The notes under the pieces are model-generated. The model was given only the letters and a program-made list of their open reading frames with translations. It made no database searches and was not told where the DNA came from. From assembly GCA_902800495.1 (NCBI GenBank), contig CADCET010000016.1:1-54010 (forward strand): a DNA stretch of 54,010 nucleotides, in the 5' to 3' direction. This stretch comes from an uncultured Prevotellaceae bacterium (GTDB taxonomy: Bacteria > Bacteroidota > Bacteroidia > Bacteroidales > Bacteroidaceae). Positions 1 to 54,010 of this stretch are shown here, piece after piece; the stretch's first letter is position 1; the number at the start of each line of letters is the position of its first letter. A program made the translations under genes and the position numbers.

Positions 1-1
1 A

Positions 2-1237
2 ATCATCCTGTCATTCATACTCGCCATCGTCGCCACCCTCACCGCGACGGCGCAGGACATAAACGCGTGGCTGCAGGAACAACTGAATGCCTCGGCTGAC
101 CTGCGGCATGTGGACTATGACGAGATGTACGAAAAAGCCTTGCAGAAGGGCAAGGGTGTGGACCCGCTGATAAGGAGTCTGGTCGTCATCGACTATTGCC
201 GGGCGTATGGCTTGGACAGTCTGGCGATAGAGATGGCTGACTTTCTATTGGAGAAAGCGAGCAATGAACAGATGGAACGAGGCATTGCAGCGTATCTGCT
301 GGACATGAAGTACAGGTTGGCATTGCTGCAGAACCGGTACGATGAGATTCAACGGATGGCAAGCTACATAAATCGCCGTTGGCGGTCGAATCAAAAGTTG
401 ATGCATCGGGCCGGACGCTGGCATCGGTTGGCCGAGGAAGGTAAGGACGTGGCACCCGTCAGAATTGTTCGTTCAAAAGATATCGTGAGTCTGCCGTTCG
501 ATAGAGATTCCGTCGGGCACGTCTGCGTTTACGGGAATGTGAATAAGACGGAGAAACAGCGTTTCATCATTGACACGGGAATGATGTCGAGCACGATTCT
601 GTTCAGAAAGTATGTCCAGAAAATGGGTGTCAGGCTATTGCCGGACTCCATCAGGGCGAGCTCCGCCACGCATCCGGACGTTGTCTACAGCATGCAGTTA
701 GGCATCATTGACAGCCTGCGCATCGACGGCATCAAGTTCTGCAATCTGCCCGTCTGGGTGTCCGACGAAGCGGAGGAATACGACTGCGTGGGGTTCATCG
801 GTTCGCCCGACTTGGTGCGGTTGGAGTACATGGAACTGTCGCGCGACAGCCTCGTCTTCCGTTACCCGCTGCCCAAGAAAAAGGGGGAGGCGAACTTCAC
901 CATGAATCCAGGCGCCAGGGGCGAGCGTTGCATCTGCCTGCCTTGTACAATTGATGGTCACAAGAGTTCGCTCGTTCTCGATACAGGTTCTAACAGTTTC
1001 CTGCTACCCCAGCAGTATGCCGAGCGCACGACTGGCTTCTTCGTCGAAGTTGGTGGGATGAAGATGTGGCTCGAAGCAGGAATGGAAACTCACGGCTTTG
1101 TTCCCCATACTGACTCGCGGGGATTCTGGGGCCAGCCGCTACTCTGGTCGTTTGAGCGGCTATGCTTCAATTTCCGAGATGCACACGTCGATTACGTCAA
1201 GAAGAAAGACGTGGAGTATACAGAATATACCTATTAG
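2..1237 (+). CDS. Secreted aspartyl protease-like protein, 5' truncated by window edge
   Basis: The reading frame is open from base 2, so the true start lies outside the window. The first codons give a hydrophobic stretch ending ...TLTATAQ before D, which reads as the end of a signal peptide. The GTG at 110 is therefore not the start. Two Asp-Thr-Gly motifs are visible: IIDTGMMSS (near 570) and VLDTGSNSF (near 980). This is the pair expected of a retropepsin/pepsin-like aspartyl protease with two catalytic lobes in one chain. The N-terminal 130 residues are helical and may be a TPR-like or propeptide region. Export and the family are fairly clear. The substrate is unknown. Confidence 0.75.
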   Translation: MILSFILAIVATLTATAQDINAWLQEQLNASADLRHVDYDEMYEKALQKGKGVDPLIRSLVVIDYCRAYGLDSLAIEMADFLLEKASNEQMERGIAAYLLDMKYRLALLQNRYDEIQRMASYINRRWRSNQKLMHRAGRWHRLAEEGKDVAPVRIVRSKDIVSLPFDRDSVGHVCVYGNVNKTEKQRFIIDTGMMSSTILFRKYVQKMGVRLLPDSIRASSATHPDVVYSMQLGIIDSLRIDGIKFCNLPVWVSDEAEEYDCVGFIGSPDLVRLEYMELSRDSLVFRYPLPKKKGEANFTMNPGARGERCICLPCTIDGHKSSLVLDTGSNSFLLPQQYAERTTGFFVEVGGMKMWLEAGMETHGFVPHTDSRGFWGQPLLWSFERLCFNFRDAHVDYVKKKDVEYTEYTY

Positions 1238-1262
1238 CCATAAGCCTAAACGCCGGCCGGGC

Positions 1263-1556
1263 TCAGAGTGCGTACTTGCCGATGTCGCCGCTGTTGCGGG
1301 CCAGGATGCGGAGGTGCTGCGGCGAGACGCCCCACCAGCGGCGGACGGTGCGGCTGAACGTGGGTATGGAGGTGTAGCCGCAGCGCTGCATCACCTCCGT
1401 GAGCGGCAGCTCGGTGTAGCGCAGCAGGTCGCGCGCCACCTGCATGTGCCAGTGCAGGCGCAGCTCGGGGAGGGTCAGGCCCGTGAGCTTATGGATGGTG
1501 GCCGACCCCTTGATTATTTTGATTATTGTTTGACTTGCGTCAGGGACTAATGGGAT
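1263..1556 (-). pseudogene. AraC-type DNA-binding domain remnant
   Basis: The frame encodes a recognisable AraC/XylS double helix-turn-helix. It runs from about KLTGLTLPELR through ARDLLRYTELPLTEVMQRCGYTS to FSRTVRRWWGVSPQHLR. There is no room for a sensor domain: a stop codon lies just upstream at 1557-1559, and no ATG, GTG or TTG occurs in frame before 1445. A start at 1445 would lose the first helix-turn-helix. A good promoter (1566-1597) lies directly upstream, so the remnant may be transcribed. The best reading is a regulator whose N-terminal part was deleted. A functional mini-regulator with a non-standard start is possible but less likely. Confidence 0.5.
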
Positions 1557-1565
1557 TCAACGGTG

Positions 1566-1597
1566 CAAAGGTAAGCATAAAATTGATAAAAACCAAA
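1566..1597 (-). promoter_or_regulatory. Bacteroidota promoter upstream of AraC remnant
   Basis: On the minus strand the -33 TTTG (1594-1597) is followed after 20 nt by the -7 box TACCTTTG (1566-1573). Spacing and sequence match the phylum consensus. Transcription would begin near 1559. Confidence 0.6.
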
Positions 1598-1641
1598 TAT
1601 TTCGGCAAGAATCAAGAACCCCTATGATTTTCCATAGCATA

Positions 1642-2130
1642 TTACTCAATGGTCACGGTTGTATTGTTCGCTACGGTCGCGTCATATTCCACGCCCGTTA
1701 TCAGTTCCGCTTTTGAACCGCAAGGGAAGGGCAAACAAGTGCAGCAGAATATAATGACAGACAATGCCGTTCGGTTCTTTCCCTGAATGTAAACATCCGA
1801 AGATGCGAAGTTCACGACATCACCCGATGGAAGATTCAAATACCTCAATTTGATGCCCAAACGTCCTTTCGTTCCGAAAGCGGTTGAGCGCTTGGCCTCA
1901 TAGACGTTACCTTTTACAATGGTTCCCACTGGGATGGCAACGACTCCATCGACGATGACATCGCGTGCTACTTTGAAATCCACGTTCTGTCCGATTTGCA
2001 CCTCAGTCGCGCGTACATTCTTGACGGCCTCAACCGGAACGATGGTGCCGCCTTTAATCGTCACCGTTTTCTGTCCAAAGGCAAATCCGCTCATTGCGAG
2101 AAATGCTAAACTCAAAATCAGATTCTTCAT
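1642..2130 (-). CDS. Small secreted beta-rich protein of unknown function
   Basis: This is a 162-residue protein with a clear signal peptide (MKNLILSLAFLAMSGFAFGQ, cleaved about residue 19). The mature part is rich in alternating Val/Ile and contains AIPVGTIVKG and FGTKGRLGIKL. That pattern resembles small exported beta-barrel or SH3-like proteins in which a GT-V-G turn precedes a G-K-x-G-x-L strand. A CCTC cluster lies in a hydrophobic patch (SVIIFCCTCLPFPC), which could be a membrane-seeking hairpin. The gene stands alone and has its own promoter at 2175-2182. I do not recognise a function. Confidence 0.7.
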   Translation of the reverse strand: MKNLILSLAFLAMSGFAFGQKTVTIKGGTIVPVEAVKNVRATEVQIGQNVDFKVARDVIVDGVVAIPVGTIVKGNVYEAKRSTAFGTKGRLGIKLRYLNLPSGDVVNFASSDVYIQGKNRTALSVIIFCCTCLPFPCGSKAELITGVEYDATVANNTTVTIE

Positions 2131-2174
2131 AATTTGTTATTACAAGTTTTACGTGAATCTTACGAAACACGGTG

Positions 2175-2182
2175 CAAATTTA
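2175..2182 (-). promoter_or_regulatory. -7 box for the gene at 1642-2130
   Basis: The minus strand reads TAAATTTG followed by CACCG, a standard Bacteroidota -7 element. A TTG at 2201-2203 is a plausible -33. Confidence 0.6.
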
Positions 2183-2385
2183 CACAAATTACTTCAATTT
2201 CAATGCCTCAAACTGCAAAAATCATATAAAATATGATAGATTGGGGCACTATTTCAATTTCATCACACGGAAAGTAGTAATAACAAGCGACAGAAGCATC
2301 TTCTTAACGTGAGCGGACTCAGCTCGTCACCCCAATGACGGATGCATTCACGCGCGCGTATTATGATAGCGAAAGCGGAAAACAT

Positions 2386-2444
2386 CCCACCCATGTCGCC
2401 CATGTCGCTCCTATGCTACGGGTGGGATGGGCGACATGGGTGGG
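2386..2444. terminator. Large hairpin, 18-bp perfect stem
   Basis: The left arm 2386-2403 and right arm 2427-2444 (ATGGGCGACATGGGTGGG) are perfect reverse complements around a 23-nt loop. The arms contain tandem CCCATGTCG units. It lies downstream of the zinc-ribbon gene and could terminate it. The minus-strand T run is weak (ATGTTTTCC), so a REP-like element is equally possible. Confidence 0.5.
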
Positions 2445-2520
2445 GTCTTTTCCCGTTAAGACAACCATATATATAAAGACATGACAAAATGAGAATCACA
2501 GACAAAGTGAGACAGTTTTG

Positions 2521-2578
2521 AGATACGAGGTGTCTATATACGAGATACGAGGTACGAGGTGCGAGGTACGAGATATGC
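2521..2578. repeat. CGAGGTAC-type octamer repeat block
   Basis: Tandem variants of CGAG(G/A)T(A/G)C are visible between bases 2521 and 2578. The same unit recurs in menD, the esterase gene, queE and dnaG. Confidence 0.8.
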
Positions 2579-2685
2579 AAACGTCACGGTTGCTCAGAAA
2601 AACGTAAGGGCCGCTCGTAAAAAAATATAAGCCTCTCGTGAAAAAATATAAGCCTCTCGTGAAAACGTCACGGCCGCTCGTATAA
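2577..2685. repeat. About 21-nt tandem repeat, TCACGGCCGCTCG family
   Basis: Five imperfect units of about 19-23 nt alternate an A-rich half with a (C/A)ACGG or AAGCC half ending in CTCGT. A second array of the same family lies at 24624-24727. Confidence 0.7.
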
Positions 2686-2691
2686 CATTAA

Positions 2692-2985
2692 CTACGTCCA
2701 GAACTCTTTCTCGCCAGTCGGTTGCATCTCGCCCTGGCATTGGGGGCAGGTATGCTTATCCCATATCCTGATGTTATCGCTGCCACATTGTAAACACAGA
2801 CGACCTACCTCGCTTCTGTAGGAAGGTGCCACATCGGCAATGATGCCACCCACCACGATGTTCTGGACGGTCTTGCAGTCAGAACACGACATAGCCGTAA
2901 TCTCCTGACGGAAGAGTCCACGACCTTCGTACACATCGGCCTCATAGCCACACTGCTTACAGCGATATTTCAGTTTCCAAGCCAT
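2692..2985 (-). CDS. Small zinc-ribbon protein
   Basis: This is a 97-residue protein with four CxxC pairs: CKQC (about 9-12), CSDC (about 34-37), CLQC (about 65-68) and CPQC (about 80-83). Together they make two zinc ribbons. There is no signal peptide and no membrane segment, so it is probably cytoplasmic. It ends in an acidic/aromatic tail (GEKEFWT). A -7 box TAACTTTG at 3002-3009 sits close to the start. The zinc-binding call is strong. Its biological role is unknown. Confidence 0.75.
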   Translation of the reverse strand: MAWKLKYRCKQCGYEADVYEGRGLFRQEITAMSCSDCKTVQNIVVGGIIADVAPSYRSEVGRLCLQCGSDNIRIWDKHTCPQCQGEMQPTGEKEFWT

Positions 2986-3001
2986 TATTCAGATTATGTT
3001 G

Positions 3002-3009
3002 CAAAGTTA
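3002..3009 (-). promoter_or_regulatory. -7 box for the zinc-ribbon gene
   Basis: The minus strand reads TAACTTTG, a consensus -7 box, about 17 nt upstream of the ATG. No clear -33 was found. Confidence 0.5.
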
Positions 3010-3071
3010 CGAATTATGATGGATTTGCGTACTTTTTCGCTCAAGAATTAAGAATAAATATGAAAATGTTG

Positions 3072-3079
3072 TATCTTTG
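3072..3079 (+). promoter_or_regulatory. -7 box for the thioredoxin-like gene
   Basis: TATCTTTG followed by CAGCAG, about 35 nt upstream of the ATG at 3115. Confidence 0.55.
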
Positions 3080-3114
3080 CAGCAGAATTGAGAATGAAGT
3101 AACGTAGCTGTAAT

Positions 3115-3615
3115 ATGAAGAGAAATCTGATTCTGGCAATAGTAGCAGTTCTCTTTGCCTTGACGGCAAACGCTCAGACTGCGCTCAAGAAAGTCTATAA
3201 CGAGGACATCAATCCCATCGAGCAGATAAACCAGGCTGTAGCGAAAGCCAAGTCTGAAGACAAGTTTGTCATCTGTCAGGTTGGAGGCAACTGGTGTCCC
3301 TGGTGTTTGCGCTTTGCTGACTTCATCACAAATGACACGACGATTAGCCATGTCATTGATCAGAACTTTGTCTATATCCATGTCAATTACAATCCCCGTA
3401 AATCAGGAACTGCAGAGAAAGAAGCGCTGGCAAAGACTATGCTGCAACGTCTGAACAATCCCGCCCGTTTCGGCTTCCCTGTGTTTGTAGTTCTTGACGA
3501 TGATGGCAGAGTCATCCATATTCAGGATTCGAGTTTCTTGGAGCAGGGACAGGGTTACGACCAAGAGAAAGTGCTCCGATTCTTCAAGAACTGGACGCCA
3601 AAGGCAGTGAAGTAG
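3115..3615 (+). CDS. Periplasmic thioredoxin-fold protein
   Basis: This 166-residue protein has a signal peptide (MKRNLILAIVAVLFALTANAQ) and a thioredoxin-type active site WCPWC around residues 60-64. It is followed by a cis-Pro region GFPVFVVLDDDGR typical of the thioredoxin fold. The layout (AKSEDKFVICQVGGNWCPWC) fits the thioredoxin_7/DUF255-like periplasmic reductases. It probably reduces disulfides or acts as a thiol chaperone in the periplasm. It is monocistronic and convergent with menD, 13 nt apart. Confidence 0.8.
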   Translation: MKRNLILAIVAVLFALTANAQTALKKVYNEDINPIEQINQAVAKAKSEDKFVICQVGGNWCPWCLRFADFITNDTTISHVIDQNFVYIHVNYNPRKSGTAEKEALAKTMLQRLNNPARFGFPVFVVLDDDGRVIHIQDSSFLEQGQGYDQEKVLRFFKNWTPKAVK

Positions 3616-3628
3616 ACAAAGAATACTA

Positions 3629-5239
3629 TCAGGGGACGAAGACCTCGAGCAATACGGGGTTTTCGCTCTCTAAATATAATAAGGTGTCGATGCCCTGTTG
3701 CATCTGTTCCATGTTTTCCGCTTTCAGATAGACAACGTTATTCTGGCTACAGATACCTTCAGCACTGGCTGAGTGGGCGGCAGCCACGAGACGGTCGCGG
3801 GCAGGACTCTGTTCCAGGCCCGGCAACTGATTGAAGATGCCACCCTTGCCATTGTTGAGCAGCAGTATGCGGAGATTGCCCTTGAGATTCGTGTTCCACA
3901 GGGCGTTCTGATCGTAGAAGAAACTGAGGTCGCCGATGACACAAAAGACTTTCCCGGCTGTCACGACAGAAAAGCCTGCTGCCGTAGACAGCGAACCCTC
4001 GATGCCATTGACGCCACGGTTGCACCAGACGTGATGGTTAGCGTATCTGTTGGCAAGACGTATGGCGGTGCTGTTGGCGTAGTGAACGGCTCCCCCGGTA
4101 AAGTGCTCTTCGAAATACTTGACGGCAGCTGCCTGTGAATAAGGGGGCTGGAAGTCGGCAGCTCGGTGGGAGGCCTCCGTCAGGGCAGCAAGCCATTGGC
4201 GACGATAAGCCGTGCCTTGCAACTGACGATGCGACAGTTTATGAGAAAGTGCCTGCAGAACAGACTCCGGGTCGCCAACAATGATGCCACGCAAGTTCTG
4301 GAACGTATCCTCGACATCGCCCGACAGACTGATACGCCACGTCTGGGCGTCAATAGCCTGACGCAGGAAACGGCGCAACCGCTTGCTGACAACGGTATCG
4401 CCCACATGGATGATGAAGTCGGGCGGCAGGATTCTCGCACCTCGCACCTCGCACCTCGTATCTCGCATCTCTAAATCCAGCACTTCATCAAAATGACTGA
4501 CATGGGGAAAAGGCGACAATGCCTCATGAAGGACGATGACGTGGCTGAAAAGGAAGTCGACGTCATTGCCCTCGAAATCGTGGGGATTTGTCTGTCCGAA
4601 GACAATCATCGGACGACGGGCAGCCACCAGATCGTCAACAAAAGCAGGATGCAGGCAATCGTAGTCGCGAGCGGGTGAGGTTCGCATAATCGTCCTGACT
4701 TCAGGCAACTGCGGCACATCAAAAGTAAAAAGTGGTTCGGTGATGGGCACATTGATATGTACAGGACGAGCATCATCGGCCATCGCGTCAAGCAACGCCT
4801 CGTTGACAAGACGGTTGCAATACCATTCGTCAACCTCGGGCAGCGAAACGGTACGACGGACGAACCGACCGAGAGCACCAGGCTGCGGCAGCGTCTGTCC
4901 GTCAAGCTGGTCTATCCACGATTCCGGCCGGTCGGCACTGACGACGATGAGCGGCAGGTGCTGATACCAAGCCTCAGCCACGGCAGGAGCCAGGTTGAGC
5001 AAGGCCGTGCCACTGGTGACACAGACGACGACAGGCTCATGGAGGGCTTGCATCATGCCGATGGCATAGAAACCGGCCGAGCGTTCGTCGGTCACGGGAT
5101 AGCACGTGATGTCAGGGCACTCGTTCAGATTGTGGACGATGGGGGCATTACGGCTGCCCGGACAGACGACGGCATGACGGACACCGTGCCGAACGAACAG
5201 GGCCGTCAGTATATTGACGTTTTGCTTATTGGAGAACAT
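3629..5239 (-). CDS. menD: MenD, SEPHCHC synthase (menaquinone biosynthesis)
   Basis: MenD is a thiamine-diphosphate enzyme. It joins isochorismate and 2-oxoglutarate to make 2-succinyl-5-enolpyruvyl-6-hydroxy-3-cyclohexene-1-carboxylate. The 536-residue chain shows VVCPGSRNAPI (about 24-34), the conserved DERSAGFYAIG and CVTSGTALLNLAPAVAEAWYQ segments, ADRPES, and near the C-terminus the GDLSFFYDQNALWN cofactor motif. Residues about 255-269 (MRDTRCEVRGAR) are encoded by an octamer repeat block at 4434-4474 and look like an in-frame insertion. The gene follows menF with only 7 nt between them. menB, menC and menE are not in the window. Confidence 0.95.
   Translation of the reverse strand: MFSNKQNVNILTALFVRHGVRHAVVCPGSRNAPIVHNLNECPDITCYPVTDERSAGFYAIGMMQALHEPVVVCVTSGTALLNLAPAVAEAWYQHLPLIVVSADRPESWIDQLDGQTLPQPGALGRFVRRTVSLPEVDEWYCNRLVNEALLDAMADDARPVHINVPITEPLFTFDVPQLPEVRTIMRTSPARDYDCLHPAFVDDLVAARRPMIVFGQTNPHDFEGNDVDFLFSHVIVLHEALSPFPHVSHFDEVLDLEMRDTRCEVRGARILPPDFIIHVGDTVVSKRLRRFLRQAIDAQTWRISLSGDVEDTFQNLRGIIVGDPESVLQALSHKLSHRQLQGTAYRRQWLAALTEASHRAADFQPPYSQAAAVKYFEEHFTGGAVHYANSTAIRLANRYANHHVWCNRGVNGIEGSLSTAAGFSVVTAGKVFCVIGDLSFFYDQNALWNTNLKGNLRILLLNNGKGGIFNQLPGLEQSPARDRLVAAAHSASAEGICSQNNVVYLKAENMEQMQQGIDTLLYLESENPVLLEVFVP
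4434..4474. repeat. CGAGGTGC octamer repeats inside menD
   Basis: Five tandem CTCGCACCT or CTCGTATCT units lie in frame within menD. They encode an Arg/Glu-rich RDTRCEVRGAR stretch absent from MenD as I know it. Confidence 0.8.
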
Positions 5240-5245
5240 TTTTTC

Positions 5246-5285
5246 GCTATGACGATATGACGTTATGACGACATGAGGATATGAG
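5246..5285. repeat. ATGACGATATGACGTT repeat at the menD/menF junction
   Basis: Short tandem ATGACG(A/T)(T/C) units supply the last codons and stop of menF (CRHNVISS) and reach up to the menD start. Confidence 0.6.
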
Positions 5286-6347
5286 GCGTCGCATGGTTTG
5301 GAGTTTAGCCTCTGTCTCAGCCCATTCCAAGTCTAACTGACTATCTTTCAGCAGACCGCCACCGGCATAGAGATGGTAGCAGTCTGTTTCGATATTCATA
5401 CAGCGCAACGAGACGTAGAGGTGGGTGCTTCGAGGTGAAGGGTGATGGGTGAAGGGTGAAGGGATATTGAGCGGCCCCATAAAGCCGCTGTAATAACGGC
5501 GGGGCGTATGTTCATTACGCACAATAAACCGGAAAGCCTCTCGCTTTGGCAGTCCACAGACAGCCGGCGTGGGATGCAGTTGTCCGAGCAGACTTCCCAA
5601 ATGGTGCTCATCGGGCAGCGTAAAAGTGAAGTCGCTACGCAAATGGACCAGGTTGGCAGCACGGACGGTACGAGGTCCTTCCTCGGTAAAGTCATTGGTG
5701 AACTGTTCCAGACACTCGGCAATATAAGTAGCCACAATACGCTGTTCCTCAATATTCTTTGTGCTCCACGTGACGGTCTCGCCTTCGCCGCTAAGTTGGT
5801 CGTCATGCAGCTGCATCGTGCCAGCCAGAGCGATGGTGCGCCACTTGCCAGCCTCTCCTTCAAGCAATATTTCGGGCGTAGCCGTCAGCCAGAGACCGCT
5901 CTGGGGAGTATAGACCAATGCGATGAACATACGGGGATACAGCTGACAAGCACGAAGGAACAGCTCCTGCGGGTCAATGGATGAGCCGACAGGTTCGTCA
6001 GCGCAGCGGGCCAAGACAATCTTGCGGAAAGTGCCCTGCAACAACTGAGCATGAAAGTTCGCAAAGTCGATGGCATAGGAATCATAGGACCCATAGGACT
6101 TATAAGACCCATAAGTCCTATAAGACCCATAGGACTCATAAGACCTATAAGTCTCCTCAAGCCCACACTCCTCCACCACATCGGGGCGAATCACGACAAT
6201 AGGCTGCGACGCTGTCACCTCAAACGGAGCAACGACAAAGCCCGACGCATCATCCAACTGGGCACATACACTCAACTCCTGCGCCACACCCTCCACACGG
6301 GTATAGCGGTCAGCATGAGGCAGACGATAAAGCGCGTAGGCCATCAT
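5247..6347 (-). CDS. menF: MenF, isochorismate synthase
   Basis: This enzyme converts chorismate to isochorismate, the first committed step to menaquinone. The chorismate-binding core is clear in the 366-residue protein: FRKIVLARC, TPEILLEGE, IALAGTMQL, the LGQLHPTPAVCGLPK active-site segment, a YYSGFMGPLN segment and YAGGGLLKDSQ. Two stretches look inserted. Residues about 65-91 are Ser-Tyr-Gly repeats (SYGSYRTYGSYKSYGS) encoded by the repeat at 6073-6153. A short Ser/Pro/His stretch after MGPLN is encoded by GGGTGAA repeats at 5435-5463. The start overlaps the thioesterase stop by one base. Confidence 0.93.
   Translation of the reverse strand: MMAYALYRLPHADRYTRVEGVAQELSVCAQLDDASGFVVAPFEVTASQPIVVIRPDVVEECGLEETYRSYESYGSYRTYGSYKSYGSYDSYAIDFANFHAQLLQGTFRKIVLARCADEPVGSSIDPQELFLRACQLYPRMFIALVYTPQSGLWLTATPEILLEGEAGKWRTIALAGTMQLHDDQLSGEGETVTWSTKNIEEQRIVATYIAECLEQFTNDFTEEGPRTVRAANLVHLRSDFTFTLPDEHHLGSLLGQLHPTPAVCGLPKREAFRFIVRNEHTPRRYYSGFMGPLNIPSPFTHHPSPRSTHLYVSLRCMNIETDCYHLYAGGGLLKDSQLDLEWAETEAKLQTMRRLISSCRHNVISS
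5435..5463. repeat. GAAGGGTGA-type repeats inside menF
   Basis: Tandem GTGAAGGGTGATGGGTGAA units occur in frame. Related GTGAAGAGTGAA units occur at 17743-17786 and 32174-32202. Confidence 0.6.
6073..6153. repeat. CATAGGACTTATAAGAC repeats inside menF
   Basis: About nine 8-9-nt units of the form (C)CATAGGA(C/T) / CATAAGA(C) run in frame. They encode alternating Tyr-Gly-Ser, Tyr-Lys-Ser and Tyr-Arg-Thr. The same family, on the other strand, opens the HAD gene at 14107-14173. Confidence 0.8.
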
Positions 6348-6760
6348 TATTTTTTAGGCTTGATAACATAGTTCGTGACGCGGACGCTGGAAATCAGTTC
6401 TTCGGATGTGTCACGGATATCGACATTCCAGACGTGCAGCGTGGTGCCGCGGTGCAGCAAGCGAGCATAGGCAGTAACGGTGTCGCCCTCGGCCACAGCC
6501 TTCACATGACTGCCGCTGACCTCGATGCCGACACAGGCACAGCCAGGACACAAGGCCGACGACCCCACACCTGCCACATTCTCGGCCAGCGCCAATGAGG
6601 CGCCGCCACTGAGAAATCCGAACGGCTGGCGGTTGCGCTCGTCAACACGCATACGGGCCATACACGTATCGTCCTCGGGCGTAGAGATAAACTCCATCCC
6701 GAGGGCGGTACTCAGATTAGGTTTTGCTTTGACGAGTTCGTTGATGCTGTCGACGTTCAC
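6347..6760 (-). CDS. menI: Hotdog-fold thioesterase, candidate DHNA-CoA hydrolase
   Basis: This 137-residue PaaI-type hotdog thioesterase has the catalytic loop RQPFGFLSGGASLALAENVAG, containing the usual G-x-x-H/S-G-G-x-x-x-x-x-A/E pattern, and a core strand GIEVSGSHVKAV. It sits directly before menF and menD in one minus-strand run. The likely job is therefore hydrolysis of 1,4-dihydroxy-2-naphthoyl-CoA, the MenI step of menaquinone synthesis. The family assignment is solid. The substrate is inferred from position only, so another acyl-CoA thioesterase role cannot be excluded. Confidence 0.75.
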   Translation of the reverse strand: MNVDSINELVKAKPNLSTALGMEFISTPEDDTCMARMRVDERNRQPFGFLSGGASLALAENVAGVGSSALCPGCACVGIEVSGSHVKAVAEGDTVTAYARLLHRGTTLHVWNVDIRDTSEELISSVRVTNYVIKPKK

Positions 6761-6780
6761 AATGCTTCAATCTTCATTCA

Positions 6781-7758
6781 TCACTTAAACAAGGAATACT
6801 CCTTCACGTCCCAGGCTACGGCACTGGCGCCCAAGACATCGCGCGTGCGGTTGTCGAGGGTCGAGGCGAAGATACGTATCTTGCCCTTCATAGCTTTAAA
6901 AACGTGCTCCTCGAAGGATTCACGGGCAGGATCAACCAGCCACTTGCCGGCACGCGAGATGCCTCCGGCAAGGATTATCGCCTCAGGATTGACAATGGAA
7001 GCGTAGTTGGCCAGAGCAGCACCTAAGATATAGCCCGTACGGCGATAGACCGCAATAGCCAGTTCGTCGCCCTGGTCACAACATTCGGCTATGGTACGCG
7101 GTGTCAGGCGCTCAAGACTGCGCATCAGCGACGGAGCATCCGACTCTGCCATGATCTCCTGAGCGGTCTGTACAACACCACGGGCTGCGCAGTAAGACTC
7201 CAAACAGCCGTTATGGCCACAACCGCAGGGGCGGCCATTCGGTGCGATACAGGTATGGCCGAACTCTCCGGCATATCCCTCAGCCCCCTGGTGCTCATGT
7301 CCGTTAGAGAAGAAACAACTGCCTAAGCCGACACCGATGTTCAGTACAATAAAGTCCTTCATACCGTGAGCACTGCCGAAGGCCAACTCGCCCAAGGCAG
7401 TAGCATGGGCGTCATTGGCAATACCGACGGCCAATCCCAACTGGTCGCGCATCATGGCGGCAAGGGGGGTGATGCCCTTCCACGGCAGGTTTGGCGGGTT
7501 CTCAATGCAGCCCGTCACGAAGTTAGCACTCGGAGCGCTGACACCCACGGAGCGAATCGTTTCGTAGCCGCCATTGGCCATCACCATCTCGACAATTTTC
7601 TCGCAAAGCGCAGAAACAAACGCATTGGCATCCGCATAGTCCATCGTGCTAAAGTAATCCTCAGCAATCATATTACCGCGGATATCAACAATAGCGTAGG
7701 TCGTGCGTTCAATACTGATATCCACACCTACGACTCGTGACTTGATTGTACTTTCCAT
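6781..7758 (-). CDS. ROK-family sugar kinase (first paralog)
   Basis: This 325-residue ROK protein has an N-terminal phosphate loop VVGVDISIERTTYAIVD (DxG-type, with Ile for Gly). It also has GEFGHTCI with the catalytic region and the ROK zinc signature CGCGHNGCLESYCAARG. There is no N-terminal DNA-binding domain, so it is a kinase of the glucokinase/fructokinase type and not a NagC/XylR repressor. It lies immediately downstream of a close paralog (7772-8752). Both end in the same KEYSLFK tail, pointing to tandem duplication. The sugar specificity cannot be read from sequence alone. Confidence 0.85.
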   Translation of the reverse strand: MESTIKSRVVGVDISIERTTYAIVDIRGNMIAEDYFSTMDYADANAFVSALCEKIVEMVMANGGYETIRSVGVSAPSANFVTGCIENPPNLPWKGITPLAAMMRDQLGLAVGIANDAHATALGELAFGSAHGMKDFIVLNIGVGLGSCFFSNGHEHQGAEGYAGEFGHTCIAPNGRPCGCGHNGCLESYCAARGVVQTAQEIMAESDAPSLMRSLERLTPRTIAECCDQGDELAIAVYRRTGYILGAALANYASIVNPEAIILAGGISRAGKWLVDPARESFEEHVFKAMKGKIRIFASTLDNRTRDVLGASAVAWDVKEYSLFK

Positions 7759-7771
7759 TGCAACAGTTTTT

Positions 7772-8752
7772 TTATTTAAACAATGAATACTCTTTCACTT
7801 CCCATGCCAAAGCACTGGCACCGAGGACGTCGCGCTCGTCATCATCGAGCATCGACACCATAATCTTCACCTTGCCCTCAATATTATGGAACACGTGCGA
7901 CTCAAACGACTCTTCAAGAGGGTCTGTCAGCCAATGTCCCAAAGAGGTGAGCTCGCCTGTCAGGATGATGGCCTCAGGGTCGACGATGGAGGCATAGTTG
8001 GCCAACGCCATACCAAGCTTGTCGCCTGCCTCATGGAACACCTTCAGAGCCAGGGCGTCACCCTGTTCACAATAACTGGCGATGGCCTTCGGCGACAAGT
8101 CGCCACCACGCATCAGCGAGGGTTCCTGTGACGATGCAAGCAACTCCTCGGCCGTTTTCTTCATACCACGGGCCGAAGCATACTCCTCAAGACAGCCCCG
8201 ACGGCCACAGCTGCAGAGACGGCCTCCAGGCACCACACACGCATGGCCAAACTCTCCGGCAAAACCACGGGTTCCTAAATGAGGTTTGCCGTTAGTAAAC
8301 AGACAACTACCAATGCCGCCGTGTCCCAACGAGATGACAATGAAGTTACGCATACCATGAGCACCGCCGAAGGTGCGTTCACCCAAAGCCGTACCGTGGA
8401 CATCGTTGGCCAAGGCCACTGCCAGTCCCAAGCGGTCGCGAAGCATGGCAGCCAAAGGGACTATGCCCTTCCACTGAAGGTTGGCTGCATGCTCAATACA
8501 TCCCGTCACGAAGTTGGCACTCGGCGAGCTGATTCCCACCGAGCGGATAGTCTCATAGCCACCGTTCGCCTCAGCCATCATGATAATCTTCTCGCTGAGA
8601 GCAGCCACATACGCGCTCGGTTCATGATAGTCTGTTGTTTCCAGAAAATCGCGCGCAATAATATTGCCCCTGACATCGACAATAGCCAGTTTTGACTGGT
8701 TGACACCCATGTCGATGCCAACGACTCTTGACTTTATATTGACCGTTTCCAT
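7772..8752 (-). CDS. ROK-family sugar kinase (second paralog)
   Basis: This is a 326-residue ROK kinase. VVGIDMGVNQSKLAIVDVRGN holds the DxG phosphate loop, GEFGHACV follows, and CSCGRRGCLEEYASARG is the zinc-binding ROK signature. The chosen start is the ATG at 8752. The longer frame beginning at 8779 would start inside the -7 promoter box. The protein shares most of its sequence with the next gene, including the GGYETIRSVG segment and the KEYSLFK end. The pair may act on different sugars or may be redundant. Cytoplasmic, probably cotranscribed with its paralog and possibly with the men genes. Confidence 0.85.
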   Translation of the reverse strand: METVNIKSRVVGIDMGVNQSKLAIVDVRGNIIARDFLETTDYHEPSAYVAALSEKIIMMAEANGGYETIRSVGISSPSANFVTGCIEHAANLQWKGIVPLAAMLRDRLGLAVALANDVHGTALGERTFGGAHGMRNFIVISLGHGGIGSCLFTNGKPHLGTRGFAGEFGHACVVPGGRLCSCGRRGCLEEYASARGMKKTAEELLASSQEPSLMRGGDLSPKAIASYCEQGDALALKVFHEAGDKLGMALANYASIVDPEAIILTGELTSLGHWLTDPLEESFESHVFHNIEGKVKIMVSMLDDDERDVLGASALAWEVKEYSLFK

Positions 8753-8776
8753 GTTTACATCCCAAAAAGTTTGCAG

Positions 8777-8784
8777 CAAATATA
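8777..8784 (-). promoter_or_regulatory. -7 box for the ROK/men gene run
   Basis: The minus strand reads TATATTTG then CTGC, 25 nt upstream of the ATG at 8752. Confidence 0.55.
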
Positions 8785-8858
8785 GACATTTTTTTTAAAC
8801 GAACCAAACGTTTCACACTTTTTTTTCAATTTACGTGTGCTTATTCAGAAAAATTTAG

Positions 8859-8866
8859 TAATTTTG
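8859..8866 (+). promoter_or_regulatory. -7 box for lysS
   Basis: TAATTTTG followed by CACCATC, 30 nt upstream of the ATG at 8897. This rules out the longer frame starting at 8837. Confidence 0.6.
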
Positions 8867-8896
8867 CACCATCAATTGATACTTTCAGACAGAAAA

Positions 8897-10621
8897 ATGA
8901 ACATTTTAGAACTTAGCGAACAAGAAATTCTGCGACGCCAGTCGCTTGAAGAACTGCGACGGTTAGGCATCGACCCGTACCCCGCAGCAGAGTACACGAC
9001 AAACGCTTTCTCAACAGATATCCTCGCCGACTTCAGTGACGAGGCTCCCGCCCGTGAGGTCAGTATTGCCGGACGAATGATGAGCCGCCGCGTGATGGGC
9101 AAGGCCTCGTTCGTCGAGTTGCAGGACTCGAAGGGACGTATCCAAGTCTATGTCACCCGCGACGACATCTGCCCTGACGAGAACAAGGATTTGTACAACG
9201 TCGTCTTTAAGAAACTTCTTGACATCGGCGACTTTATCGGCATCCGCGGTACGGTGTTCCGTACACAGACAGGCGAGATCAGCGTCCACGCCCATGAGCT
9301 GACACTGCTGTCGAAGTCGCTGAAGCCCCTGCCCATCGTGAAGTACAAGGACGGCGTGGCCTACGACAAGTTCGACGACCCGGAGCTGCGCTACCGCCAG
9401 CGCTATGTCGACCTCGTGGTGAACGACGGCGTGAAGGACACGTTCCTCAAGCGTGCCACCGTTATCCGTACATTAAGAAAAGTGTTGGACGAGGCCGGCT
9501 ATACCGAGGTGGAGACACCTACCCTGCAGATGATTGCCGGCGGTGCCTCTGCGCGTCCGTTCATGACGCACTTCAACGCCCTCGACCAGGATATGTATAT
9601 GCGCATAGCCACCGAACTCTATCTGAAGCGCCTCATCGTGGGCGGCTTCGAGGGTGTCTACGAGATTGGCAAGAACTTCCGTAACGAGGGTATGGACCGC
9701 AACCACAACCCGGAGTTCACCTGTATGGAGCTCTATGTACAGTATAAGGACTACAACTGGATGATGTCGTTCACCGAGAAGCTCTTAGAAACCATCTGCA
9801 TCGCCGTCAACGGCACGGCGGAGCGCGAGATTGACGGTCAGATAGTATCGTTCAAGGCGCCCTACCGCCGTCTGCCTATCCTTGACGCCATCAAGGAGAA
9901 GACGGGTTTCGACTGCGACGGCAAGACGGAGGAGGAGATTCGCCAGTTCTGCCTGAGCAAAGGCATGGAGGTTGACGAGACAATGGGCAAGGGCAAGCTG
10001 ATTGACGAGCTCTTCGGCGAGTTCTGCGAGGGCACGTTCATCCAGCCTACCTTCATCACCGACTATCCCGTGGAGATGTCGCCGCTGACGAAGATGCACC
10101 GTTCGAAGCCCGGACTCACTGAGCGTTTCGAGCTGATGGTCAACGGCAAGGAGCTGGCCAATGCCTACTCTGAGCTGAACGACCCCATAGACCAGGAGGA
10201 GCGCTTCAAGGAGCAGATGCGACTGGCCGACAAGGGCGACGACGAGGCCATGATCATCGACCAGGACTTCCTCCGTGCTTTGCAGTATGGTATGCCGCCG
10301 ACCTCTGGTATCGGTATCGGTATCGACCGTCTCGTCATGCTGATGACGGGCAAGACCTTTATTCAGGAGGTACTGTTCTTCCCGCAGATGAAGCCCGAGA
10401 AGAAGGCGCCGCAGAGCAGCATCCAAGAGTGGGCCGCCATCGGCGTCGCCGAGGATTGGGTCTACGTGCTGCGCAAGGCCGGCTTCAACCTCATCCAGAA
10501 TATCCGCGACGAGAAGCCGCAGGGACTGCAGCAGAAGATTGGCGAGATTGTCAAGAAGTTCAAGCTCGACTTGCAGAAGCCCTCAGTCGACGAGGTACAG
10601 CAGTGGATTGAGAAAGCATAA
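8897..10621 (+). CDS. lysS: Lysyl-tRNA synthetase, class II
   Basis: LysS charges tRNA-Lys with lysine in the cytoplasm. The 574-residue chain has an N-terminal OB-fold anticodon-binding domain (REVSIAGRMMSRRVMGKASFVELQDSKG). The class II core follows: motif 1 around ETPTLQMIAGGASARPF, motif 2 FRNEGMDRNHNPEFTCMELY, and motif 3 GIGIGIDRLVMLM. The C-terminus carries about 65 extra residues (AAIGVAEDWVYVLRKAGF...), a tail I associate with Bacteroidota LysRS. The start at 8897 (MNILELSEQE) is preferred over 8837 because the latter precedes the promoter box. Confidence 0.97.
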   Translation: MNILELSEQEILRRQSLEELRRLGIDPYPAAEYTTNAFSTDILADFSDEAPAREVSIAGRMMSRRVMGKASFVELQDSKGRIQVYVTRDDICPDENKDLYNVVFKKLLDIGDFIGIRGTVFRTQTGEISVHAHELTLLSKSLKPLPIVKYKDGVAYDKFDDPELRYRQRYVDLVVNDGVKDTFLKRATVIRTLRKVLDEAGYTEVETPTLQMIAGGASARPFMTHFNALDQDMYMRIATELYLKRLIVGGFEGVYEIGKNFRNEGMDRNHNPEFTCMELYVQYKDYNWMMSFTEKLLETICIAVNGTAEREIDGQIVSFKAPYRRLPILDAIKEKTGFDCDGKTEEEIRQFCLSKGMEVDETMGKGKLIDELFGEFCEGTFIQPTFITDYPVEMSPLTKMHRSKPGLTERFELMVNGKELANAYSELNDPIDQEERFKEQMRLADKGDDEAMIIDQDFLRALQYGMPPTSGIGIGIDRLVMLMTGKTFIQEVLFFPQMKPEKKAPQSSIQEWAAIGVAEDWVYVLRKAGFNLIQNIRDEKPQGLQQKIGEIVKKFKLDLQKPSVDEVQQWIEKA

Positions 10622-10623
10622 AT

Positions 10624-10654
10624 AGGCCCACCCAAGCTCTCCCGAAGGGAGGGA
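10624..10654. repeat. REP-like hairpin, inverted copy
   Basis: This is the reverse complement of a CCCTCCCTTCGGGAGGGCTTGGGTGGGC-type element, one or two bases diverged. It contains its own CTCCC/GGGAG stem. It pairs with the direct copy at 10717-10747, 62 nt away, and lies just after lysS where it may also act as a terminator or mRNA end. Confidence 0.7.
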
Positions 10655-10679
10655 TGTTCAGATACCAAAACAAAAGAAC

Positions 10680-11735
10680 ATGAACGATAACATCAATTAT
10701 AGTTCAAGTAATCTACACCCCTCCCTTCGGGAGGGCTTGGGTGGGCTTTGCGGTCGTATAGCCATCATTGGCGGAGGGTCGTGGGCAACGGCCATTGCCA
10801 AGATTGTGGTGCAGCACACGCACCACATCGGTTGGTATATGCGCCGCGACGACCAGATAGACGAGTTCCGCCGCATGGGCCACAACCCCCGCTACCTGAC
10901 CAGCGTACACTTCGACACCTCAGAGATACAGTTCGAGAGCGACATCAACCGCATTGCCCAGCAGTACGACACGCTGGTCTTCGTCACCCCGTCGCCCTAC
11001 CTGAAGAACCACCTGAAGAAGCTCAAGACACGCATCAAGGACAAGTTCATCGTCACGGCCATCAAGGGTATCGTGCCCGACGAGAACCTCATCTGCTCGG
11101 AGTATTTCCACCATGTGTTCGACGTTCCCCACGAGAACCTGGCCTGTCTCGGCGGACCGTCGCACGCCGAGGAGGTGGCCCTCGAACGTCTCAGCTACCT
11201 CACCGTCGGCTGTTCCGACATTGAGAAGGCACAGGCGTTTGCCGACGTGCTCAACAGCGACTTCATCAAGACCAAGACCAGCGACGACGTCATCGGCATC
11301 GAGTACTCCTCGGTACTGAAAAACGTCTATGCTATTGCCGCCGGCATCTGCTCCGGCCTGAAATATGGCGACAACTTCCAGGCCGTCCTCATGTCCAATG
11401 CCGTACAGGAGATGGCACGTTTCCTGACCGCCGTCCACCCCATCGACCGTAATCCCTACGACTCCGTCTATCTCGGCGACCTGTTGGTGACAGGCTACTC
11501 CAACTTCTCGCGCAACCGCACCTTCGGCACGATGATTGGCAAGGGCTACTCCGTGAAGTCGGCACAGATAGAGATGGAGATGATTGCCGAGGGATTCTTC
11601 GGCACGAAGTGCATGAAGGAGATCAACCGCCACTGGCACGTCAACATGCCTATCCTCGATGCCGTATATAATATATTGTACGAGCGTATCAGCCCACAGA
11701 TAGAAATCAAGCTCCTCACCGACTCTTTCCGCTGA
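10680..11735 (+). CDS. gpsA: Glycerol-3-phosphate dehydrogenase (NAD(P)+)
   Basis: GpsA reduces dihydroxyacetone phosphate to sn-glycerol-3-phosphate, the backbone of phospholipids. The 351-residue protein shows the Rossmann motif IAIIGGGSWATAIAK (about 28-42), FVTPSPYLKNHL, the AIKGIV segment, the CLGGPSHAEEVA motif with conserved Pro-Ser, and the GIEYSSVLKNVYAIAAGI helix with the catalytic Lys. The first 25 or so residues are not normal GpsA. They include HPSLREGLGGLCG, encoded by a REP-like element at 10717-10747. Translation therefore either starts at 10680 with an element-derived N-terminus or at an unrecognised internal site. Confidence 0.93.
   Translation: MNDNINYSSSNLHPSLREGLGGLCGRIAIIGGGSWATAIAKIVVQHTHHIGWYMRRDDQIDEFRRMGHNPRYLTSVHFDTSEIQFESDINRIAQQYDTLVFVTPSPYLKNHLKKLKTRIKDKFIVTAIKGIVPDENLICSEYFHHVFDVPHENLACLGGPSHAEEVALERLSYLTVGCSDIEKAQAFADVLNSDFIKTKTSDDVIGIEYSSVLKNVYAIAAGICSGLKYGDNFQAVLMSNAVQEMARFLTAVHPIDRNPYDSVYLGDLLVTGYSNFSRNRTFGTMIGKGYSVKSAQIEMEMIAEGFFGTKCMKEINRHWHVNMPILDAVYNILYERISPQIEIKLLTDSFR
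10717..10747. repeat. REP-like hairpin, direct copy inside gpsA
   Basis: CCCTCCCTTCGGGAGGG is a perfect 6-bp stem with a CTTCG-type loop, followed by CTTGGGTGGGC. It lies in frame and encodes HPSLREGLGG at the gpsA N-terminus. The inverted copy lies at 10624-10654. Confidence 0.75.
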
Positions 11736-11833
11736 TTTCTGCCTTTTTCGGACAGTTTTTGTAGCTCTTTTCCTTTTTTGTCTCTTTTTGGATTCTTTGT
11801 CCGAACCTCTTTCAAAGGTTTCAGACAGAAAAG

Positions 11834-11864
11834 TTGTGGCGTCACGGAAATCGCAATACCTTTG
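11834..11864 (+). promoter_or_regulatory. Promoter for the secreted protein at 11912
   Basis: TTG at 11834-11836, then 20 nt, then TACCTTTG at 11857-11864 followed by CACCG. A good phylum consensus match. Confidence 0.65.
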
Positions 11865-11911
11865 CACCGTCAAACGACAAACAAGAGTGTAAATTAAATA
11901 AAAAATAGAAT

Positions 11912-12625
11912 ATGAAAAAGAATGTTTTTGTTTCAGTGTTATTCTGCTGCCTGTCACTCATGGCTCAGGCACAAGTTGCAAAGTATTGCATGACCTACGC
12001 CGACTTCGTTGCCGACAAATGGACACCGGTTGACTCGCTGACCGAGGGCCGTAGCCAACAGGCCGTCCAGATGAAATTTGCGGACAACGAGGTGAAGTTC
12101 AAGACAGGCGACAAGGAAGCCGACAAGATTCTCAAGAAGGATGTCTTCGCCGTCGACTACGGTGGCCACCTCTATGTCAACTGCCGCAACCTGCGCAACA
12201 ATGACATCCCTCTCGACATCAGCGGCTACACTCAGGCGGTGCGCTACGACAAGAACAAGCTGTGCGTGATGACCTATAAAATCAATGACGCTGCTTTCCT
12301 GCTGGGATTCGGTGCCGACGTTGCCAGTTTCTTTGTCAGCACGCCCGTGAGACTCGGACTGAATGCCGGTTCTACAGCACTCTGGATTTGCAGAGACCAC
12401 CTGAACAGCTACGTGTGCTACCTCATTGACAGCGATACCGACTCCAAAGGCAGGACCCCCGTCACCCGAATCAATGACAAGTTCATGGAGCAGTTACTGA
12501 CCGACGATACGGCTATACTGGCAAAATACAACGCCATCAGCAGCAAGAAGCAACGCCAGTCGGCTTCCAACGTGCTACCTATTCTGATGGAAAAGGGACT
12601 CGTGGCCTCAAACGCCATCAACTGA
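11912..12625 (+). CDS. Secreted protein of unknown function
   Basis: This 237-residue protein has a clear signal peptide (MKKNVFVSVLFCCLSLMAQAQ, cleaved near residue 20). The mature region includes MTYADFVADKWTPVDSL, a Lys/Asp-rich stretch (KFKTGDKEADKILKKDVFAVDYGGHLYVNCRNL) and a hydrophobic Gly/Ala/Phe segment (AAFLLGFGADVASFFVSTPVRLGLNAG). That last segment could be membrane-associated. I recognise no catalytic motif. The gene has its own promoter (11834-11864) and a strong terminator (12649-12686), so it is a single-gene unit between gpsA and pgi. Confidence 0.7.
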   Translation: MKKNVFVSVLFCCLSLMAQAQVAKYCMTYADFVADKWTPVDSLTEGRSQQAVQMKFADNEVKFKTGDKEADKILKKDVFAVDYGGHLYVNCRNLRNNDIPLDISGYTQAVRYDKNKLCVMTYKINDAAFLLGFGADVASFFVSTPVRLGLNAGSTALWICRDHLNSYVCYLIDSDTDSKGRTPVTRINDKFMEQLLTDDTAILAKYNAISSKKQRQSASNVLPILMEKGLVASNAIN

Positions 12626-12648
12626 CGGCTTCATCACATTCAATGCAA

Positions 12649-12686
12649 AAATAAAGTCGAAATCCTTTGTGGTTTCGACTTTATTT
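12649..12686 (+). terminator. Rho-independent terminator, 14-bp perfect stem
   Basis: The arms 12649-12662 and 12673-12686 (TTTCGACTTTATTT) are perfect reverse complements with a 10-nt loop. They end the secreted-protein transcript. The loop holds the TTTG that serves as the -33 element of the pgi promoter. Confidence 0.8.
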
Positions 12687-12696
12687 CGTAAATTTG
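12666..12696 (+). promoter_or_regulatory. pgi promoter, nested in a terminator
   Basis: TTTG at 12666-12669 lies 19 nt before TAAATTTG at 12689-12696. The -33 element is in the loop of the upstream terminator hairpin. Confidence 0.6.
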
Positions 12697-12743
12697 CAAA
12701 CCAAAATCAAACTGATTCCTATCAATAACGAAAAACAACGACA

Positions 12744-14099
12744 ATGAAGAACATTAGTCTTGACATCACGAAGGCCGCTTGTTTCCTCGAAGCAGGTGCC
12801 GTGAAGGCTTTTGAGCCACAGGTAAAGGCCGCTCAGCAGGCTTTGGAAGAGGGTACATGCCCTGGTAACGATTTCTTGGGTTGGCTCCATCTGCCCTCAA
12901 GCATCACCCCGCAGTTCCTCGACGAGGTGCAGGCCGTGGCTGACACACTGCGCTCGAAGTGCGAGGTAGTGGTAGTAGCCGGCATCGGCGGCAGCTATCT
13001 CGGTGCCCGCGCCGTCATCGAAGCATTAGGCAACACCTTCGCCTGGCTTATCCAGGACAAGAAGAACCCCACCATCCTGTTCGCCGGCAATAACATCGGC
13101 GAGGACTATCTCTTTGAGATGACCGAGTACCTGAAGGACAAGAAGTTCGGTGTCATCAATATCTCCAAGTCGGGCACGACAACGGAGACCGCCCTCACCT
13201 TCCGTCTGCTGAAGAAGCAGTGCGAGGCTCAGATGGGCAAGGACGTGGCAAAGGACGTCATCGTAGCCGTCACCGACGCCAAGCGTGGCGCTGCCCGCAC
13301 CTGTGCCGACAAGGAGGGCTACAAGTCGTTCATCATCCCCGACAACGTCGGCGGCCGCTTCTCGGTGCTCACACCGGTAGGTCTGCTGCCCATCGCCTGT
13401 GCCGGCTTCGACATCAAGGCACTGGTGCAGGGTGCTCAGGATATGGAGAAGGCCTGCGGCAAGGACGTGCCCTTCGAGGAGAACCTCGCCGCCCAGTACG
13501 CCGCCGTCCGCAACGGTCTGTATCAGGCAGGCAAGAAGATTGAGATTATGGTGAACTACCAGCCGAAGCTCCACTTCGTCAGCGAGTGGTGGAAGCAGCT
13601 CTACGGCGAGTCTGAAGGTAAAGACAAGAAGGGTATCTTCCCCGCCAGCGTCGACTTCACCACCGACCTGCACTCGATGGGTCAGTGGATTCAGGACGGC
13701 GAGCGCACCATCTTCGAGACGGTCATCTCCATTGAGCAGCCCAACAGCAAGCTGCTGTTCCCCAGCGACGAGGAGAACCTTGACGGTCTGAACTTCCTGG
13801 CCGGCAAGCGCGTCGACGAGGTGAACAAGATGGCTGAACTGGGTACCCGTCTGGCTCATGTCGACGGTGGCGTGCCCAATATCCGCATCAGCGTCCCCGA
13901 ACTGAACGCCTACTACATCGGCCAGCTCATCTACTTCTTCGAGATTGCCTGCGGCATCAGCGGCAACGTGCTCGGTGTGAACCCGTTCAACCAGCCCGGC
14001 GTCGAGGCTTATAAGAAGAATATGTTCGCCCTGCTCAACAAGCCCGGCTACGAGGCAGACTCGAAGGCTATTCAAGAGCGGCTGGCCAAAGAGGCTTAA
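12744..14099 (+). CDS. pgi: Glucose-6-phosphate isomerase
   Basis: Pgi interconverts glucose-6-phosphate and fructose-6-phosphate in glycolysis and gluconeogenesis. The 451-residue length is that of the short bacterial Pgi class. Visible motifs are the sugar-phosphate-binding [16 protein letters not shown] (about 78-93), [12 protein letters not shown] (phosphate loop), [14 protein letters not shown] (the second Pgi signature region) and near the C-terminus [15 protein letters not shown] with the catalytic Lys region. It has its own promoter at 12666-12696 and is followed 9 nt later by the HAD gene, probably in one transcript. Confidence 0.96.
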
Positions 14100-14106
14100 G
14101 CCAGAC

Positions 14107-14173
14107 CTATGAGTCCTATAAGACCTATGAGTCCTATGAGACCTATGAGTCCTATGAGACCTATGAGTCCTAT
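14107..14173. repeat. CCTATGAGTCCTATGAGA repeats at the start of the HAD gene
   Basis: About seven 9-nt units, pairing into an 18-nt period, encode Met-Ser-Pro-Met-Arg-Pro repeats. Each unit carries an in-frame ATG, giving several alternative start codons. Confidence 0.85.
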
Positions 14174-14906
14174 AGCCCATTACTTAAAGAAGCACGGCTT
14201 TGAGCAGTTTGAGCCCAAAGCCGTGCTCTTTGACATGGACGGCGTACTCTACGACTCTATGTCTCGTCATGCCATAGCCTGGCAACGGTCGATGGCGTCG
14301 TTCGGCATACACATGACCGAAGCCGACGCCTATGCCACCGAGGGGGCACGCGGTATCGACACCATCCGCCAGATGGTGCTCTTGCAACGGGGCGAGGAAA
14401 TCACGTTGGAACGGGCACAGGAGATGTACGACGAGAAAACACGGTTGTTTCACGAGATGGGTGTGGCTCCGCTGATGCCTGGCATCACCGGACTGATGGA
14501 GCATATCCACCGGCAAGGACTACAGATAGGCGTCGTCACCGGCAGCGGCCAGCGGCCGCTCATCAACCGGCTGACGAGCGACTTCCGTGGCTTCGTCGAC
14601 GAAGAGCACATCGTGACTGCCTACGACGTCCGTCGCGGCAAGCCTAATCCTGATCCCTATCTGATGGGAATGAAGAAAGCGGGCGTTGAACCCTGGCAGA
14701 CGGTGGTTGTCGAGAACGCACCCTTAGGTGTTGCTGCCGGCGTGGCAGCACAGGCTTTCACCATCGCCGTCAACACCGGTCCACTGCCCGACGAGGCCCT
14801 GACCTCCAAGGGTGCCGACCTGCTCTTTGCCAAGATGACCGACCTGCGCGACGCTTGGTCAAAATGTTCTAAAACCTTTAGTACGCCTAATACGTTCTTC
14901 TTTTAA
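14109..14906 (+). CDS. HAD-family phosphatase (beta-phosphoglucomutase-like)
   Basis: This HAD hydrolase has the motif I nucleophile loop LFDMDGVLYDS (about residues 39-49). Motif II is VVTGSGQ with the conserved Thr/Ser. Motif III is around Lys in RRGKPNPDPYLMGM, and motif IV is VVVENAPLGVAAG with acidic Glu. The C1 cap is helical, as in beta-phosphoglucomutase and sugar-phosphate phosphatases. The first 22 residues are Met-Ser-Pro-Met-Arg-Pro repeats from the block at 14107-14173, so the real start could be any of several ATGs. The natural domain begins about YLKKHGFEQF. Probably a cytoplasmic sugar-phosphate phosphatase, placed behind pgi. Confidence 0.85.
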   Translation: MSPIRPMSPMRPMSPMRPMSPIAHYLKKHGFEQFEPKAVLFDMDGVLYDSMSRHAIAWQRSMASFGIHMTEADAYATEGARGIDTIRQMVLLQRGEEITLERAQEMYDEKTRLFHEMGVAPLMPGITGLMEHIHRQGLQIGVVTGSGQRPLINRLTSDFRGFVDEEHIVTAYDVRRGKPNPDPYLMGMKKAGVEPWQTVVVENAPLGVAAGVAAQAFTIAVNTGPLPDEALTSKGADLLFAKMTDLRDAWSKCSKTFSTPNTFFF

Positions 14907-15345
14907 ATCTAATAGTATCATCACTGCCAGTACGTTTAAGATACAATTCCGAAAGGCTAAGCCATATTATTTGTCTTGACGAAGTATAGCCATGATGACA
15001 AAGGACAAGATAGCGTCCATAAGTATCCTTACCAACTCTTGAGAAATCGAACGTTGAAGGGATTACATCAGATAGATAATAATAATAATTCGTCGTGTCT
15101 GTATGACTAATTCTTGGGGATTGACAGATTGCCGTCATCATACTATCTTTATATATCTCCGTCCTTTTCTCCCTTCCAGTCAAATCCACAGCTTCCCATA
15201 TAGTTCCTTTCAACATACCAATATGATAAGTTGAATCTACAGACTGTATTACTGAATTACCGGCATATTTACTGTTATGAGCACAGGAGCAAAAAAATAG
15301 CGCCAAAACACATATAACCTGTTTGAAAAACTTTCTATAACACAT
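14887..15345 (-). CDS. Small lipoprotein of unknown function
   Basis: This 152-residue protein has a short signal peptide with a lipobox, VLALFFCSC. The start chosen is the ATG at 15345. The longer frame overlaps a separate small ORF and lacks a signal in its first residues. The mature part has YHIGMLKGTIWEAVDLTG and a Tyr-rich stretch (TTNYYYYLSDVIPSTFDF). The gene is visibly richer in A+T than its neighbours, which may reflect transfer. Its 3' end overlaps the HAD gene by 20 bp, tail to tail. I do not recognise the family. Confidence 0.65.
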   Translation of the reverse strand: MCYRKFFKQVICVLALFFCSCAHNSKYAGNSVIQSVDSTYHIGMLKGTIWEAVDLTGREKRTEIYKDSMMTAICQSPRISHTDTTNYYYYLSDVIPSTFDFSRVGKDTYGRYLVLCHHGYTSSRQIIWLSLSELYLKRTGSDDTIRFKRRTY

Positions 15346-15346
15346 C

Positions 15347-15508
15347 TTATTTCTTCCCTTTAATTGCATATGCACTTGAGTTTTGGGGAATATCCCAATA
15401 ACACAAAACTCGATATTTCCCATCAGAAGGGTCTGCATATATATAATAATCACTTTTACCCGACATATAGCCGACAATAAGATCCCAGATTAAGTATCTT
15501 CGATACAT
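15347..15508 (-). CDS. Small ORF (53 codons) upstream of the lipoprotein
   Basis: An ATG at 15508 opens a 53-residue frame (MYRRYLIWDLIVGYMSGKSD... ending AYAIKGKK). It stops one base before the lipoprotein start, so the two look translationally coupled. Codon use is A+T-rich like the lipoprotein gene. It contains many Tyr and Asp residues and no membrane segment. It could be a genuine small protein or the tail of a larger gene lost on the other side of the repeat at 15530-15588. Confidence 0.4.
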   Translation of the reverse strand: MYRRYLIWDLIVGYMSGKSDYYIYADPSDGKYRVLCYWDIPQNSSAYAIKGKK

Positions 15509-15529
15509 ATTCCATAGCAGTTGTCACAC

Positions 15530-15588
15530 AATTAAACGATTCATCGGTTAATCGGTTAACCGTTTAACCGTTTAATCGTTTAATCGAG
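15530..15588. repeat. CGTTTAATCGTTTAATCG repeats
   Basis: Tandem 8-10-nt units of (A/G)TTTAA(T/C)CG(G/T) form an imperfect palindrome. The same family occurs at 34736-34774 and 34868-34902 on both sides of the deacetylase/alaS promoters. Confidence 0.7.
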
Positions 15589-15599
15589 TAACCTATTGA

Positions 15600-16163
15600 T
15601 TAAACATCATCATTATCGGCGTCATGTTCACCAGTGCCGTTAGTGTCAAGCTCTGAGTCGCGTTCCACGCTGACGTTGCCGAAGTTGTCGATCTTTACTT
15701 CCAAAGGAATATACTCATCCGTCTGCGGCAGGCAGACACTGGCGGCAAACTGCAGGAAGTTGCCATCAACCTTGTCGAACACCAGTCCTTCAAGAATGCC
15801 CATCTCGCGGTAGTGGGTGTCGATATGACGTTCGAAATAGGCCTTTGTGAACGTCTTGCTGATGGCCACCGAACCGTCAGCCCGGCGTACGATCACCGCG
15901 ATGCGGTTGTCGACAAAGGTCTGTCCCGTCTCGTCCTTCACCATCGGCAGACTGTCGTTGGCCGTTCGGACGACCTGCACCTTGTAGGCTTTGCCCAACC
16001 ACTGCACATCGCTGGTGGTGTCATAAGGCTGCATACGTATAGGACCCGATGGCTTCGGTGCCTCAACCTTAGGTGCAATAATATCCTGTGTCTGTTTTTT
16101 CTCTTTGCAGGCTGCCAACAGCGTCAGGGCTGCCAACAGTGCCAGTGTCAGTCTCTTATTCAT
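15600..16163 (-). CDS. DUF4738-type lipoprotein
   Basis: This 187-residue lipoprotein has the signal MNKRLTLALLAALTLLAAC with the lipobox Cys at residue 19, followed by KEKKQ. The mature domain (VQWLGKAYKVQVVRTANDSLPMVKDETGQTFVDNRIAVIV and GILEGLVFDKVDG) matches what I remember of DUF4738. It ends in a strongly acidic tail (GEHDADNDDV). The start at 16163 fits both the lipoprotein signal and the -7 box at 16186-16193. The longer frame would start upstream of the promoter. Function unknown. Confidence 0.75.
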   Translation of the reverse strand: MNKRLTLALLAALTLLAACKEKKQTQDIIAPKVEAPKPSGPIRMQPYDTTSDVQWLGKAYKVQVVRTANDSLPMVKDETGQTFVDNRIAVIVRRADGSVAISKTFTKAYFERHIDTHYREMGILEGLVFDKVDGNFLQFAASVCLPQTDEYIPLEVKIDNFGNVSVERDSELDTNGTGEHDADNDDV

Positions 16164-16185
16164 AGTTATTCTGTTAAAACAGCCG

Positions 16186-16193
16186 CAAAGGTA
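16186..16193 (-). promoter_or_regulatory. -7 box for the DUF4738 lipoprotein
   Basis: The minus strand reads TACCTTTG then CGGC, 22 nt upstream of the ATG. Confidence 0.6.
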
Positions 16194-16230
16194 ACAATAA
16201 TTTACGAGAAAAGCGAATAATCGCCACAAA

Positions 16231-16261
16231 AAATGCCCGCAACTATTCATTGCGGGCATTT
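16231..16261 (-). terminator. Terminator after the DUF4890 gene
   Basis: The arms 16231-16242 and 16250-16261 (TTGCGGGCATTT) are a perfect 12-bp stem with a 7-nt loop. On the minus strand it is followed by a T run (TTTTTTTG). Confidence 0.8.
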
Positions 16262-16371
16262 GCTATCCTTATCTTTTACCTGGATTAATACTCATCAAAG
16301 GAGGCACGCTTGCCTTTCAAAAACACTATGTTAACCTAAATCACTATGATACGAATATTCAATTATTAACT

Positions 16372-16851
16372 CTAATTTCTACGGGGACCACCGCGACGGC
16401 CACCTTCCTGACGGCGCTTGGCCTCGTCGGCTTTATATGCTTCATACTGCTCGGGAGTCATGATCTTCTGCAGCTCTTCGTCATACTGCTTCATTGCCTC
16501 CTCGCGCTCCTTGCGCGCTGCCTCCATCTGCTGCTTCTGTTCCTCAGTCAGTTCAGGACGCTGTCCACCGTTCTGACCTCCACCAAAGCCACCAGGTCTT
16601 GCTCCCGGGCGTCTGCCTCTCTGTCCGCCCATACGGCCACCCATCTTGTCGGCATATTTTGTATTTAATTCAAGTAGCTTGTCTGTCTGCTCCTGGGTCA
16701 GTCCGTATTTCTTGGCTACATTGTCAGTGCGCTGTTTTACCATTTCGGTTCTGTCAAACTGGCGGCGCTCGCCTCTTTGTCGGTTGCCATCCTGAGCCTG
16801 TGCGGCGGTCATTGTCATTACGGCTACGATAGCCAAAATCACTTTTCTCAT
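16372..16851 (-). CDS. DUF4890-like periplasmic protein
   Basis: This 159-residue protein has a signal peptide (MRKVILAIVAVMTMTAAQAQ). The mature part is highly charged and contains two Spy/CpxP-like helical motifs: YGLTQEQTDKLLELNTKYADK and ELTEEQKQQMEAARKEREEAM, plus IMTPEQYEAYKADEAKR. These flank a Gly/Arg-rich low-complexity centre (GGRMGGQRGRRPGARPGGFGGG). This arrangement fits DUF4890 proteins, which I take to be periplasmic helical proteins possibly with chaperone or stress roles. A terminator follows (16231-16261). Confidence 0.75.
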   Translation of the reverse strand: MRKVILAIVAVMTMTAAQAQDGNRQRGERRQFDRTEMVKQRTDNVAKKYGLTQEQTDKLLELNTKYADKMGGRMGGQRGRRPGARPGGFGGGQNGGQRPELTEEQKQQMEAARKEREEAMKQYDEELQKIMTPEQYEAYKADEAKRRQEGGRRGGPRRN

Positions 16852-16950
16852 TTTTCTCAGATTTTAATAGTTATTACTTTCAGTTTGTTTAGTCTGTCAG
16901 TCGCAGCTTGGCCCCGGGATGCCTTGCTTGCTAAAACTATTAATCTGATG

Positions 16951-16958
16951 CAAAATTA
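16951..16958 (-). promoter_or_regulatory. -7 box for the DUF4890 gene
   Basis: The minus strand reads TAATTTTG then CATC, about 100 nt upstream of the ATG, leaving a long leader. Confidence 0.5.
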
Positions 16959-17021
16959 AGGAAAAAGTTTAATCAAATGAAATTTTTTTTTTGAATATTC
17001 GGCCAAATCGCTTTTTTTTCG

Positions 17022-17029
17022 TACCTTTG
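17022..17029 (+). promoter_or_regulatory. -7 box for the DUF4230 pair
   Basis: TACCTTTG then ACGTC, 28 nt upstream of the ATG at 17058. Confidence 0.6.
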
Positions 17030-17057
17030 ACGTCGCATTAAAGATTTTTAAGTACAG

Positions 17058-17765
17058 ATGATGCGTACTATCGTCATAATTGCCACATTTACAGCCGCCG
17101 CTATATTGTCGGGCTGTTCTTGTTCCGGACAGGAAGAGTCTGAACCGGCCACCGTCTACACGTCAGTAGACACCGTGCCTTTGCTCGTCATGCAGATACA
17201 GCAGTGCTCGCGGCTCTACACCACCGAATACAAGGTTCATAAGATTGTGACACACGACGACGTGGTGAACCTCCGCGGCAGTCTGTTCAAGCAGAACATC
17301 AACGTCAAGCTGCCGTTAGGCGACCGCAAGGTGGCCATCCCCATGGACGCCACGCTGAAGGCATACATCGACTTCAGCGGTTTCTCGGCAGCCAACATCG
17401 AGCGCGACGGCCAGAAGATTACCATCGTGCTGCCCGACCCGAAGGTGGTGCTGACCAGCTCGAAGGTGAACCAGCACGAGATACGCTCCTACGTGGGACT
17501 GGTGCGCGCCGGTTTCAGCGACGCCGAGCTGAGCCGCTACGAGCAACAGGGGCGCGAAGCTATCATCCAGAGCATCCCCAGCTTAGGCATCACCGACAGG
17601 GCACGTGCCGACGCCGCCCGCGTGCTTGTGCCGTTGCTTAGTCAGCTGGGGTTCCGCGATACCGACATCACCATTGCCTACCGCAAGGATTTCAAGCCTT
17701 ACGACATACGGAGGTATCTGGAAGTGAAGGGTGAGGGCGCTTCGCCGGTGAAGAGTGAAAAGTGA
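17058..17765 (+). CDS. DUF4230 lipoprotein
   Basis: This 235-residue protein starts with a lipoprotein signal (MMRTIVIIATFTAAAILSGCSCSG, lipobox LSGC). The mature region contains KVHKIVTHDD, PLGDRKVAIPMDATLKAYIDFSGF and ITIVLPDPKVVLTSSKV. These match the DUF4230 pattern (a beta-rich repeat resembling a membrane-proximal stress domain). The C-terminal tail (VKGEGASPVKSEK) is encoded by GTGAAGAGTGAA-type repeats. It is followed 18 nt later by a second DUF4230 gene and is probably part of the same operon. Function unknown. Confidence 0.75.
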   Translation: MMRTIVIIATFTAAAILSGCSCSGQEESEPATVYTSVDTVPLLVMQIQQCSRLYTTEYKVHKIVTHDDVVNLRGSLFKQNINVKLPLGDRKVAIPMDATLKAYIDFSGFSAANIERDGQKITIVLPDPKVVLTSSKVNQHEIRSYVGLVRAGFSDAELSRYEQQGREAIIQSIPSLGITDRARADAARVLVPLLSQLGFRDTDITIAYRKDFKPYDIRRYLEVKGEGASPVKSEK

Positions 17766-17786
17766 AGAAAGAAAAAGTGAAGAATG
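17743..17786. repeat. GTGAAGAGTGAAAAGTGAAG repeats
   Basis: Short tandem GTGAA(G/A) units supply the last codons and stop of the first DUF4230 gene and the gap before the second. Confidence 0.6.
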
Positions 17787-18368
17787 AAGAATGGCATTAA
17801 CATACTGAAGTGGGTGGTACGGGCACTGTTGCTCGTGGTCGTCATCCTTGTGCTGTGGTGGTTGCTCTTTGCCGAGAAGGACAACCATATCGCCTTGGAG
17901 GTTGATGACGGCATCGACGTCACCCCCCAGCAGATAGAGAGCATCCGTGCCATCGGCCAGTGGGAGTTTCTCAGCATCACCACCGAGGAGCTGGTCGACA
18001 CCGTACGCAAAGGGCTGTTCAGCGACGACCACCTGGCACGCATCTACTACGGCACGCTGCGCTTAGGCGTTGACATGAGCCGCGCACAGCTTGAGGCACG
18101 GGGCGACACCGTCGTGGCCACCCTGCCCCGTGTGACGCTGCTCGACAGCAACTTCATCGATGAAGCCCGTACCAAGGCCTTCTTTGAGTCGGGAAGCTGG
18201 AAGCCTGCCGCCCGCGAAGCCCTCTACCGCAAGGCTCGTCGCCAGATGCTGAAACACAGTCTGACGCGCGAGAATCTGGCGACAGCCCGTCAGAACGCCG
18301 ACACCCAACTGCGCCAACTCCTCAAGTCGATGGGATATAACAACATCACAATCACATGGAACAACTAA
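17784..18368 (+). CDS. Membrane-anchored DUF4230 protein
   Basis: This 194-residue protein has a single N-terminal membrane helix (VVRALLLVVVILVLWWLLFA, about 11-30). It is followed by a periplasmic domain with ALEVDDGIDVTPQQIESIRAIGQWEFLSI and DTVVATLPRVTLLDSNFI, which fits DUF4230. Its partner upstream is a lipoprotein of the same family, so the two may form an envelope pair. The 3' end overlaps the start of the AGCS symporter by 13 bp, indicating translational coupling. Confidence 0.75.
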   Translation: MKNGINILKWVVRALLLVVVILVLWWLLFAEKDNHIALEVDDGIDVTPQQIESIRAIGQWEFLSITTEELVDTVRKGLFSDDHLARIYYGTLRLGVDMSRAQLEARGDTVVATLPRVTLLDSNFIDEARTKAFFESGSWKPAAREALYRKARRQMLKHSLTRENLATARQNADTQLRQLLKSMGYNNITITWNN

Positions 18369-19708
18369 ACTCGATACTGACTGAAGTGAGCGGCTGGCTC
18401 TGGGGCTGGCCCATGATTATATTATTATTAGGTACGCACGTGTACCTTACTATTATCCTACGTTTCCCCCAGCGTAAGATCTTCACCGCCATCCGTCTGT
18501 CGGTAAAACGCGACCCTGACGCCTCGGGCGACGTGTCGCAGTTCGGCTCGTTAGCCACAGCCTTAGCCGCCACCATCGGCACGGGCAACATCATCGGCGT
18601 GGCTACGGCCATTGCCCTTGGCGGTCCGGGGGCTGTCCTGTGGTGCTGGCTGACGGGCGTCTTCGGCATCTCGACGAAATACGCCGAGGGACTATTGGCT
18701 ATCAAGTATCGCGAAAAGACGGCCAACGGACGGATGCTCGGCGGTCCGATGTACGCCCTGGAGCGCGGCCTCGGCTGGAAATGGCTCGCCGTTCTCTTCG
18801 CCGCGTTCACGGCCTTGGCCTCCTTCGGCATCGGCAACACCGTACAGGCCAACGCCATAGCCACTGTCGCCCACGAGACTTACCAGATAGCCCCCGCACT
18901 GACGGGAGCCGTCGTCTGCCTGCTGACGGGTGCCGTCGTCATCGGCGGTGTCAAGAGCATCGCCCGCGTCTGCGGACTGTTAGTGCCGTTCATGGCTCTG
19001 CTCTACGTCTTGGGCTGCATCTACATCCTCTGCGTCAATGCCGCTTTCCTGTGGCCCGCCGTACAGCTCATCGTCACCTCCGCCTTCTCGCCACAGGCTG
19101 CCGGCGGCGGTTTCATCGGCACCACGGTGATGATGGCCGCCCGCTACGGCATTGCCCGCGGACTCTTCTCCAACGAGTCGGGCATGGGCTCGGCACCCAT
19201 CGTGGCCGCTGCCGCCCAGACGCGCAACCCCGTGCGCCAGGCTTTGGTATCTTCGAGCGGCACGTTCTGGGACACCGTCGTCATCTGCGCCCTCACCGGT
19301 CTGGTCATCGTCAGCAGCGTACTGGCCTACCCCGACATCACGTTCGACAACGGTGCCACCCTGACCAAGGCCGCCTTCTCGAAGATTCCCGTCGTGGGCA
19401 CACCTCTGCTCACCTTCGGCCTGCTCACCTTCGCCTTCTCCACCATCCTCGGCTGGTGCTACTATGGCGAACGAGCCGTCGAGTACCTACGCGGCCGTCG
19501 CTGGGTCATCGTCTACCGCCTGCTCTACATCGCCGCCCTCTTCGTGGGCAGCATCATGAACCTCACCGTCGTCTGGAACCTGGCCGACTGCATGAACGCG
19601 CTGATGGCCATCCCCAACCTGCTGTCGCTCCTCTTCCTCAGCGGCATCCTCGTCCACGAGACGCGCAAGTACCTCTGGCGCGACCGTCTCGACCGCCTGA
19701 TGGACTGA
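18356..19708 (+). CDS. Alanine/glycine:cation symporter (AGCS family)
   Basis: This is a 450-residue integral membrane protein with roughly ten to eleven hydrophobic segments. Family-defining stretches include FGSLATALAATIGTGNIIGVATAIALGGPGAVLWCWLTGVFGISTKYAE and a later RGLFSNESGMGSAPIVAAAAQT motif. AGCS carriers import alanine or glycine with sodium. It overlaps the upstream DUF4230 gene by 13 bp. After its stop come degraded sequence and hairpin repeats. Confidence 0.93.
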   Translation: MEQLNSILTEVSGWLWGWPMIILLLGTHVYLTIILRFPQRKIFTAIRLSVKRDPDASGDVSQFGSLATALAATIGTGNIIGVATAIALGGPGAVLWCWLTGVFGISTKYAEGLLAIKYREKTANGRMLGGPMYALERGLGWKWLAVLFAAFTALASFGIGNTVQANAIATVAHETYQIAPALTGAVVCLLTGAVVIGGVKSIARVCGLLVPFMALLYVLGCIYILCVNAAFLWPAVQLIVTSAFSPQAAGGGFIGTTVMMAARYGIARGLFSNESGMGSAPIVAAAAQTRNPVRQALVSSSGTFWDTVVICALTGLVIVSSVLAYPDITFDNGATLTKAAFSKIPVVGTPLLTFGLLTFAFSTILGWCYYGERAVEYLRGRRWVIVYRLLYIAALFVGSIMNLTVVWNLADCMNALMAIPNLLSLLFLSGILVHETRKYLWRDRLDRLMD

Positions 19709-19711
19709 CAT

Positions 19712-19842
19712 TTTGCCGTAGGCTATACCGACGCCGACGGACGACACGCCAAGGTGCGCTTCACGACGCCCGATACCGGCAACCAGACCATCACCATACG
19801 TCCCCTACGTCACCGACCGCGACAGCGTGGGGGTGTGGTAAG
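19712..19842 (+). pseudogene. Degraded coding fragment
   Basis: A frame reading GYTDADGRHAKVRFTTPD, followed after a one-base shift by YVTDRDSVGVW and a stop, looks like the tail of a lost secreted or repeat-domain gene. There is no start codon and the frame is broken. The parent gene is not identified. Confidence 0.3.
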
Positions 19843-19850
19843 GTGCCGCT

Positions 19851-19947
19851 TATTCGTCCACGAAACACCTAAAATACCGTTTCGTGGACAAATAGACACC
19901 GCTTATTCGTCCACGAAACACCCAAAACACCGTTTCGTGGACAAATA
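19851..19947. repeat. Two tandem 53-nt hairpin units
   Basis: Unit 1 has arms 19851-19866 and 19879-19894, and unit 2 has arms 19904-19919 and 19932-19947. Each stem is 16 bp with one mismatch (TATTCGTCCACGAAAC) around a 12-nt loop. The units are nearly identical, differing at two loop positions. Confidence 0.85.
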
Positions 19948-19989
19948 AAGCGACAAAACATTTGGCTGATTCATGCTTTTTTTGATATT

Positions 19990-20181
19990 TTGCAGCCAGA
20001 TACCAAAGTCAACATTCCGTATGAGGAAACGCTCAGAAGGCGTATCAACTGGATGACAGAACACGTCAGCAGTCGCCACAACGTCCAGATGACACTTGTC
20101 ACCACCTACGGTCTGAAATATGGCCTGCATAGCGGCATCTTCCAGCGTGTCGTTACACTTGAAAGCCTGTTCGCCTATTAG
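19990..20181 (+). pseudogene. Fragment resembling C-terminus of a Bacteroidota AAA ATPase
   Basis: The 63-codon frame contains TLRRRINWMTEHVSSR and MTLVTTYGLKYGLHSG and ends VVTLESLFAY. From memory this resembles the end of the large Bacteroidota ATP-binding proteins that finish LVTTYG...VTLDELF. No upstream ATPase sequence remains. A gene remnant is likelier than a small protein. Confidence 0.35.
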
Positions 20182-20198
20182 TATGTTACACACAAAAA

Positions 20199-20228
20199 GT
20201 GGCGACGAGCATCACGACTCGTCGCCAC
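20199..20228 (-). terminator. Terminator of the T9SS cargo/companion operon
   Basis: The arms 20199-20209 and 20218-20228 (CTCGTCGCCAC) form a perfect 11-bp stem with an 8-nt loop. On the minus strand it is followed by TTTTTGTG. It lies about 90 nt after the companion ORF. Confidence 0.8.
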
Positions 20229-20318
20229 CCAATTCACATTTAATACTAACTTAAAACTACGACGGCGGTGCAGCCCTCACGGTCTCCCCGCCCGCCCTTT
20301 TATTATGAATGAACAAGA

Positions 20319-20474
20319 TTACTCCTCCCAGAGATCTTCGTCTTCACGGCTCTCAGCACCTGAAGCATCAGTAACATCGTCACCATAACCCAGCGTTGAA
20401 CCGGCCAACATCTGCTGCTGAATGGCTACCTCAACAACTTCAGTTACAGGAATCATATATATTTTCTTTTTCAT
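20319..20474 (-). CDS. Small companion ORF of T9SS cargo (copy 1, 51 codons)
   Basis: The ORF starts at an ATG (20474) with a perfect GGAGG at 20483-20487, 8 nt upstream. It begins 18 nt after the stop of the T9SS-tailed protein. The peptide starts MKKKIYMIPVTEVVEV, has QQQMLAGSTLGYGDD in the middle and ends acidic (ESREDEDLWEE). It has no signal peptide or membrane segment. The same plan (MKK-x-Y-M-x-P-x-T-E, LAGS, SR-acidic-DL) appears in the ORF at 46966-47154, also placed behind a T9SS cargo. A 5'-truncated relative lies at 25912-25995. Function unknown. Confidence 0.7.
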   Translation of the reverse strand: MKKKIYMIPVTEVVEVAIQQQMLAGSTLGYGDDVTDASGAESREDEDLWEE

Positions 20475-20482
20475 ATTTTTGT

Positions 20483-20487
20483 CCTCC
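20483..20487 (-). promoter_or_regulatory. Strong Shine-Dalgarno of companion ORF copy 1
   Basis: GGAGG sits 8 nt before the ATG. Strong Shine-Dalgarno sites are rare in Bacteroidota, and the other companion ORF has the same site at the same spacing. Confidence 0.7.
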
Positions 20488-20492
20488 TTCTT

Positions 20493-22541
20493 TTACTTAA
20501 CGATTACCTTCTTACCATTTTGAATGTACAGACCCTTCGTGGGCTGAGCTACGCGCTGCCCTTTCAGGTTGTAAACTTCTTTGTTCTCTATTTCTTTATT
20601 CTTTAGCGTAGCGCCAATGCCTGTAGCGTCGCCGAACGTGAGCGTCAGCTCGCGAGCCATTGAAAGGTCAGCATAGCGCAGATAAGCCTTTCCGGCGGGA
20701 ATGGTGCTGGCGGCAGTCACCTTATGGAACTGGCCACCCTGCAGGATGTAAGTCTCATTTGCTTCGACAGCAGTAGCTGTTACGGCTGCCTGTAGCTTGT
20801 TCGTTGCGCTGATGTCAGCGCCTGTGGCAGCCACAGGAATGGCGTAAGTCTCGCTAGCCGTACCCTTCAGAATCAAGCCAGTACCAGCAGCCACTGCCTC
20901 TGTCACTTCCTCCAGCGTAACAGTCTCTTTTGTCAGTTCCGTCACCTGATACGCCTTCAAGCCAGCAGGCAGGTTAGCGCAGTCGAGAGCGTAAGCCGAA
21001 GCAATGGTGCCATAGCCAGAGGTGGGAATAGCAGCCTTCTGAGTAGAAGCCTTGACCAAAATATAATCAATATCAGCCGATTGATTGAACTTACCACTAC
21101 CCTGGTCTTTACCTGAAATGCTGATAGGCGTTGCTGCTGCTATTGTGAAAGTTTCGTCCTTTACACCAGCGGCTGTAATTGTCACCAATGCGGTGGGGAA
21201 TACTGATGTATCGGAGCAGTCACCAACCACTACGTTACGCTGGGCATTAGCCGTCACATTAGAAATCAAACGATAATCGCCTGCAGGCAATGTTCCTAAA
21301 CGAATAACGGAATTATTGTCATATTTGACACCACCAGTAATATAGCCTGTACTACCATTAGAATAGGCAGTATTGGTTCCTGCGCTCTCATTAGGTTCAC
21401 CAAAGTACACTACGCTATAATCAGGATTGGTGTAAGCAATAGTCTTGTTGAAAACCTGTCCGTCGGTAAAGGTCCCGCTTTCGCCAAATGTAGCAACATT
21501 GTCAGCCACATAGTACACTCCGTCTTTCTGTACATACATCGGATAGGTATAAGTCCATGCGCAAATTTTTGCGTCAGTTTCCGTCAATTTTGTCTCGATA
21601 GGCTCCTGTGCAACACCACCGACGTTTCTTGTAATTTTTAGTGTAGCGGTATAGGGAGCACGTACGGGAACATTTAGGACGTTATTTGCAGCATTTGCAA
21701 CCAGCTTCATTGAAGGAGCCTCAGCAGCAGTAATTAGATAATGCTTACCTTCATACGTTTCCTCGCCGTCAACTGCAGTAAGTGCAGTAATTGTTGCGCC
21801 AACGGCACTTGTTCCAGCAACAGATTTTACAGTCGTACTATTAAGTTGGTAATTAATTGTATAACCTGCATTTGTAACTGCTTGTGCTTCTTGTTGTATT
21901 TTCATACTTGAAAGATAAGTATTCAAATCTCCCTTAGCACGATTAATATTAATAGATGCAGTGATACTCGTTGTTACGTCATGAAAAAGATTAACTGCTT
22001 CGGAAAGAGTAAAAGACGCCTTGTTTGTACCATCTCTACCAGATAGGGTCATTGCAGTCAATTGATCTTTGGAAGTGTCTATCTCCATGTGAACTGTCCA
22101 TAGATCATTGTTACGATTACCGTTACTCTTACCACATGCATTACTGATGGTATTCTCGTTTCCGTTAATAATAACCTTACCCAGCTGATTTTGCTGGTTA
22201 AACCAAATCTGAATATCATCACCAATGCCATAAGTGGTATAATTGCTGGCATCACCAGTATTATTGCCTGTATTAAATACAAAATCAATAGTAAGCAGAG
22301 AGTATTCTGTAAATGAAAACGTTTTGGAAGTACTTCTACCTCCATTACCGCTCAACTTTATGCCTTCTCCTTCTTGATAATAGGCATTTCCTCCCCAATT
22401 ACCAGATCCAATGTCAGATGAACTCCAATTCGTAACATAGCCGCGTTCATAAACTGTTGTAGCATCCGCCCACGCCACACTCGTCCCCACGAGCATACTG
22501 ACCGCCACGAGGAACGTTTTCATTAGTAGTTGTTTTTTCAT
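20493..22541 (-). CDS. Large secreted protein with T9SS-like C-terminal tail
   Basis: This 682-residue protein has a signal peptide (MKKQLLMKTFLVAVSMLVGTSVAWA). The N-terminal half is a Ser/Gly/Asn-rich beta domain (YVTNWSSSDIGSGNWGGNAYYQEGEG), possibly a carbohydrate-binding jelly roll. Next come MucBP-like repeats (YTINYQLNSTTVKSVAGTS) and a Thr/Ala-rich region. The end, VYNLKGQRVAQPTKGLYIQNGKKVIVK-like, is the type found as a Por/T9SS sorting tail. The start is placed at 22541 (MKKQLLMK). The longer frame from 22592 adds an unlikely leader. It is transcribed from 22649-22680 with a leader of about 100 nt. Confidence 0.75.
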   Translation of the reverse strand: MKKQLLMKTFLVAVSMLVGTSVAWADATTVYERGYVTNWSSSDIGSGNWGGNAYYQEGEGIKLSGNGGRSTSKTFSFTEYSLLTIDFVFNTGNNTGDASNYTTYGIGDDIQIWFNQQNQLGKVIINGNENTISNACGKSNGNRNNDLWTVHMEIDTSKDQLTAMTLSGRDGTNKASFTLSEAVNLFHDVTTSITASININRAKGDLNTYLSSMKIQQEAQAVTNAGYTINYQLNSTTVKSVAGTSAVGATITALTAVDGEETYEGKHYLITAAEAPSMKLVANAANNVLNVPVRAPYTATLKITRNVGGVAQEPIETKLTETDAKICAWTYTYPMYVQKDGVYYVADNVATFGESGTFTDGQVFNKTIAYTNPDYSVVYFGEPNESAGTNTAYSNGSTGYITGGVKYDNNSVIRLGTLPAGDYRLISNVTANAQRNVVVGDCSDTSVFPTALVTITAAGVKDETFTIAAATPISISGKDQGSGKFNQSADIDYILVKASTQKAAIPTSGYGTIASAYALDCANLPAGLKAYQVTELTKETVTLEEVTEAVAAGTGLILKGTASETYAIPVAATGADISATNKLQAAVTATAVEANETYILQGGQFHKVTAASTIPAGKAYLRYADLSMARELTLTFGDATGIGATLKNKEIENKEVYNLKGQRVAQPTKGLYIQNGKKVIVK

Positions 22542-22648
22542 ACTTTTTTTGTAGTTGTTATTAATAAGAGTCAAATTCTTTTCCCTGACCATAATTGCCT
22601 CACACCTTAAACGTGCTCGAGAGGAGCTGGTTTACACCAACGCCGCCG

Positions 22649-22680
22649 CAAAAATACGAACTTTTTTCATAACGGCCAAA
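22649..22680 (-). promoter_or_regulatory. Promoter of the T9SS cargo/companion operon
   Basis: The minus-strand TTTG (22677-22680) is 20 nt before TATTTTTG (22649-22656). Good consensus match. Confidence 0.65.
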
Positions 22681-22681
22681 G

Positions 22682-22733
22682 AAAAAGCCGCGAATTTCGC
22701 TGTCTGTCAAAAATCACGGCTTTTTAGCACAAT
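22682..22733. terminator. Imperfect hairpin upstream of the T9SS cargo promoter
   Basis: AAAAAGCCGCG and CACGGCTTTTT pair around a long loop with A/T runs on both sides, so it could terminate transcription from either direction. Confidence 0.4.
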
Positions 22734-22791
22734 TCTATTGGAAACGAATTAGCGTAATAACCATAATTTGTTCATAATTACATTCTTTTAG

Positions 22792-22828
22792 GGAAAACAA
22801 TGAGAAAGAATGAGAAAGAATTATTTTC
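22792..22828. repeat. Partial copy of the GGAAAACAATGAGAAAG element
   Basis: 37 bp here are identical to 24962-24998. The preceding 40 bp (from about 22752) are a more diverged match to the same element. Confidence 0.8.
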
Positions 22829-22990
22829 CAACAATGACAAGGAATAATTCCCCAAATCCCATATTCCTTAGGACAAAAAAAGGCCAAGAATTTCGCTGCC
22901 CGGAGTAGCATGAAAGGAATTTCAAGGCGTTTTTATTCTAAAAGAATTATTTTTTTTGAATAAAATATGTCCTCTTTGGAAATAATTTTG

Positions 22991-22998
22991 TACCTTTG
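22991..22998 (+). promoter_or_regulatory. -7 box for the first AAA ATPase
   Basis: TACCTTTG followed by CGCC, 28 nt upstream of the ATG at 23027. Confidence 0.55.
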
Positions 22999-23026
22999 CG
23001 CCATCATATCACAAAAGTGAACTATC

Positions 23027-24166
23027 ATGGCAAAGATTCCAAATCCCTTCATCGTCACAGGTAAGATTCCCCCTGCCCTTTTTTGCGACCGCGAGTCTGA
23101 AACTGCCGACTTGGCAAAGTTTCTGAACAATGAGGAAAACGTGGTACTAATGTCACAACGTCGCATGGGCAAGACCAAATTGGTGGAGCACTGCTTTGAG
23201 AGGCAGACGGTGGCCAGCAACAGTCTGCTCATCAGCATCGACATACTCCACACTACGTCGTTCCAGGAGTTTATCCAGGTCTTCGGGGGCGCGGTATTCG
23301 ATGCCGTGGCTAAGCGCAACACACGCCTGATGAAGCTTTTCACTTCCACTCTGCGCTCGCTCAGTGCCAGCTTCGGCTACGACCCGGTGCAGAACACCCC
23401 CACGTTCGACATCAGACTGGGCGACATCTCGATGCCAGAGTACACACTTAGAGAGATATTCCAATACATCGAACAAGCTGGAAAGCGGTGCATCATCGTG
23501 ATTGACGAATTTCAACAGGTGACAAAATATGCTGAGAAGAACGTCGAGGCCCTTCTGCGCACCCATATACAAAACCTCAGCAACGCCAATTTCGTTTTTT
23601 CTGGATCACAGCGCCGTCTTATGGAGGAAATGTTTTTCTCCGAGAAACGACCTTTCTACATGAGTGCGCGGAGCATACAACTGACACCCATCCCCTTCGA
23701 CATCTACTGTAATTTCGCCATGCGCAATTTCCGCAATGCCGGGAAGACAATTGCCGAGGATGCCGTCAGCCATGTGTACGACACCTTCATGGGTGTGACG
23801 CTCTATCTACAGCGCATCATGAAAGATGCTTTTAGCATGACAGCTACGGGCGACACCTGCGACAGAGCCACGGTGGAACGTCTCGTGGCCGACTATGTGC
23901 TGGAATGCGAGCCGAGGTTGCGCGAGCAGATGGCTTTCGTCACCGAAGCACAAAAAGAACTGCTCTATGCCGTAAGTGAAGAGCAGGAACCCGTGAAGAG
24001 CATCACCGCCTCAACCTTCATCAAGCGCCACAGGCTGAAGTCGCCCAGCGCCGTACAGGCAGCATCGAAAAGGCTTCTCGAATACGATCTCCTCACACGC
24101 CACGAAGGCCGTTACTCTATCGCCGATCCACTGCTGGCACTATGGCTGAAAACAAACAGATTGTAA
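23027..24166 (+). CDS. AAA ATPase of the archaeal-ATPase type (paralog 1)
   Basis: This 379-residue protein has a P-loop of the ATPase_2 type, SQRRMGKTKL (about 42-51), and Walker B IIVIDEFQQV (about 155-164). FVFSGSQRRLM is the sensor 1-like strand, and a C-terminal winged-helix segment (TASTFIKRHRLKSPSAVQAASKRLLEYDLL) follows. This family (PF01637-like STAND/AAA ATPases) is common in accessory regions of Bacteroidota. Its role is mostly unproven, with suggestions of mobile-element or defence links. A close paralog lies at 26150-27268, with a decayed toxin-antitoxin locus between them. Confidence 0.85.
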   Translation: MAKIPNPFIVTGKIPPALFCDRESETADLAKFLNNEENVVLMSQRRMGKTKLVEHCFERQTVASNSLLISIDILHTTSFQEFIQVFGGAVFDAVAKRNTRLMKLFTSTLRSLSASFGYDPVQNTPTFDIRLGDISMPEYTLREIFQYIEQAGKRCIIVIDEFQQVTKYAEKNVEALLRTHIQNLSNANFVFSGSQRRLMEEMFFSEKRPFYMSARSIQLTPIPFDIYCNFAMRNFRNAGKTIAEDAVSHVYDTFMGVTLYLQRIMKDAFSMTATGDTCDRATVERLVADYVLECEPRLREQMAFVTEAQKELLYAVSEEQEPVKSITASTFIKRHRLKSPSAVQAASKRLLEYDLLTRHEGRYSIADPLLALWLKTNRL

Positions 24167-24623
24167 ATCACGCCGGGCGAATACATCAAGAACTAATATA
24201 TCACTGCTGCGCAGGTATCGGCCGTGCCGAGGGAGATGCAGACGAGTCAGTGATTTGAATTCGGCTGCAAAGGTAATGGCTTTTCGCTGATCCTGCAAGC
24301 GTCTGGCGTGCCCTCGTGGAATCCTAAGATCGTATCTGTCTGATACGCAGCGGTATTTAGAAACGAATTCTTGCGTCCCGATGGTAGCAAGAGCGGCCAA
24401 GCCGAGCGGCCATCATCATCCGTAATTTCCATAATACTGGAGAAGAGTCCGTAAAAGTCCGTAAAGTCCGATGCAAACCAAAAGCGTCCCGCGTGCGCGT
24501 ACGCACGTTTACATGCAGGACTGTCGTTTGGTGACACCTCTAACACCAACACTGATTATCAGTGGGTTAGCAAGAAGTCTACCCGCACCAGTGGTCGCAC
24601 CAAGTGGCACACCAAGTGTCGCA

Positions 24624-24727
24624 CCAATGTTTCACGGCAAAGGCCGGAAACGTACAAGCCGCTCGCAAAAATTTCACGGCCGCTCAGAAAAATTTCGCGG
24701 CCTCTCGTAAATGTTTCACGGCCTGCC
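24624..24727. repeat. About 21-nt tandem repeat, second array
   Basis: Four to five units such as AATTTCACGGCCGCTCAGAA occur. They are related to the array at 2577-2685, 22 kb away. Confidence 0.7.
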
Positions 24728-24918
24728 AATATTCTTGCCTTTTTCTTGGCCGCTCGGCTTTGCCGCTTCGCTTGCGAAGAATGCGTCTCCTTGCGTCGCC
24801 GAGCGCCCTGGTGTCACCTTTGGTGCGACTATAGGTGCGACTAACCTCGAAAAAATAGACCTTGATTTTCAAGCAGTTAAGTGCCAGGTGTAAGAGGTGT
24901 CACCTAATGTTTCTATAA

Positions 24919-24986
24919 CATAATAATCCGTAATATCCATAATAAGTTCTGGTTCTTTTTCGGAAAACAATGAGAAAGAATGAGAA
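24919..24986. repeat. Exact 68-bp direct repeat, left copy
   Basis: This sequence begins CATAATAATCCGTAATATCC and ends AATGAGAAAGAATGAGAA. It is identical over all 68 bp to 25781-25848. The two copies bracket the small toxin-antitoxin-like locus. Confidence 0.9.
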
Positions 24987-25119
24987 AGAATTATTTTCAA
25001 CAATTATAAAGAATAATATTACTCACAATTATAAAGAATATTATTTCAGATTGTTGAGATGAATTTTTTCTTATTGTTGCTGATTTCTTTCTAAAAAACA
25101 AAAAAAATAAGATTTTTGT

Positions 25120-25150
25120 TTTGTTCTTTGCTCACTTATTCGTATCTTTG
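25120..25150 (+). promoter_or_regulatory. Promoter of the DUF6922-like gene
   Basis: TTTG at 25120-25123, 19 nt, then TATCTTTG at 25143-25150. The ATG at 25160 is within a few bases of the expected transcription start. Confidence 0.65.
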
Positions 25151-25159
25151 CATCGTAAG

Positions 25160-25492
25160 ATGAACGAGGATGTTAGAGAATCACTGTTTCGTAAGCTGAA
25201 AAACGAGAATTGCTTTTGGTCTTACGATGTGTTGAAAATGGAATCCATTTCCGACGAATCACTTATTGAGCACGTACTTCTCTATCTTGACATCGACGAC
25301 ATTAACAAGCTGTTTCCTCTTTTTGGATATAAGAAAGTGAAACGTGTGTGGTTAGATCGTGTGGCTCCCCAAGGTGCAATGTTCAGGCCATACAACATTC
25401 TCTATGCCTGGTATTATTTTGGAGCAAAACGTCCTGAGGCATATGTAAAGAGAATAGAAACCCGTCATATGAACCGAATAATGTCAGCATAA
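25160..25492 (+). CDS. DUF6922-like protein, candidate antitoxin
   Basis: This 110-residue protein starts MNEDVRESLFRKLKNENCFWSYDV. It continues with ISDESLIEHVLLYLDIDDINKLFPLFGYKKVKRVWLDRV and ends in a basic helix (AYVKRIETRHMNRIMSA). The FWSYD... and LIEHVLLYLDIDDI... pattern fits DUF6922 proteins, which in my memory are encoded just before AbiEii-type nucleotidyltransferase toxins. The next ORF starts one base later and does look like the start of such a toxin. The frame from 25121 is rejected because it would begin inside the promoter. A+T-rich codon use and flanking direct repeats suggest an acquired cassette. Confidence 0.55.
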   Translation: MNEDVRESLFRKLKNENCFWSYDVLKMESISDESLIEHVLLYLDIDDINKLFPLFGYKKVKRVWLDRVAPQGAMFRPYNILYAWYYFGAKRPEAYVKRIETRHMNRIMSA

Positions 25493-25493
25493 C

Positions 25494-25719
25494 ATGTACC
25501 ATCCGGAATCCTTAGCTCCTCATACAGGAAAAGTGTTTGAGGCAATTACAAAACTGGAATCGCGGATTACTCAATATGCTAACGACGGGTAGCTATTTCA
25601 TCAAAGAGAAGGGTTTTGAGGAATTAAATCCTGTATATCAAGTCTCTTCATACGACATTCAAGAATATATTAAAGAAAGACTACTTGAATCGAAGAGTGA
25701 GTCCGAGAAGGGTCTTTGA
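25494..25719 (+). pseudogene. Decayed AbiEii-like toxin gene
   Basis: An ATG at 25494, one base after the upstream stop, opens MYHPESLAPHTGKVFEAITK, which resembles the first residues of AbiEii nucleotidyltransferase toxins. The frame stops at 25590-25592. A second frame (+1) continues to 25719 with SSYDIQEYIKERLLESKSES, like the C-terminal helix of the same family. The nucleotidyltransferase core is missing, so about three quarters of the gene has been deleted and the toxin must be inactive. Confidence 0.45.
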
Positions 25720-25780
25720 CTCCATCACGCTAAAGGTAAAACGCTAAAGGTGAAATGAGTTTATTTCTGAAACGAATCTC

Positions 25781-25848
25781 CATAATAATCCGTAATATCC
25801 ATAATAAGTTCTGGTTCTTTTTCGGAAAACAATGAGAAAGAATGAGAA
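25781..25848. repeat. Exact 68-bp direct repeat, right copy
   Basis: Identical to 24919-24986. The 862-bp distance between copies defines a segment that could be lost by homologous recombination. Confidence 0.9.
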
Positions 25849-25911
25849 TAATCTGTCTCAATAATTAGAAATAAAGCTGTATCGGCAAATTAGAAATAAT
25901 AAGCTCATTTG

Positions 25912-25995
25912 ATGGCAGGATCAGAGATTCCGTCTGGTGGTGAGACAAATCAGAACCTCTCGCGCGACAACGCCGACGACCTCTGGGAAGATTAA
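25912..25995 (+). pseudogene. 5'-truncated companion peptide (copy 3)
   Basis: The frame gives (L)MAGSEIPSGGETNQNLSRD then NADDLWED and a stop. This matches the LAGS to SR-acidic-DLW half of the companion ORFs at 20319-20474 and 46966-47154. A stop lies four codons upstream and the MKK...P.TE half is missing. No Shine-Dalgarno is seen. A terminator follows, as for an intact gene. It is likely the surviving end of a lost cargo/companion cassette. Confidence 0.5.
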
Positions 25996-26026
25996 TCACC
26001 ATATCAATATATATCAAATCTATTAC

Positions 26027-26059
26027 AATGCCACCGCCTCGAGATGAAGCGGTGGCATT
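26027..26059 (+). terminator. Terminator after companion peptide remnant
   Basis: The arms 26027-26037 and 26049-26059 (GCGGTGGCATT) form a perfect 11-bp stem with an 11-nt loop, followed by ATTCTT. Confidence 0.7.
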
Positions 26060-26092
26060 ATTCTTACCAATTATTCATTTTGCATTATTTAA

Positions 26093-26124
26093 TTTGCATA
26101 ATTCAAAATAAATAATTACCTTTG
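26093..26124 (+). promoter_or_regulatory. Promoter of the second AAA ATPase
   Basis: TTTG 26093-26096, 20 nt, TACCTTTG 26117-26124. Full consensus match. Confidence 0.7.
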
Positions 26125-26149
26125 CACCGTCAATTCAACAAACGGTGTT

Positions 26150-27268
26150 ATGGAAAATCCCTTTATCGTAGTCGGCAAGATCAAGCCCGAATATTTCTGC
26201 GACCGTCAGGAAGAGAGCCTGCGGTTAGTGCGCCAGACAACAAACGGTGCCAATACTGTCATCGTGTCACCACGGCGTCTTGGTAAGACAGGACTCATCG
26301 AATACTGTTTCGATAAACCTGCGCTGAAACAGCACTACATTACGATGTTTGTCGACATTCTGCGCACGTCCAGCCTTAACGAACTAATCTATATGTTAGG
26401 TAAGACGGTGTTTGAGACCATTGGCACACGCAGCCAGCGGCTGATGAAGCTGATGGTGACGACGCTCAAGACGCTGAATGGACATTTCGGCTACGACCCC
26501 GTCAGCAACACCCCCACGTTCGACATCAGACTGGGCGACATCACCAATCCCGTCTATACCTTAGAGGAGATTTTTGCCTGTATTGAACAGGCCGACAAGC
26601 GGTGTATCATTGCCATTGACGAGTTTCAGCAGATTGTCAACTATGCAGAGAAGAACATCGAGGCTCTGTTACGCACGCACATCCAGCACTGCAGCAATGC
26701 CAACTTCATCTTCTCGGGCAGCGAACGACATATCATGAACGAGATGTTCCTCGACACGGCGCACCCCTTCTACAACAGTGCAGACATGATGATGCTGAAG
26801 CCCATAGCCGAGGATAAGTACCTGGATTTTGTGCAGCACCACTTCAACGCTGGTGGCAAGGCCATCGACGACGACGCCGTACACACAGCCTATCAGGTCT
26901 TTGAAGGAAACACCTACTACCTTCAGAAAACATTTCGGACGCTCTTCTCTGAAACAGAAGCAGGACAAGGCGTAGGAAAGCAGCAGGTGGAGGACGTCAT
27001 TACGCAGATGATAGCCGACAACAACCATCGCTACGGAGAAGTACTGTCACGTCTGACTCTCGCGCAAAAGGAGCTGCTCAATGCCATTGCTGCCGAAGGC
27101 CGCGCCCGCCAGATTACGTCGGGGGCCTTTATCCGTCGGCATCATCTTCAGTCGGCAAGTAGCGTACAGGCAGCCTCCAAGAAGCTGCTGTCCTACGGAC
27201 TGTTGTCGTCAGAGGATGGAGAGTATTACATTGACGACCAGCTGATGCGTCAGTGGCTACTGCGTTAG
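26150..27268 (+). CDS. AAA ATPase of the archaeal-ATPase type (paralog 2)
   Basis: This 372-residue paralog of the ATPase at 23027 has Walker A SPRRLGKTGL (about 39-48) and Walker B IIAIDEFQQI (about 152-161). It also shares TPTFDIRLGDI, AEKNIEALLRTHIQ and NANFIFSGSERHIM, and has the same winged-helix C-terminus (SGAFIRRHHLQSASSVQAASKKLL). More than half of residues match paralog 1 by eye. Its own promoter is at 26093-26124. It is convergent with trmO, which ends 4 bp inside the gene's last codons (27265-27268). Function unproven. Confidence 0.85.
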   Translation: MENPFIVVGKIKPEYFCDRQEESLRLVRQTTNGANTVIVSPRRLGKTGLIEYCFDKPALKQHYITMFVDILRTSSLNELIYMLGKTVFETIGTRSQRLMKLMVTTLKTLNGHFGYDPVSNTPTFDIRLGDITNPVYTLEEIFACIEQADKRCIIAIDEFQQIVNYAEKNIEALLRTHIQHCSNANFIFSGSERHIMNEMFLDTAHPFYNSADMMMLKPIAEDKYLDFVQHHFNAGGKAIDDDAVHTAYQVFEGNTYYLQKTFRTLFSETEAGQGVGKQQVEDVITQMIADNNHRYGEVLSRLTLAQKELLNAIAAEGRARQITSGAFIRRHHLQSASSVQAASKKLLSYGLLSSEDGEYYIDDQLMRQWLLR

Positions 27269-27939
27269 TCGGCTACCGCCTCAACCACCGTCACGACACC
27301 ATCGACGACGCGGAAGCGGACGTCGCGACCAGCAAAGGGCATGCCGTAGAGGCGCTGCGGATCGTCATGATAACGGGGACGGGGGTCCTGGGCCAGCACC
27401 TCGCGCAGGGCAGCCTGCTCGTCGGCCGTAAAGAGGCGGGCGACGTCGGCAGGGATGATGACATCGAGGGGCTGCCACTCGTGGGTATCGACGAATCCGC
27501 TACGGGCGTCGGGATGAGCATCGGCGTATGCGACGTAGGGCTTGACGTCGTAGATGGGCGTGCCGTCCATCAGGTCGGCGCCGAGAACGTGGATGACGGG
27601 ACCGAGGTCGGGCGTCAGCTCCACCTTATTTATATATACGCACGAGAGTCCTAAGCGGTTAGGACGGAAAGGCGAGCGCGAGGCAAACACCCCGACCCGC
27701 TCGTTGCCACCCAAGCGGGGCGGACGGACGGTGAGTCCACGGCCCTCGTCGTTGGCCGAGAACTCCCAGATGAGCCAGAGATAGTCGAACGCCTCCAGCC
27801 CCCGGACAGCCTCCTCCTGACGATAGGCGGGGGTGAAGACGATACGCCCGGGGAGCGACGCGGCCAAGCCGCTCTGACGGGGCAATCCGAACTTCGACGT
27901 CAGCGGCGAGTGGAAAAATGCAACAGGTTGGATATTCAT
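27265..27939 (-). CDS. trmO: TrmO/TsaA-type tRNA methyltransferase
   Basis: This 224-residue protein has the TrmO (YaeB/UPF0066) core: IQPVAFFHSPLTSKFGLPRQ, FDYLWLIWEF, GVFASRSPFRPNRLGLSCVYI and GADLMDGTPIYDVKPYVAYAD. E. coli TrmO methylates t6A37 in tRNA-Thr with S-adenosylmethionine. The start is the ATG at 27939. The longer frame would run antisense through the kinase gene. The -7 box (27945-27952) lies so close that the transcript would begin at or next to the ATG, suggesting a leaderless mRNA. Confidence 0.9.
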   Translation of the reverse strand: MNIQPVAFFHSPLTSKFGLPRQSGLAASLPGRIVFTPAYRQEEAVRGLEAFDYLWLIWEFSANDEGRGLTVRPPRLGGNERVGVFASRSPFRPNRLGLSCVYINKVELTPDLGPVIHVLGADLMDGTPIYDVKPYVAYADAHPDARSGFVDTHEWQPLDVIIPADVARLFTADEQAALREVLAQDPRPRYHDDPQRLYGMPFAGRDVRFRVVDGVVTVVEAVAD

Positions 27940-27944
27940 CGTTG

Positions 27945-27976
27945 CAAAAGTAATAAAAAAATTTGGAGAAAACAAA
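27945..27976 (-). promoter_or_regulatory. trmO promoter, overlapping the kinase promoter
   Basis: On the minus strand TTTG (27973-27976), 20 nt, TACTTTTG (27945-27952). The box ends 5 nt before the ATG. Confidence 0.65.
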
Positions 27977-27993
27977 AATAGTTTGTACTTTTG
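27962..27993 (+). promoter_or_regulatory. Histidine kinase promoter, overlapping trmO promoter
   Basis: TTTG (27962-27965), 20 nt, TACTTTTG (27986-27993). The two promoters interleave over 15 bp. Confidence 0.65.
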
Positions 27994-28026
27994 CATCATC
28001 GGACTAATACTATTAACCCAACCGAC

Positions 28027-29769
28027 ATGAAATTCATCATTCTGACACTGGCACTCCTCCTCAGCACCTTCACGGTGAAGGCGGATGACAGCTATAAAAA
28101 CTCGAAAGAATACCTGGCACTGCGCGACTCGATGCGCAACGCCTTCAACAGCGGCGACAGCGCCCGCTTCTTCCCTGCACTGAACGCCCTGCAAGACTAC
28201 CTGCTGAAGCAGGACGACCAGCACGCCTACTACACGCAGCGCTGTAACGAGATAGTATTCCTGATGAACCGACAGCGCATCTTCGAAGCCTACAAGCTGG
28301 CACGCCAGCTGGCAAACGAGCTGAGAGAGAAGAAGCTGGACAAGGAGATGTATATGGCCTACAACATGCTCGGCCACCTGAACCGCTACTGCGGCAACAG
28401 AGAGACGGCCAAGGAGAATTTCCGACAGGTCATCCGGCTGATGGAGGAGGCCGGCTACTACGAGAGTATGCCGCCCATCTATATGAACCTTGTGAACGTC
28501 TCGCTGAGCGACGACCCCGACGAGGCTCAGCGGATGCTGGAAAAGGCCAAGGAGATAGCTGAGAAATATTCGCCCGAACGCGTGTTCGACATCGAAACGC
28601 GCCAGACGTTGAGCTACTTCAACCGCGGCAACATTCCCGCCTTCCTTGAAGGCTACAAGAAGTACCGCGAGGGCGTGGCCGAGGGAAAGACCAGCGTTCA
28701 CGGCCGCTCGATGGACATCTACTACGAAGCCACTCAGGGCAACATCGACAAGGCGGTGGCTATGGCTCAGGAGAGTCTCGGCGAAGAGGCGCATGAGGTC
28801 ATCACGCTCATCTACGAACGGGCCGGCCGCTGGCATGAAGCCTACGAGTCGATGAAGAAACAGACGACGGCCAACGACTCCGTGAACAACGTCATCCTGA
28901 GCAACTCGATGCAGGAGTTCCGCGACGAGATGACGGTGTATGACATAGAGCGCCAGGTAGCCAAGACGCGTATCATCACGTTAGGCATCATCATCATCCT
29001 GCTGCTGATGCTGATCATGGCCTTCATCTACATCACCTTCAGCCGCCGACGCCACATGCGCCAGCTGAAACGCGCCTACGAGCACGCCTTAGAGTCAGAC
29101 AAGCTGAAGGCAGCCTTCATTCGCAATATGAGCCACGAAGTGCGCACACCGCTGAACGTCATTGCCGGCTTCGCCCAGGTGCTGGCCGACCCCGACCTGA
29201 GTCCCGATGCCGCGAAGCGCAAGGAGATGGCACACATCATCGAGAAGAACAACTACCTGATAACGAGTCAGATTGACGAGATGATAGAGCTGGCCCTCAA
29301 CGAGTCGGCAGGCGACGTCACCAAGGACGAACACGTCGGCGTAAACGACATCCTGCAGCAGTTGGCTAAGGAGAAGGGCAAGTTTGTCAATGACAACGTC
29401 ACCATCAACGTCAGTTCTAACATCGACGACGGATTCTTTATCACCACCAATCGCGATATGCTCAAGCGCGCCATCGTACCGCTGATAGACAACGCTATGA
29501 AATACACAGCGAAGGGCACTATCACCCTTGGCGCTTCAGTCACAGACGATGAGCTGAAGCTGACCGTCGAGGACACGGGCTGCGGCATTCCCGAGGCGGA
29601 AGCGGAGCATATCTTTGAGCGCTTCGTGAAGCTCGACACCTTCAAGGAGGGCATCGGCTTAGGACTTCCCCTCTGCCGTGTCATCATTGCCCGTCTGGGA
29701 GGCACCATCAGCTTAGATACGAGCTACAAAGAGGGAGCACGGTTCGTCATCAGACTGAACATAGGTTAA
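28027..29769 (+). CDS. Orphan sensor histidine kinase with TPR-like periplasmic domain
   Basis: The 580-residue chain has a signal peptide (MKFIILTLALLLSTFTVKA) and a helical TPR-like sensor region (about 25-300). One membrane helix (GIIIILLLMLIMAFIYITF, about 318-338) follows. The HisKA domain has H-box MSHEVRTPLN (about 368-377). The HATPase has N-box DNAMKY (about 487), G1 DTGCGIP (about 516) and G2 GIGLGLP (about 542). No receiver or DNA-binding domain is fused and no response regulator is nearby, so the partner is encoded elsewhere. The start at 28027 is preferred because it follows the promoter and begins the signal peptide. Confidence 0.93.
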   Translation: MKFIILTLALLLSTFTVKADDSYKNSKEYLALRDSMRNAFNSGDSARFFPALNALQDYLLKQDDQHAYYTQRCNEIVFLMNRQRIFEAYKLARQLANELREKKLDKEMYMAYNMLGHLNRYCGNRETAKENFRQVIRLMEEAGYYESMPPIYMNLVNVSLSDDPDEAQRMLEKAKEIAEKYSPERVFDIETRQTLSYFNRGNIPAFLEGYKKYREGVAEGKTSVHGRSMDIYYEATQGNIDKAVAMAQESLGEEAHEVITLIYERAGRWHEAYESMKKQTTANDSVNNVILSNSMQEFRDEMTVYDIERQVAKTRIITLGIIIILLLMLIMAFIYITFSRRRHMRQLKRAYEHALESDKLKAAFIRNMSHEVRTPLNVIAGFAQVLADPDLSPDAAKRKEMAHIIEKNNYLITSQIDEMIELALNESAGDVTKDEHVGVNDILQQLAKEKGKFVNDNVTINVSSNIDDGFFITTNRDMLKRAIVPLIDNAMKYTAKGTITLGASVTDDELKLTVEDTGCGIPEAEAEHIFERFVKLDTFKEGIGLGLPLCRVIIARLGGTISLDTSYKEGARFVIRLNIG

Positions 29770-29802
29770 CTGAACTTTCCCACCCCTTTTTCTTCTTAAC
29801 CA

Positions 29803-29830
29803 CTAATTTCACTAATTACACTAATTTAAT
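29803..29830. repeat. ACTAATTTCACTAATTACACTAATT repeat
   Basis: Three (C)ACTAATT(T/A) units lie between the convergent kinase and nucleotidase genes. Confidence 0.6.
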
Positions 29831-29851
29831 AATGAACAAAGATTTGAAGAT

Positions 29852-31270
29852 TTAAAAGATTCTGAGCCGGCGCACGCCCTTATAGCTAACTGTCTTCTGC
29901 TTCTCTAAATAGCGGATGATGACGTCGTGGGTCAGGTCGTCGTATGCGTGCGACACGACACCCTTAGACATATTGGTCGAGGCGACGTAGCTGTTAGTCA
30001 CCACACGGTATTTCTGCTTCATCTTCAGCGGTTTACCGTCGGCCAGCGTCACCTTGGCCGTCTTCACCAGCGTGGCATCTTCGTCGTCGGGTGTCAGTTC
30101 ACACTGCGCACCGCTGACATAGGGGAAACTGCGCAGGCGGCGCTGGCTACAGCTCATCATCAGGTCGAGCAACTGCTTGCCCGTCAGCGTCATCACCACA
30201 ATCTTATTGTCGAAGGGGTCGAACCTCAGCACGTCGAGCACAGTGATGTCGCCTGCCGGCAGCTGACCGAGGCGCACACCACCGGGATTGGTCAAGGCCA
30301 CGTCGGCACCGTAGGCATCTTTCAGAGCGTCACAGATCATGCTGCCCAGCTCCTCCTTCACACCAAAAGGCGTCTCGGCACGGGCGATGACGCGGCTGAA
30401 CTTCGGACTGTTGCCGAAGGACTCTACCAGCGAGGCTATCACCTTATTCTTCTTAGGGTACTTCTTCACGTCGATATACTCCACCCGCTTGTCGGTGACG
30501 CGGCCGCTATCGACGGTCAGCGTCACATAGGCAGCACGCTGCAGATAGCCGCCACTCTGGGTGACGAGCACGCCGTTATGCAACGGCTCGTCGGCCTTCA
30601 GCTGCTTGTGGGTATGACCGCCGAGGATGACGTCGAACCAGGGAAACTTGTCGGCCGTCTCGACATCGGTGAAATAGCCTAAGTGTGACAGCAGAACGAC
30701 GACATCGCACTGGCGGCGCATCCACTCATACTGTCCCAAGACGGTGGAAGCCTGGACGAAGTGTATGCCGTGCAGGTTGTCGGGATGGCTGGCGGGGATG
30801 CCTTTGGAACCCACCTCGATGGCACCGACGACTCCCACCTTGACACCGCCGACGTCAAACGTCTGACAGGGCACTGTCGCGATACCGACGGTATCGTCAA
30901 TCTGGATATTGGCACAGAGATAGCGGAAGGCACTCAGCCCCACCAGACGCGGCAGCGAACCGCTGTCGAACTCGTGGTTGCCAATGGCCGAGGCGTTGAA
31001 GCCCACCAGGTTCATCAGCGCCACTATCGGGTACGACGGAATCTCGTATTGGTCGTTCATCGGGTTGCCCGTGCGATTGTCGCCAGCCGAGAACACCAAC
31101 AGTCCGGGGTCTATGCCGCGCAGACTGTCGACAATAGCCGCCAACTGCGGGAAATATTCAATGGAGGCGTGCATGTCGTTCGTCGCCAAGATGTGAATCT
31201 CGCGTTTCTCGCCAAAGGTAGCGACGGCCAGCAGCAAGGCGACCGTCAGAATCCATAGTTTCCTGTGCAT
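29852..31270 (-). CDS. Secreted 5'-nucleotidase/UshA-type metallophosphatase
   Basis: This 472-residue protein has a signal peptide (MHRKLWILTVALLLAVATFG). The N-terminal metallophosphatase domain shows ILATNDMHASIEY (normally NDxHG, here Ala), FSAGDNRTG, SAIGNHEFDSG and VILGGHTHK. The C-terminal 5'-nucleotidase domain shows GSMICDALKDAYGADVALTNPGGVR and VVMTLTGKQLLDLM. It probably releases phosphate from extracellular nucleotides in the periplasm. It is the last gene of a minus-strand run that begins with the deacetylase at 34727. Confidence 0.9.
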   Translation of the reverse strand: MHRKLWILTVALLLAVATFGEKREIHILATNDMHASIEYFPQLAAIVDSLRGIDPGLLVFSAGDNRTGNPMNDQYEIPSYPIVALMNLVGFNASAIGNHEFDSGSLPRLVGLSAFRYLCANIQIDDTVGIATVPCQTFDVGGVKVGVVGAIEVGSKGIPASHPDNLHGIHFVQASTVLGQYEWMRRQCDVVVLLSHLGYFTDVETADKFPWFDVILGGHTHKQLKADEPLHNGVLVTQSGGYLQRAAYVTLTVDSGRVTDKRVEYIDVKKYPKKNKVIASLVESFGNSPKFSRVIARAETPFGVKEELGSMICDALKDAYGADVALTNPGGVRLGQLPAGDITVLDVLRFDPFDNKIVVMTLTGKQLLDLMMSCSQRRLRSFPYVSGAQCELTPDDEDATLVKTAKVTLADGKPLKMKQKYRVVTNSYVASTNMSKGVVSHAYDDLTHDVIIRYLEKQKTVSYKGVRRLRIF

Positions 31271-31282
31271 ATCTATCTTTTT

Positions 31283-32605
31283 TTACAAGTGTTTCTTAAA
31301 GAACTGCAAGACACGTTCCTGTGCTTTCAGCGGACAGCTGTGGGGGATGTCCCACAGTTCGGTCTCGAGTTTGTCGTCGGCACCCTGCGAGCGCCAGACG
31401 TCGTGCATGATAGCAAAAGCCTTCTCGACACCCGGCACGGGGAACAGCTTGTCTTGCGACCCGTTGATGAAGAGCATCGGCTTGGGACAGGCCAGCGAGG
31501 CCACATGCGGGTAGTCGAGCCAGCGGCGCAACCCCGGGAAGCAGTTGGCGAAACCGCCGTTCTCGGTGCGCTTGTATTTGAATGACATCTGGTCGTCGGT
31601 GGTTGTGAGCCAGCAGATGGCAGCGCCGACCTTGATGCGGTCGCTCAAGGCTGAGAGCATCCACGCACGGTAGGCACCCATCGAACAGCCCGTACAGCCT
31701 ATGCGCTTCGGATCAACCTCGGGCATCTGGGCCAGGAATTCCGTACCGCTGATGTCGTCGTAGGTCATATAGGCACTGAGGTCGATGCCGTACATCATCA
31801 TGTTGCCGGCAATCATATCATAACGGTCGCGACGCGGCCCTTCCTCCTGACCGCGCTCACCCCACATCGGGGCATCGGCCGAGAATACCACGTAGCCGTG
31901 ACGGGCCAGGTAATCGCCAAAGAACTGGCCTTCATAGAGCTGAGCGGCCCACTCGTCGGCATCCTTGATGACCGTGGAGTCCTCGCAGGCCAGCGGTCGT
32001 ATCATCTTCTCCTTACCAATGAAGAGGTGGGCACCGTGGTCGTGCAGCACGTTGACAGCCGGGAACGGTCCCTTGCCGTCAGGAATAAGCACGTAGGCAG
32101 GTACGGTGTAGTAGCGCGACAGGCGGATTTCAATCTTCCGTGCCGTATAGCCGTCGCGCTGCTCCTCAAATAAAAGTGAAGAGTGAAGAGTGAAGAGTGA
32201 AAAATTTGCTGCCGCGTTCTGCTCCTTCGGAGGGGCAGGGGGAGGCATGAGCATGCAGTCGAAGACCTTCTGACGGGCTGCTTGACGCCACGCGTCGAAG
32301 TCCTTGATGGGACTGTTGCCCCACGCCATCGGGAAAGTCAAGTCCTTGATGAGCGAGTCGGCATAGACAGGCAGGTTGCGTTTGAACTCGAACTTTGTGC
32401 GCTTTTGCGCGTTGACCTCGAGGTACGAGGTACGAGGTACGAGGTACGAAGTGAAAGATTCGAGATACGAGGTACGAGGTACGAGGTACGAGAATAGTAA
32501 GAGGACTGTCATCAATCCCCGGAGTACGAGCTGCAAATCACTTCTCGTACCTCGCACCTCGTACCTCGCACCTCGAGCCCCAATCCTCGCACCTCGAAAT
32601 ATCAT
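31283..32605 (-). CDS. Secreted alpha/beta hydrolase (esterase) with repeat-riddled N-terminus
   Basis: This is an esterase of the acetylxylan esterase/Abhydrolase_7-like type. Catalytic Ser is in TGCSMGAYRAW, Asp in FINGSQDKLFPV and His in WDIPHSCP. PAVNVLHDHGAHLF carries the oxyanion region. The N-terminus is remarkable. Residues 3-21 and 37-63 are encoded by octamer repeats (ARYEVRGTR, then SYLVPRTSYLE twice), with the signal-peptide core LMTVLLLFS between them. A third block (FSLFTLHSSLLFE) comes from GTGAAGAG repeats at 32174-32202. The start overlaps the MerR stop by 4 bp. The native start may be the Met at 32512. Confidence 0.8.
   Translation of the reverse strand: MIFRGARIGARGARYEVRGTRSDLQLVLRGLMTVLLLFSYLVPRTSYLESFTSYLVPRTSYLEVNAQKRTKFEFKRNLPVYADSLIKDLTFPMAWGNSPIKDFDAWRQAARQKVFDCMLMPPPAPPKEQNAAANFSLFTLHSSLLFEEQRDGYTARKIEIRLSRYYTVPAYVLIPDGKGPFPAVNVLHDHGAHLFIGKEKMIRPLACEDSTVIKDADEWAAQLYEGQFFGDYLARHGYVVFSADAPMWGERGQEEGPRRDRYDMIAGNMMMYGIDLSAYMTYDDISGTEFLAQMPEVDPKRIGCTGCSMGAYRAWMLSALSDRIKVGAAICWLTTTDDQMSFKYKRTENGGFANCFPGLRRWLDYPHVASLACPKPMLFINGSQDKLFPVPGVEKAFAIMHDVWRSQGADDKLETELWDIPHSCPLKAQERVLQFFKKHL
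32174..32202. repeat. GTGAAGAGTGAAGAG repeats inside the esterase
   Basis: Tandem GTGAAGA units in frame encode SLFTLHSSL on the minus strand. Confidence 0.65.
32416..32597. repeat. Paired octamer repeat blocks around the esterase signal peptide
   Basis: CGAGGTAC units occur at 32416-32452 and 32459-32493, and the inverted CTCGTACCT units occur at 32543-32577 and 32585-32597. Between them (32494-32542) lies the native hydrophobic core of the signal peptide. Confidence 0.85.
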
Positions 32606-32952
32606 TGCACGTAGTCTAACTGTCGCTTCAGTGCCATTAGCTCGTCGCGCACGCCGATGAGACGTGTCAGCACGTCGGCCGTCTTGTCGGCACCGTCGCG
32701 GTTGCTGTTGATAATCTTCTTGGCAGCAGCCAACTTGAAACCGCGAACCTTCACCAGGTTATGGATGAGCTTGATTTGCTCAATATCCTTCTCCTGATAC
32801 TGGCGCACCTTAGCCGGCCCTGAAGTCTTCGGCTTCAGGAAGGGGAACTCCGTCTCCCAGTAGCGCAGCGTACTCTCGTTCAGGCCGAACATCTCGGCCA
32901 CTTCCTTGATGCTGTAGTACAGCTTCTGTGGTTTGTATGCATTCAACGCCAT
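32602..32952 (-). CDS. MerR-family transcriptional regulator
   Basis: This 116-residue protein has a MerR winged helix-turn-helix: YYSIKEVAEMFGLNESTLRYWETEFPFLKPKTS then QYQEKDIEQIKLIHNLVKVRGFKLAAAKKII, and a short coiled-coil C-terminus. No effector-binding domain or metal-binding Cys is present, so the regulatory signal is not evident. It belongs to a short MerR class often seen in Bacteroidota. It is cotranscribed with a glycosyltransferase upstream and overlaps the esterase start by 4 bp. Confidence 0.88.
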   Translation of the reverse strand: MALNAYKPQKLYYSIKEVAEMFGLNESTLRYWETEFPFLKPKTSGPAKVRQYQEKDIEQIKLIHNLVKVRGFKLAAAKKIINSNRDGADKTADVLTRLIGVRDELMALKRQLDYVQ

Positions 32953-32955
32953 ATC

Positions 32956-32995
32956 TTCAATTCTTCAATTTTTCAATTCTTCAATTTTTCAAGAT
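32956..32995. repeat. TTCAATTCTTCAATTTTTCAA repeats
   Basis: Tandem TTCAA(T/G) units fill the gap between MerR and the glycosyltransferase and supply the latter's last codons and stop (LKN). Confidence 0.7.
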
Positions 32996-33925
32996 TTCTT
33001 GTACATGATAGAGCGGACGACACTTCACCTCAGTGAAGATCTTACCGACGTAAGTGCCTATGATACCCATTGAGATGAGGATGAATCCGCCGACCAGCCA
33101 GATAGACAGGATGAGCGACGCCCAGCCCGGGACAGCCGTGCCGACAACCAATGAGTAGACCACGTAGACACCGATGCAGAAGGCAATGACCAGGAACAAC
33201 AGGCCAATATTAAATATAAGGTATAACGGACGCACCGAGAAGGCCGTGATGCCATTCAGTGCCAGTCCGAGCATCTTTCCTAATGTGTATTTCGACTTGC
33301 CGGCGAAACGCTCGCTGATAACGTCGTCGACGGTGGTATGCGGCAGACCAATCATCGGGATGAGTCCGCGCAGGTAGAGGTTATGCTCGCCATACTCCGA
33401 CAACATGTCAAGTGCGCGACGACTCATCAAGCGGAAGTCAGCGTGGTTGTAGACACTCTCCACACCCATCGAGTTCTGTAGCTTATAAAAAGCCTGAGCC
33501 GTCATTTTCTTCATAAAGGGGTCGGCCTCGCGCGACACCTTCACGCCGTAGACAATGTCGTTGCCGGCCTCCATCTTCTGCACCATCTGGGGGATGCACT
33601 CGATGTCGTCTTGCAGGTCGGCATCGAGGGTGATGATGGCGTCAGCCCACGTGCGGACGGTCATCATACCAGCCATGATAGCGTTCTGGTGACCCACGTT
33701 ATGAGCCAGATTGATGCCACAGACGAACTTGTTCTCACGGTGCTGTTCGCTGATAATCTCCCACGTGCGGTCGCGGCTGCCGTCGTTGACGAACACCATC
33801 ATCGAGTCTTCACTGATGAGTCCGTCCTTTATCATACGCTCGAAGAGGGCCGTCAGCCGCTCCACACTGTGGCGCAGCACCTCCTCTTCGTTATAACATG
33901 GCGATACGGTTGCTAACTTAATCAT
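32981..33925 (-). CDS. Family 2 glycosyltransferase (polyprenyl-phosphate type)
   Basis: This 314-residue GT2 begins MIKLATVSPCYNEEEVLRHSV with the usual N-terminal strand. It has FVNDGSRDRTWE (nucleotide-sugar binding) and ITLDADLQDDIECI (catalytic DxD-like DAD). Two C-terminal membrane helices (LYLIFNIGLLFLVIAFCIGVYVVYSL and ILSIWLVGGFILISMGIIGTYVG) follow. This is the architecture of undecaprenyl-phosphate glucosyl/mannosyltransferases (GtrB/DPM1-like). The longer frame from 33964 is rejected for the better start MIKLATV. It follows the deacetylase by 13 nt. Confidence 0.9.
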   Translation of the reverse strand: MIKLATVSPCYNEEEVLRHSVERLTALFERMIKDGLISEDSMMVFVNDGSRDRTWEIISEQHRENKFVCGINLAHNVGHQNAIMAGMMTVRTWADAIITLDADLQDDIECIPQMVQKMEAGNDIVYGVKVSREADPFMKKMTAQAFYKLQNSMGVESVYNHADFRLMSRRALDMLSEYGEHNLYLRGLIPMIGLPHTTVDDVISERFAGKSKYTLGKMLGLALNGITAFSVRPLYLIFNIGLLFLVIAFCIGVYVVYSLVVGTAVPGWASLILSIWLVGGFILISMGIIGTYVGKIFTEVKCRPLYHVQEILKN

Positions 33926-33938
33926 AATGTCTTTTACT

Positions 33939-34727
33939 TTACTTTGCACCCATCTTGTCAACAAACTCGTTGAAAGTCATGAACTCGTGACCATGTCCCT
34001 TTAGCATCTTCACCAGACGGTCCAGCCGGTCGCACATCTGCTGCCCGCTATGGTTCTTAATGATAAAAGGCATCTTGAACTCAGGATGCTCCTTCAGTTC
34101 ATAGAACTCCCACGGATGGAAATAGGTGACGAAGTAGCCGTCGTGCTTCAAAACGCGGTGCGTCATCCAGTGGTAGAGACCTTCGGGCAGGTTGTGCAGC
34201 GCCAGCCAGAAAAGCGGGAAACGTATCAGCGGCGTCACTGAGGCCGGTATTTGCATCACGCCGTCTTTCATAAACCATGTGCGGGGAGCCGTCAGGTGCA
34301 TATAACGGCCAGGGATGAAGGCCGGGTTCAGCGACGAGTTATAGCGGTAGCCCACACGCTTGATTTCGGACTCCACCACGGGAAACATCCGTGGCTGACG
34401 ATAGCCTGTGACGCTGCGGCCCGTCACCCGCTCTACGATCTCCTTCGAGCGGGCGAAGTCGGTCTCCTTCGGCTGCCAGTGGTCGACGCCGTGACAGGCC
34501 ACTTCGTGTCCCTCGTCCATGATGCGCTGCATCACCTCGGGAGCGTTCTCCGCAAAATTTCCCGTGCAGAAGAATGTTGCGCGCACGCCATTCTGCTTCA
34601 GCACGTCCAGGATACGGTTCGTGCCGACCTTCGAGACGGCCATTCCCTGCTCCAACGAGAAGTCTACGCCGTGCTCGCGGGGCACGTCGAACTCTTCCGT
34701 ATCAAAACTCAATAGTATCATGCTCAT
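33939..34727 (-). CDS. Polysaccharide deacetylase
   Basis: This 262-residue NodB-type deacetylase has LLSFDTEEFDVPREHG (motif 1 Asp pair), ATFFCTGNFAEN, and EVACHGVDHWQPK (motif 2 His, H-x3-H). It also has TGYRQPRMFPV (motif 3 Arg) and a C-terminal FVTYFHPWEFYE (motif 5 His). There is no signal peptide, so it acts in the cytoplasm or on a lipid-linked sugar. It is first in a minus-strand operon with a polyprenyl-phosphate glycosyltransferase, which suggests modification of a cell-surface glycan. The -7 box lies at 34796-34803. Confidence 0.9.
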   Translation of the reverse strand: MSMILLSFDTEEFDVPREHGVDFSLEQGMAVSKVGTNRILDVLKQNGVRATFFCTGNFAENAPEVMQRIMDEGHEVACHGVDHWQPKETDFARSKEIVERVTGRSVTGYRQPRMFPVVESEIKRVGYRYNSSLNPAFIPGRYMHLTAPRTWFMKDGVMQIPASVTPLIRFPLFWLALHNLPEGLYHWMTHRVLKHDGYFVTYFHPWEFYELKEHPEFKMPFIIKNHSGQQMCDRLDRLVKMLKGHGHEFMTFNEFVDKMGAK

Positions 34728-34735
34728 TGACGATT

Positions 34736-34774
34736 GACGATTTGTCGATTAAACGATTTACCGATTAAACGATT
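34736..34774. repeat. CGATTAAACGATT repeats
   Basis: Tandem CGATT(A/T)(A/C) units lie between the deacetylase start and its promoter. Confidence 0.65.
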
Positions 34775-34795
34775 TTCGTTTTATAATTCCGACTG

Positions 34796-34803
34796 CAAAA
34801 TTA
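34796..34803 (-). promoter_or_regulatory. -7 box for the deacetylase operon
   Basis: The minus strand reads TAATTTTG then CAGTC. It diverges from the alaS promoter. Confidence 0.5.
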
Positions 34804-34845
34804 TATAAAATTTTCAAGAATCAGCAGGATTTAAGAAATATTTCG

Positions 34846-34853
34846 TACCTTTG
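34846..34853 (+). promoter_or_regulatory. -7 box for alaS
   Basis: TACCTTTG followed by CACCC, 65 nt before the ATG. The leader contains CGATTTATCG-type repeats (34868-34902). Confidence 0.6.
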
Positions 34854-34867
34854 CACCCAAATTTTCA

Positions 34868-34902
34868 AATCGCAAATCGCTTAATCGATAAATCGACAAC
34901 TC
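34868..34902. repeat. AATCGCTTAATCGATAAATCGAC repeats
   Basis: Tandem AATCG(C/A) units in the alaS leader, related to those at 34736-34774 and 15530-15588. Confidence 0.6.
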
Positions 34903-34917
34903 GTAAATAAAACAATA

Positions 34918-37632
34918 ATGATGACAGCAAAAGAGATTCGCGACTCGTTCAAACAGTTCTTCGAGTCGAAACAGCACGCTATTGTGCCGTCAGCACCGAT
35001 GGTCATCAAAGACGACCCCACGCTGATGTTCACCAATGCAGGTATGAACCAATGGAAGGATATCATTCTCGGCACCCGCGACCCGGAGCCGCGCCGACGT
35101 GCCGACACGCAGAAGTGTCTGCGCGTCAGCGGTAAGCACAACGACTTGGAGGAGGTGGGCCACGACACGTACCACCACACGATGTTCGAGATGCTGGGCA
35201 ACTGGTCGTTCGGCGACTACTTCAAGGAAGGTGCTATCGACATGGCCTGGGAATACCTGGTCGACGTGCTGAAGCTGAACCCCGAGGACCTTTACGTCAC
35301 CGTCTTCGAGGGCGACGCAGCCGAGGGACTGGAGCGCGACGACGAGGCTGCCGGCTACTGGCTGAAGCACGTTCCCGCCGACCACATCATCAACGGCAAC
35401 AAGCACGATAATTTCTGGGAGATGGGGGACACGGGCCCCTGCGGTCCCTGTTCGGAAATCCACGTCGACTCGCGTCCCGCTGAAGAGAAGAAGAACGGCA
35501 AGCCCGGCCGTGAGCTGGTGAACCAGGACGACCCGCAGGTCATCGAAATCTGGAACCTCGTCTTCATGCAGTACAACCGCAAGGCCGACGGTTCGCTGGA
35601 AAAGCTGTCGATGAACGTCATCGACACGGGTATGGGCTTCGAGCGTCTGGTGCGTATGCTGCAGGGTAAGCACTCTAACTACGATACCGACATCTTCCAG
35701 CCCATCATCAGGATGGAAGAGCAGATTACAGGGTTGAAATACGAAGCCCCCCTGTCGTCCCCCGAGGGGGACACAAGTGTCCTGCCGCAAGGTAATGAAG
35801 CCCCCTCGGGGGCCGTAGGGGGGGCTGACGACATGGTGTCCATTGCCATGCGCGTCTGCGCCGACCACCTGCGTGCCGTTGCCTTCTCGATTGCCGACGG
35901 TCAGCTGCCGTCGAACGCCAAGGCCGGCTACGTCATCCGCCGCATCCTGCGCCGTGCCGTCCGCTACGCCTACACGTTCCTCGGACAGAAGGAGGCTTTC
36001 CTCTACAAACTGCTGCCCACACTCGTCGAGGAGATGGGCGACGCCTTCCCCGAACTGAAGTCCCAGCAGACGCTCATCGCCAAGGTGATGAAGGAGGAGG
36101 AGGACTCGTTCCTACGTACCCTCGACAAGGGTATCTCACTGCTCGACAAGGCTATGGAGCAACTGAAGGCTGAGAACAAGACAGAGCTGAGCGGCGAACA
36201 GGCTTTCCGCCTCTTCGATACCTACGGTTTCCCCCTCGACCTGACAGAGCTTATCTGCCGCGAGAACGGCTTCACGGTCAACGAGGAGCAGTTCGACGTG
36301 GAGATGCAGAAGCAGAAGGAGCGCGCCCGCAATGCCGCCGCCGTCGAGAATAGCGACTGGGTCACAGTGCCCGGCGGTTCTCCCGCCGGGGAACAGGTCT
36401 TCGTCGGCTACGACTACACCGAATACACCTGCCACATCCTGCGCTACCGCAAGGTTACCCAGAAGAAGAACGAGTTCTATGAGCTCGTCCTCGACTACAC
36501 CCCGTTCTACGGCGAGATGGGCGGTCAGGTGGGCGACCAGGGCGTACTCGTCTCTGAGAATGAGACCATACAGGTCATCGACTCCAAGCGCGAGAACGGC
36601 CAGACCGTCCATATCGTGAAGCAGCTGCCGAAAGACACGACAGCTGAGTTCATGGCCTGCGTCGACACCGACAAGCGCGACGCATCGGCTGCCAACCACA
36701 CGGCAACCCACCTGCTGGACTACGCCCTGAAACAGGTGCTCGGCGACCACGTCGAACAGAAGGGCTCGTTTGTCTCGCCTGACACGCTGCGCTTCGACTT
36801 CTCGCACTTCGAGAAGGTCAGCGACGAGCAGCTGCGCCAGGTGGAGCGTATGGTCAACGATATGATCCGTCAGGACCTGCCCCGCGACGAGCATCGCGAC
36901 ATGCCGATGGAGGAGGCCAAGAAGTTAGGTGCCATAGCACTCTTCGGCGAGAAGTACGGCGACAAGGTGCGCGTCATGCGCTTCGGTCCGTCGTGCGAAC
37001 TCTGCGGTGGTATCCACGCCACGTCGACCGGCCGTATCGGTTTCTTCAAGATTGTCTCCGAAAGCTCGGTGGCTGCCGGCATCCGTCGTATCGAGGCCAA
37101 GACAGGCCGCGAGTGCGAGGAGCTGCTCTATCACATCGAAGACACGCTGAAGGCCATCAAGTCGTTCTTCGTGGGCGCCAAGGATCTGGAAGCCGTCATC
37201 CGCAAGTACATTGAGGAGCACGACACGATGAAGAAGGAGATAGAGTCGTTCCAGGCTCAGGCCGTGGAGCGCTACGCCAAGAACCTGGTGGAGAAGGCCC
37301 GCGACGTCAACGGCGTGAAGGTTGTCACGGCCGTCATGCCGTTGGAGCCTGCCGCCGCCAAGGACTTAGCCTTCAAGGTTCGTGCCGCCGTCGAGGGTTC
37401 GCTGCTCTGCGTCCTCGGCACGAAGCATCAGGACAAGCCCCAGCTCACCATCATGATGAGCGACGACATGGTCAGCGACCACGGTCTGAACGCCGGACAG
37501 ATGGTGCGCGAGGCTGCCAAGCTCATCCAGGGCGGCGGCGGCGGACAGCCCCACTTCGCCCAGGCTGGCGGTAAGAACGCCGACGGCCTTAGCGCTGCTG
37601 TCGACAAAGTCATCGAACTGGCAAAACTGTAA
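34918..37632 (+). CDS. alaS: Alanyl-tRNA synthetase with an in-frame insert
   Basis: AlaS charges tRNA-Ala and edits mischarged Ser/Gly. The 904-residue chain starts [26 protein letters not shown] and has class II motifs ([33 protein letters not shown]). The editing domain has [11 protein letters not shown] with zinc ligands and a [13 protein letters not shown] loop. The C-Ala domain ends in [15 protein letters not shown]. Residues about 276-303 ([24 protein letters not shown]) are an insertion in the loop before DMVSIAMRV. It is encoded by CCCCC/GGGGG palindromic repeats at 35745-35827. Typical AlaRS is about 870-880 residues, which fits an insert. Confidence 0.96.
35745..35827. repeat. CCCCCGAGGGGG palindromic repeats inside alaS
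   Basis: Two GAAGCCCCC(T) units with internal CCCCCGAGGGGG and CCCCTCGGGGG palindromes lie in frame. They resemble the REP-like elements around gpsA in design but not in sequence. Confidence 0.75.
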
Positions 37633-37646
37633 GTAGAACATATGAC

Positions 37647-37677
37647 GAAAAGACAACCTGTGTTTAGGTTGTCTTTT
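37647..37677 (+). terminator. alaS terminator
   Basis: The arms 37647-37659 and 37665-37677 pair (GAAAAGACAACCT with AGGTTGTCTTTTC) around a short loop, with a T-rich right arm. Confidence 0.85.
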
Positions 37678-37687
37678 CTAATCATAT

Positions 37688-38269
37688 ATGGTATATATCG
37701 ACGATCATATTGACGACTTCGACCTGCAGGCGGCACTTGCCGAACTGTCGGAACAGCGGCGCCAGCAGGCGTTGCGTTTCAGGTTTGAGCACGGCCAGCG
37801 GACGTGTGCCTTAGCCTATCTCCTGCTGAGGAGGGCACTGCACGAAGAGTTCGGCATCGACGAACAGCCGTTGTTCGACTATGGTGAGCACGGCAAGCCG
37901 GTACTGGTGGGCCATCCAGACATCCACTTCAACCTGAGCCACTGCCGTGAGGCGGTGGCCTGTGTGGTCAGCCGCCGTCCCGTAGGCATCGACGTGGAGT
38001 CGGTGAGCCACTATAAGGAGTCGGTAGCGCGTTATACGATGAACGACGAGGAACTCGCGATGATTGAGGCGGCCGAGCTGCCCGAGGCGGCATTCATCCG
38101 ACTGTGGACCATGAAGGAGGCACGGCTGAAACTGACGGGTGAGGGCATCACCGACGACCTGAAGACGGCATTGGCAGACAGTTCCCGCTACCGTTTCACG
38201 ACAACGGAAAGACTGACACACAACTACATCTACACGGTATGCGAGGAAAAAGAATCATACGATTTGTAA
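37688..38269 (+). CDS. 4'-phosphopantetheinyl transferase (Sfp type)
   Basis: This 193-residue enzyme transfers phosphopantetheine from coenzyme A to carrier proteins. It has the P1b/P2-like motifs DIHFNLSHCREAVACVVS, PVGIDVESV (Mg binding, GxDxE) and LWTMKEARLKLTGEGI (WxxKEA). A carrier-protein partner is not in the window. The start is an ATG 10 nt after the alaS terminator, with no promoter box visible in that gap, so it may depend on read-through. The 3' end overlaps the BASS transporter start by 31 bp. Confidence 0.9.
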   Translation: MVYIDDHIDDFDLQAALAELSEQRRQQALRFRFEHGQRTCALAYLLLRRALHEEFGIDEQPLFDYGEHGKPVLVGHPDIHFNLSHCREAVACVVSRRPVGIDVESVSHYKESVARYTMNDEELAMIEAAELPEAAFIRLWTMKEARLKLTGEGITDDLKTALADSSRYRFTTTERLTHNYIYTVCEEKESYDL

Positions 38270-39210
38270 AAGACTGGACCTTACCGGTGGCGATGGGAGC
38301 GGGAGCGGTGCTGTATCTGCTCTTTGCCTTCACGCCGCAGTTAGACGACATGGCGACGGCAATGGGGCCGTTCTTCGCCACGATTCTCCCGCTGTTTATG
38401 TTCCTCATCCTGTTTGTGACGTTCTGCAAGGTGGACTTCCGCCAGCTGCGTCCCGTGGCGTGGCACGGGTGGGTAGCACTGTTTCAGGTGCTGTTCATCG
38501 GTGTGCTGATGGCTCTGATGCTCATGCCGTCGGGCGAACCGTCGGCACAGGCGAAGGTCTTGATGGAGGCACTGCTGATGTGCTGCATATCGCCCTGCGC
38601 GACGGCAGCAGCGGTGGTGACACAGAAACTTGGCGGCTCATTGGAGCAGATGACGACGTACACCTTCCTATCGAACTTCATGACGGTACTGCTGGCGCCG
38701 GTCTGCTTTCCGCTGATAGAGAAGGGAGCCGACATCACGTTCTTAGCGGCGTTTACTAAGATTCTGCACGAGGTATTCCTGGTGCTGGTCGTACCGATGC
38801 TGCTGGCCTATATCGTGAAGCACCATCTGAAAGGTCTGCACCGCCGTATCGTGGCCGTGCGCGACCTGTCATACTACCTCTGGGCCTGTTCGCTGATGAT
38901 TGTGACGGGTACGACGGTAAAGAACATCGTACACGCCGAGGTCTCTGTCTGGCTGCTGGCAGCCATCGCCCTGCTGGGTCTGCTCATCTGCGTCGTACAG
39001 TTTGCCGTAGGCCGTTTCATCGGTCATTATTTCGACCATACGCAAGAGGCCGGCCAGGCCTTGGGACAGAAGAACACGGCTTTTGCCATCTGGCTCTCCT
39101 CCGCCTATCTGAACCCGCTCAGTTCGGTAGGCCCCGGCTGCTATATCCTCTGGCAGAACATCGTGAACTCTGTGGAGATTTGGCAGTACAGGAAGAAGGC
39201 AACTCCTTAG
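38239..39210 (+). CDS. BASS-family transporter
   Basis: This 323-residue membrane protein has about nine to ten hydrophobic segments. It resembles the bile acid:sodium symporter family through VLMEALLMCCISPCATAAAVVTQKLGGS and a later ALGQKNTAFAIWLSSAYLNPLSSVGPGCY. BASS carriers move organic anions such as bile acids or pantoate with sodium. The substrate here is unknown. The gene overlaps the PPTase by 31 bp and is probably translated together with it. Confidence 0.85.
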   Translation: MRGKRIIRFVKDWTLPVAMGAGAVLYLLFAFTPQLDDMATAMGPFFATILPLFMFLILFVTFCKVDFRQLRPVAWHGWVALFQVLFIGVLMALMLMPSGEPSAQAKVLMEALLMCCISPCATAAAVVTQKLGGSLEQMTTYTFLSNFMTVLLAPVCFPLIEKGADITFLAAFTKILHEVFLVLVVPMLLAYIVKHHLKGLHRRIVAVRDLSYYLWACSLMIVTGTTVKNIVHAEVSVWLLAAIALLGLLICVVQFAVGRFIGHYFDHTQEAGQALGQKNTAFAIWLSSAYLNPLSSVGPGCYILWQNIVNSVEIWQYRKKATP

Positions 39211-39268
39211 TTATTCTCAACAATGACTGTAAAGTTTCGCACTTTCAGATGATTTTCTATGAAAAAAA

Positions 39269-39299
39269 TTGGATGATTGGAAAATAATCCTTATCTTTG
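39269..39299 (+). promoter_or_regulatory. Promoter of the DUF4332 gene
   Basis: TTG at 39269-39271, 20 nt, TATCTTTG at 39292-39299. Confidence 0.65.
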
Positions 39300-39352
39300 C
39301 AGTCAAACAATGAAGAAATCCTGAGTTATTAACTAAAAACCAATTAAGCATT

Positions 39353-39760
39353 ATGGATTACAAGATTATCGACATCGAGGGCGTAGGCGAAGTGTACGCC
39401 GAGAAGCTCATCGCAGCAGGTATCAACAAGGTCAGCGAACTGTTAGAGAAGTGCGCCGCCCCCAAGGGACGTAAGGAACTGGCAGAGGCTACGGGCATCT
39501 CTGAGAAGCTCATCCTGAGATGGACAAACCACGCCGACCTGTTCCGTATCAACGGCGTAGGCCCGCAGTTTGCCGAACTCTTAGAGGCTGCCGGCGTTGA
39601 CACCGTCAAGGAGTTCCGCCACCGCGTGGCTGAGAACCTGCAGCCGAAGCTGGCCGAGGTGAACGAGCAGAAGAACATCTGCAACCGCGTGCCTGCCGTC
39701 AGCGAGATTCAGAAGATGATCGACCAGGCCAAGGAGCTTGAGCCGAAAGTCACTTACTAA
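39353..39760 (+). CDS. DUF4332 helix-hairpin-helix protein
   Basis: This 135-residue protein is built from two helix-hairpin-helix units, IEGVGEVYAEKLIAAGI and INGVGPQFAELLEAAGV, with alpha-helical spacers. It matches DUF4332, a small DNA-binding-like fold of unknown role. It has its own promoter and no signal peptide. The 3' end overlaps the RecD-like helicase by 4 bp, tail to tail. Confidence 0.85.
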   Translation: MDYKIIDIEGVGEVYAEKLIAAGINKVSELLEKCAAPKGRKELAEATGISEKLILRWTNHADLFRINGVGPQFAELLEAAGVDTVKEFRHRVAENLQPKLAEVNEQKNICNRVPAVSEIQKMIDQAKELEPKVTY

Positions 39761-41220
39761 TCCTCTTCCACCTGTGTTCCTGGCCAATTGACCAGGAACA
39801 ATTTTTCTGTAGCGCGCGTAAAGGCAGTGTAGAGCCAGTGCAGATAGTCGCTGTTCAGCATGTCGTCGGTCATATAGCCCTGGTCGATATAGACGTGCTG
39901 CCACTGTCCGCCTTGCGCCTTATGGCAGGTGACGGCGTAGGCAAACTTCACCTGCAGGGCATTATAGTAGCGGTCTTCCTTGACCTTCTTCATGCGGTCG
40001 GCCTTCAGTGGAATGTCGGCATAGTCGGCCATGACGCTGGCAAAGAGCTTGTCTTGCTGTTCGCGGGTCAGGGCGGGAGCCTCCGACGTCAACGTGTCGA
40101 GCAGAGTCGTGGCCGTCAGTTCGTAGTCGTCGTAGTCGGGGAAGGTCATCGTCACCTCGGCAAAGCGGAACCCATACTGTTCATGAATGTTACGCACCCG
40201 CTGCACAACAGCCACGTCGCCATTGGCAATGAACTCAATCCCGCTGCTGTTCTCCTTACTCTTTACTCCTTCCTCCTTACTCCAATAATAATTATTCTTC
40301 ACAATCATCAGCCGGTCGCCGCGACACAACTCGTCCTCGCGGTCGAGAACGGTATTGCGGATGCCCTGATTATAGATATTGGCACGCTTGTTGCTGCGGG
40401 TGATGACGATGGTGTCGTCAGCACCCGCACGACTGTAGCTGGTGGCCAACGACTCTATCAACTCGTCGCCGGGAACAATCTGTATGTCAGAAAACCCCAT
40501 CAAGCGAACCTGCGGCATCAGTATCCTCTCTCCTCTCTCCTCTCTCCTCTCTCCTCTCTCCTCTCTCCTCTCTCCTCTAAATTCTCTCCTCTCTCCTCTA
40601 ATCCTCGTCGCATTAAACAGGATGCCCGACTCCTGCGACTGTCGCAGCACCTCGTTCAGGTCGGCCTCAAAAACGGTCATGCCATAGCAACGCAGCACGG
40701 AGGTCTGCAGCGCCGGACTCTCCTGCTCGCCAACAGGCGGCAGCTGGGCACGGTCACCAATGAGCAACAGACGGCAGTTGCGGTCGTTATAGACGAAACG
40801 CATCAGATCGTCGAGCAACGGGGTTTCGCCATTGGCTATCATCGATGCCTCGTCGACAATGAACAGCGTATCGTGGGCACCGTTGAAGTTCAAGTCGAAA
40901 CCACCCTCCAAGGACTTCTGACGGTAGATACGGCGATGGATGGTGTAGGCCGGACAGCCAGCATAGAGCGAGAACACTTTGGCAGCTCGACCTGTAGGCG
41001 CCATCAACACCAGGTTCTGCTTCAGCGCCATCATACCACGGACGATGGCAGCTGCCAACGTGGTCTTGCCCGTACCTGCTGACCCGCGCAGCACCATCAG
41101 GGCCTGACTGTCGCGACTGCTCATAAAGTCGGCAAACACGCGTAAGGCAGCCGTCTGCTCTGCTGTCGGCGTCAGGTGAAATGACTGTAAAATACGATAT
41201 TTTAGCTCGTCGCCTATCAT
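39757..41220 (-). CDS. RecD-like ATP-dependent DNA helicase
   Basis: This 487-residue superfamily 1 helicase has the P-loop LRGSAGTGKTTLAAAIVRG (about 43-61). Walker B with the DEAS box is LFIVDEASMIA (about 119-129), followed by LLIGDRAQLPPVG. The C-terminal motifs are TCHKAQGGQWQHVYID and LYTAFTRATEKLFLVNW. It resembles RecD2/Pif1-like repair helicases lacking the long RecD2 N-terminus. Residues about 207-232 are GERREERGERREERG repeats encoded by CTCTCCT runs at 40524-40600. A second short repeat (EEGVKSKEN) lies at 40252-40287. Confidence 0.88.
   Translation of the reverse strand: MIGDELKYRILQSFHLTPTAEQTAALRVFADFMSSRDSQALMVLRGSAGTGKTTLAAAIVRGMMALKQNLVLMAPTGRAAKVFSLYAGCPAYTIHRRIYRQKSLEGGFDLNFNGAHDTLFIVDEASMIANGETPLLDDLMRFVYNDRNCRLLLIGDRAQLPPVGEQESPALQTSVLRCYGMTVFEADLNEVLRQSQESGILFNATRIRGERREFRGERREERGERREERGERILMPQVRLMGFSDIQIVPGDELIESLATSYSRAGADDTIVITRSNKRANIYNQGIRNTVLDREDELCRGDRLMIVKNNYYWSKEEGVKSKENSSGIEFIANGDVAVVQRVRNIHEQYGFRFAEVTMTFPDYDDYELTATTLLDTLTSEAPALTREQQDKLFASVMADYADIPLKADRMKKVKEDRYYNALQVKFAYAVTCHKAQGGQWQHVYIDQGYMTDDMLNSDYLHWLYTAFTRATEKLFLVNWPGTQVEED
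40252..40287. repeat. AGTAAGGAG repeats inside the helicase
   Basis: Units of AGTAA(A/G)GAG occur in frame. Related units occur in dnaG (45603-45645) and the SGNH gene (49918-49948). Confidence 0.65.
40524..40600. repeat. CTCTCCT tandem repeats inside the helicase
   Basis: About eight CTCTCCT(C) units with one imperfect unit in the middle encode Gly-Glu-Arg-Arg-Glu-Glu-Arg repeats. A shorter block lies in queE at 44172-44206. Confidence 0.9.
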
Positions 41221-41237
41221 TATTCAGAATAATTTAT

Positions 41238-41245
41238 TAACTTTG
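41238..41245 (+). promoter_or_regulatory. -7 box for the DUF3822 gene
   Basis: TAACTTTG followed by CAGCG, 25 nt before the ATG at 41271. No clear -33. Confidence 0.55.
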
Positions 41246-41251
41246 CAGCGG

Positions 41252-41282
41252 CAAAGATAACAAAAAATAAATGATAAACCAA
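41252..41282 (-). promoter_or_regulatory. Helicase promoter, facing the DUF3822 promoter
   Basis: On the minus strand TTG (41280-41282), 20 nt, TATCTTTG (41252-41259). The -7 boxes of the two promoters face each other with 6 nt between. Confidence 0.55.
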
Positions 41283-42074
41283 GGAAAAGGGCGGATTATC
41301 ATCCGCATCGGACAAAACCACCTGTCGTTCTCGACGATTGACCCCATGCAGGCTGAAGCTCCTGTCACCTACGCGCCGTATGTGATGAAGAGCGGTATCT
41401 CCGTACCTGCTAATCTGCGTGAGGCGCTCAGCGATGCCGACCTGCGAGAGATGGGTTATAGAAAGGTATTGGCAATGATAGACACACCTGTACTGCTCGT
41501 CCCCATCGAGCAGTTCGAGGAGAACAGCATCAGTGTGATGTACAATCAGGCCTTCCCCCGCAAAGGGATGGACATGGTGCTCTACAACGTTCTGTCAGAC
41601 CTGAACGCCGTCTCTGTCTTTGCCATTAGCAAAGACCTGAACACCGTTCTACACGACAATTTTGCCGACGTCAAGATGATGCCCGTCATGTCGCCCGTCT
41701 GGCGCCATCTGCACCAGCGGTCGTTCACGGGCAACCGCAACAAGGTGTACGGCTATCTCCATGACCGCAAGCTCGACATCTTCTCGTTCCAACAGAATCG
41801 GTTCAAGTTCTGCAACCAGTTCGAGGCCATACGGCAACAAGACGCCCTTTACTTCCTGCTCTATGTCTGGAAACAGCTGATGCTTGACAACGAGACCGAC
41901 GAGATGCACTTGGTAGGCTCCTTTGCCGAAATGCCAGAGCTAGTCAACGAATTGCGCCGATATATCCAGAAGGTGTACGTCATCAACCCATCGGCAGAGT
42001 TCAACCGAGCACCGGCAACCAATATAAAGGATATGCCTTTCGATCTGATGGCACTGATATCAAAGGGGAGATGA
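41271..42074 (+). CDS. DUF3822 protein
   Basis: This 267-residue protein matches the DUF3822 pattern as I remember it (actin-like fold, conserved in Bacteroidota): IIIRIGQNHLSFSTID, MYNQAFPRKGMDMVLYNVLSDLNAVSVFAI and LYFLLYVWKQLMLD. It lacks a signal peptide. Its partner is rsmD, which starts inside its stop codon (4-bp overlap), a pairing I recall as common in this phylum. The function is unknown, though its link with a 16S rRNA methyltransferase may be meaningful. Confidence 0.8.
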   Translation: MINQGKGRIIIRIGQNHLSFSTIDPMQAEAPVTYAPYVMKSGISVPANLREALSDADLREMGYRKVLAMIDTPVLLVPIEQFEENSISVMYNQAFPRKGMDMVLYNVLSDLNAVSVFAISKDLNTVLHDNFADVKMMPVMSPVWRHLHQRSFTGNRNKVYGYLHDRKLDIFSFQQNRFKFCNQFEAIRQQDALYFLLYVWKQLMLDNETDEMHLVGSFAEMPELVNELRRYIQKVYVINPSAEFNRAPATNIKDMPFDLMALISKGR

Positions 42075-42646
42075 GGATTATCACAGGAAAATACAAGGGG
42101 CGGCATTTCGACATTCCCCGCTCGTTCAAGGCCCGTCCGACGACGGACTTTGCCAAGGAGAACATCTTCAACGTGCTGGCAGGCTATATCGATTTCGACG
42201 GAGCCAAGGCACTCGACCTGTTCTCGGGCACGGGCAGCATTACGCTCGAGCTGTTGTCGCGTGGCTGTAGCCGAGTGGTCAGCATCGAACAAGACCGTGA
42301 CCACCACCGCTTCATCTGTGACTGTCTGAAAAAGTTAAATGACAAGCAGGCACTTCCCCTTCGTGCTGACGTATTCCGTTTTCTGAAGTCCTGCCATGAA
42401 CAATATGACTTCATCTTTGCCGACCCGCCTTACGCTCTGAAGGAACTGCCACAGATTCCCGACCTTGTTATTGAGAAAAAGCTCCTAAAACCTGACGGCA
42501 TCTTCGTTTTCGAACATGGCAAGGATTACGACTTCTCGCAGCACCCGTATTTCCGCGAACACCGTGCTTACGGTAGCGTCAATTTCAGCATTTTTACATC
42601 AGCGGCGCCAGCATCCGAAGCAGACTCTCCGTCAGTCGAGCCATAA
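42071..42646 (+). CDS. rsmD: RsmD, 16S rRNA (guanine966-N2)-methyltransferase
   Basis: This 191-residue SAM methyltransferase starts MRIITGKYKGRHFDIPRSFKARPTTDF, has ALDLFSGTGSITLELLSRG (SAM-binding motif I) and FIFADPPYALKELP (catalytic DPPY). RsmD methylates G966 in the small-subunit rRNA. It overlaps DUF3822 by 4 bp. Its last 53 bp overlap the cls gene on the other strand. Confidence 0.93.
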   Translation: MRIITGKYKGRHFDIPRSFKARPTTDFAKENIFNVLAGYIDFDGAKALDLFSGTGSITLELLSRGCSRVVSIEQDRDHHRFICDCLKKLNDKQALPLRADVFRFLKSCHEQYDFIFADPPYALKELPQIPDLVIEKKLLKPDGIFVFEHGKDYDFSQHPYFREHRAYGSVNFSIFTSAAPASEADSPSVEP

Positions 42647-43946
42647 ATCGCGGACGGTTGTAGGTGCGCAGATCCTTCATCGGCACTGACTGTGCCACGT
42701 CGTCCATAAAGATTTTTTTCATCGCCAACGCCGTCTCACTATCGTAGAAGAATATGTTAGCCTCAAAATTATTCTCAAACGAACGGAAATCGACGTTTGT
42801 CGAGCCACAGGTGCTAATGGTGTCGTCGCACACCATCAGTTTGGAGTGCAAGAAGCCCGCCGTATAGAATGCCACATGGATGCCAGCCTTCTGCACCTCA
42901 CGCAGGTAACTGCGCCCCGCCCACTCCACGACCCACGAGTCGTTCTCCTTGGGCACCAAGACACGGACGTCGACGCCCGCTGCCGCTGCCGTCTTCAACG
43001 CAAAGAGTATTGGTTCTGTAGGCAAGAAATAAGGCGTCTCGATATACACATACTGCTTAGCACCTATAATGGTGCGGACATAGCTCCGCATAATCTCTGG
43101 CTGCGGCGAGTCGGGACCGCTGGTGACCATTTGCATGGAGCTGAGGGATAAAGAATGAGGGGTGAGAGTCGAAGGATAATACTTACGGTCGTTAATCAGG
43201 GTACGGTCAACGAAATACCAGTCAATGAGGAAGGCACGCTGCAGGGCATGAACCTCCGTGCCCGTCACCTTAACCATTGTGTCGCGCCAGGGTTGCGTCT
43301 TTGTTCCCTTGACATAGCGCAGGGCGATATTCATACCACCGACAAAGCCAACCCTGCCGTCGATGACCACCAACTTACGGTGGTTGCGGTAGTTCACCTT
43401 ACTGGTGAACGACGGAAAGCGCACGGGCAGGAACGGCACCACCTCAATACCCTCCTCACGCATCCGCTCGAAGAAGCGGTGAGGCACGCGCCAACAGCCT
43501 ACGTCATCGTAGATGATACGCACCTTTACCCCTTGGCGTACCTTGTCTATCAGAGCGTCAGCCACGAGATTACCCAAAGGATCGTTCTCGAAGATATACA
43601 TATTGATATGAATATGGTCTGTGGCCGAGGCTATAGAATGTAACAGAGCGGGAAAGAACTGATAGCCGTCGGTATAGCTCTCGACATGCGATGCCTCGTA
43701 CGGCACGGCATCGAACATTGAGCGTTTCGACAGTTCGCTGAGTGACCGTTGGCTGACGAGCCGCTTCTTACGGGTATTGACGCCAAAGAACAGATAGAGG
43801 ACGAAACCAACGACAGGAACGAACCAGATGACCAGCGCCCATGCCATCGTCTTGGCTGGCTGGCGGTTGTCCATCACCACATGGATGATGGTCAGCGCAG
43901 CGACGACGTAATAGACGGCGGCCAGTATGAGGTTCAGTTCGTGCAT
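42594..43946 (-). CDS. cls: Cardiolipin synthase (phospholipase D type)
   Basis: This 450-residue protein has two N-terminal membrane helices (ILAAVYYVVAALTIIHVVM and WALVIWFVPVVGFVLYLFFG). Two PLD HKD motifs follow: NHRKLVVIDGRVGFVGGMN and HSKLMVCDDTISTCGSTN. It condenses phosphatidylglycerol to cardiolipin at the inner membrane. The start at 43946 (MHELNLIL) is one base after the queE stop. The longer frame reading into queE is rejected. Last gene of the SGNH-C10-dnaG-que run. Confidence 0.92.
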   Translation of the reverse strand: MHELNLILAAVYYVVAALTIIHVVMDNRQPAKTMAWALVIWFVPVVGFVLYLFFGVNTRKKRLVSQRSLSELSKRSMFDAVPYEASHVESYTDGYQFFPALLHSIASATDHIHINMYIFENDPLGNLVADALIDKVRQGVKVRIIYDDVGCWRVPHRFFERMREEGIEVVPFLPVRFPSFTSKVNYRNHRKLVVIDGRVGFVGGMNIALRYVKGTKTQPWRDTMVKVTGTEVHALQRAFLIDWYFVDRTLINDRKYYPSTLTPHSLSLSSMQMVTSGPDSPQPEIMRSYVRTIIGAKQYVYIETPYFLPTEPILFALKTAAAAGVDVRVLVPKENDSWVVEWAGRSYLREVQKAGIHVAFYTAGFLHSKLMVCDDTISTCGSTNVDFRSFENNFEANIFFYDSETALAMKKIFMDDVAQSVPMKDLRTYNRPRFMARLTESLLRMLAPLM

Positions 43947-43947
43947 A

Positions 43948-44643
43948 CTATTTGAAACCGACGAGTTTATGTGTCTGCAACGAGAGCCGCCAGTGGGGAT
44001 GCTCCTTGATATACTCCACACACCTATTTATTATACGCGCGTTACGCTCGGCATCGCCCGTGTCGCAGGGTTGGAGATAGAGATGTCGAGGTGCGAGGTG
44101 CGAGATGCGAGGTGCGAGATATGCTTCAGGATCAGTATTTTCATCAAACACCACTTTCAGTTCATCAGGTACTCTCTCTCCTCTCTCCTCTCTCCTCTCT
44201 CCTCTAAGTTTCGGCGACACCGTCAGCCAGTCGAGGTTCTGTGGCGCCGGACGGGTGCCGTTGCTCTCCATAGCCACCTCAAAGCCGTGACGATGGAGCA
44301 GGTCGACGAACGCCTCGTCCACCTGCAGCGTCGGCTCGCCACCGGTCAGCACGACTAACGGTTTTCGAGATGCGAGGTACGAGGTACGAGGTGCGAGATT
44401 ACTACCTATCGAAGAATCAGCCTCCATGCTATTCTCGTACCTCGCATCTCGCACCTCGTACCTCGAAATTTCAGCAACAATCTCGTCGTCCGTCATTTCG
44501 CGGTGCGTGTCGAACTCCGTATCGCAGAACGGACAACGGAGGTTACAACCAGCAAAACGGACGAACACTGCTGCCCGTCCTGTGTTATAGCCCTCACCCT
44601 GCAGCGAATAGAAGATGTCGTTAATCCTTCTCATACGTAGCAA
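43948..44643 (-). CDS. queE: QueE, 7-carboxy-7-deazaguanine synthase, with repeat inserts
   Basis: This radical SAM enzyme makes 7-carboxy-7-deazaguanine, precursor of queuosine. The 231-residue chain shows FAGCNLRCPFCDTEFDT (the CxxxxxxCxxC-type iron-sulfur site of QueE is at CNLRCPFC), VVLTGGEPTLQ and MESNGTRPAP. Three inserts are encoded by repeats: about 59-93 from the 101-bp palindromic element (44366-44466), about 146-157 from CTCTCCT runs (44172-44206), and about 173-186 from octamers (44086-44123). QueE is normally near 180-220 residues. It overlaps queD by up to 23 bp. Confidence 0.9.
   Translation of the reverse strand: MLRMRRINDIFYSLQGEGYNTGRAAVFVRFAGCNLRCPFCDTEFDTHREMTDDEIVAEISRYEVRDARYENSMEADSSIGSNLAPRTSYLASRKPLVVLTGGEPTLQVDEAFVDLLHRHGFEVAMESNGTRPAPQNLDWLTVSPKLRGERREERGERVPDELKVVFDENTDPEAYLAPRISHLAPRHLYLQPCDTGDAERNARIINRCVEYIKEHPHWRLSLQTHKLVGFK
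44086..44123. repeat. Octamer repeats inside queE
   Basis: CGAGGTGCGAGATGCGAG-type units in frame, encoding LAPRISHLAPRHL. Confidence 0.75.
44172..44206. repeat. CTCTCCT repeats inside queE
   Basis: Four CTCTCCT units in frame encode a GERREERGER stretch. The helicase gene carries the same repeat. Confidence 0.8.
44366..44466. mobile_element. 101-bp palindrome-armed element inside queE
   Basis: The arms are tandem CGAGGTAC octamers on the left and their reverse complements on the right, with a centre containing AGAATCAGCCTCCATGCTATT. The element at 45496-45596 in dnaG aligns over the same 101 bp without a gap, about 80 positions identical by hand count. It is in frame with queE. Confidence 0.8.
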
Positions 44644-44953
44644 TGTTTCCCTCGCTCTCCTGCACGGTGGCCTTATAGCAGTGGGGCACGCGCTCCACGC
44701 ACCAGCGGGCCAAGTTTTCGGCCGTCGGATTGAAGGGCAGCACCTCGTTCAGGATGCGGTGGTCCAGCGGTTCCTTGATAAGCCGCTTGATCTCGCTGAA
44801 ATCAATCACCATACCGTTACGGTCAAGCTTCTCCGAACGGCAGTAAATCATAATCATCCAGTTATGACCGTGTACGCGGGTACACTTGCTCTCATAGTCC
44901 AACTCCAGGCTATGACAAGCCGAGATTTCTATTTTCTTTTGTACGTAATACAT
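44621..44953 (-). CDS. queD: QueD, 6-carboxytetrahydropterin synthase
   Basis: This 110-residue PTPS-fold enzyme converts dihydroneopterin triphosphate to 6-carboxytetrahydropterin in queuosine biosynthesis. The zinc-binding and catalytic motifs are visible: CTRVHGHNW (His and Cys ligands), DFSEIKRLIKEPLDHRILNEV and NPTAENLARWCVERV. It precedes queE and follows dnaG with a 7-nt gap. Confidence 0.93.
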   Translation of the reverse strand: MYYVQKKIEISACHSLELDYESKCTRVHGHNWMIMIYCRSEKLDRNGMVIDFSEIKRLIKEPLDHRILNEVLPFNPTAENLARWCVERVPHCYKATVQESEGNIATYEKD

Positions 44954-44960
44954 ATCCCTA

Positions 44961-46964
44961 TTATTTCATCACATCACTTCCCAACTTCTTAGCTAACGCA
45001 TCGCGTAGTTCCTGCGTATCCTTATATTCTTGCATCAGTTTCATGACGTGGTCCATGTCGTTCGACGCCTGACGCATAGCCAACTGTATCTGTTTCAGTC
45101 GCTGGCTGACCAAATCCATCCTTAAGTCCATCACCAAATGGACGACCCGCTGACGAAGTGCTCCCTCACGCGGCTCCACGGCAAAGCGTCCTCCCAACTG
45201 GTGACGATCGACGGCCAACTGCATAGCCACTTTACTCACCTCAATGTCGGGGTGGTTCATAAAGTAAGACTCAGCCTTGAAGCCCTCATCCCCGCTGTGC
45301 GCCACAGCCTCGGCCAACATCTGGTTATAGAGCGGGTTCGAGAACTGAATATTGTCCTCCCCTAAGTCGTAGGCCACATACTGCGCCACGTTGAAATCGA
45401 TGAACTGACCATCGTCTGTCTCCACGTTTTCGTAGATAATCTCTTCACCGTGACGGACGACCTCGCGGATGAGTAGGGCCTCGACCGTGTTTTCTCGAGA
45501 TGCGAGGTGCGAGATACGAGGTGCGAGATTACTCTCTGCTGTAGAATCAGCCTCCAAGCTATTTTCGGGCCTCGGTCCTCGGACCTCAGAGCTCGAATGC
45601 TCCTCCTCGTTACTCGTTCCTCCTTTCTCCTTACTCTTATCTTCAATATCCTTCTTGATGAAGTTATTCATCGACGTCAGCAGCGTCTGTTCCTTCAAGC
45701 CAAGACGCGAAGATAGGTCGCTGAGATAGGTTGAGCGCAGGATGGCATCGGGGATGACGGAGATGCTCTTGACAATGCCACTAATAGCTTCAGAGCGCTT
45801 CACTGGGTCGCTGACGCCCTCCACAGTCAGATGCGTCTTGAATGAGATGAAGTCTTCCTGATGTTCCTCAATATACCGCTTCAGTTCCTCGGTAGAGTGT
45901 TTCCGGGCAAAGGAGTCCGGGTCGTCACCATCGGGCAGCAGCAAGACCTTCACGTTCATACCTTCGGCCAGCAGCATATCCGTACCGCGCATAGCTGCAT
46001 GGATACCCGCTTCGTCACCGTCGTAGAGCAGGGTGATGTTCTGCGTAAAGCGACGCAGCATCTTGATTTGGTAGATGCTGAGTGCCGTACCAGAGTTGGC
46101 CACCACATTCTCAACACCTGCCTGATGCATGGCGATGACGTCGGTATAGCCTTCGACCATAAACACACGGTCTTCCTTGACGATGGCTTTCTTTGCCTGG
46201 TAGATGCCATAGAGCTCGCGTTCCTTATGGTAGATATCGGAGTCGGGCGAGTTGACGTATTTCTGCGCCACCCCCTTCGTCCGTGAGTCGAGCACACGTC
46301 CACCGAAAGCCACCACCTTACCACTGACGTTCAGCCAGGGGAAGATGGCGCGGCCGGAGTAGCGGTCTACAAGTCGCGAATCATCTTTCTCGTTTCTCTC
46401 GAAGCACAGTCCCGTCTTCACCAAGAACTCGGCCTTATAACCAGCCTTCTTGGCTGCCAAAGCCAGCGCATCACGTTTCTGCGGCGAGTAGCCTAACTGG
46501 AACTTCTCGATGATGTCGTCGCGGATGCCACGACTACGGAAATACTGCTTGCCTATCGCGATGCCGTCAGGATCGTTCTTCAGCGTCTGATGGAACCAGT
46601 CCTTCGCCCACTCGTTGACAATGAACATCGACTCGCGCTCGTTCTGCTCCTGACGCTCCTCGTCAGTCAGTTCCTTCTCGACAATCTCGATATTGTACTT
46701 CTTCGCCAACCACCGCAATGCCTCGGGATAGGTAATCTGCTCGTGCTCCATCAGGAAGCCGGCAGGCGTACCGCCCTTGCCGCAGACGAAACAGTGACAG
46801 ATATTCTTGGCGGGCGACACCATAAACGACGGATTACGGTCGTCGTGGAAAGGACACAGGCCCTTGTAGTTCACGCCACTCTTACGGAGTGTCACGAACT
46901 CACTGACCACGTCGACAATCTGCGCCGCATCGATAATCCTGTCTACTGTCGCCCTGTCAATCAT
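44961..46964 (-). CDS. dnaG: DNA primase with an in-frame palindromic insert
   Basis: DnaG makes RNA primers for replication. The 667-residue protein has the zinc ribbon CPFHDDRNPSFMVSPAKNICHCFVCGKGG (about 38-66), the catalytic RNA-polymerase domain with FVMVEGYTDVIAMHQAG, TOPRIM motifs (LYDGDEAGIHA and LLPDGDDPD) and a C-terminal DnaB-interaction helix domain. Residues about 456-489 come from the 101-bp element at 45496-45596, and about 440-454 from AGTAAGGAG repeats. Both lie in the linker between the catalytic and C-terminal domains. It starts one base after the stop of the small companion ORF. Confidence 0.96.
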   Translation of the reverse strand: MIDRATVDRIIDAAQIVDVVSEFVTLRKSGVNYKGLCPFHDDRNPSFMVSPAKNICHCFVCGKGGTPAGFLMEHEQITYPEALRWLAKKYNIEIVEKELTDEERQEQNERESMFIVNEWAKDWFHQTLKNDPDGIAIGKQYFRSRGIRDDIIEKFQLGYSPQKRDALALAAKKAGYKAEFLVKTGLCFERNEKDDSRLVDRYSGRAIFPWLNVSGKVVAFGGRVLDSRTKGVAQKYVNSPDSDIYHKERELYGIYQAKKAIVKEDRVFMVEGYTDVIAMHQAGVENVVANSGTALSIYQIKMLRRFTQNITLLYDGDEAGIHAAMRGTDMLLAEGMNVKVLLLPDGDDPDSFARKHSTEELKRYIEEHQEDFISFKTHLTVEGVSDPVKRSEAISGIVKSISVIPDAILRSTYLSDLSSRLGLKEQTLLTSMNNFIKKDIEDKSKEKGGTSNEEEHSSSEVRGPRPENSLEADSTAESNLAPRISHLASRENTVEALLIREVVRHGEEIIYENVETDDGQFIDFNVAQYVAYDLGEDNIQFSNPLYNQMLAEAVAHSGDEGFKAESYFMNHPDIEVSKVAMQLAVDRHQLGGRFAVEPREGALRQRVVHLVMDLRMDLVSQRLKQIQLAMRQASNDMDHVMKLMQEYKDTQELRDALAKKLGSDVMK
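45496..45596. mobile_element. 101-bp palindrome-armed element inside dnaG
   Basis: It begins CGAGATGCGAGGT and ends GAGCTCGA, with the centre GATTACT...AGAATCAGCCTCCAAGCTATT. It aligns gap-free with the queE element at 44366-44466 and is in frame. The encoded peptides share EN-S-(M/L)-EADS and SNLAPR-(T/I)-S-(Y/H)-LASR. Confidence 0.8.
45603..45645. repeat. AGTAAGGAGAAAGGAGG repeats inside dnaG
   Basis: Units of AGTAACGAGGAGG and AGTAAGGAGAA next to the 101-bp element encode KSKEKGGTSNEEE. Confidence 0.65.
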
Positions 46965-46965
46965 A

Positions 46966-47154
46966 TCATTTGATCATGTTAAACAGCTGGTTGTCGCCCC
47001 ACAGTTGCTGCTCTGGCGAAAACAGGTCTTCATCGTCACGGCTGCCAATCGTCGGATCACTCTGGTCACCGGCGGTTGGTCCTGAGCCTGCCAATATCAC
47101 AACCTTATCTGTCATCACCCACTCTGTGGCGGGCGTCATATACTGCTTTTTCAT
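46966..47154 (-). CDS. Small companion ORF of T9SS cargo (copy 2, 62 codons)
   Basis: The ATG at 47154 is 8 nt after a perfect GGAGG (47163-47167). It lies 19 nt after the stop of the C10 protease and one base before dnaG. The peptide starts MKKQYMTPATEWVMTD, has KVVILAGSGPTAGDQ in the middle and an acidic end (IGSRDDEDLFSPEQQLWGD). It resembles copy 1 (20319-20474) in start, LAGS core, acidic SR-DEDL segment, Shine-Dalgarno spacing and position. No signal peptide, no membrane segment. Function unknown. Confidence 0.7.
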   Translation of the reverse strand: MKKQYMTPATEWVMTDKVVILAGSGPTAGDQSDPTIGSRDDEDLFSPEQQLWGDNQLFNMIK

Positions 47155-47162
47155 ATCGTATT

Positions 47163-47167
47163 CCTCC
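47163..47167 (-). promoter_or_regulatory. Strong Shine-Dalgarno of companion ORF copy 2
   Basis: GGAGG 8 nt before the ATG, the same spacing as copy 1. Confidence 0.7.
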
Positions 47168-47173
47168 TTAATT

Positions 47174-49735
47174 TTATTTTACGACCACTTTCTTACCACC
47201 AATAATATACAAGCCCTTCGTAGGAGTAGCCACCTGACGGCCCTGCAGATCATAATAATTGTCAATTGTCAATTGTTCATTATCCATTGTCTGAATGCCC
47301 GTCGTCTCTCCGTCGTCAGAGCCGATAGCTAACGAGCCTAAGCTACCAGAGCCCACAGACTTGAAGTAGGCTCGGAAAGGATCGACCGTGGCGGTTGTAT
47401 TCTTAAACTGGGAACCTGCAGCGTTCAGCACGTAGCCGGTCACCGACTTGCCTGCCAGCATACCGATGAACTCGTAATTGGTTTTGCTAACAGTCGTGTT
47501 GGCCGTAGCCTTGACTGTGCCACTGCCCTCGAAGGTGATATTCTTGTTCGTCAAATCCCATCCAGCACCATAGCTATTGCCAGGTACGGCAATGATATAC
47601 GGTGTGTTGGCAGTAAATGCCGTGGCGTATGTGAAGTTCACAGTACCGACACCGTCGCTGTTGAACTGCTTCAGCCAGAAGTGCTTGCCGGTATCACTAC
47701 CATTGCGGAACCAGTCAATCACCTTGCTACCCTGCTTCACGGTCGACACATTGAAGGGCACGACGATAGTGCTCCAACCAGCAGTACCTGTTGCTGCCTG
47801 TGTAAACTGGCGGGTATAGGTAGCCTTGGTAGCCGTAAAGTCAACAGGCGAATAGAAGTCGTTACCATCTGTCAGCGTCAACGTAGCACAGGTGCCGTTC
47901 TGAATAACGTTCTTGCCCGTCAGTCCTGACGGAACACTGCTACCCACGAAGTAGAGCGTATTCGGATTGCTGTTCGGCGTCACCGAGGTCACGCCACTAA
48001 CATGAGAGACGTCAAGTACAAGTGCTTCTTCAGGTGTTGTGACATTGGAAGCGTTATGTACAATTGTTTCTGTTCCGTCAGCAGCATAGGTTTTGATGGC
48101 TCCAATATTTTCTAATGTCATCACATCTCCGTTTGAACTAACGGTGACCTTCACATAAGTCTCATCGGCGCCTATGCACTTCCGCCACTTATCGGTGCCG
48201 TTCTTACGACAGACACCAACTAACCTATATTCTCCATCAGACAGTTTCTCGCCAAATGTACAACTAAATTTGCCATAACGCCTTATTCCATTAGGATAGT
48301 TTATCGTGGCTGGATCTTTAACCAGCTTCACAAAAGCCCCATTCTGATAAAGGGCTATTCCCCAGTCGAAGTCAAGACTCCATCCTGTATTGTTATTAAA
48401 AGAGTAATCTAAGCGCTGGGCATACACTGTATTTCCTTCCCGATAAAAATAATCGTTGAGATTATAAGGTATCCATTCACACGAAGGGAAGTAACACGAA
48501 CATTGACTTACCGTCAAACAGGCCTCGTCAGTCAAGCTGACGCCATCATCCACAGGACTGACGTTCACCAAAGCCACCTGATCAAGACTATAGCCACCGG
48601 CAGAGCCACCAGTTCCTTGAGAAGGGGGATTCATTACAGAGAGTTTGAAGCTACCATCGCTCTGGCTACCCCAGCCCCAGTTGACCCAGAATAAATCGTC
48701 GTAGTCATAGCCGTCGATGATAAAGGCATGACCGCCTGATGGAGAGTCGCCACCGAAGAGAACGGGGCCGTTCGTGCTCAGTTCCGCATAGATGGCATCC
48801 ACCCAACCGTCGTATGTATAGTCTTCCGCATAGATATTTTTTGCATCGGGATCATAACCAAAATAGTTAATCAGCGCCGTAGTGGCCGATTCGTTGCTGG
48901 CAGAAGAGCCACCTGCAGCAGCATGCCTATACTGCATCTGGACACCCGCACCGATATACTCCATCAGATGGGCCACCTGTTCTTTAGCATCGTCAGTGCT
49001 TGGGTAAGCTTCAGCGGCAATCTTTGTCCAGTCGATGGTAATAGCCGGTTTGTCAGGCATACCATTATACCCCGTATTGCCAAAGTACCAAGGGCCGTAA
49101 CCATCTTTTGCAAGGTACGAGGGTATTGCCGTCGTCGTCGTTGACTCAATGCCATGCTTCGTAGCCTGATAGTACATCAGCTGAGCCGTGGCGGTAGCAA
49201 CACAACCTGTAACAGATTTCGACAAGCCATTATTGGTAATAACATCTGGGCAATACTTATTATATGGTGTCAACTGGTTCCACTTAGTCGTCAGCAATGG
49301 ACTAATGGAAGCCTTACTCTTACGCAGACCGCCGCGTGCCTCAGCTACCGGACGGTTCTTGACACCATGCTCTTTCATCCACTGAATCTGGTCGGCATAG
49401 CCCTGGAGCCACGACTTGAGGTTCGCGGGCATATTCTCGGCAGTTATCTCGCCCTTCTCGGCATAGCCTAAAATGAGGTCGCCGGTGCAGTCGTCGCCAC
49501 TGACGATGACAAAACCGTCCTTTTGACCGACGTTAAACACATACAGCTGGTCGGCGGCGGGGCCGTCCTTCAACTGCAACTTGACGGGGTTCATACCACG
49601 GGCAGCGGCCACACCGCTACCACGCTCATTGAGGAACTGCAGGGCCTTCTGGCGCGCTGCGTCCTGACCGACGGGGGCTGCTGTCATCACCATACTGACC
49701 AGCAGACCAACCAACGTTGAAAGATTTCTTTTCAT
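47174..49735 (-). CDS. C10-family (SpeB-like) cysteine protease with T9SS tail
   Basis: This 853-residue secreted protein has a signal peptide (MKRNLSTLVGLLVSMVMTAA). A streptopain-type propeptide (LQLKDGPAADQLYVFNVGQKDGFVIVSGDD) leads to the mature protease. The catalytic Cys is in SVTGCVATATAQLMYY (Cys about 178 from this start) and the His in GGHAFIIDGYD (about 336), followed by FWVNWGWGSQSDG. Beta domains follow, and the end (DLQGRQVATPTKGLYI then GGKKVVVK) is a T9SS-type tail. The stretch before the tail (DNEQLTIDN) is encoded by CAATTGACAATTGA repeats (47257-47288). Related to interpain A of Prevotella. Confidence 0.92.
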   Translation of the reverse strand: MKRNLSTLVGLLVSMVMTAAPVGQDAARQKALQFLNERGSGVAAARGMNPVKLQLKDGPAADQLYVFNVGQKDGFVIVSGDDCTGDLILGYAEKGEITAENMPANLKSWLQGYADQIQWMKEHGVKNRPVAEARGGLRKSKASISPLLTTKWNQLTPYNKYCPDVITNNGLSKSVTGCVATATAQLMYYQATKHGIESTTTTAIPSYLAKDGYGPWYFGNTGYNGMPDKPAITIDWTKIAAEAYPSTDDAKEQVAHLMEYIGAGVQMQYRHAAAGGSSASNESATTALINYFGYDPDAKNIYAEDYTYDGWVDAIYAELSTNGPVLFGGDSPSGGHAFIIDGYDYDDLFWVNWGWGSQSDGSFKLSVMNPPSQGTGGSAGGYSLDQVALVNVSPVDDGVSLTDEACLTVSQCSCYFPSCEWIPYNLNDYFYREGNTVYAQRLDYSFNNNTGWSLDFDWGIALYQNGAFVKLVKDPATINYPNGIRRYGKFSCTFGEKLSDGEYRLVGVCRKNGTDKWRKCIGADETYVKVTVSSNGDVMTLENIGAIKTYAADGTETIVHNASNVTTPEEALVLDVSHVSGVTSVTPNSNPNTLYFVGSSVPSGLTGKNVIQNGTCATLTLTDGNDFYSPVDFTATKATYTRQFTQAATGTAGWSTIVVPFNVSTVKQGSKVIDWFRNGSDTGKHFWLKQFNSDGVGTVNFTYATAFTANTPYIIAVPGNSYGAGWDLTNKNITFEGSGTVKATANTTVSKTNYEFIGMLAGKSVTGYVLNAAGSQFKNTTATVDPFRAYFKSVGSGSLGSLAIGSDDGETTGIQTMDNEQLTIDNYYDLQGRQVATPTKGLYIIGGKKVVVK
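47257..47288. repeat. CAATTGTCAATTG repeats before the T9SS tail
   Basis: Tandem (T)CAATTG(T) units lie in frame between the last domain and the sorting tail. Confidence 0.65.
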
Positions 49736-49752
49736 AATCATTGTGTATTAAA

Positions 49753-51450
49753 TTATTTCTTTAGATATTTTGCTAACTCACTCTTATTCTGACGCAGTCC
49801 CTTGGCAAACGACTGGGCGTTCATCTGGGCACCAGCCTTCGACGTGTGGGTATGATCTTTCTTGAAGTACTTCGCGCCGGCCTTCGCCTTGATACGCTCT
49901 TCGGCAGTCTTGCGCTGTTCCTTACTGCTCATCTCCTTACTACTCAAAGGCTTGCTAAACTTCTTGTCAAGGAAGTCGGCGCTGATGTTGTGAAGATCAA
50001 TGAACTCCACGCCCGTCTGCTCAACCACCTCGCGATACCACTTGCCATACGAGCCGTCGCGGCGCTCTATCTTACCGCCAGGCCACTCGTTGCGAGGCGT
50101 CAGGCTCACCAGAATTGGCGTGGCTCCCTTCTCACGGACGTCGTCGATGAACTTGCGGAGATACCAGCCGAAGCTGTAGACCACCTCGTAGGTGCCGTTG
50201 TCCATCTTATAGACGTGCAAGGTGTCCTTCGTGCCGGGGATGACGCCACGGGCCTTCGCATCGGTAATGGGGCAGATGTCGTTATGGCCAAACTGAATCG
50301 TAACGAAGTCGCCGGGCTGCAACGAGTTGTAGACCTCATCCCACAAGCCCTCACGCAGGAACGAGCGCGTGGAGCGACCGGCACGGGCAGCATTGAACAG
50401 CGTTATCTTCGACTCGTCGAAGACCGTGGCAGCCTGCGAGGCCCAGCCCCACATACCGTCGTCATCGTTGTCGGCGTTCTTCACCGTGGAGTCGCCAGTG
50501 AAGAAGACGACGGGCTTGCCGGCCTCGCGCTTCACAGGCTTCACCTTCAGCGGCACGTTCTGCATCATAGCCTGCAGGGGGCGCAGTTGCGGGTTCTGAC
50601 TCTCCCACAGCCCCTCAGCAGCCGAACGGGCGTTCATCTCGGCGCCGAACTTCGACGTATGAATCTTGTCGCCCAAGAAATGGTATTGCTGTTTCCAGCG
50701 GCTATAGCTGTCGAGCTTCGCACCAGACCTTTCGTTCAGGTCGACGAAGGGCACGCCCTCTACGGCAGCGATGTAGGCAGCCCATTCCGTCTGGGGCTTG
50801 CGCATGATTCTGCCTTTATCGTCGAAGGCGTCGCGCGGTGTCAGCGACATCAGGACGGGATTCGCCCCCTTGGCCCTGGTCTCGCTGATATAGCGGCGCA
50901 AATAGTTACCGTAGGAGTAGACCGTGTCCTGACGCTGTGTACGCTGGTTGAAACCTACATAGCACGTGTCAGGGTCGACACCGGGGATGACGGCACGGGC
51001 CCGCTTCGCATCGAAGAACTCGCCGTTGTCGTTATGGCCGATGGAGACGATGACCCAGTCGCCAGGCTTCAGGGCGTCGCGCACTGCCGGCCACAGGTCG
51101 GTGTAGAACGTGCGGGTAGACATACCGCCAAGGGCCTGGTTCTCTACCGTTATCCGTTTGGCATCGAAATACTGGTTGGCATAGTAGCCCCAGCCCCACT
51201 GTCCGTTGGAGCCGTCGCCACGGGTGCCATTGCGCATCGTCGAGTTGCCCACGAGGAACAAAACGGGGTTCGTGCCTACACGCGTGGAACCGGGTTTAGG
51301 CCGCGACATCAGTGCCTTAGCTATCGAGTCAGGGGTGTTGTCCACCACCTTGTTCACATCTTCTATCGGGTCTGGGAGATTATCAAATCCTTGTGCCCCT
51401 ACGGCTGTCGTCATCGCAGCCACAATTGCTATTGTCAGTAGTCGTTTCAT
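49753..51450 (-). CDS. Secreted double SGNH-hydrolase (rhamnogalacturonan acetylesterase type)
   Basis: This 565-residue protein has a signal peptide (MKRLLTIAIVAAMTTAVGA) and two SGNH domains. Domain 1 has FLVGNSTMRNG (nucleophile Ser in a GNS instead of GDS context), IGHNDNGEF and GDKIHTSKFGAEMNA. Domain 2 has FTGDSTVKN, FGHNDICP and KDHTHTSKAGAQMNA. CE12-type domains like these deacetylate pectin side chains. The tail has AGTAAGGAG repeats (SSKEMSSKEQRK). The gene leads a minus-strand run with the C10 protease, companion ORF and dnaG. The -7 box is at 51473-51480. Confidence 0.9.
   Translation of the reverse strand: MKRLLTIAIVAAMTTAVGAQGFDNLPDPIEDVNKVVDNTPDSIAKALMSRPKPGSTRVGTNPVLFLVGNSTMRNGTRGDGSNGQWGWGYYANQYFDAKRITVENQALGGMSTRTFYTDLWPAVRDALKPGDWVIVSIGHNDNGEFFDAKRARAVIPGVDPDTCYVGFNQRTQRQDTVYSYGNYLRRYISETRAKGANPVLMSLTPRDAFDDKGRIMRKPQTEWAAYIAAVEGVPFVDLNERSGAKLDSYSRWKQQYHFLGDKIHTSKFGAEMNARSAAEGLWESQNPQLRPLQAMMQNVPLKVKPVKREAGKPVVFFTGDSTVKNADNDDDGMWGWASQAATVFDESKITLFNAARAGRSTRSFLREGLWDEVYNSLQPGDFVTIQFGHNDICPITDAKARGVIPGTKDTLHVYKMDNGTYEVVYSFGWYLRKFIDDVREKGATPILVSLTPRNEWPGGKIERRDGSYGKWYREVVEQTGVEFIDLHNISADFLDKKFSKPLSSKEMSSKEQRKTAEERIKAKAGAKYFKKDHTHTSKAGAQMNAQSFAKGLRQNKSELAKYLKK
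49918..49948. repeat. AGTAAGGAGATGAGCAGTAAGGA repeats in the SGNH gene
   Basis: Two AG(T/C)AGTAAGGA units in frame encode SSKEMSSKE. Confidence 0.55.
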
Positions 51451-51472
51451 CATTTTGAAGGTTTCTGTGGTG

Positions 51473-51480
51473 CAAAGATA
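51473..51480 (-). promoter_or_regulatory. -7 box for the SGNH/C10/dnaG run
   Basis: The minus strand reads TATCTTTG then CACCAC, about 20 nt before the ATG. It diverges from the ABC permease promoter. Confidence 0.55.
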
Positions 51481-51522
51481 CAATTTATTTTTGAAAAGGC
51501 TGCGGTATTCTAAAAAAAATAT

Positions 51523-51530
51523 TAACTTTG
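51523..51530 (+). promoter_or_regulatory. -7 box for the ABC pair
   Basis: TAACTTTG followed by CACACG, 26 nt before the ATG at 51557. Confidence 0.6.
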
Positions 51531-51556
51531 CACACGAAAATTGATTTAGCCAACGT

Positions 51557-52915
51557 ATGCTGAAACTTTTATTAAAACTTTGGGCAGACCAGAAACGGCG
51601 CGACTTCAAGTGGGGCCGTTTCTTGGGCGAGGCTTATTTCTTCCTGCTCTTCCTCTTCCTCAGCTCGGTCATCACCTATGTCATCTACGAAGAGACTGAT
51701 AGTACAGAAGGAGCAGAGATGGCCTTACCCTTCATCGCCGTAAGCCTCATCATTCCCGATTTCATCAACAAGCTGCTGGTGAAGCACGACGAGACGGTCA
51801 TGGACCACTATCTGAAGAGCCGTCCCGTGGACGAACGGTCGTGGAACCGCTTCCTATTGGTGAACAACGTGTTCTCCTTCTGGAACTGGTCTATCCCGCT
51901 CTTGTTCCTGCCTTTCTGCGTCCTTTTCCTGCCGTGGATGCTTGCGCTGCCAGCCATGCTGCTGCTATTCGCCGTGTCGATGGTGGGCGGAGTGGCTATC
52001 ACGGCCTTCCGTAGGGCTAAGGGCTGGCCGAACAAATGGCCGGTACCGGTGGCGATGGGCATCTGGTTTGTCATCGCCTGCTTCTACGCGATGTTGCTCA
52101 CCATCCTGCCGTGGGGGGTACACCTCGTCGGGTTCCTGTTGCTCTGCGCGGGCGGCATAGCCGTTTTCTACGACTACCTCTGCACCCTGCGCCGCTACGA
52201 GGAGTCGCAGGCCAAGGCCAGCCGGTTGTTCCTCGGCGCCTCGTCGCTGTTCTCGATGGAATACGTCAGCCTGCTGCGCTCCAAGCGCCTGCGTGTAGCG
52301 TCGCTCGTCCTGCCGCTGGTCTTTGTATTCAACTCTTATACGCAGGTTGTCAACGGGCTGAACTTCATGTTCTACCTGATGCTGATGTTTGCCATCTTCG
52401 CACCGTCGATGATGCTGGGACAGTGGGTATTCGGCGTCGAGGGCAATTATTTCGACGGGCTGTGGACGAAGCCCGTCAGCATCCTCGAAATCCTGCAGAA
52501 CAAGTTCTGGTTCTTCGCCCTGCTCAACATCCTACCGTTAGTGCTTCTGATACCGCTCATCTGGATTGCCGGCCTGTCGCCGTGGATGCTGGTGGCAACA
52601 TGGCTGTTCACGGCCGGCGCTGCCAACCTGACGTTGATGCCTACGGCACTCATTTCGTCGCGATTGGAGCTGTTCCAGTCGGCTTTCTTCAACTATCAGG
52701 GCGCATCGCTCTCCATCAACCTCTACGGCCTCATCGTACTGATTCCGCTGGTGGGCTACAGCCTGTGTGCATGGTTGTTAGAGCCGCTCACCGCCACGAT
52801 AGTGCTCTCGGTGATAGGCGTTGTCGGCATAGCGCTCCACAAGGTGGTCATCGGATGGATAGCACGCCGCTATGAACGGAAGCGCTACGTATGCTTCGAA
52901 CGTTACAGACAATAA
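51557..52915 (+). CDS. DUF5687 membrane protein, candidate ABC permease
   Basis: This 452-residue integral membrane protein has about ten to eleven hydrophobic segments and the pattern MLKLLLKLWADQKRRDFKWGR then DFINKLLVKHDETVMDHYLKSRPV. I associate these with DUF5687. It is followed 12 nt later by a matching ABC ATPase, so the pair probably forms an efflux-type ABC transporter. The substrate is unknown. Confidence 0.8.
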   Translation: MLKLLLKLWADQKRRDFKWGRFLGEAYFFLLFLFLSSVITYVIYEETDSTEGAEMALPFIAVSLIIPDFINKLLVKHDETVMDHYLKSRPVDERSWNRFLLVNNVFSFWNWSIPLLFLPFCVLFLPWMLALPAMLLLFAVSMVGGVAITAFRRAKGWPNKWPVPVAMGIWFVIACFYAMLLTILPWGVHLVGFLLLCAGGIAVFYDYLCTLRRYEESQAKASRLFLGASSLFSMEYVSLLRSKRLRVASLVLPLVFVFNSYTQVVNGLNFMFYLMLMFAIFAPSMMLGQWVFGVEGNYFDGLWTKPVSILEILQNKFWFFALLNILPLVLLIPLIWIAGLSPWMLVATWLFTAGAANLTLMPTALISSRLELFQSAFFNYQGASLSINLYGLIVLIPLVGYSLCAWLLEPLTATIVLSVIGVVGIALHKVVIGWIARRYERKRYVCFERYRQ

Positions 52916-52927
52916 AAAGCAAAGAAT

Positions 52928-53635
52928 ATGGAAATCAATATACAAAACCTCGTCAAACAGTACGGCAAAAACACCGTACTGAACATCCCGGAACTGACCA
53001 TCGGCTCGGGCGAACTTATAGGACTGGTAGGCAACAACGGAGCCGGCAAGACCACACTGATGCGACTTATCCTCGACCTCATAGAAGCCACCGAGGGCAC
53101 CATTGAGGTGGGCGGAATGAGGGTCACTGAGGATGCGAGTTGGAAACAGACTACCGGCTCGTTCATCGACGGCCGCTTCCTCATCGACTTCTACACCCCC
53201 GAAGAATACTTCGGATTCATCGCACGCGTCTACGGACTGTCGAAGGACGAACTTGAAGGCCGGCTCGAAACGTATCAGCCACTGATGCACGGCGAGATAC
53301 TCGGCACACGGAAGTACCTGCGCCAGTTCTCAGAGGGCAATCGTCAGAAGATTGGCATCATCGGCGCCATGCTCATCAACCCCAAGGTGCTCATCCTCGA
53401 CGAGCCGTTCAACTACCTCGACCCGTCGTCACAGATGACGGTAGCCAAACTTATCCGCCAGATAAACTTCCAGTTAGGCACGACGGTCATCATCTCCAGC
53501 CACAACCTGAACTTCGTCTCAGAGATTTCTTCCCGCATCCTTCTGCTTGAGAAAGGCGTGGTTATCAAAGACCTGGACAACATCGACGGCAGCGCCACAC
53601 AGGAGTTGGAAGACTATTTCAAGACGGCAGAATAA
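52928..53635 (+). CDS. ABC transporter ATP-binding protein
   Basis: This 235-residue ATPase has Walker A GLVGNNGAGKTTLMRLI (about 32-48). The signature is a degenerate one, QFSEGNRQKIGI, at the LSGGQ position. Walker B is KVLILDEPFNYLDP and the switch His is in VIISSHNLNFV. It partners the DUF5687 protein upstream. A strong terminator follows at 53655-53699. Confidence 0.93.
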   Translation: MEINIQNLVKQYGKNTVLNIPELTIGSGELIGLVGNNGAGKTTLMRLILDLIEATEGTIEVGGMRVTEDASWKQTTGSFIDGRFLIDFYTPEEYFGFIARVYGLSKDELEGRLETYQPLMHGEILGTRKYLRQFSEGNRQKIGIIGAMLINPKVLILDEPFNYLDPSSQMTVAKLIRQINFQLGTTVIISSHNLNFVSEISSRILLLEKGVVIKDLDNIDGSATQELEDYFKTAE

Positions 53636-53654
53636 GAATCTGCCTTTCCTTTAT

Positions 53655-53699
53655 TGCACAAAACGACCGAAATGTGCACGTTTCGGTCGTTTTTGTGCA
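53655..53699 (+). terminator. Terminator of the ABC pair
   Basis: The inner arms 53660-53672 and 53681-53693 (TTTCGGTCGTTTT) are a perfect 13-bp stem with an 8-nt loop. The outer bases TGCACA/TGTGCA extend the pairing. Confidence 0.85.
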
Positions 53700-53704
53700 T
53701 TTTA

Positions 53705-53736
53705 TTTGGCTGTGTGCGCAAAAAACAGTACCTTTG
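53705..53736 (+). promoter_or_regulatory. Promoter of the ETF beta gene
   Basis: TTTG 53705-53708, 20 nt, TACCTTTG 53729-53736. Confidence 0.7.
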
Positions 53737-53747
53737 CACCCGCTTTT

Positions 53748-53801
53748 GAACAGGAGTACATTGTTTTAGACATGAGAACAAGAGTACGATGTTTTAGACA
53801 G
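53748..53801 (+). repeat. 26-bp imperfect direct repeat in the ETF leader
   Basis: Copies at 53748-53773 and 53776-53801 share about 22 of 26 bases (GAACA(G/A)GAGTAC..TGTTTTAGACA). They lie between the promoter and the start codon. Confidence 0.7.
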
Positions 53802-53830
53802 TAACACATATTTTATATATTATTTTTTTT

Positions 53831-54010
53831 ATGGCTTTAAAGATTGTTGTGCTGGCCAAGCAAGTGCCAGACACCCGTAATGTGGGTAAGGATGCCATGA
53901 CGGCAGAAGGTACGGTGAACCGTGCTGCCCTACCCGCCATCTTCAATCCAGAAGATTTGAACGCCTTGGAGCAGGCCCTTCGCCTGAAGGAGCAGAATCC
54001 GGGCTCAACA
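53831..54010 (+). CDS. etfB: Electron transfer flavoprotein beta subunit, 3' truncated by window edge
   Basis: The 60 visible codons read ALKIVVLAKQVPDTRNVGKD and then AEGTVNRAALPAIFNPEDLNALEQALRLKEQ, the standard N-terminus of EtfB/FixA. With an alpha subunit it carries electrons from acyl-CoA or similar dehydrogenases. It is the last gene in the window and continues beyond it. The long leader (about 90 nt) carries an imperfect 26-bp direct repeat. Confidence 0.9.
   Translation, partial: MALKIVVLAKQVPDTRNVGKDAMTAEGTVNRAALPAIFNPEDLNALEQALRLKEQNPGST

What the first reader, a model, noticed from the sequence alone, without database searches (positions are those of the whole stretch)
45496..45596. 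Same 101-bp palindrome-armed element inserted in frame in dnaG and queE
The element in dnaG (45496-45596) and the one in queE (44366-44466) align over 101 bp without a gap, about 80 bases identical by hand count. Each has tandem octamer arms that are inverted repeats of each other and a centre with AGAATCAGCCTCCA-GCTATT. Both are read through as protein, giving the shared peptide features EADS and SNLAPR. The dnaG insert falls in the interdomain linker. This behaviour resembles Rickettsia palindromic elements, which also colonise genes in frame.
Basis: partly seen in the sequence, partly recalled or inferred. Interest (0 to 1): 0.82.

Follow-up and report, generated by a model that had tools for sequence, protein, structure and literature searches.

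The report
In-frame hairpin repeats studding Prevotella genes
A 102-base hairpin-forming DNA repeat lies scattered through genes of rumen Prevotella bacteria, and in most of the genes checked it is read in the same frame as a short water-loving peptide, including in core genes for copying DNA and making protein.

Summary
The dnaG and queE segments are 82/101 identical without gaps and belong to a dispersed family. The arms are heptamer arrays (CGAGRTR), not octamers. The usual unit is T-(CGAGRTR)4-CGAG, a centre of about 36 nt, the inverted arm, then A; 41 of 63 copies collected (orthologues included) have exactly these arms. It is an insertion, not an ancestral feature: G051, the closest relative, has an extra in-frame copy in dnaG (+96 bp) where this genome is empty, and QueE carries it in 4 of 13 genomes. 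A GTDB-wide scan gave 57 stretches, 56 titled Prevotella/Prevotellaceae. At 33 Pfam-supported sites, 26 (27 with the decayed dnaG copy) read in one frame, SRYEVRGTRYEN-x(n)-GNLAPRTSHLAPR; about 8 were expected (P 4e-11). Translated centres are hydrophilic. Hosts include DnaG, KsgA, AlaRS, ArgRS, PriA, HolB, LpxB. The same loops carry other repeat families in relatives. It works like Rickettsia palindromic elements; membership was not shown and how it spreads is unknown. Every genome with two or more matches is incomplete (62-85%).

The parts
45495..45596 (-). 102-bp palindromic element, copy in dnaG (interdomain linker, site A), read in frame on the - strand
   Evidence: 82/101 identical to the queE copy; shared with G051 with 2 differences, both in the centre
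45496..45527 (+). heptamer arm of the dnaG copy: four CGAGRTR units + CGAG
45528..45563 (-). 36-nt centre of the dnaG copy (encodes the EN..EADSTAES..N region)
45564..45595 (+). second arm of the dnaG copy, decayed
   Evidence: weaker hairpin
44365..44466 (-). 102-bp palindromic element, copy in queE
   Evidence: orthologous copies in G051, RUG200 and RGIG4807, absent in the 9 other genomes aligned
44366..44397 (+). heptamer arm of the queE copy
44398..44433 (-). 36-nt centre of the queE copy
44434..44465 (+). inverted heptamer arm of the queE copy
44961..46964 (-). dnaG, DNA primase (host gene)
   Evidence: Pfam Zn_ribbon_DnaG, DNAG_N, Toprim, DnaB_bind
46374..46379 (-). dnaG site B (TCGCGA), empty here; G051 has 96 bp more (32 codons) of the element at this point
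50508..50554 (-). site in a GDSL/SGNH hydrolase gene that lacks the element here and has it in G051 (L090:8960-9062)
32418..32576 (+). third, diverged palindrome of the same heptamers, inside an alpha/beta hydrolase gene (31286-32758, -), read in another frame; not in the counts
44087..44118 (+). single-arm CGAGRTR array in queE, read as LAPRISHLAPR on the - strand
44172..44205 (+). a different heptamer array (CTCTCCT type) in queE, read as RGERREERGER on the - strand

Best explanation
This is a family of non-autonomous, palindromic DNA repeats compatible with open reading frames. The usual unit is 102 bp and has been inserted many times into genes of rumen Prevotella. Shown here: the unit is standardised (four heptamers plus CGAG on each side of a centre). 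Its CGAGRTR arms contain no stop codon in any of the six frames. In Pfam-supported genes it is mostly read in one orientation and phase, as a hydrophilic peptide of about 34 residues. It is present in one and absent in another relative at the same site. Inferred: it spreads by copying into new sites, often near the source copy, perhaps through its hairpin as single-stranded DNA during replication or through an enzyme not identified here. Insertions survive when the phase adds a flexible, soluble linker to a surface loop, then decay, shorten or are replaced. It works like Rickettsia palindromic elements.
For: Dispersed family in this genome, 0 in the reversed control. Presence/absence: dnaG site B; SGNH hydrolase; HolB-like gene, full in G000, half in G051, none in G067; MFS loop; MatE in G000 but not in G051 or G067, KsgA in G000 but not in G067; QueE 4 of 13 genomes. 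Arms stop-free in all 1536 frames tested. Phase: 26 of 33 Pfam-supported sites by regular expression, expected 7.9 given each copy's open frames, P 3.6e-11. Mean hydropathy of centres in that phase -1.12 (26 genic copies) vs +0.36 (22 non-genic copies, 11 with a stop); distinct peptides 24 vs 15, P 1.6e-4. In the genic copies the same DNA in its other stop-free frames averages +0.28 (P 8e-9). Neighbouring copies share centres in G000, 0.89 vs 0.70, permutation P 1e-4. Standard arms in 41 of 63 copies. Both DnaG inserts lie in stretches of pLDDT below 50.
Against: No transposase was tied to it: Y1-transposase genes found in G000 and G051 sit among other repeats. No consistent target duplication or target sequence was found. 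The neighbour effect is not significant in G051 (P 0.11) or G141 (P 0.17). By the regular expression 7 of 33 sites fail the common phase; one of these, dnaG site A, is in phase by eye, so 6 of 33 read another way. Arms of one copy are not more complementary than shuffled arms; they are less so (0.907 vs 0.923), so the hairpin is not visibly maintained by selection. Only 1 of 107 good-quality genomes matched the pattern, with an atypical hit. Low pLDDT also occurs outside the inserts in the DnaG model. Translation itself was not measured.
Confidence: 0.75

Rival explanations
1. Not a mobile element: heptamer arrays arise locally by slippage, and template switching in a hairpin makes the inverted arm. 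Similar palindromes at different genes are convergent, and genes simply tolerate stop-free heptamers.
For: The genome has many other tandem arrays of period 7-9 in this window, several open in frame in genes. Single-arm and half elements exist. Arms vary by three heptamers, as in queE of G051, +21 bp.
Against: Unrelated genes share the non-repetitive centre boundaries AATA[CG]...TAAT, and in G000 three genes share nearly the same 36-nt centre. 41 of 63 copies have exactly four heptamers plus CGAG on each side. Convergence does not give a common centre.
Confidence: 0.15
2. A regulatory RNA or DNA hairpin that is kept because it acts on the mRNA or DNA of its host genes (for example translational pausing or mRNA stability).
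For: Strong predicted hairpins (queE -55.7 kcal/mol, z -7.9). The queE element is more alike between RUG200 and RGIG4807 (0.99) than its flanks (0.87 and 0.79).
Against: Arm pairing within a copy is no better than shuffled. Orthologous genes in relatives lack the element. The Pfam families of the hosts point to no one pathway. There is no Rfam match in the window.
Confidence: 0.06
3. The element is present in the mRNA but skipped: ribosomes bypass the hairpin, as reported for palindromic elements in mitochondrial genes of the yeast Magnusiomyces (mentioned in a passage of PMC6649704).
For: A long hairpin inside essential genes is a plausible bypass structure.
Against: Bypassed DNA needs no particular phase, yet 26 of 33 genic copies read in one phase and their centres are hydrophilic in that phase but not in the other open frames.
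Confidence: 0.03
4. Assembly artefact of metagenome bins.
For: Each genome with two or more matches is 62-85% complete; 1 of 107 genomes of at least 90% completeness and at most 5% contamination matched.
Against: The same queE insertion is at the same codon in four genomes. The record names (UBA4341, RUG742, RGIG4807 and others) come, as I recall them, from separate projects.
Confidence: 0.02

Closest known systems
Rickettsia palindromic elements (RPE) and Wolbachia palindromic elements (WPE)
   Same: About 100-150 bp palindromic repeats, dispersed, inserted in frame in unrelated housekeeping genes, located in exposed parts of proteins, possibly with shared hot spots for different families (passages of PMC10969869 and PMC3767692 seen).
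   Different: Here the arms are heptamer arrays with a variable centre, the hosts are rumen bacteria of another phylum, and relatives differ in presence/absence at several sites. Sequence relation was not tested; the Genome Research paper on RPEs is not held.
REP elements inside genes (GTAG and CGTC tagged, some RAYT-associated)
   Same: Palindromic repeats sometimes lying within replication and repair genes, also as dimers, in several species (passages of PMC3733652).
   Different: REPs are described there as 20-40 bp with a GTAG or CGTC end tag. These units are 102 bp, end in TCGA, and flank none of the RAYT genes examined.
MITEs
   Same: Short, non-autonomous, inverted ends, sometimes fused in frame to genes (PMC10969869 passages).
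   Different: No target duplication and no related full transposon seen; the inverted repeats make up most of the element.
Short tandem heptamer repeats (cyanobacterial STRR, recalled; TAACTGA repeats of Beggiatoaceae and some Bacteroidetes, PMC4679880 passages)
   Same: Seven-base tandem units dispersed in a genome, in part in Bacteroidetes.
   Different: The Beggiatoaceae TAACTGA repeats are described as abundant and intergenic (title and passages). Here 41 of the 63 copies are assigned to genes, and they are palindromic with a centre.
PARCEL (palindromic amphipathic repeat coding elements)
   Same: Palindromic DNA that codes for protein (PMC2996958 passages).
   Different: PARCELs are tandem 25-residue amphipathic domains associated with membrane proteins, not single linkers in housekeeping genes.

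Membership tests
Rickettsia palindromic elements | palindromic repeat of roughly 100-150 bp present in many copies | tested here: met
   102-bp unit; 63 copies collected across genomes, orthologues included; 12 near-full copies in G000
Rickettsia palindromic elements | in-frame insertion in unrelated protein-coding genes with a conserved reading phase | tested here: met
   26 of 33 sites in one phase, P 3.6e-11; unrelated Pfam families
Rickettsia palindromic elements | inserts in exposed, non-structured segments | tested here: inconclusive
   only DnaG was modelled: pLDDT below 50 at 194-225 and 480-523, which hold the inserts, but also at 28-32, 243-251, 253-294, 324-326, 619-628 and 696-699; 23 sequences, mean pLDDT 71.3
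Rickettsia palindromic elements | sequence homology to RPE/WPE families | not tested
   no RPE sequences were at hand; the Genome Research paper is not held
Rickettsia palindromic elements | occurs in Rickettsiales | tested here: not met
   57 stretches with the pattern in the GTDB collection: 56 in Prevotella/Prevotellaceae records, 1 in Cellvibrionaceae, none in Rickettsiales
REP/RAYT system | RAYT (Y1 transposase) gene flanked by the repeat | tested here: not met
   PF01797 hits over cut-off in 3 of 5 genomes. No heptamer pair near the G000 and G085 genes (L183, L184). In G051 (L182) an element lies about 1.2 kb away inside another gene, while other repeats lie next to the RAYT
REP/RAYT system | GTAG or CGTC end tag | tested here: not met
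   ends are T-CGAG...CTCG-A; the T and the A are each present in 56 of 63 copies
MITE | target-site duplication | tested here: inconclusive
   none seen at HolB or dnaG site B; other empty sites too diverged
MITE | related autonomous transposon with the same ends | tested here: inconclusive
   no match longer than about 107 bp among 66 in G000, but the genome is 82% complete
Rfam-listed RNA families | match at gathering score | tested here: not met
   0 matches in the window

The most novel reading that the evidence does not exclude
Rumen Prevotella carry several competing families of ORF-compatible repeats: this heptamer palindrome, a GC-rich palindrome, CTCTCC and AGTGAAG heptamers, and 9-mers. 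They insert into the same permissive protein loops, replace one another between related species, are homogenised between neighbouring copies and across species, and keep rewriting the linkers of essential proteins on a short time scale.
Probability: 0.5. Interest if true: 0.8.

Novelty: new variant of a known kind. Interest (0 to 1): 0.68.

Why it matters
In-frame palindromic repeats are known best from Rickettsia and Wolbachia. Passages seen also name Methanocaldococcus jannaschii (PMC2996958) and REPs inside genes of other bacteria (PMC3733652), and a 2024 review calls a Rickettsia-like process in other prokaryotes 'conceivable' (PMC10969869). A family in Prevotella with presence/absence between relatives, remnants, and several repeat families at one protein loop makes testable how such elements insert, why one phase survives, and whether they supply new linkers to essential proteins. 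It also matters for annotation: these peptides are shared by unrelated proteins and can mislead homology searches and structure prediction.

Tried and rejected
RAYT association: rejected for the genes examined, since other repeats lie next to them. Phage vector: an exact-pattern scan of the viral collection gave 0. Rfam: 0 in the window. Compensatory maintenance of the hairpin: tested and not seen; the trend is the other way. Target site: dnaG site B (TCGCGA in G000) suggested either a specific target or an excision scar. HolB (GGAGAA|GACAAT in G067) has no such site, and G062 (L047) has a loop of the same length with TCG at the same place, so neither reading is claimed. The Cellvibrionaceae hit consists of TCTCGTAA-type repeats and lacks the common centre, so it is treated as chance.

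Centre length is a multiple of 3 at 30 of 33 genic sites (my count) and in 9 of 22 non-genic copies; Fisher P 1.4e-4. I do not rest on it: a copy that shifted the frame would break the gene and be counted as non-genic, so part of this follows from how genic was defined. The same holds for '0 stops' in the 26 genic copies.

Literature: searches for an earlier report gave, in the rows listed, none that by title and start of abstract describes this in Prevotella or Bacteroidetes. Rows listed of papers found: 20 of 127, 8 of 8, 15 of 80, 15 of 19,831, 12 of 116, 10 of 23, 10 of 10, 8 of 53. The library lacks most subscription journals, so this does not show that none exists.

Rows left out of counts. 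The 63 copies are 32 genic representatives, 9 orthologues of them in other genomes, and 22 non-genic. The 33-site phase test used the 32 representatives plus the dnaG linker copy of the window. The non-genic group includes copies whose ORF had no Pfam hit (L032, L073, L081, L136, L156), one upstream of the domain (L084) and those with ORFs under 199 aa, which were not scanned. The strict pattern missed KsgA site 1 and the DnaG linker copy of G056, G000 C45 and the window palindrome at 32418-32576; none of these four is in the test. The first hydropathy comparison with 'non-genic' copies wrongly contained orthologues of genic ones; one search repeats it without them. The phase null takes each open frame as equally likely and sites as independent; neighbouring copies in one genome may not be.

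Full report
WHAT IS THERE. The dnaG segment (45496-45596) and the queE segment (44366-44466) match at 82 of 101 positions without a gap. The 21-base centre motif occurs twice in the window and never in 100 shuffles. The arms are tandem heptamers CGAGRTR, so 'octamer' is wrong. With the outer T and A each unit is 102 bp. Both genes lie on the minus strand and both units are open through. The queE unit folds at -55.7 kcal/mol (z -7.9) and the decayed dnaG unit at -40.4 (z -2.75).

A FAMILY. BLAST of the dnaG copy against its own genome (G000, 3.12 Mb, 86 contigs, 82% complete) gave 66 matches at E up to 10, counting both strands and single arms. A structural pattern found 10 sites and its reversed control none. 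together give 12 near-full copies. In 249 same-genus genomes (G000 included, a sample of a larger group) the pattern matched 13, with no control matches. Of the 107 with at least 90% completeness and at most 5% contamination, 1 matched, with an asymmetric 71-nt hit. The eight genomes with two or more matches are 62-85% complete. A scan of the GTDB collection gave 57 stretches, 56 titled Prevotella or Prevotellaceae, several of them naming rumen or reticulum samples. The other is a Cellvibrionaceae record that looks like chance. A scan of the viral collection gave 0. From everything held I extracted 63 copies with distinct sequence and flanks, orthologues included. Of these, 41 have exactly four heptamers plus CGAG on each side, and the flanking T and A are each present in 56 of 63.

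INSERTION, NOT ANCESTRY. G051 is the closest relative (DnaG 99%; DNA 79-91% identical in the long matches along 41718-51491). It shares the queE and dnaG linker copies, but carries one more copy in dnaG after the KTGLC loop: 96 bp, 32 codons, where G000 has TCGCGA. An SGNH hydrolase gene of the window lacks the element in G000 and has it in G051. A HolB-like gene is full in G000, half in G051, and reads LLGE|DNAM in G067. MatE is occupied in G000, not in G051 or G067; KsgA is occupied in G000, not in G067. QueE could be read in 13 genomes (16 rows, three of them repeats); the element is present in four (G000, G051, RUG200, RGIG4807) and absent in nine. At the DnaG linker it is present in 3 of 30 genomes aligned (G000, G051, G056).

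PHASE AND PEPTIDE. The CGAGRTR arms contain no stop codon in any frame: 0 of 1536 frames over all 256 four-unit arms. Forty proteins were scanned with Pfam. At 33 Pfam-supported sites, one per gene and position, 26 read as SRYEVRGTRYEN-x(n)-GNLAPRTSHLAPR. The decayed dnaG linker copy makes 27 by eye. Given 3 to 6 open frames per copy, 7.9 were expected (P 3.6e-11). The six others are PriA-2, U32-2, MurF-Alr, RsmF, GH43 and MatE-2; some of these may not be true members (centres of 23 or 46 nt in PriA-2, U32-2 and GH43). Host genes include DnaG, QueE, KsgA, AlaRS, ArgRS, PriA, HolB, LpxB, TamB, Fkp and MFS and MatE transporters (several short names are mine, from the Pfam matches). Centres read in the common frame have mean hydropathy -1.12 in 26 genic copies, against +0.28 for their other open frames (P 8e-9) and +0.36 for 22 non-genic copies (distinct peptides 24 vs 15, P 1.6e-4). 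An AlphaFold model of G051 DnaG (23 sequences, mean pLDDT 71.3) has pLDDT under 50 at 194-225 and 480-523, which hold the two inserts. It is also under 50 at 253-294 and some shorter stretches that are not inserts, so the model is only moderate support.

LOCAL COPYING AND EXCHANGE. In G000, centres of copies on one contig (up to 8.3 kb apart) are 0.89 identical, others 0.70 (permutation P 1e-4). In G051 and G141 the trend is not significant (0.11 and 0.17). UBA4341 KsgA has two copies about 600 bp apart with one mismatch in the centre. The queE element of RUG200 and RGIG4807 is 0.99 identical while the flanks are 0.87 and 0.79. This suggests homogenisation or transfer across species; stronger constraint on the element is not excluded.

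SHARED LOOPS. The MFS loop that holds this element in G051 holds a different GC-rich palindrome in G000 and neither in G067 or G032. RUG200 has that GC-rich type at both dnaG sites, and RGIG4807 has what look like remnants of the heptamer element (ENGNLAPR, SSRHLAPRK) at both. The MatE loop holds a CTCTCC-type insert in G051 and G067. A query of the GC-rich type gave 59 matches in G000 and 58 in G051; these are matches on both strands, not copies.

HOW IT SPREADS is not shown. Y1 transposases are present in G000, G051 and G085 but sit among other sequence. No target duplication was found. Arms in one copy are less complementary than shuffled ones (0.907 vs 0.923, 41 copies). That may reflect loss of perfect palindromes, or assembly bias in MAGs. 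I favour copy insertion with local bias, filtered by the reading frame.

KNOWN RELATIVES. From passages only: RPEs (PMC10969869, PMC3767692), intragenic REPs (PMC3733652), PARCELs (PMC2996958), heptamer repeats (PMC4679880), coding palindromes of nematomorph mitochondria (PMC6649704). It works like an RPE. It is not filed as one: host group, arm structure and ends differ, and homology was not tested.

Noticed in passing
L105:2054-2157 (G000 C21:61722-61825); L140 dnaG: A second, GC-rich palindromic family (read as PLPEGRG...PPFREGKGVG and PKPLPEREG...PLPHREGQGEG) also sits in frame in the same protein loops; 59 matches in G000, 58 in G051.
   Followed up: partly
window 40524-40599, 40252-40283, 4434-4471, 6074-6149, 32175-32201: Other tandem arrays (period 7-9) lie inside genes and are open in frame: a helicase-like gene with AAA and UvrD_C_2 matches (RGERREE), a TPP enzyme gene (CEVRGAR), a chorismate-binding enzyme gene (SYGSYRTYGSYK), an alpha/beta hydrolase gene (FSLFTLHSSL).
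   Followed up: partly
L149 (UBA4341, KsgA): KsgA carries two copies of the element in two loops with one mismatch in the centre.
   Followed up: no
41 copies with standard arms: Arms of one copy are less complementary than randomly paired arms (0.907 vs 0.923, 5000 shuffles), as if perfect palindromes are avoided, lost or not assembled.
   Followed up: no
L182 and L183: RAYT-like genes with other repeats beside them: GCCCTGAAAGGGC-type in G000, and a long TGACCGCGTTGCGGTCA-type array in G051.
   Followed up: no
L091:3419-3452 (query 420-453): A repeat of about 34 bp matches at many places in G000, G067, G032 and G041; not characterised.
   Followed up: no
window 19846-19947: Two direct copies of a 53-bp unit containing an inverted repeat (CGTCCACGAAAC...GTTTCGTGGAC); no ORF of 120 aa or more spans it.
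   Followed up: no
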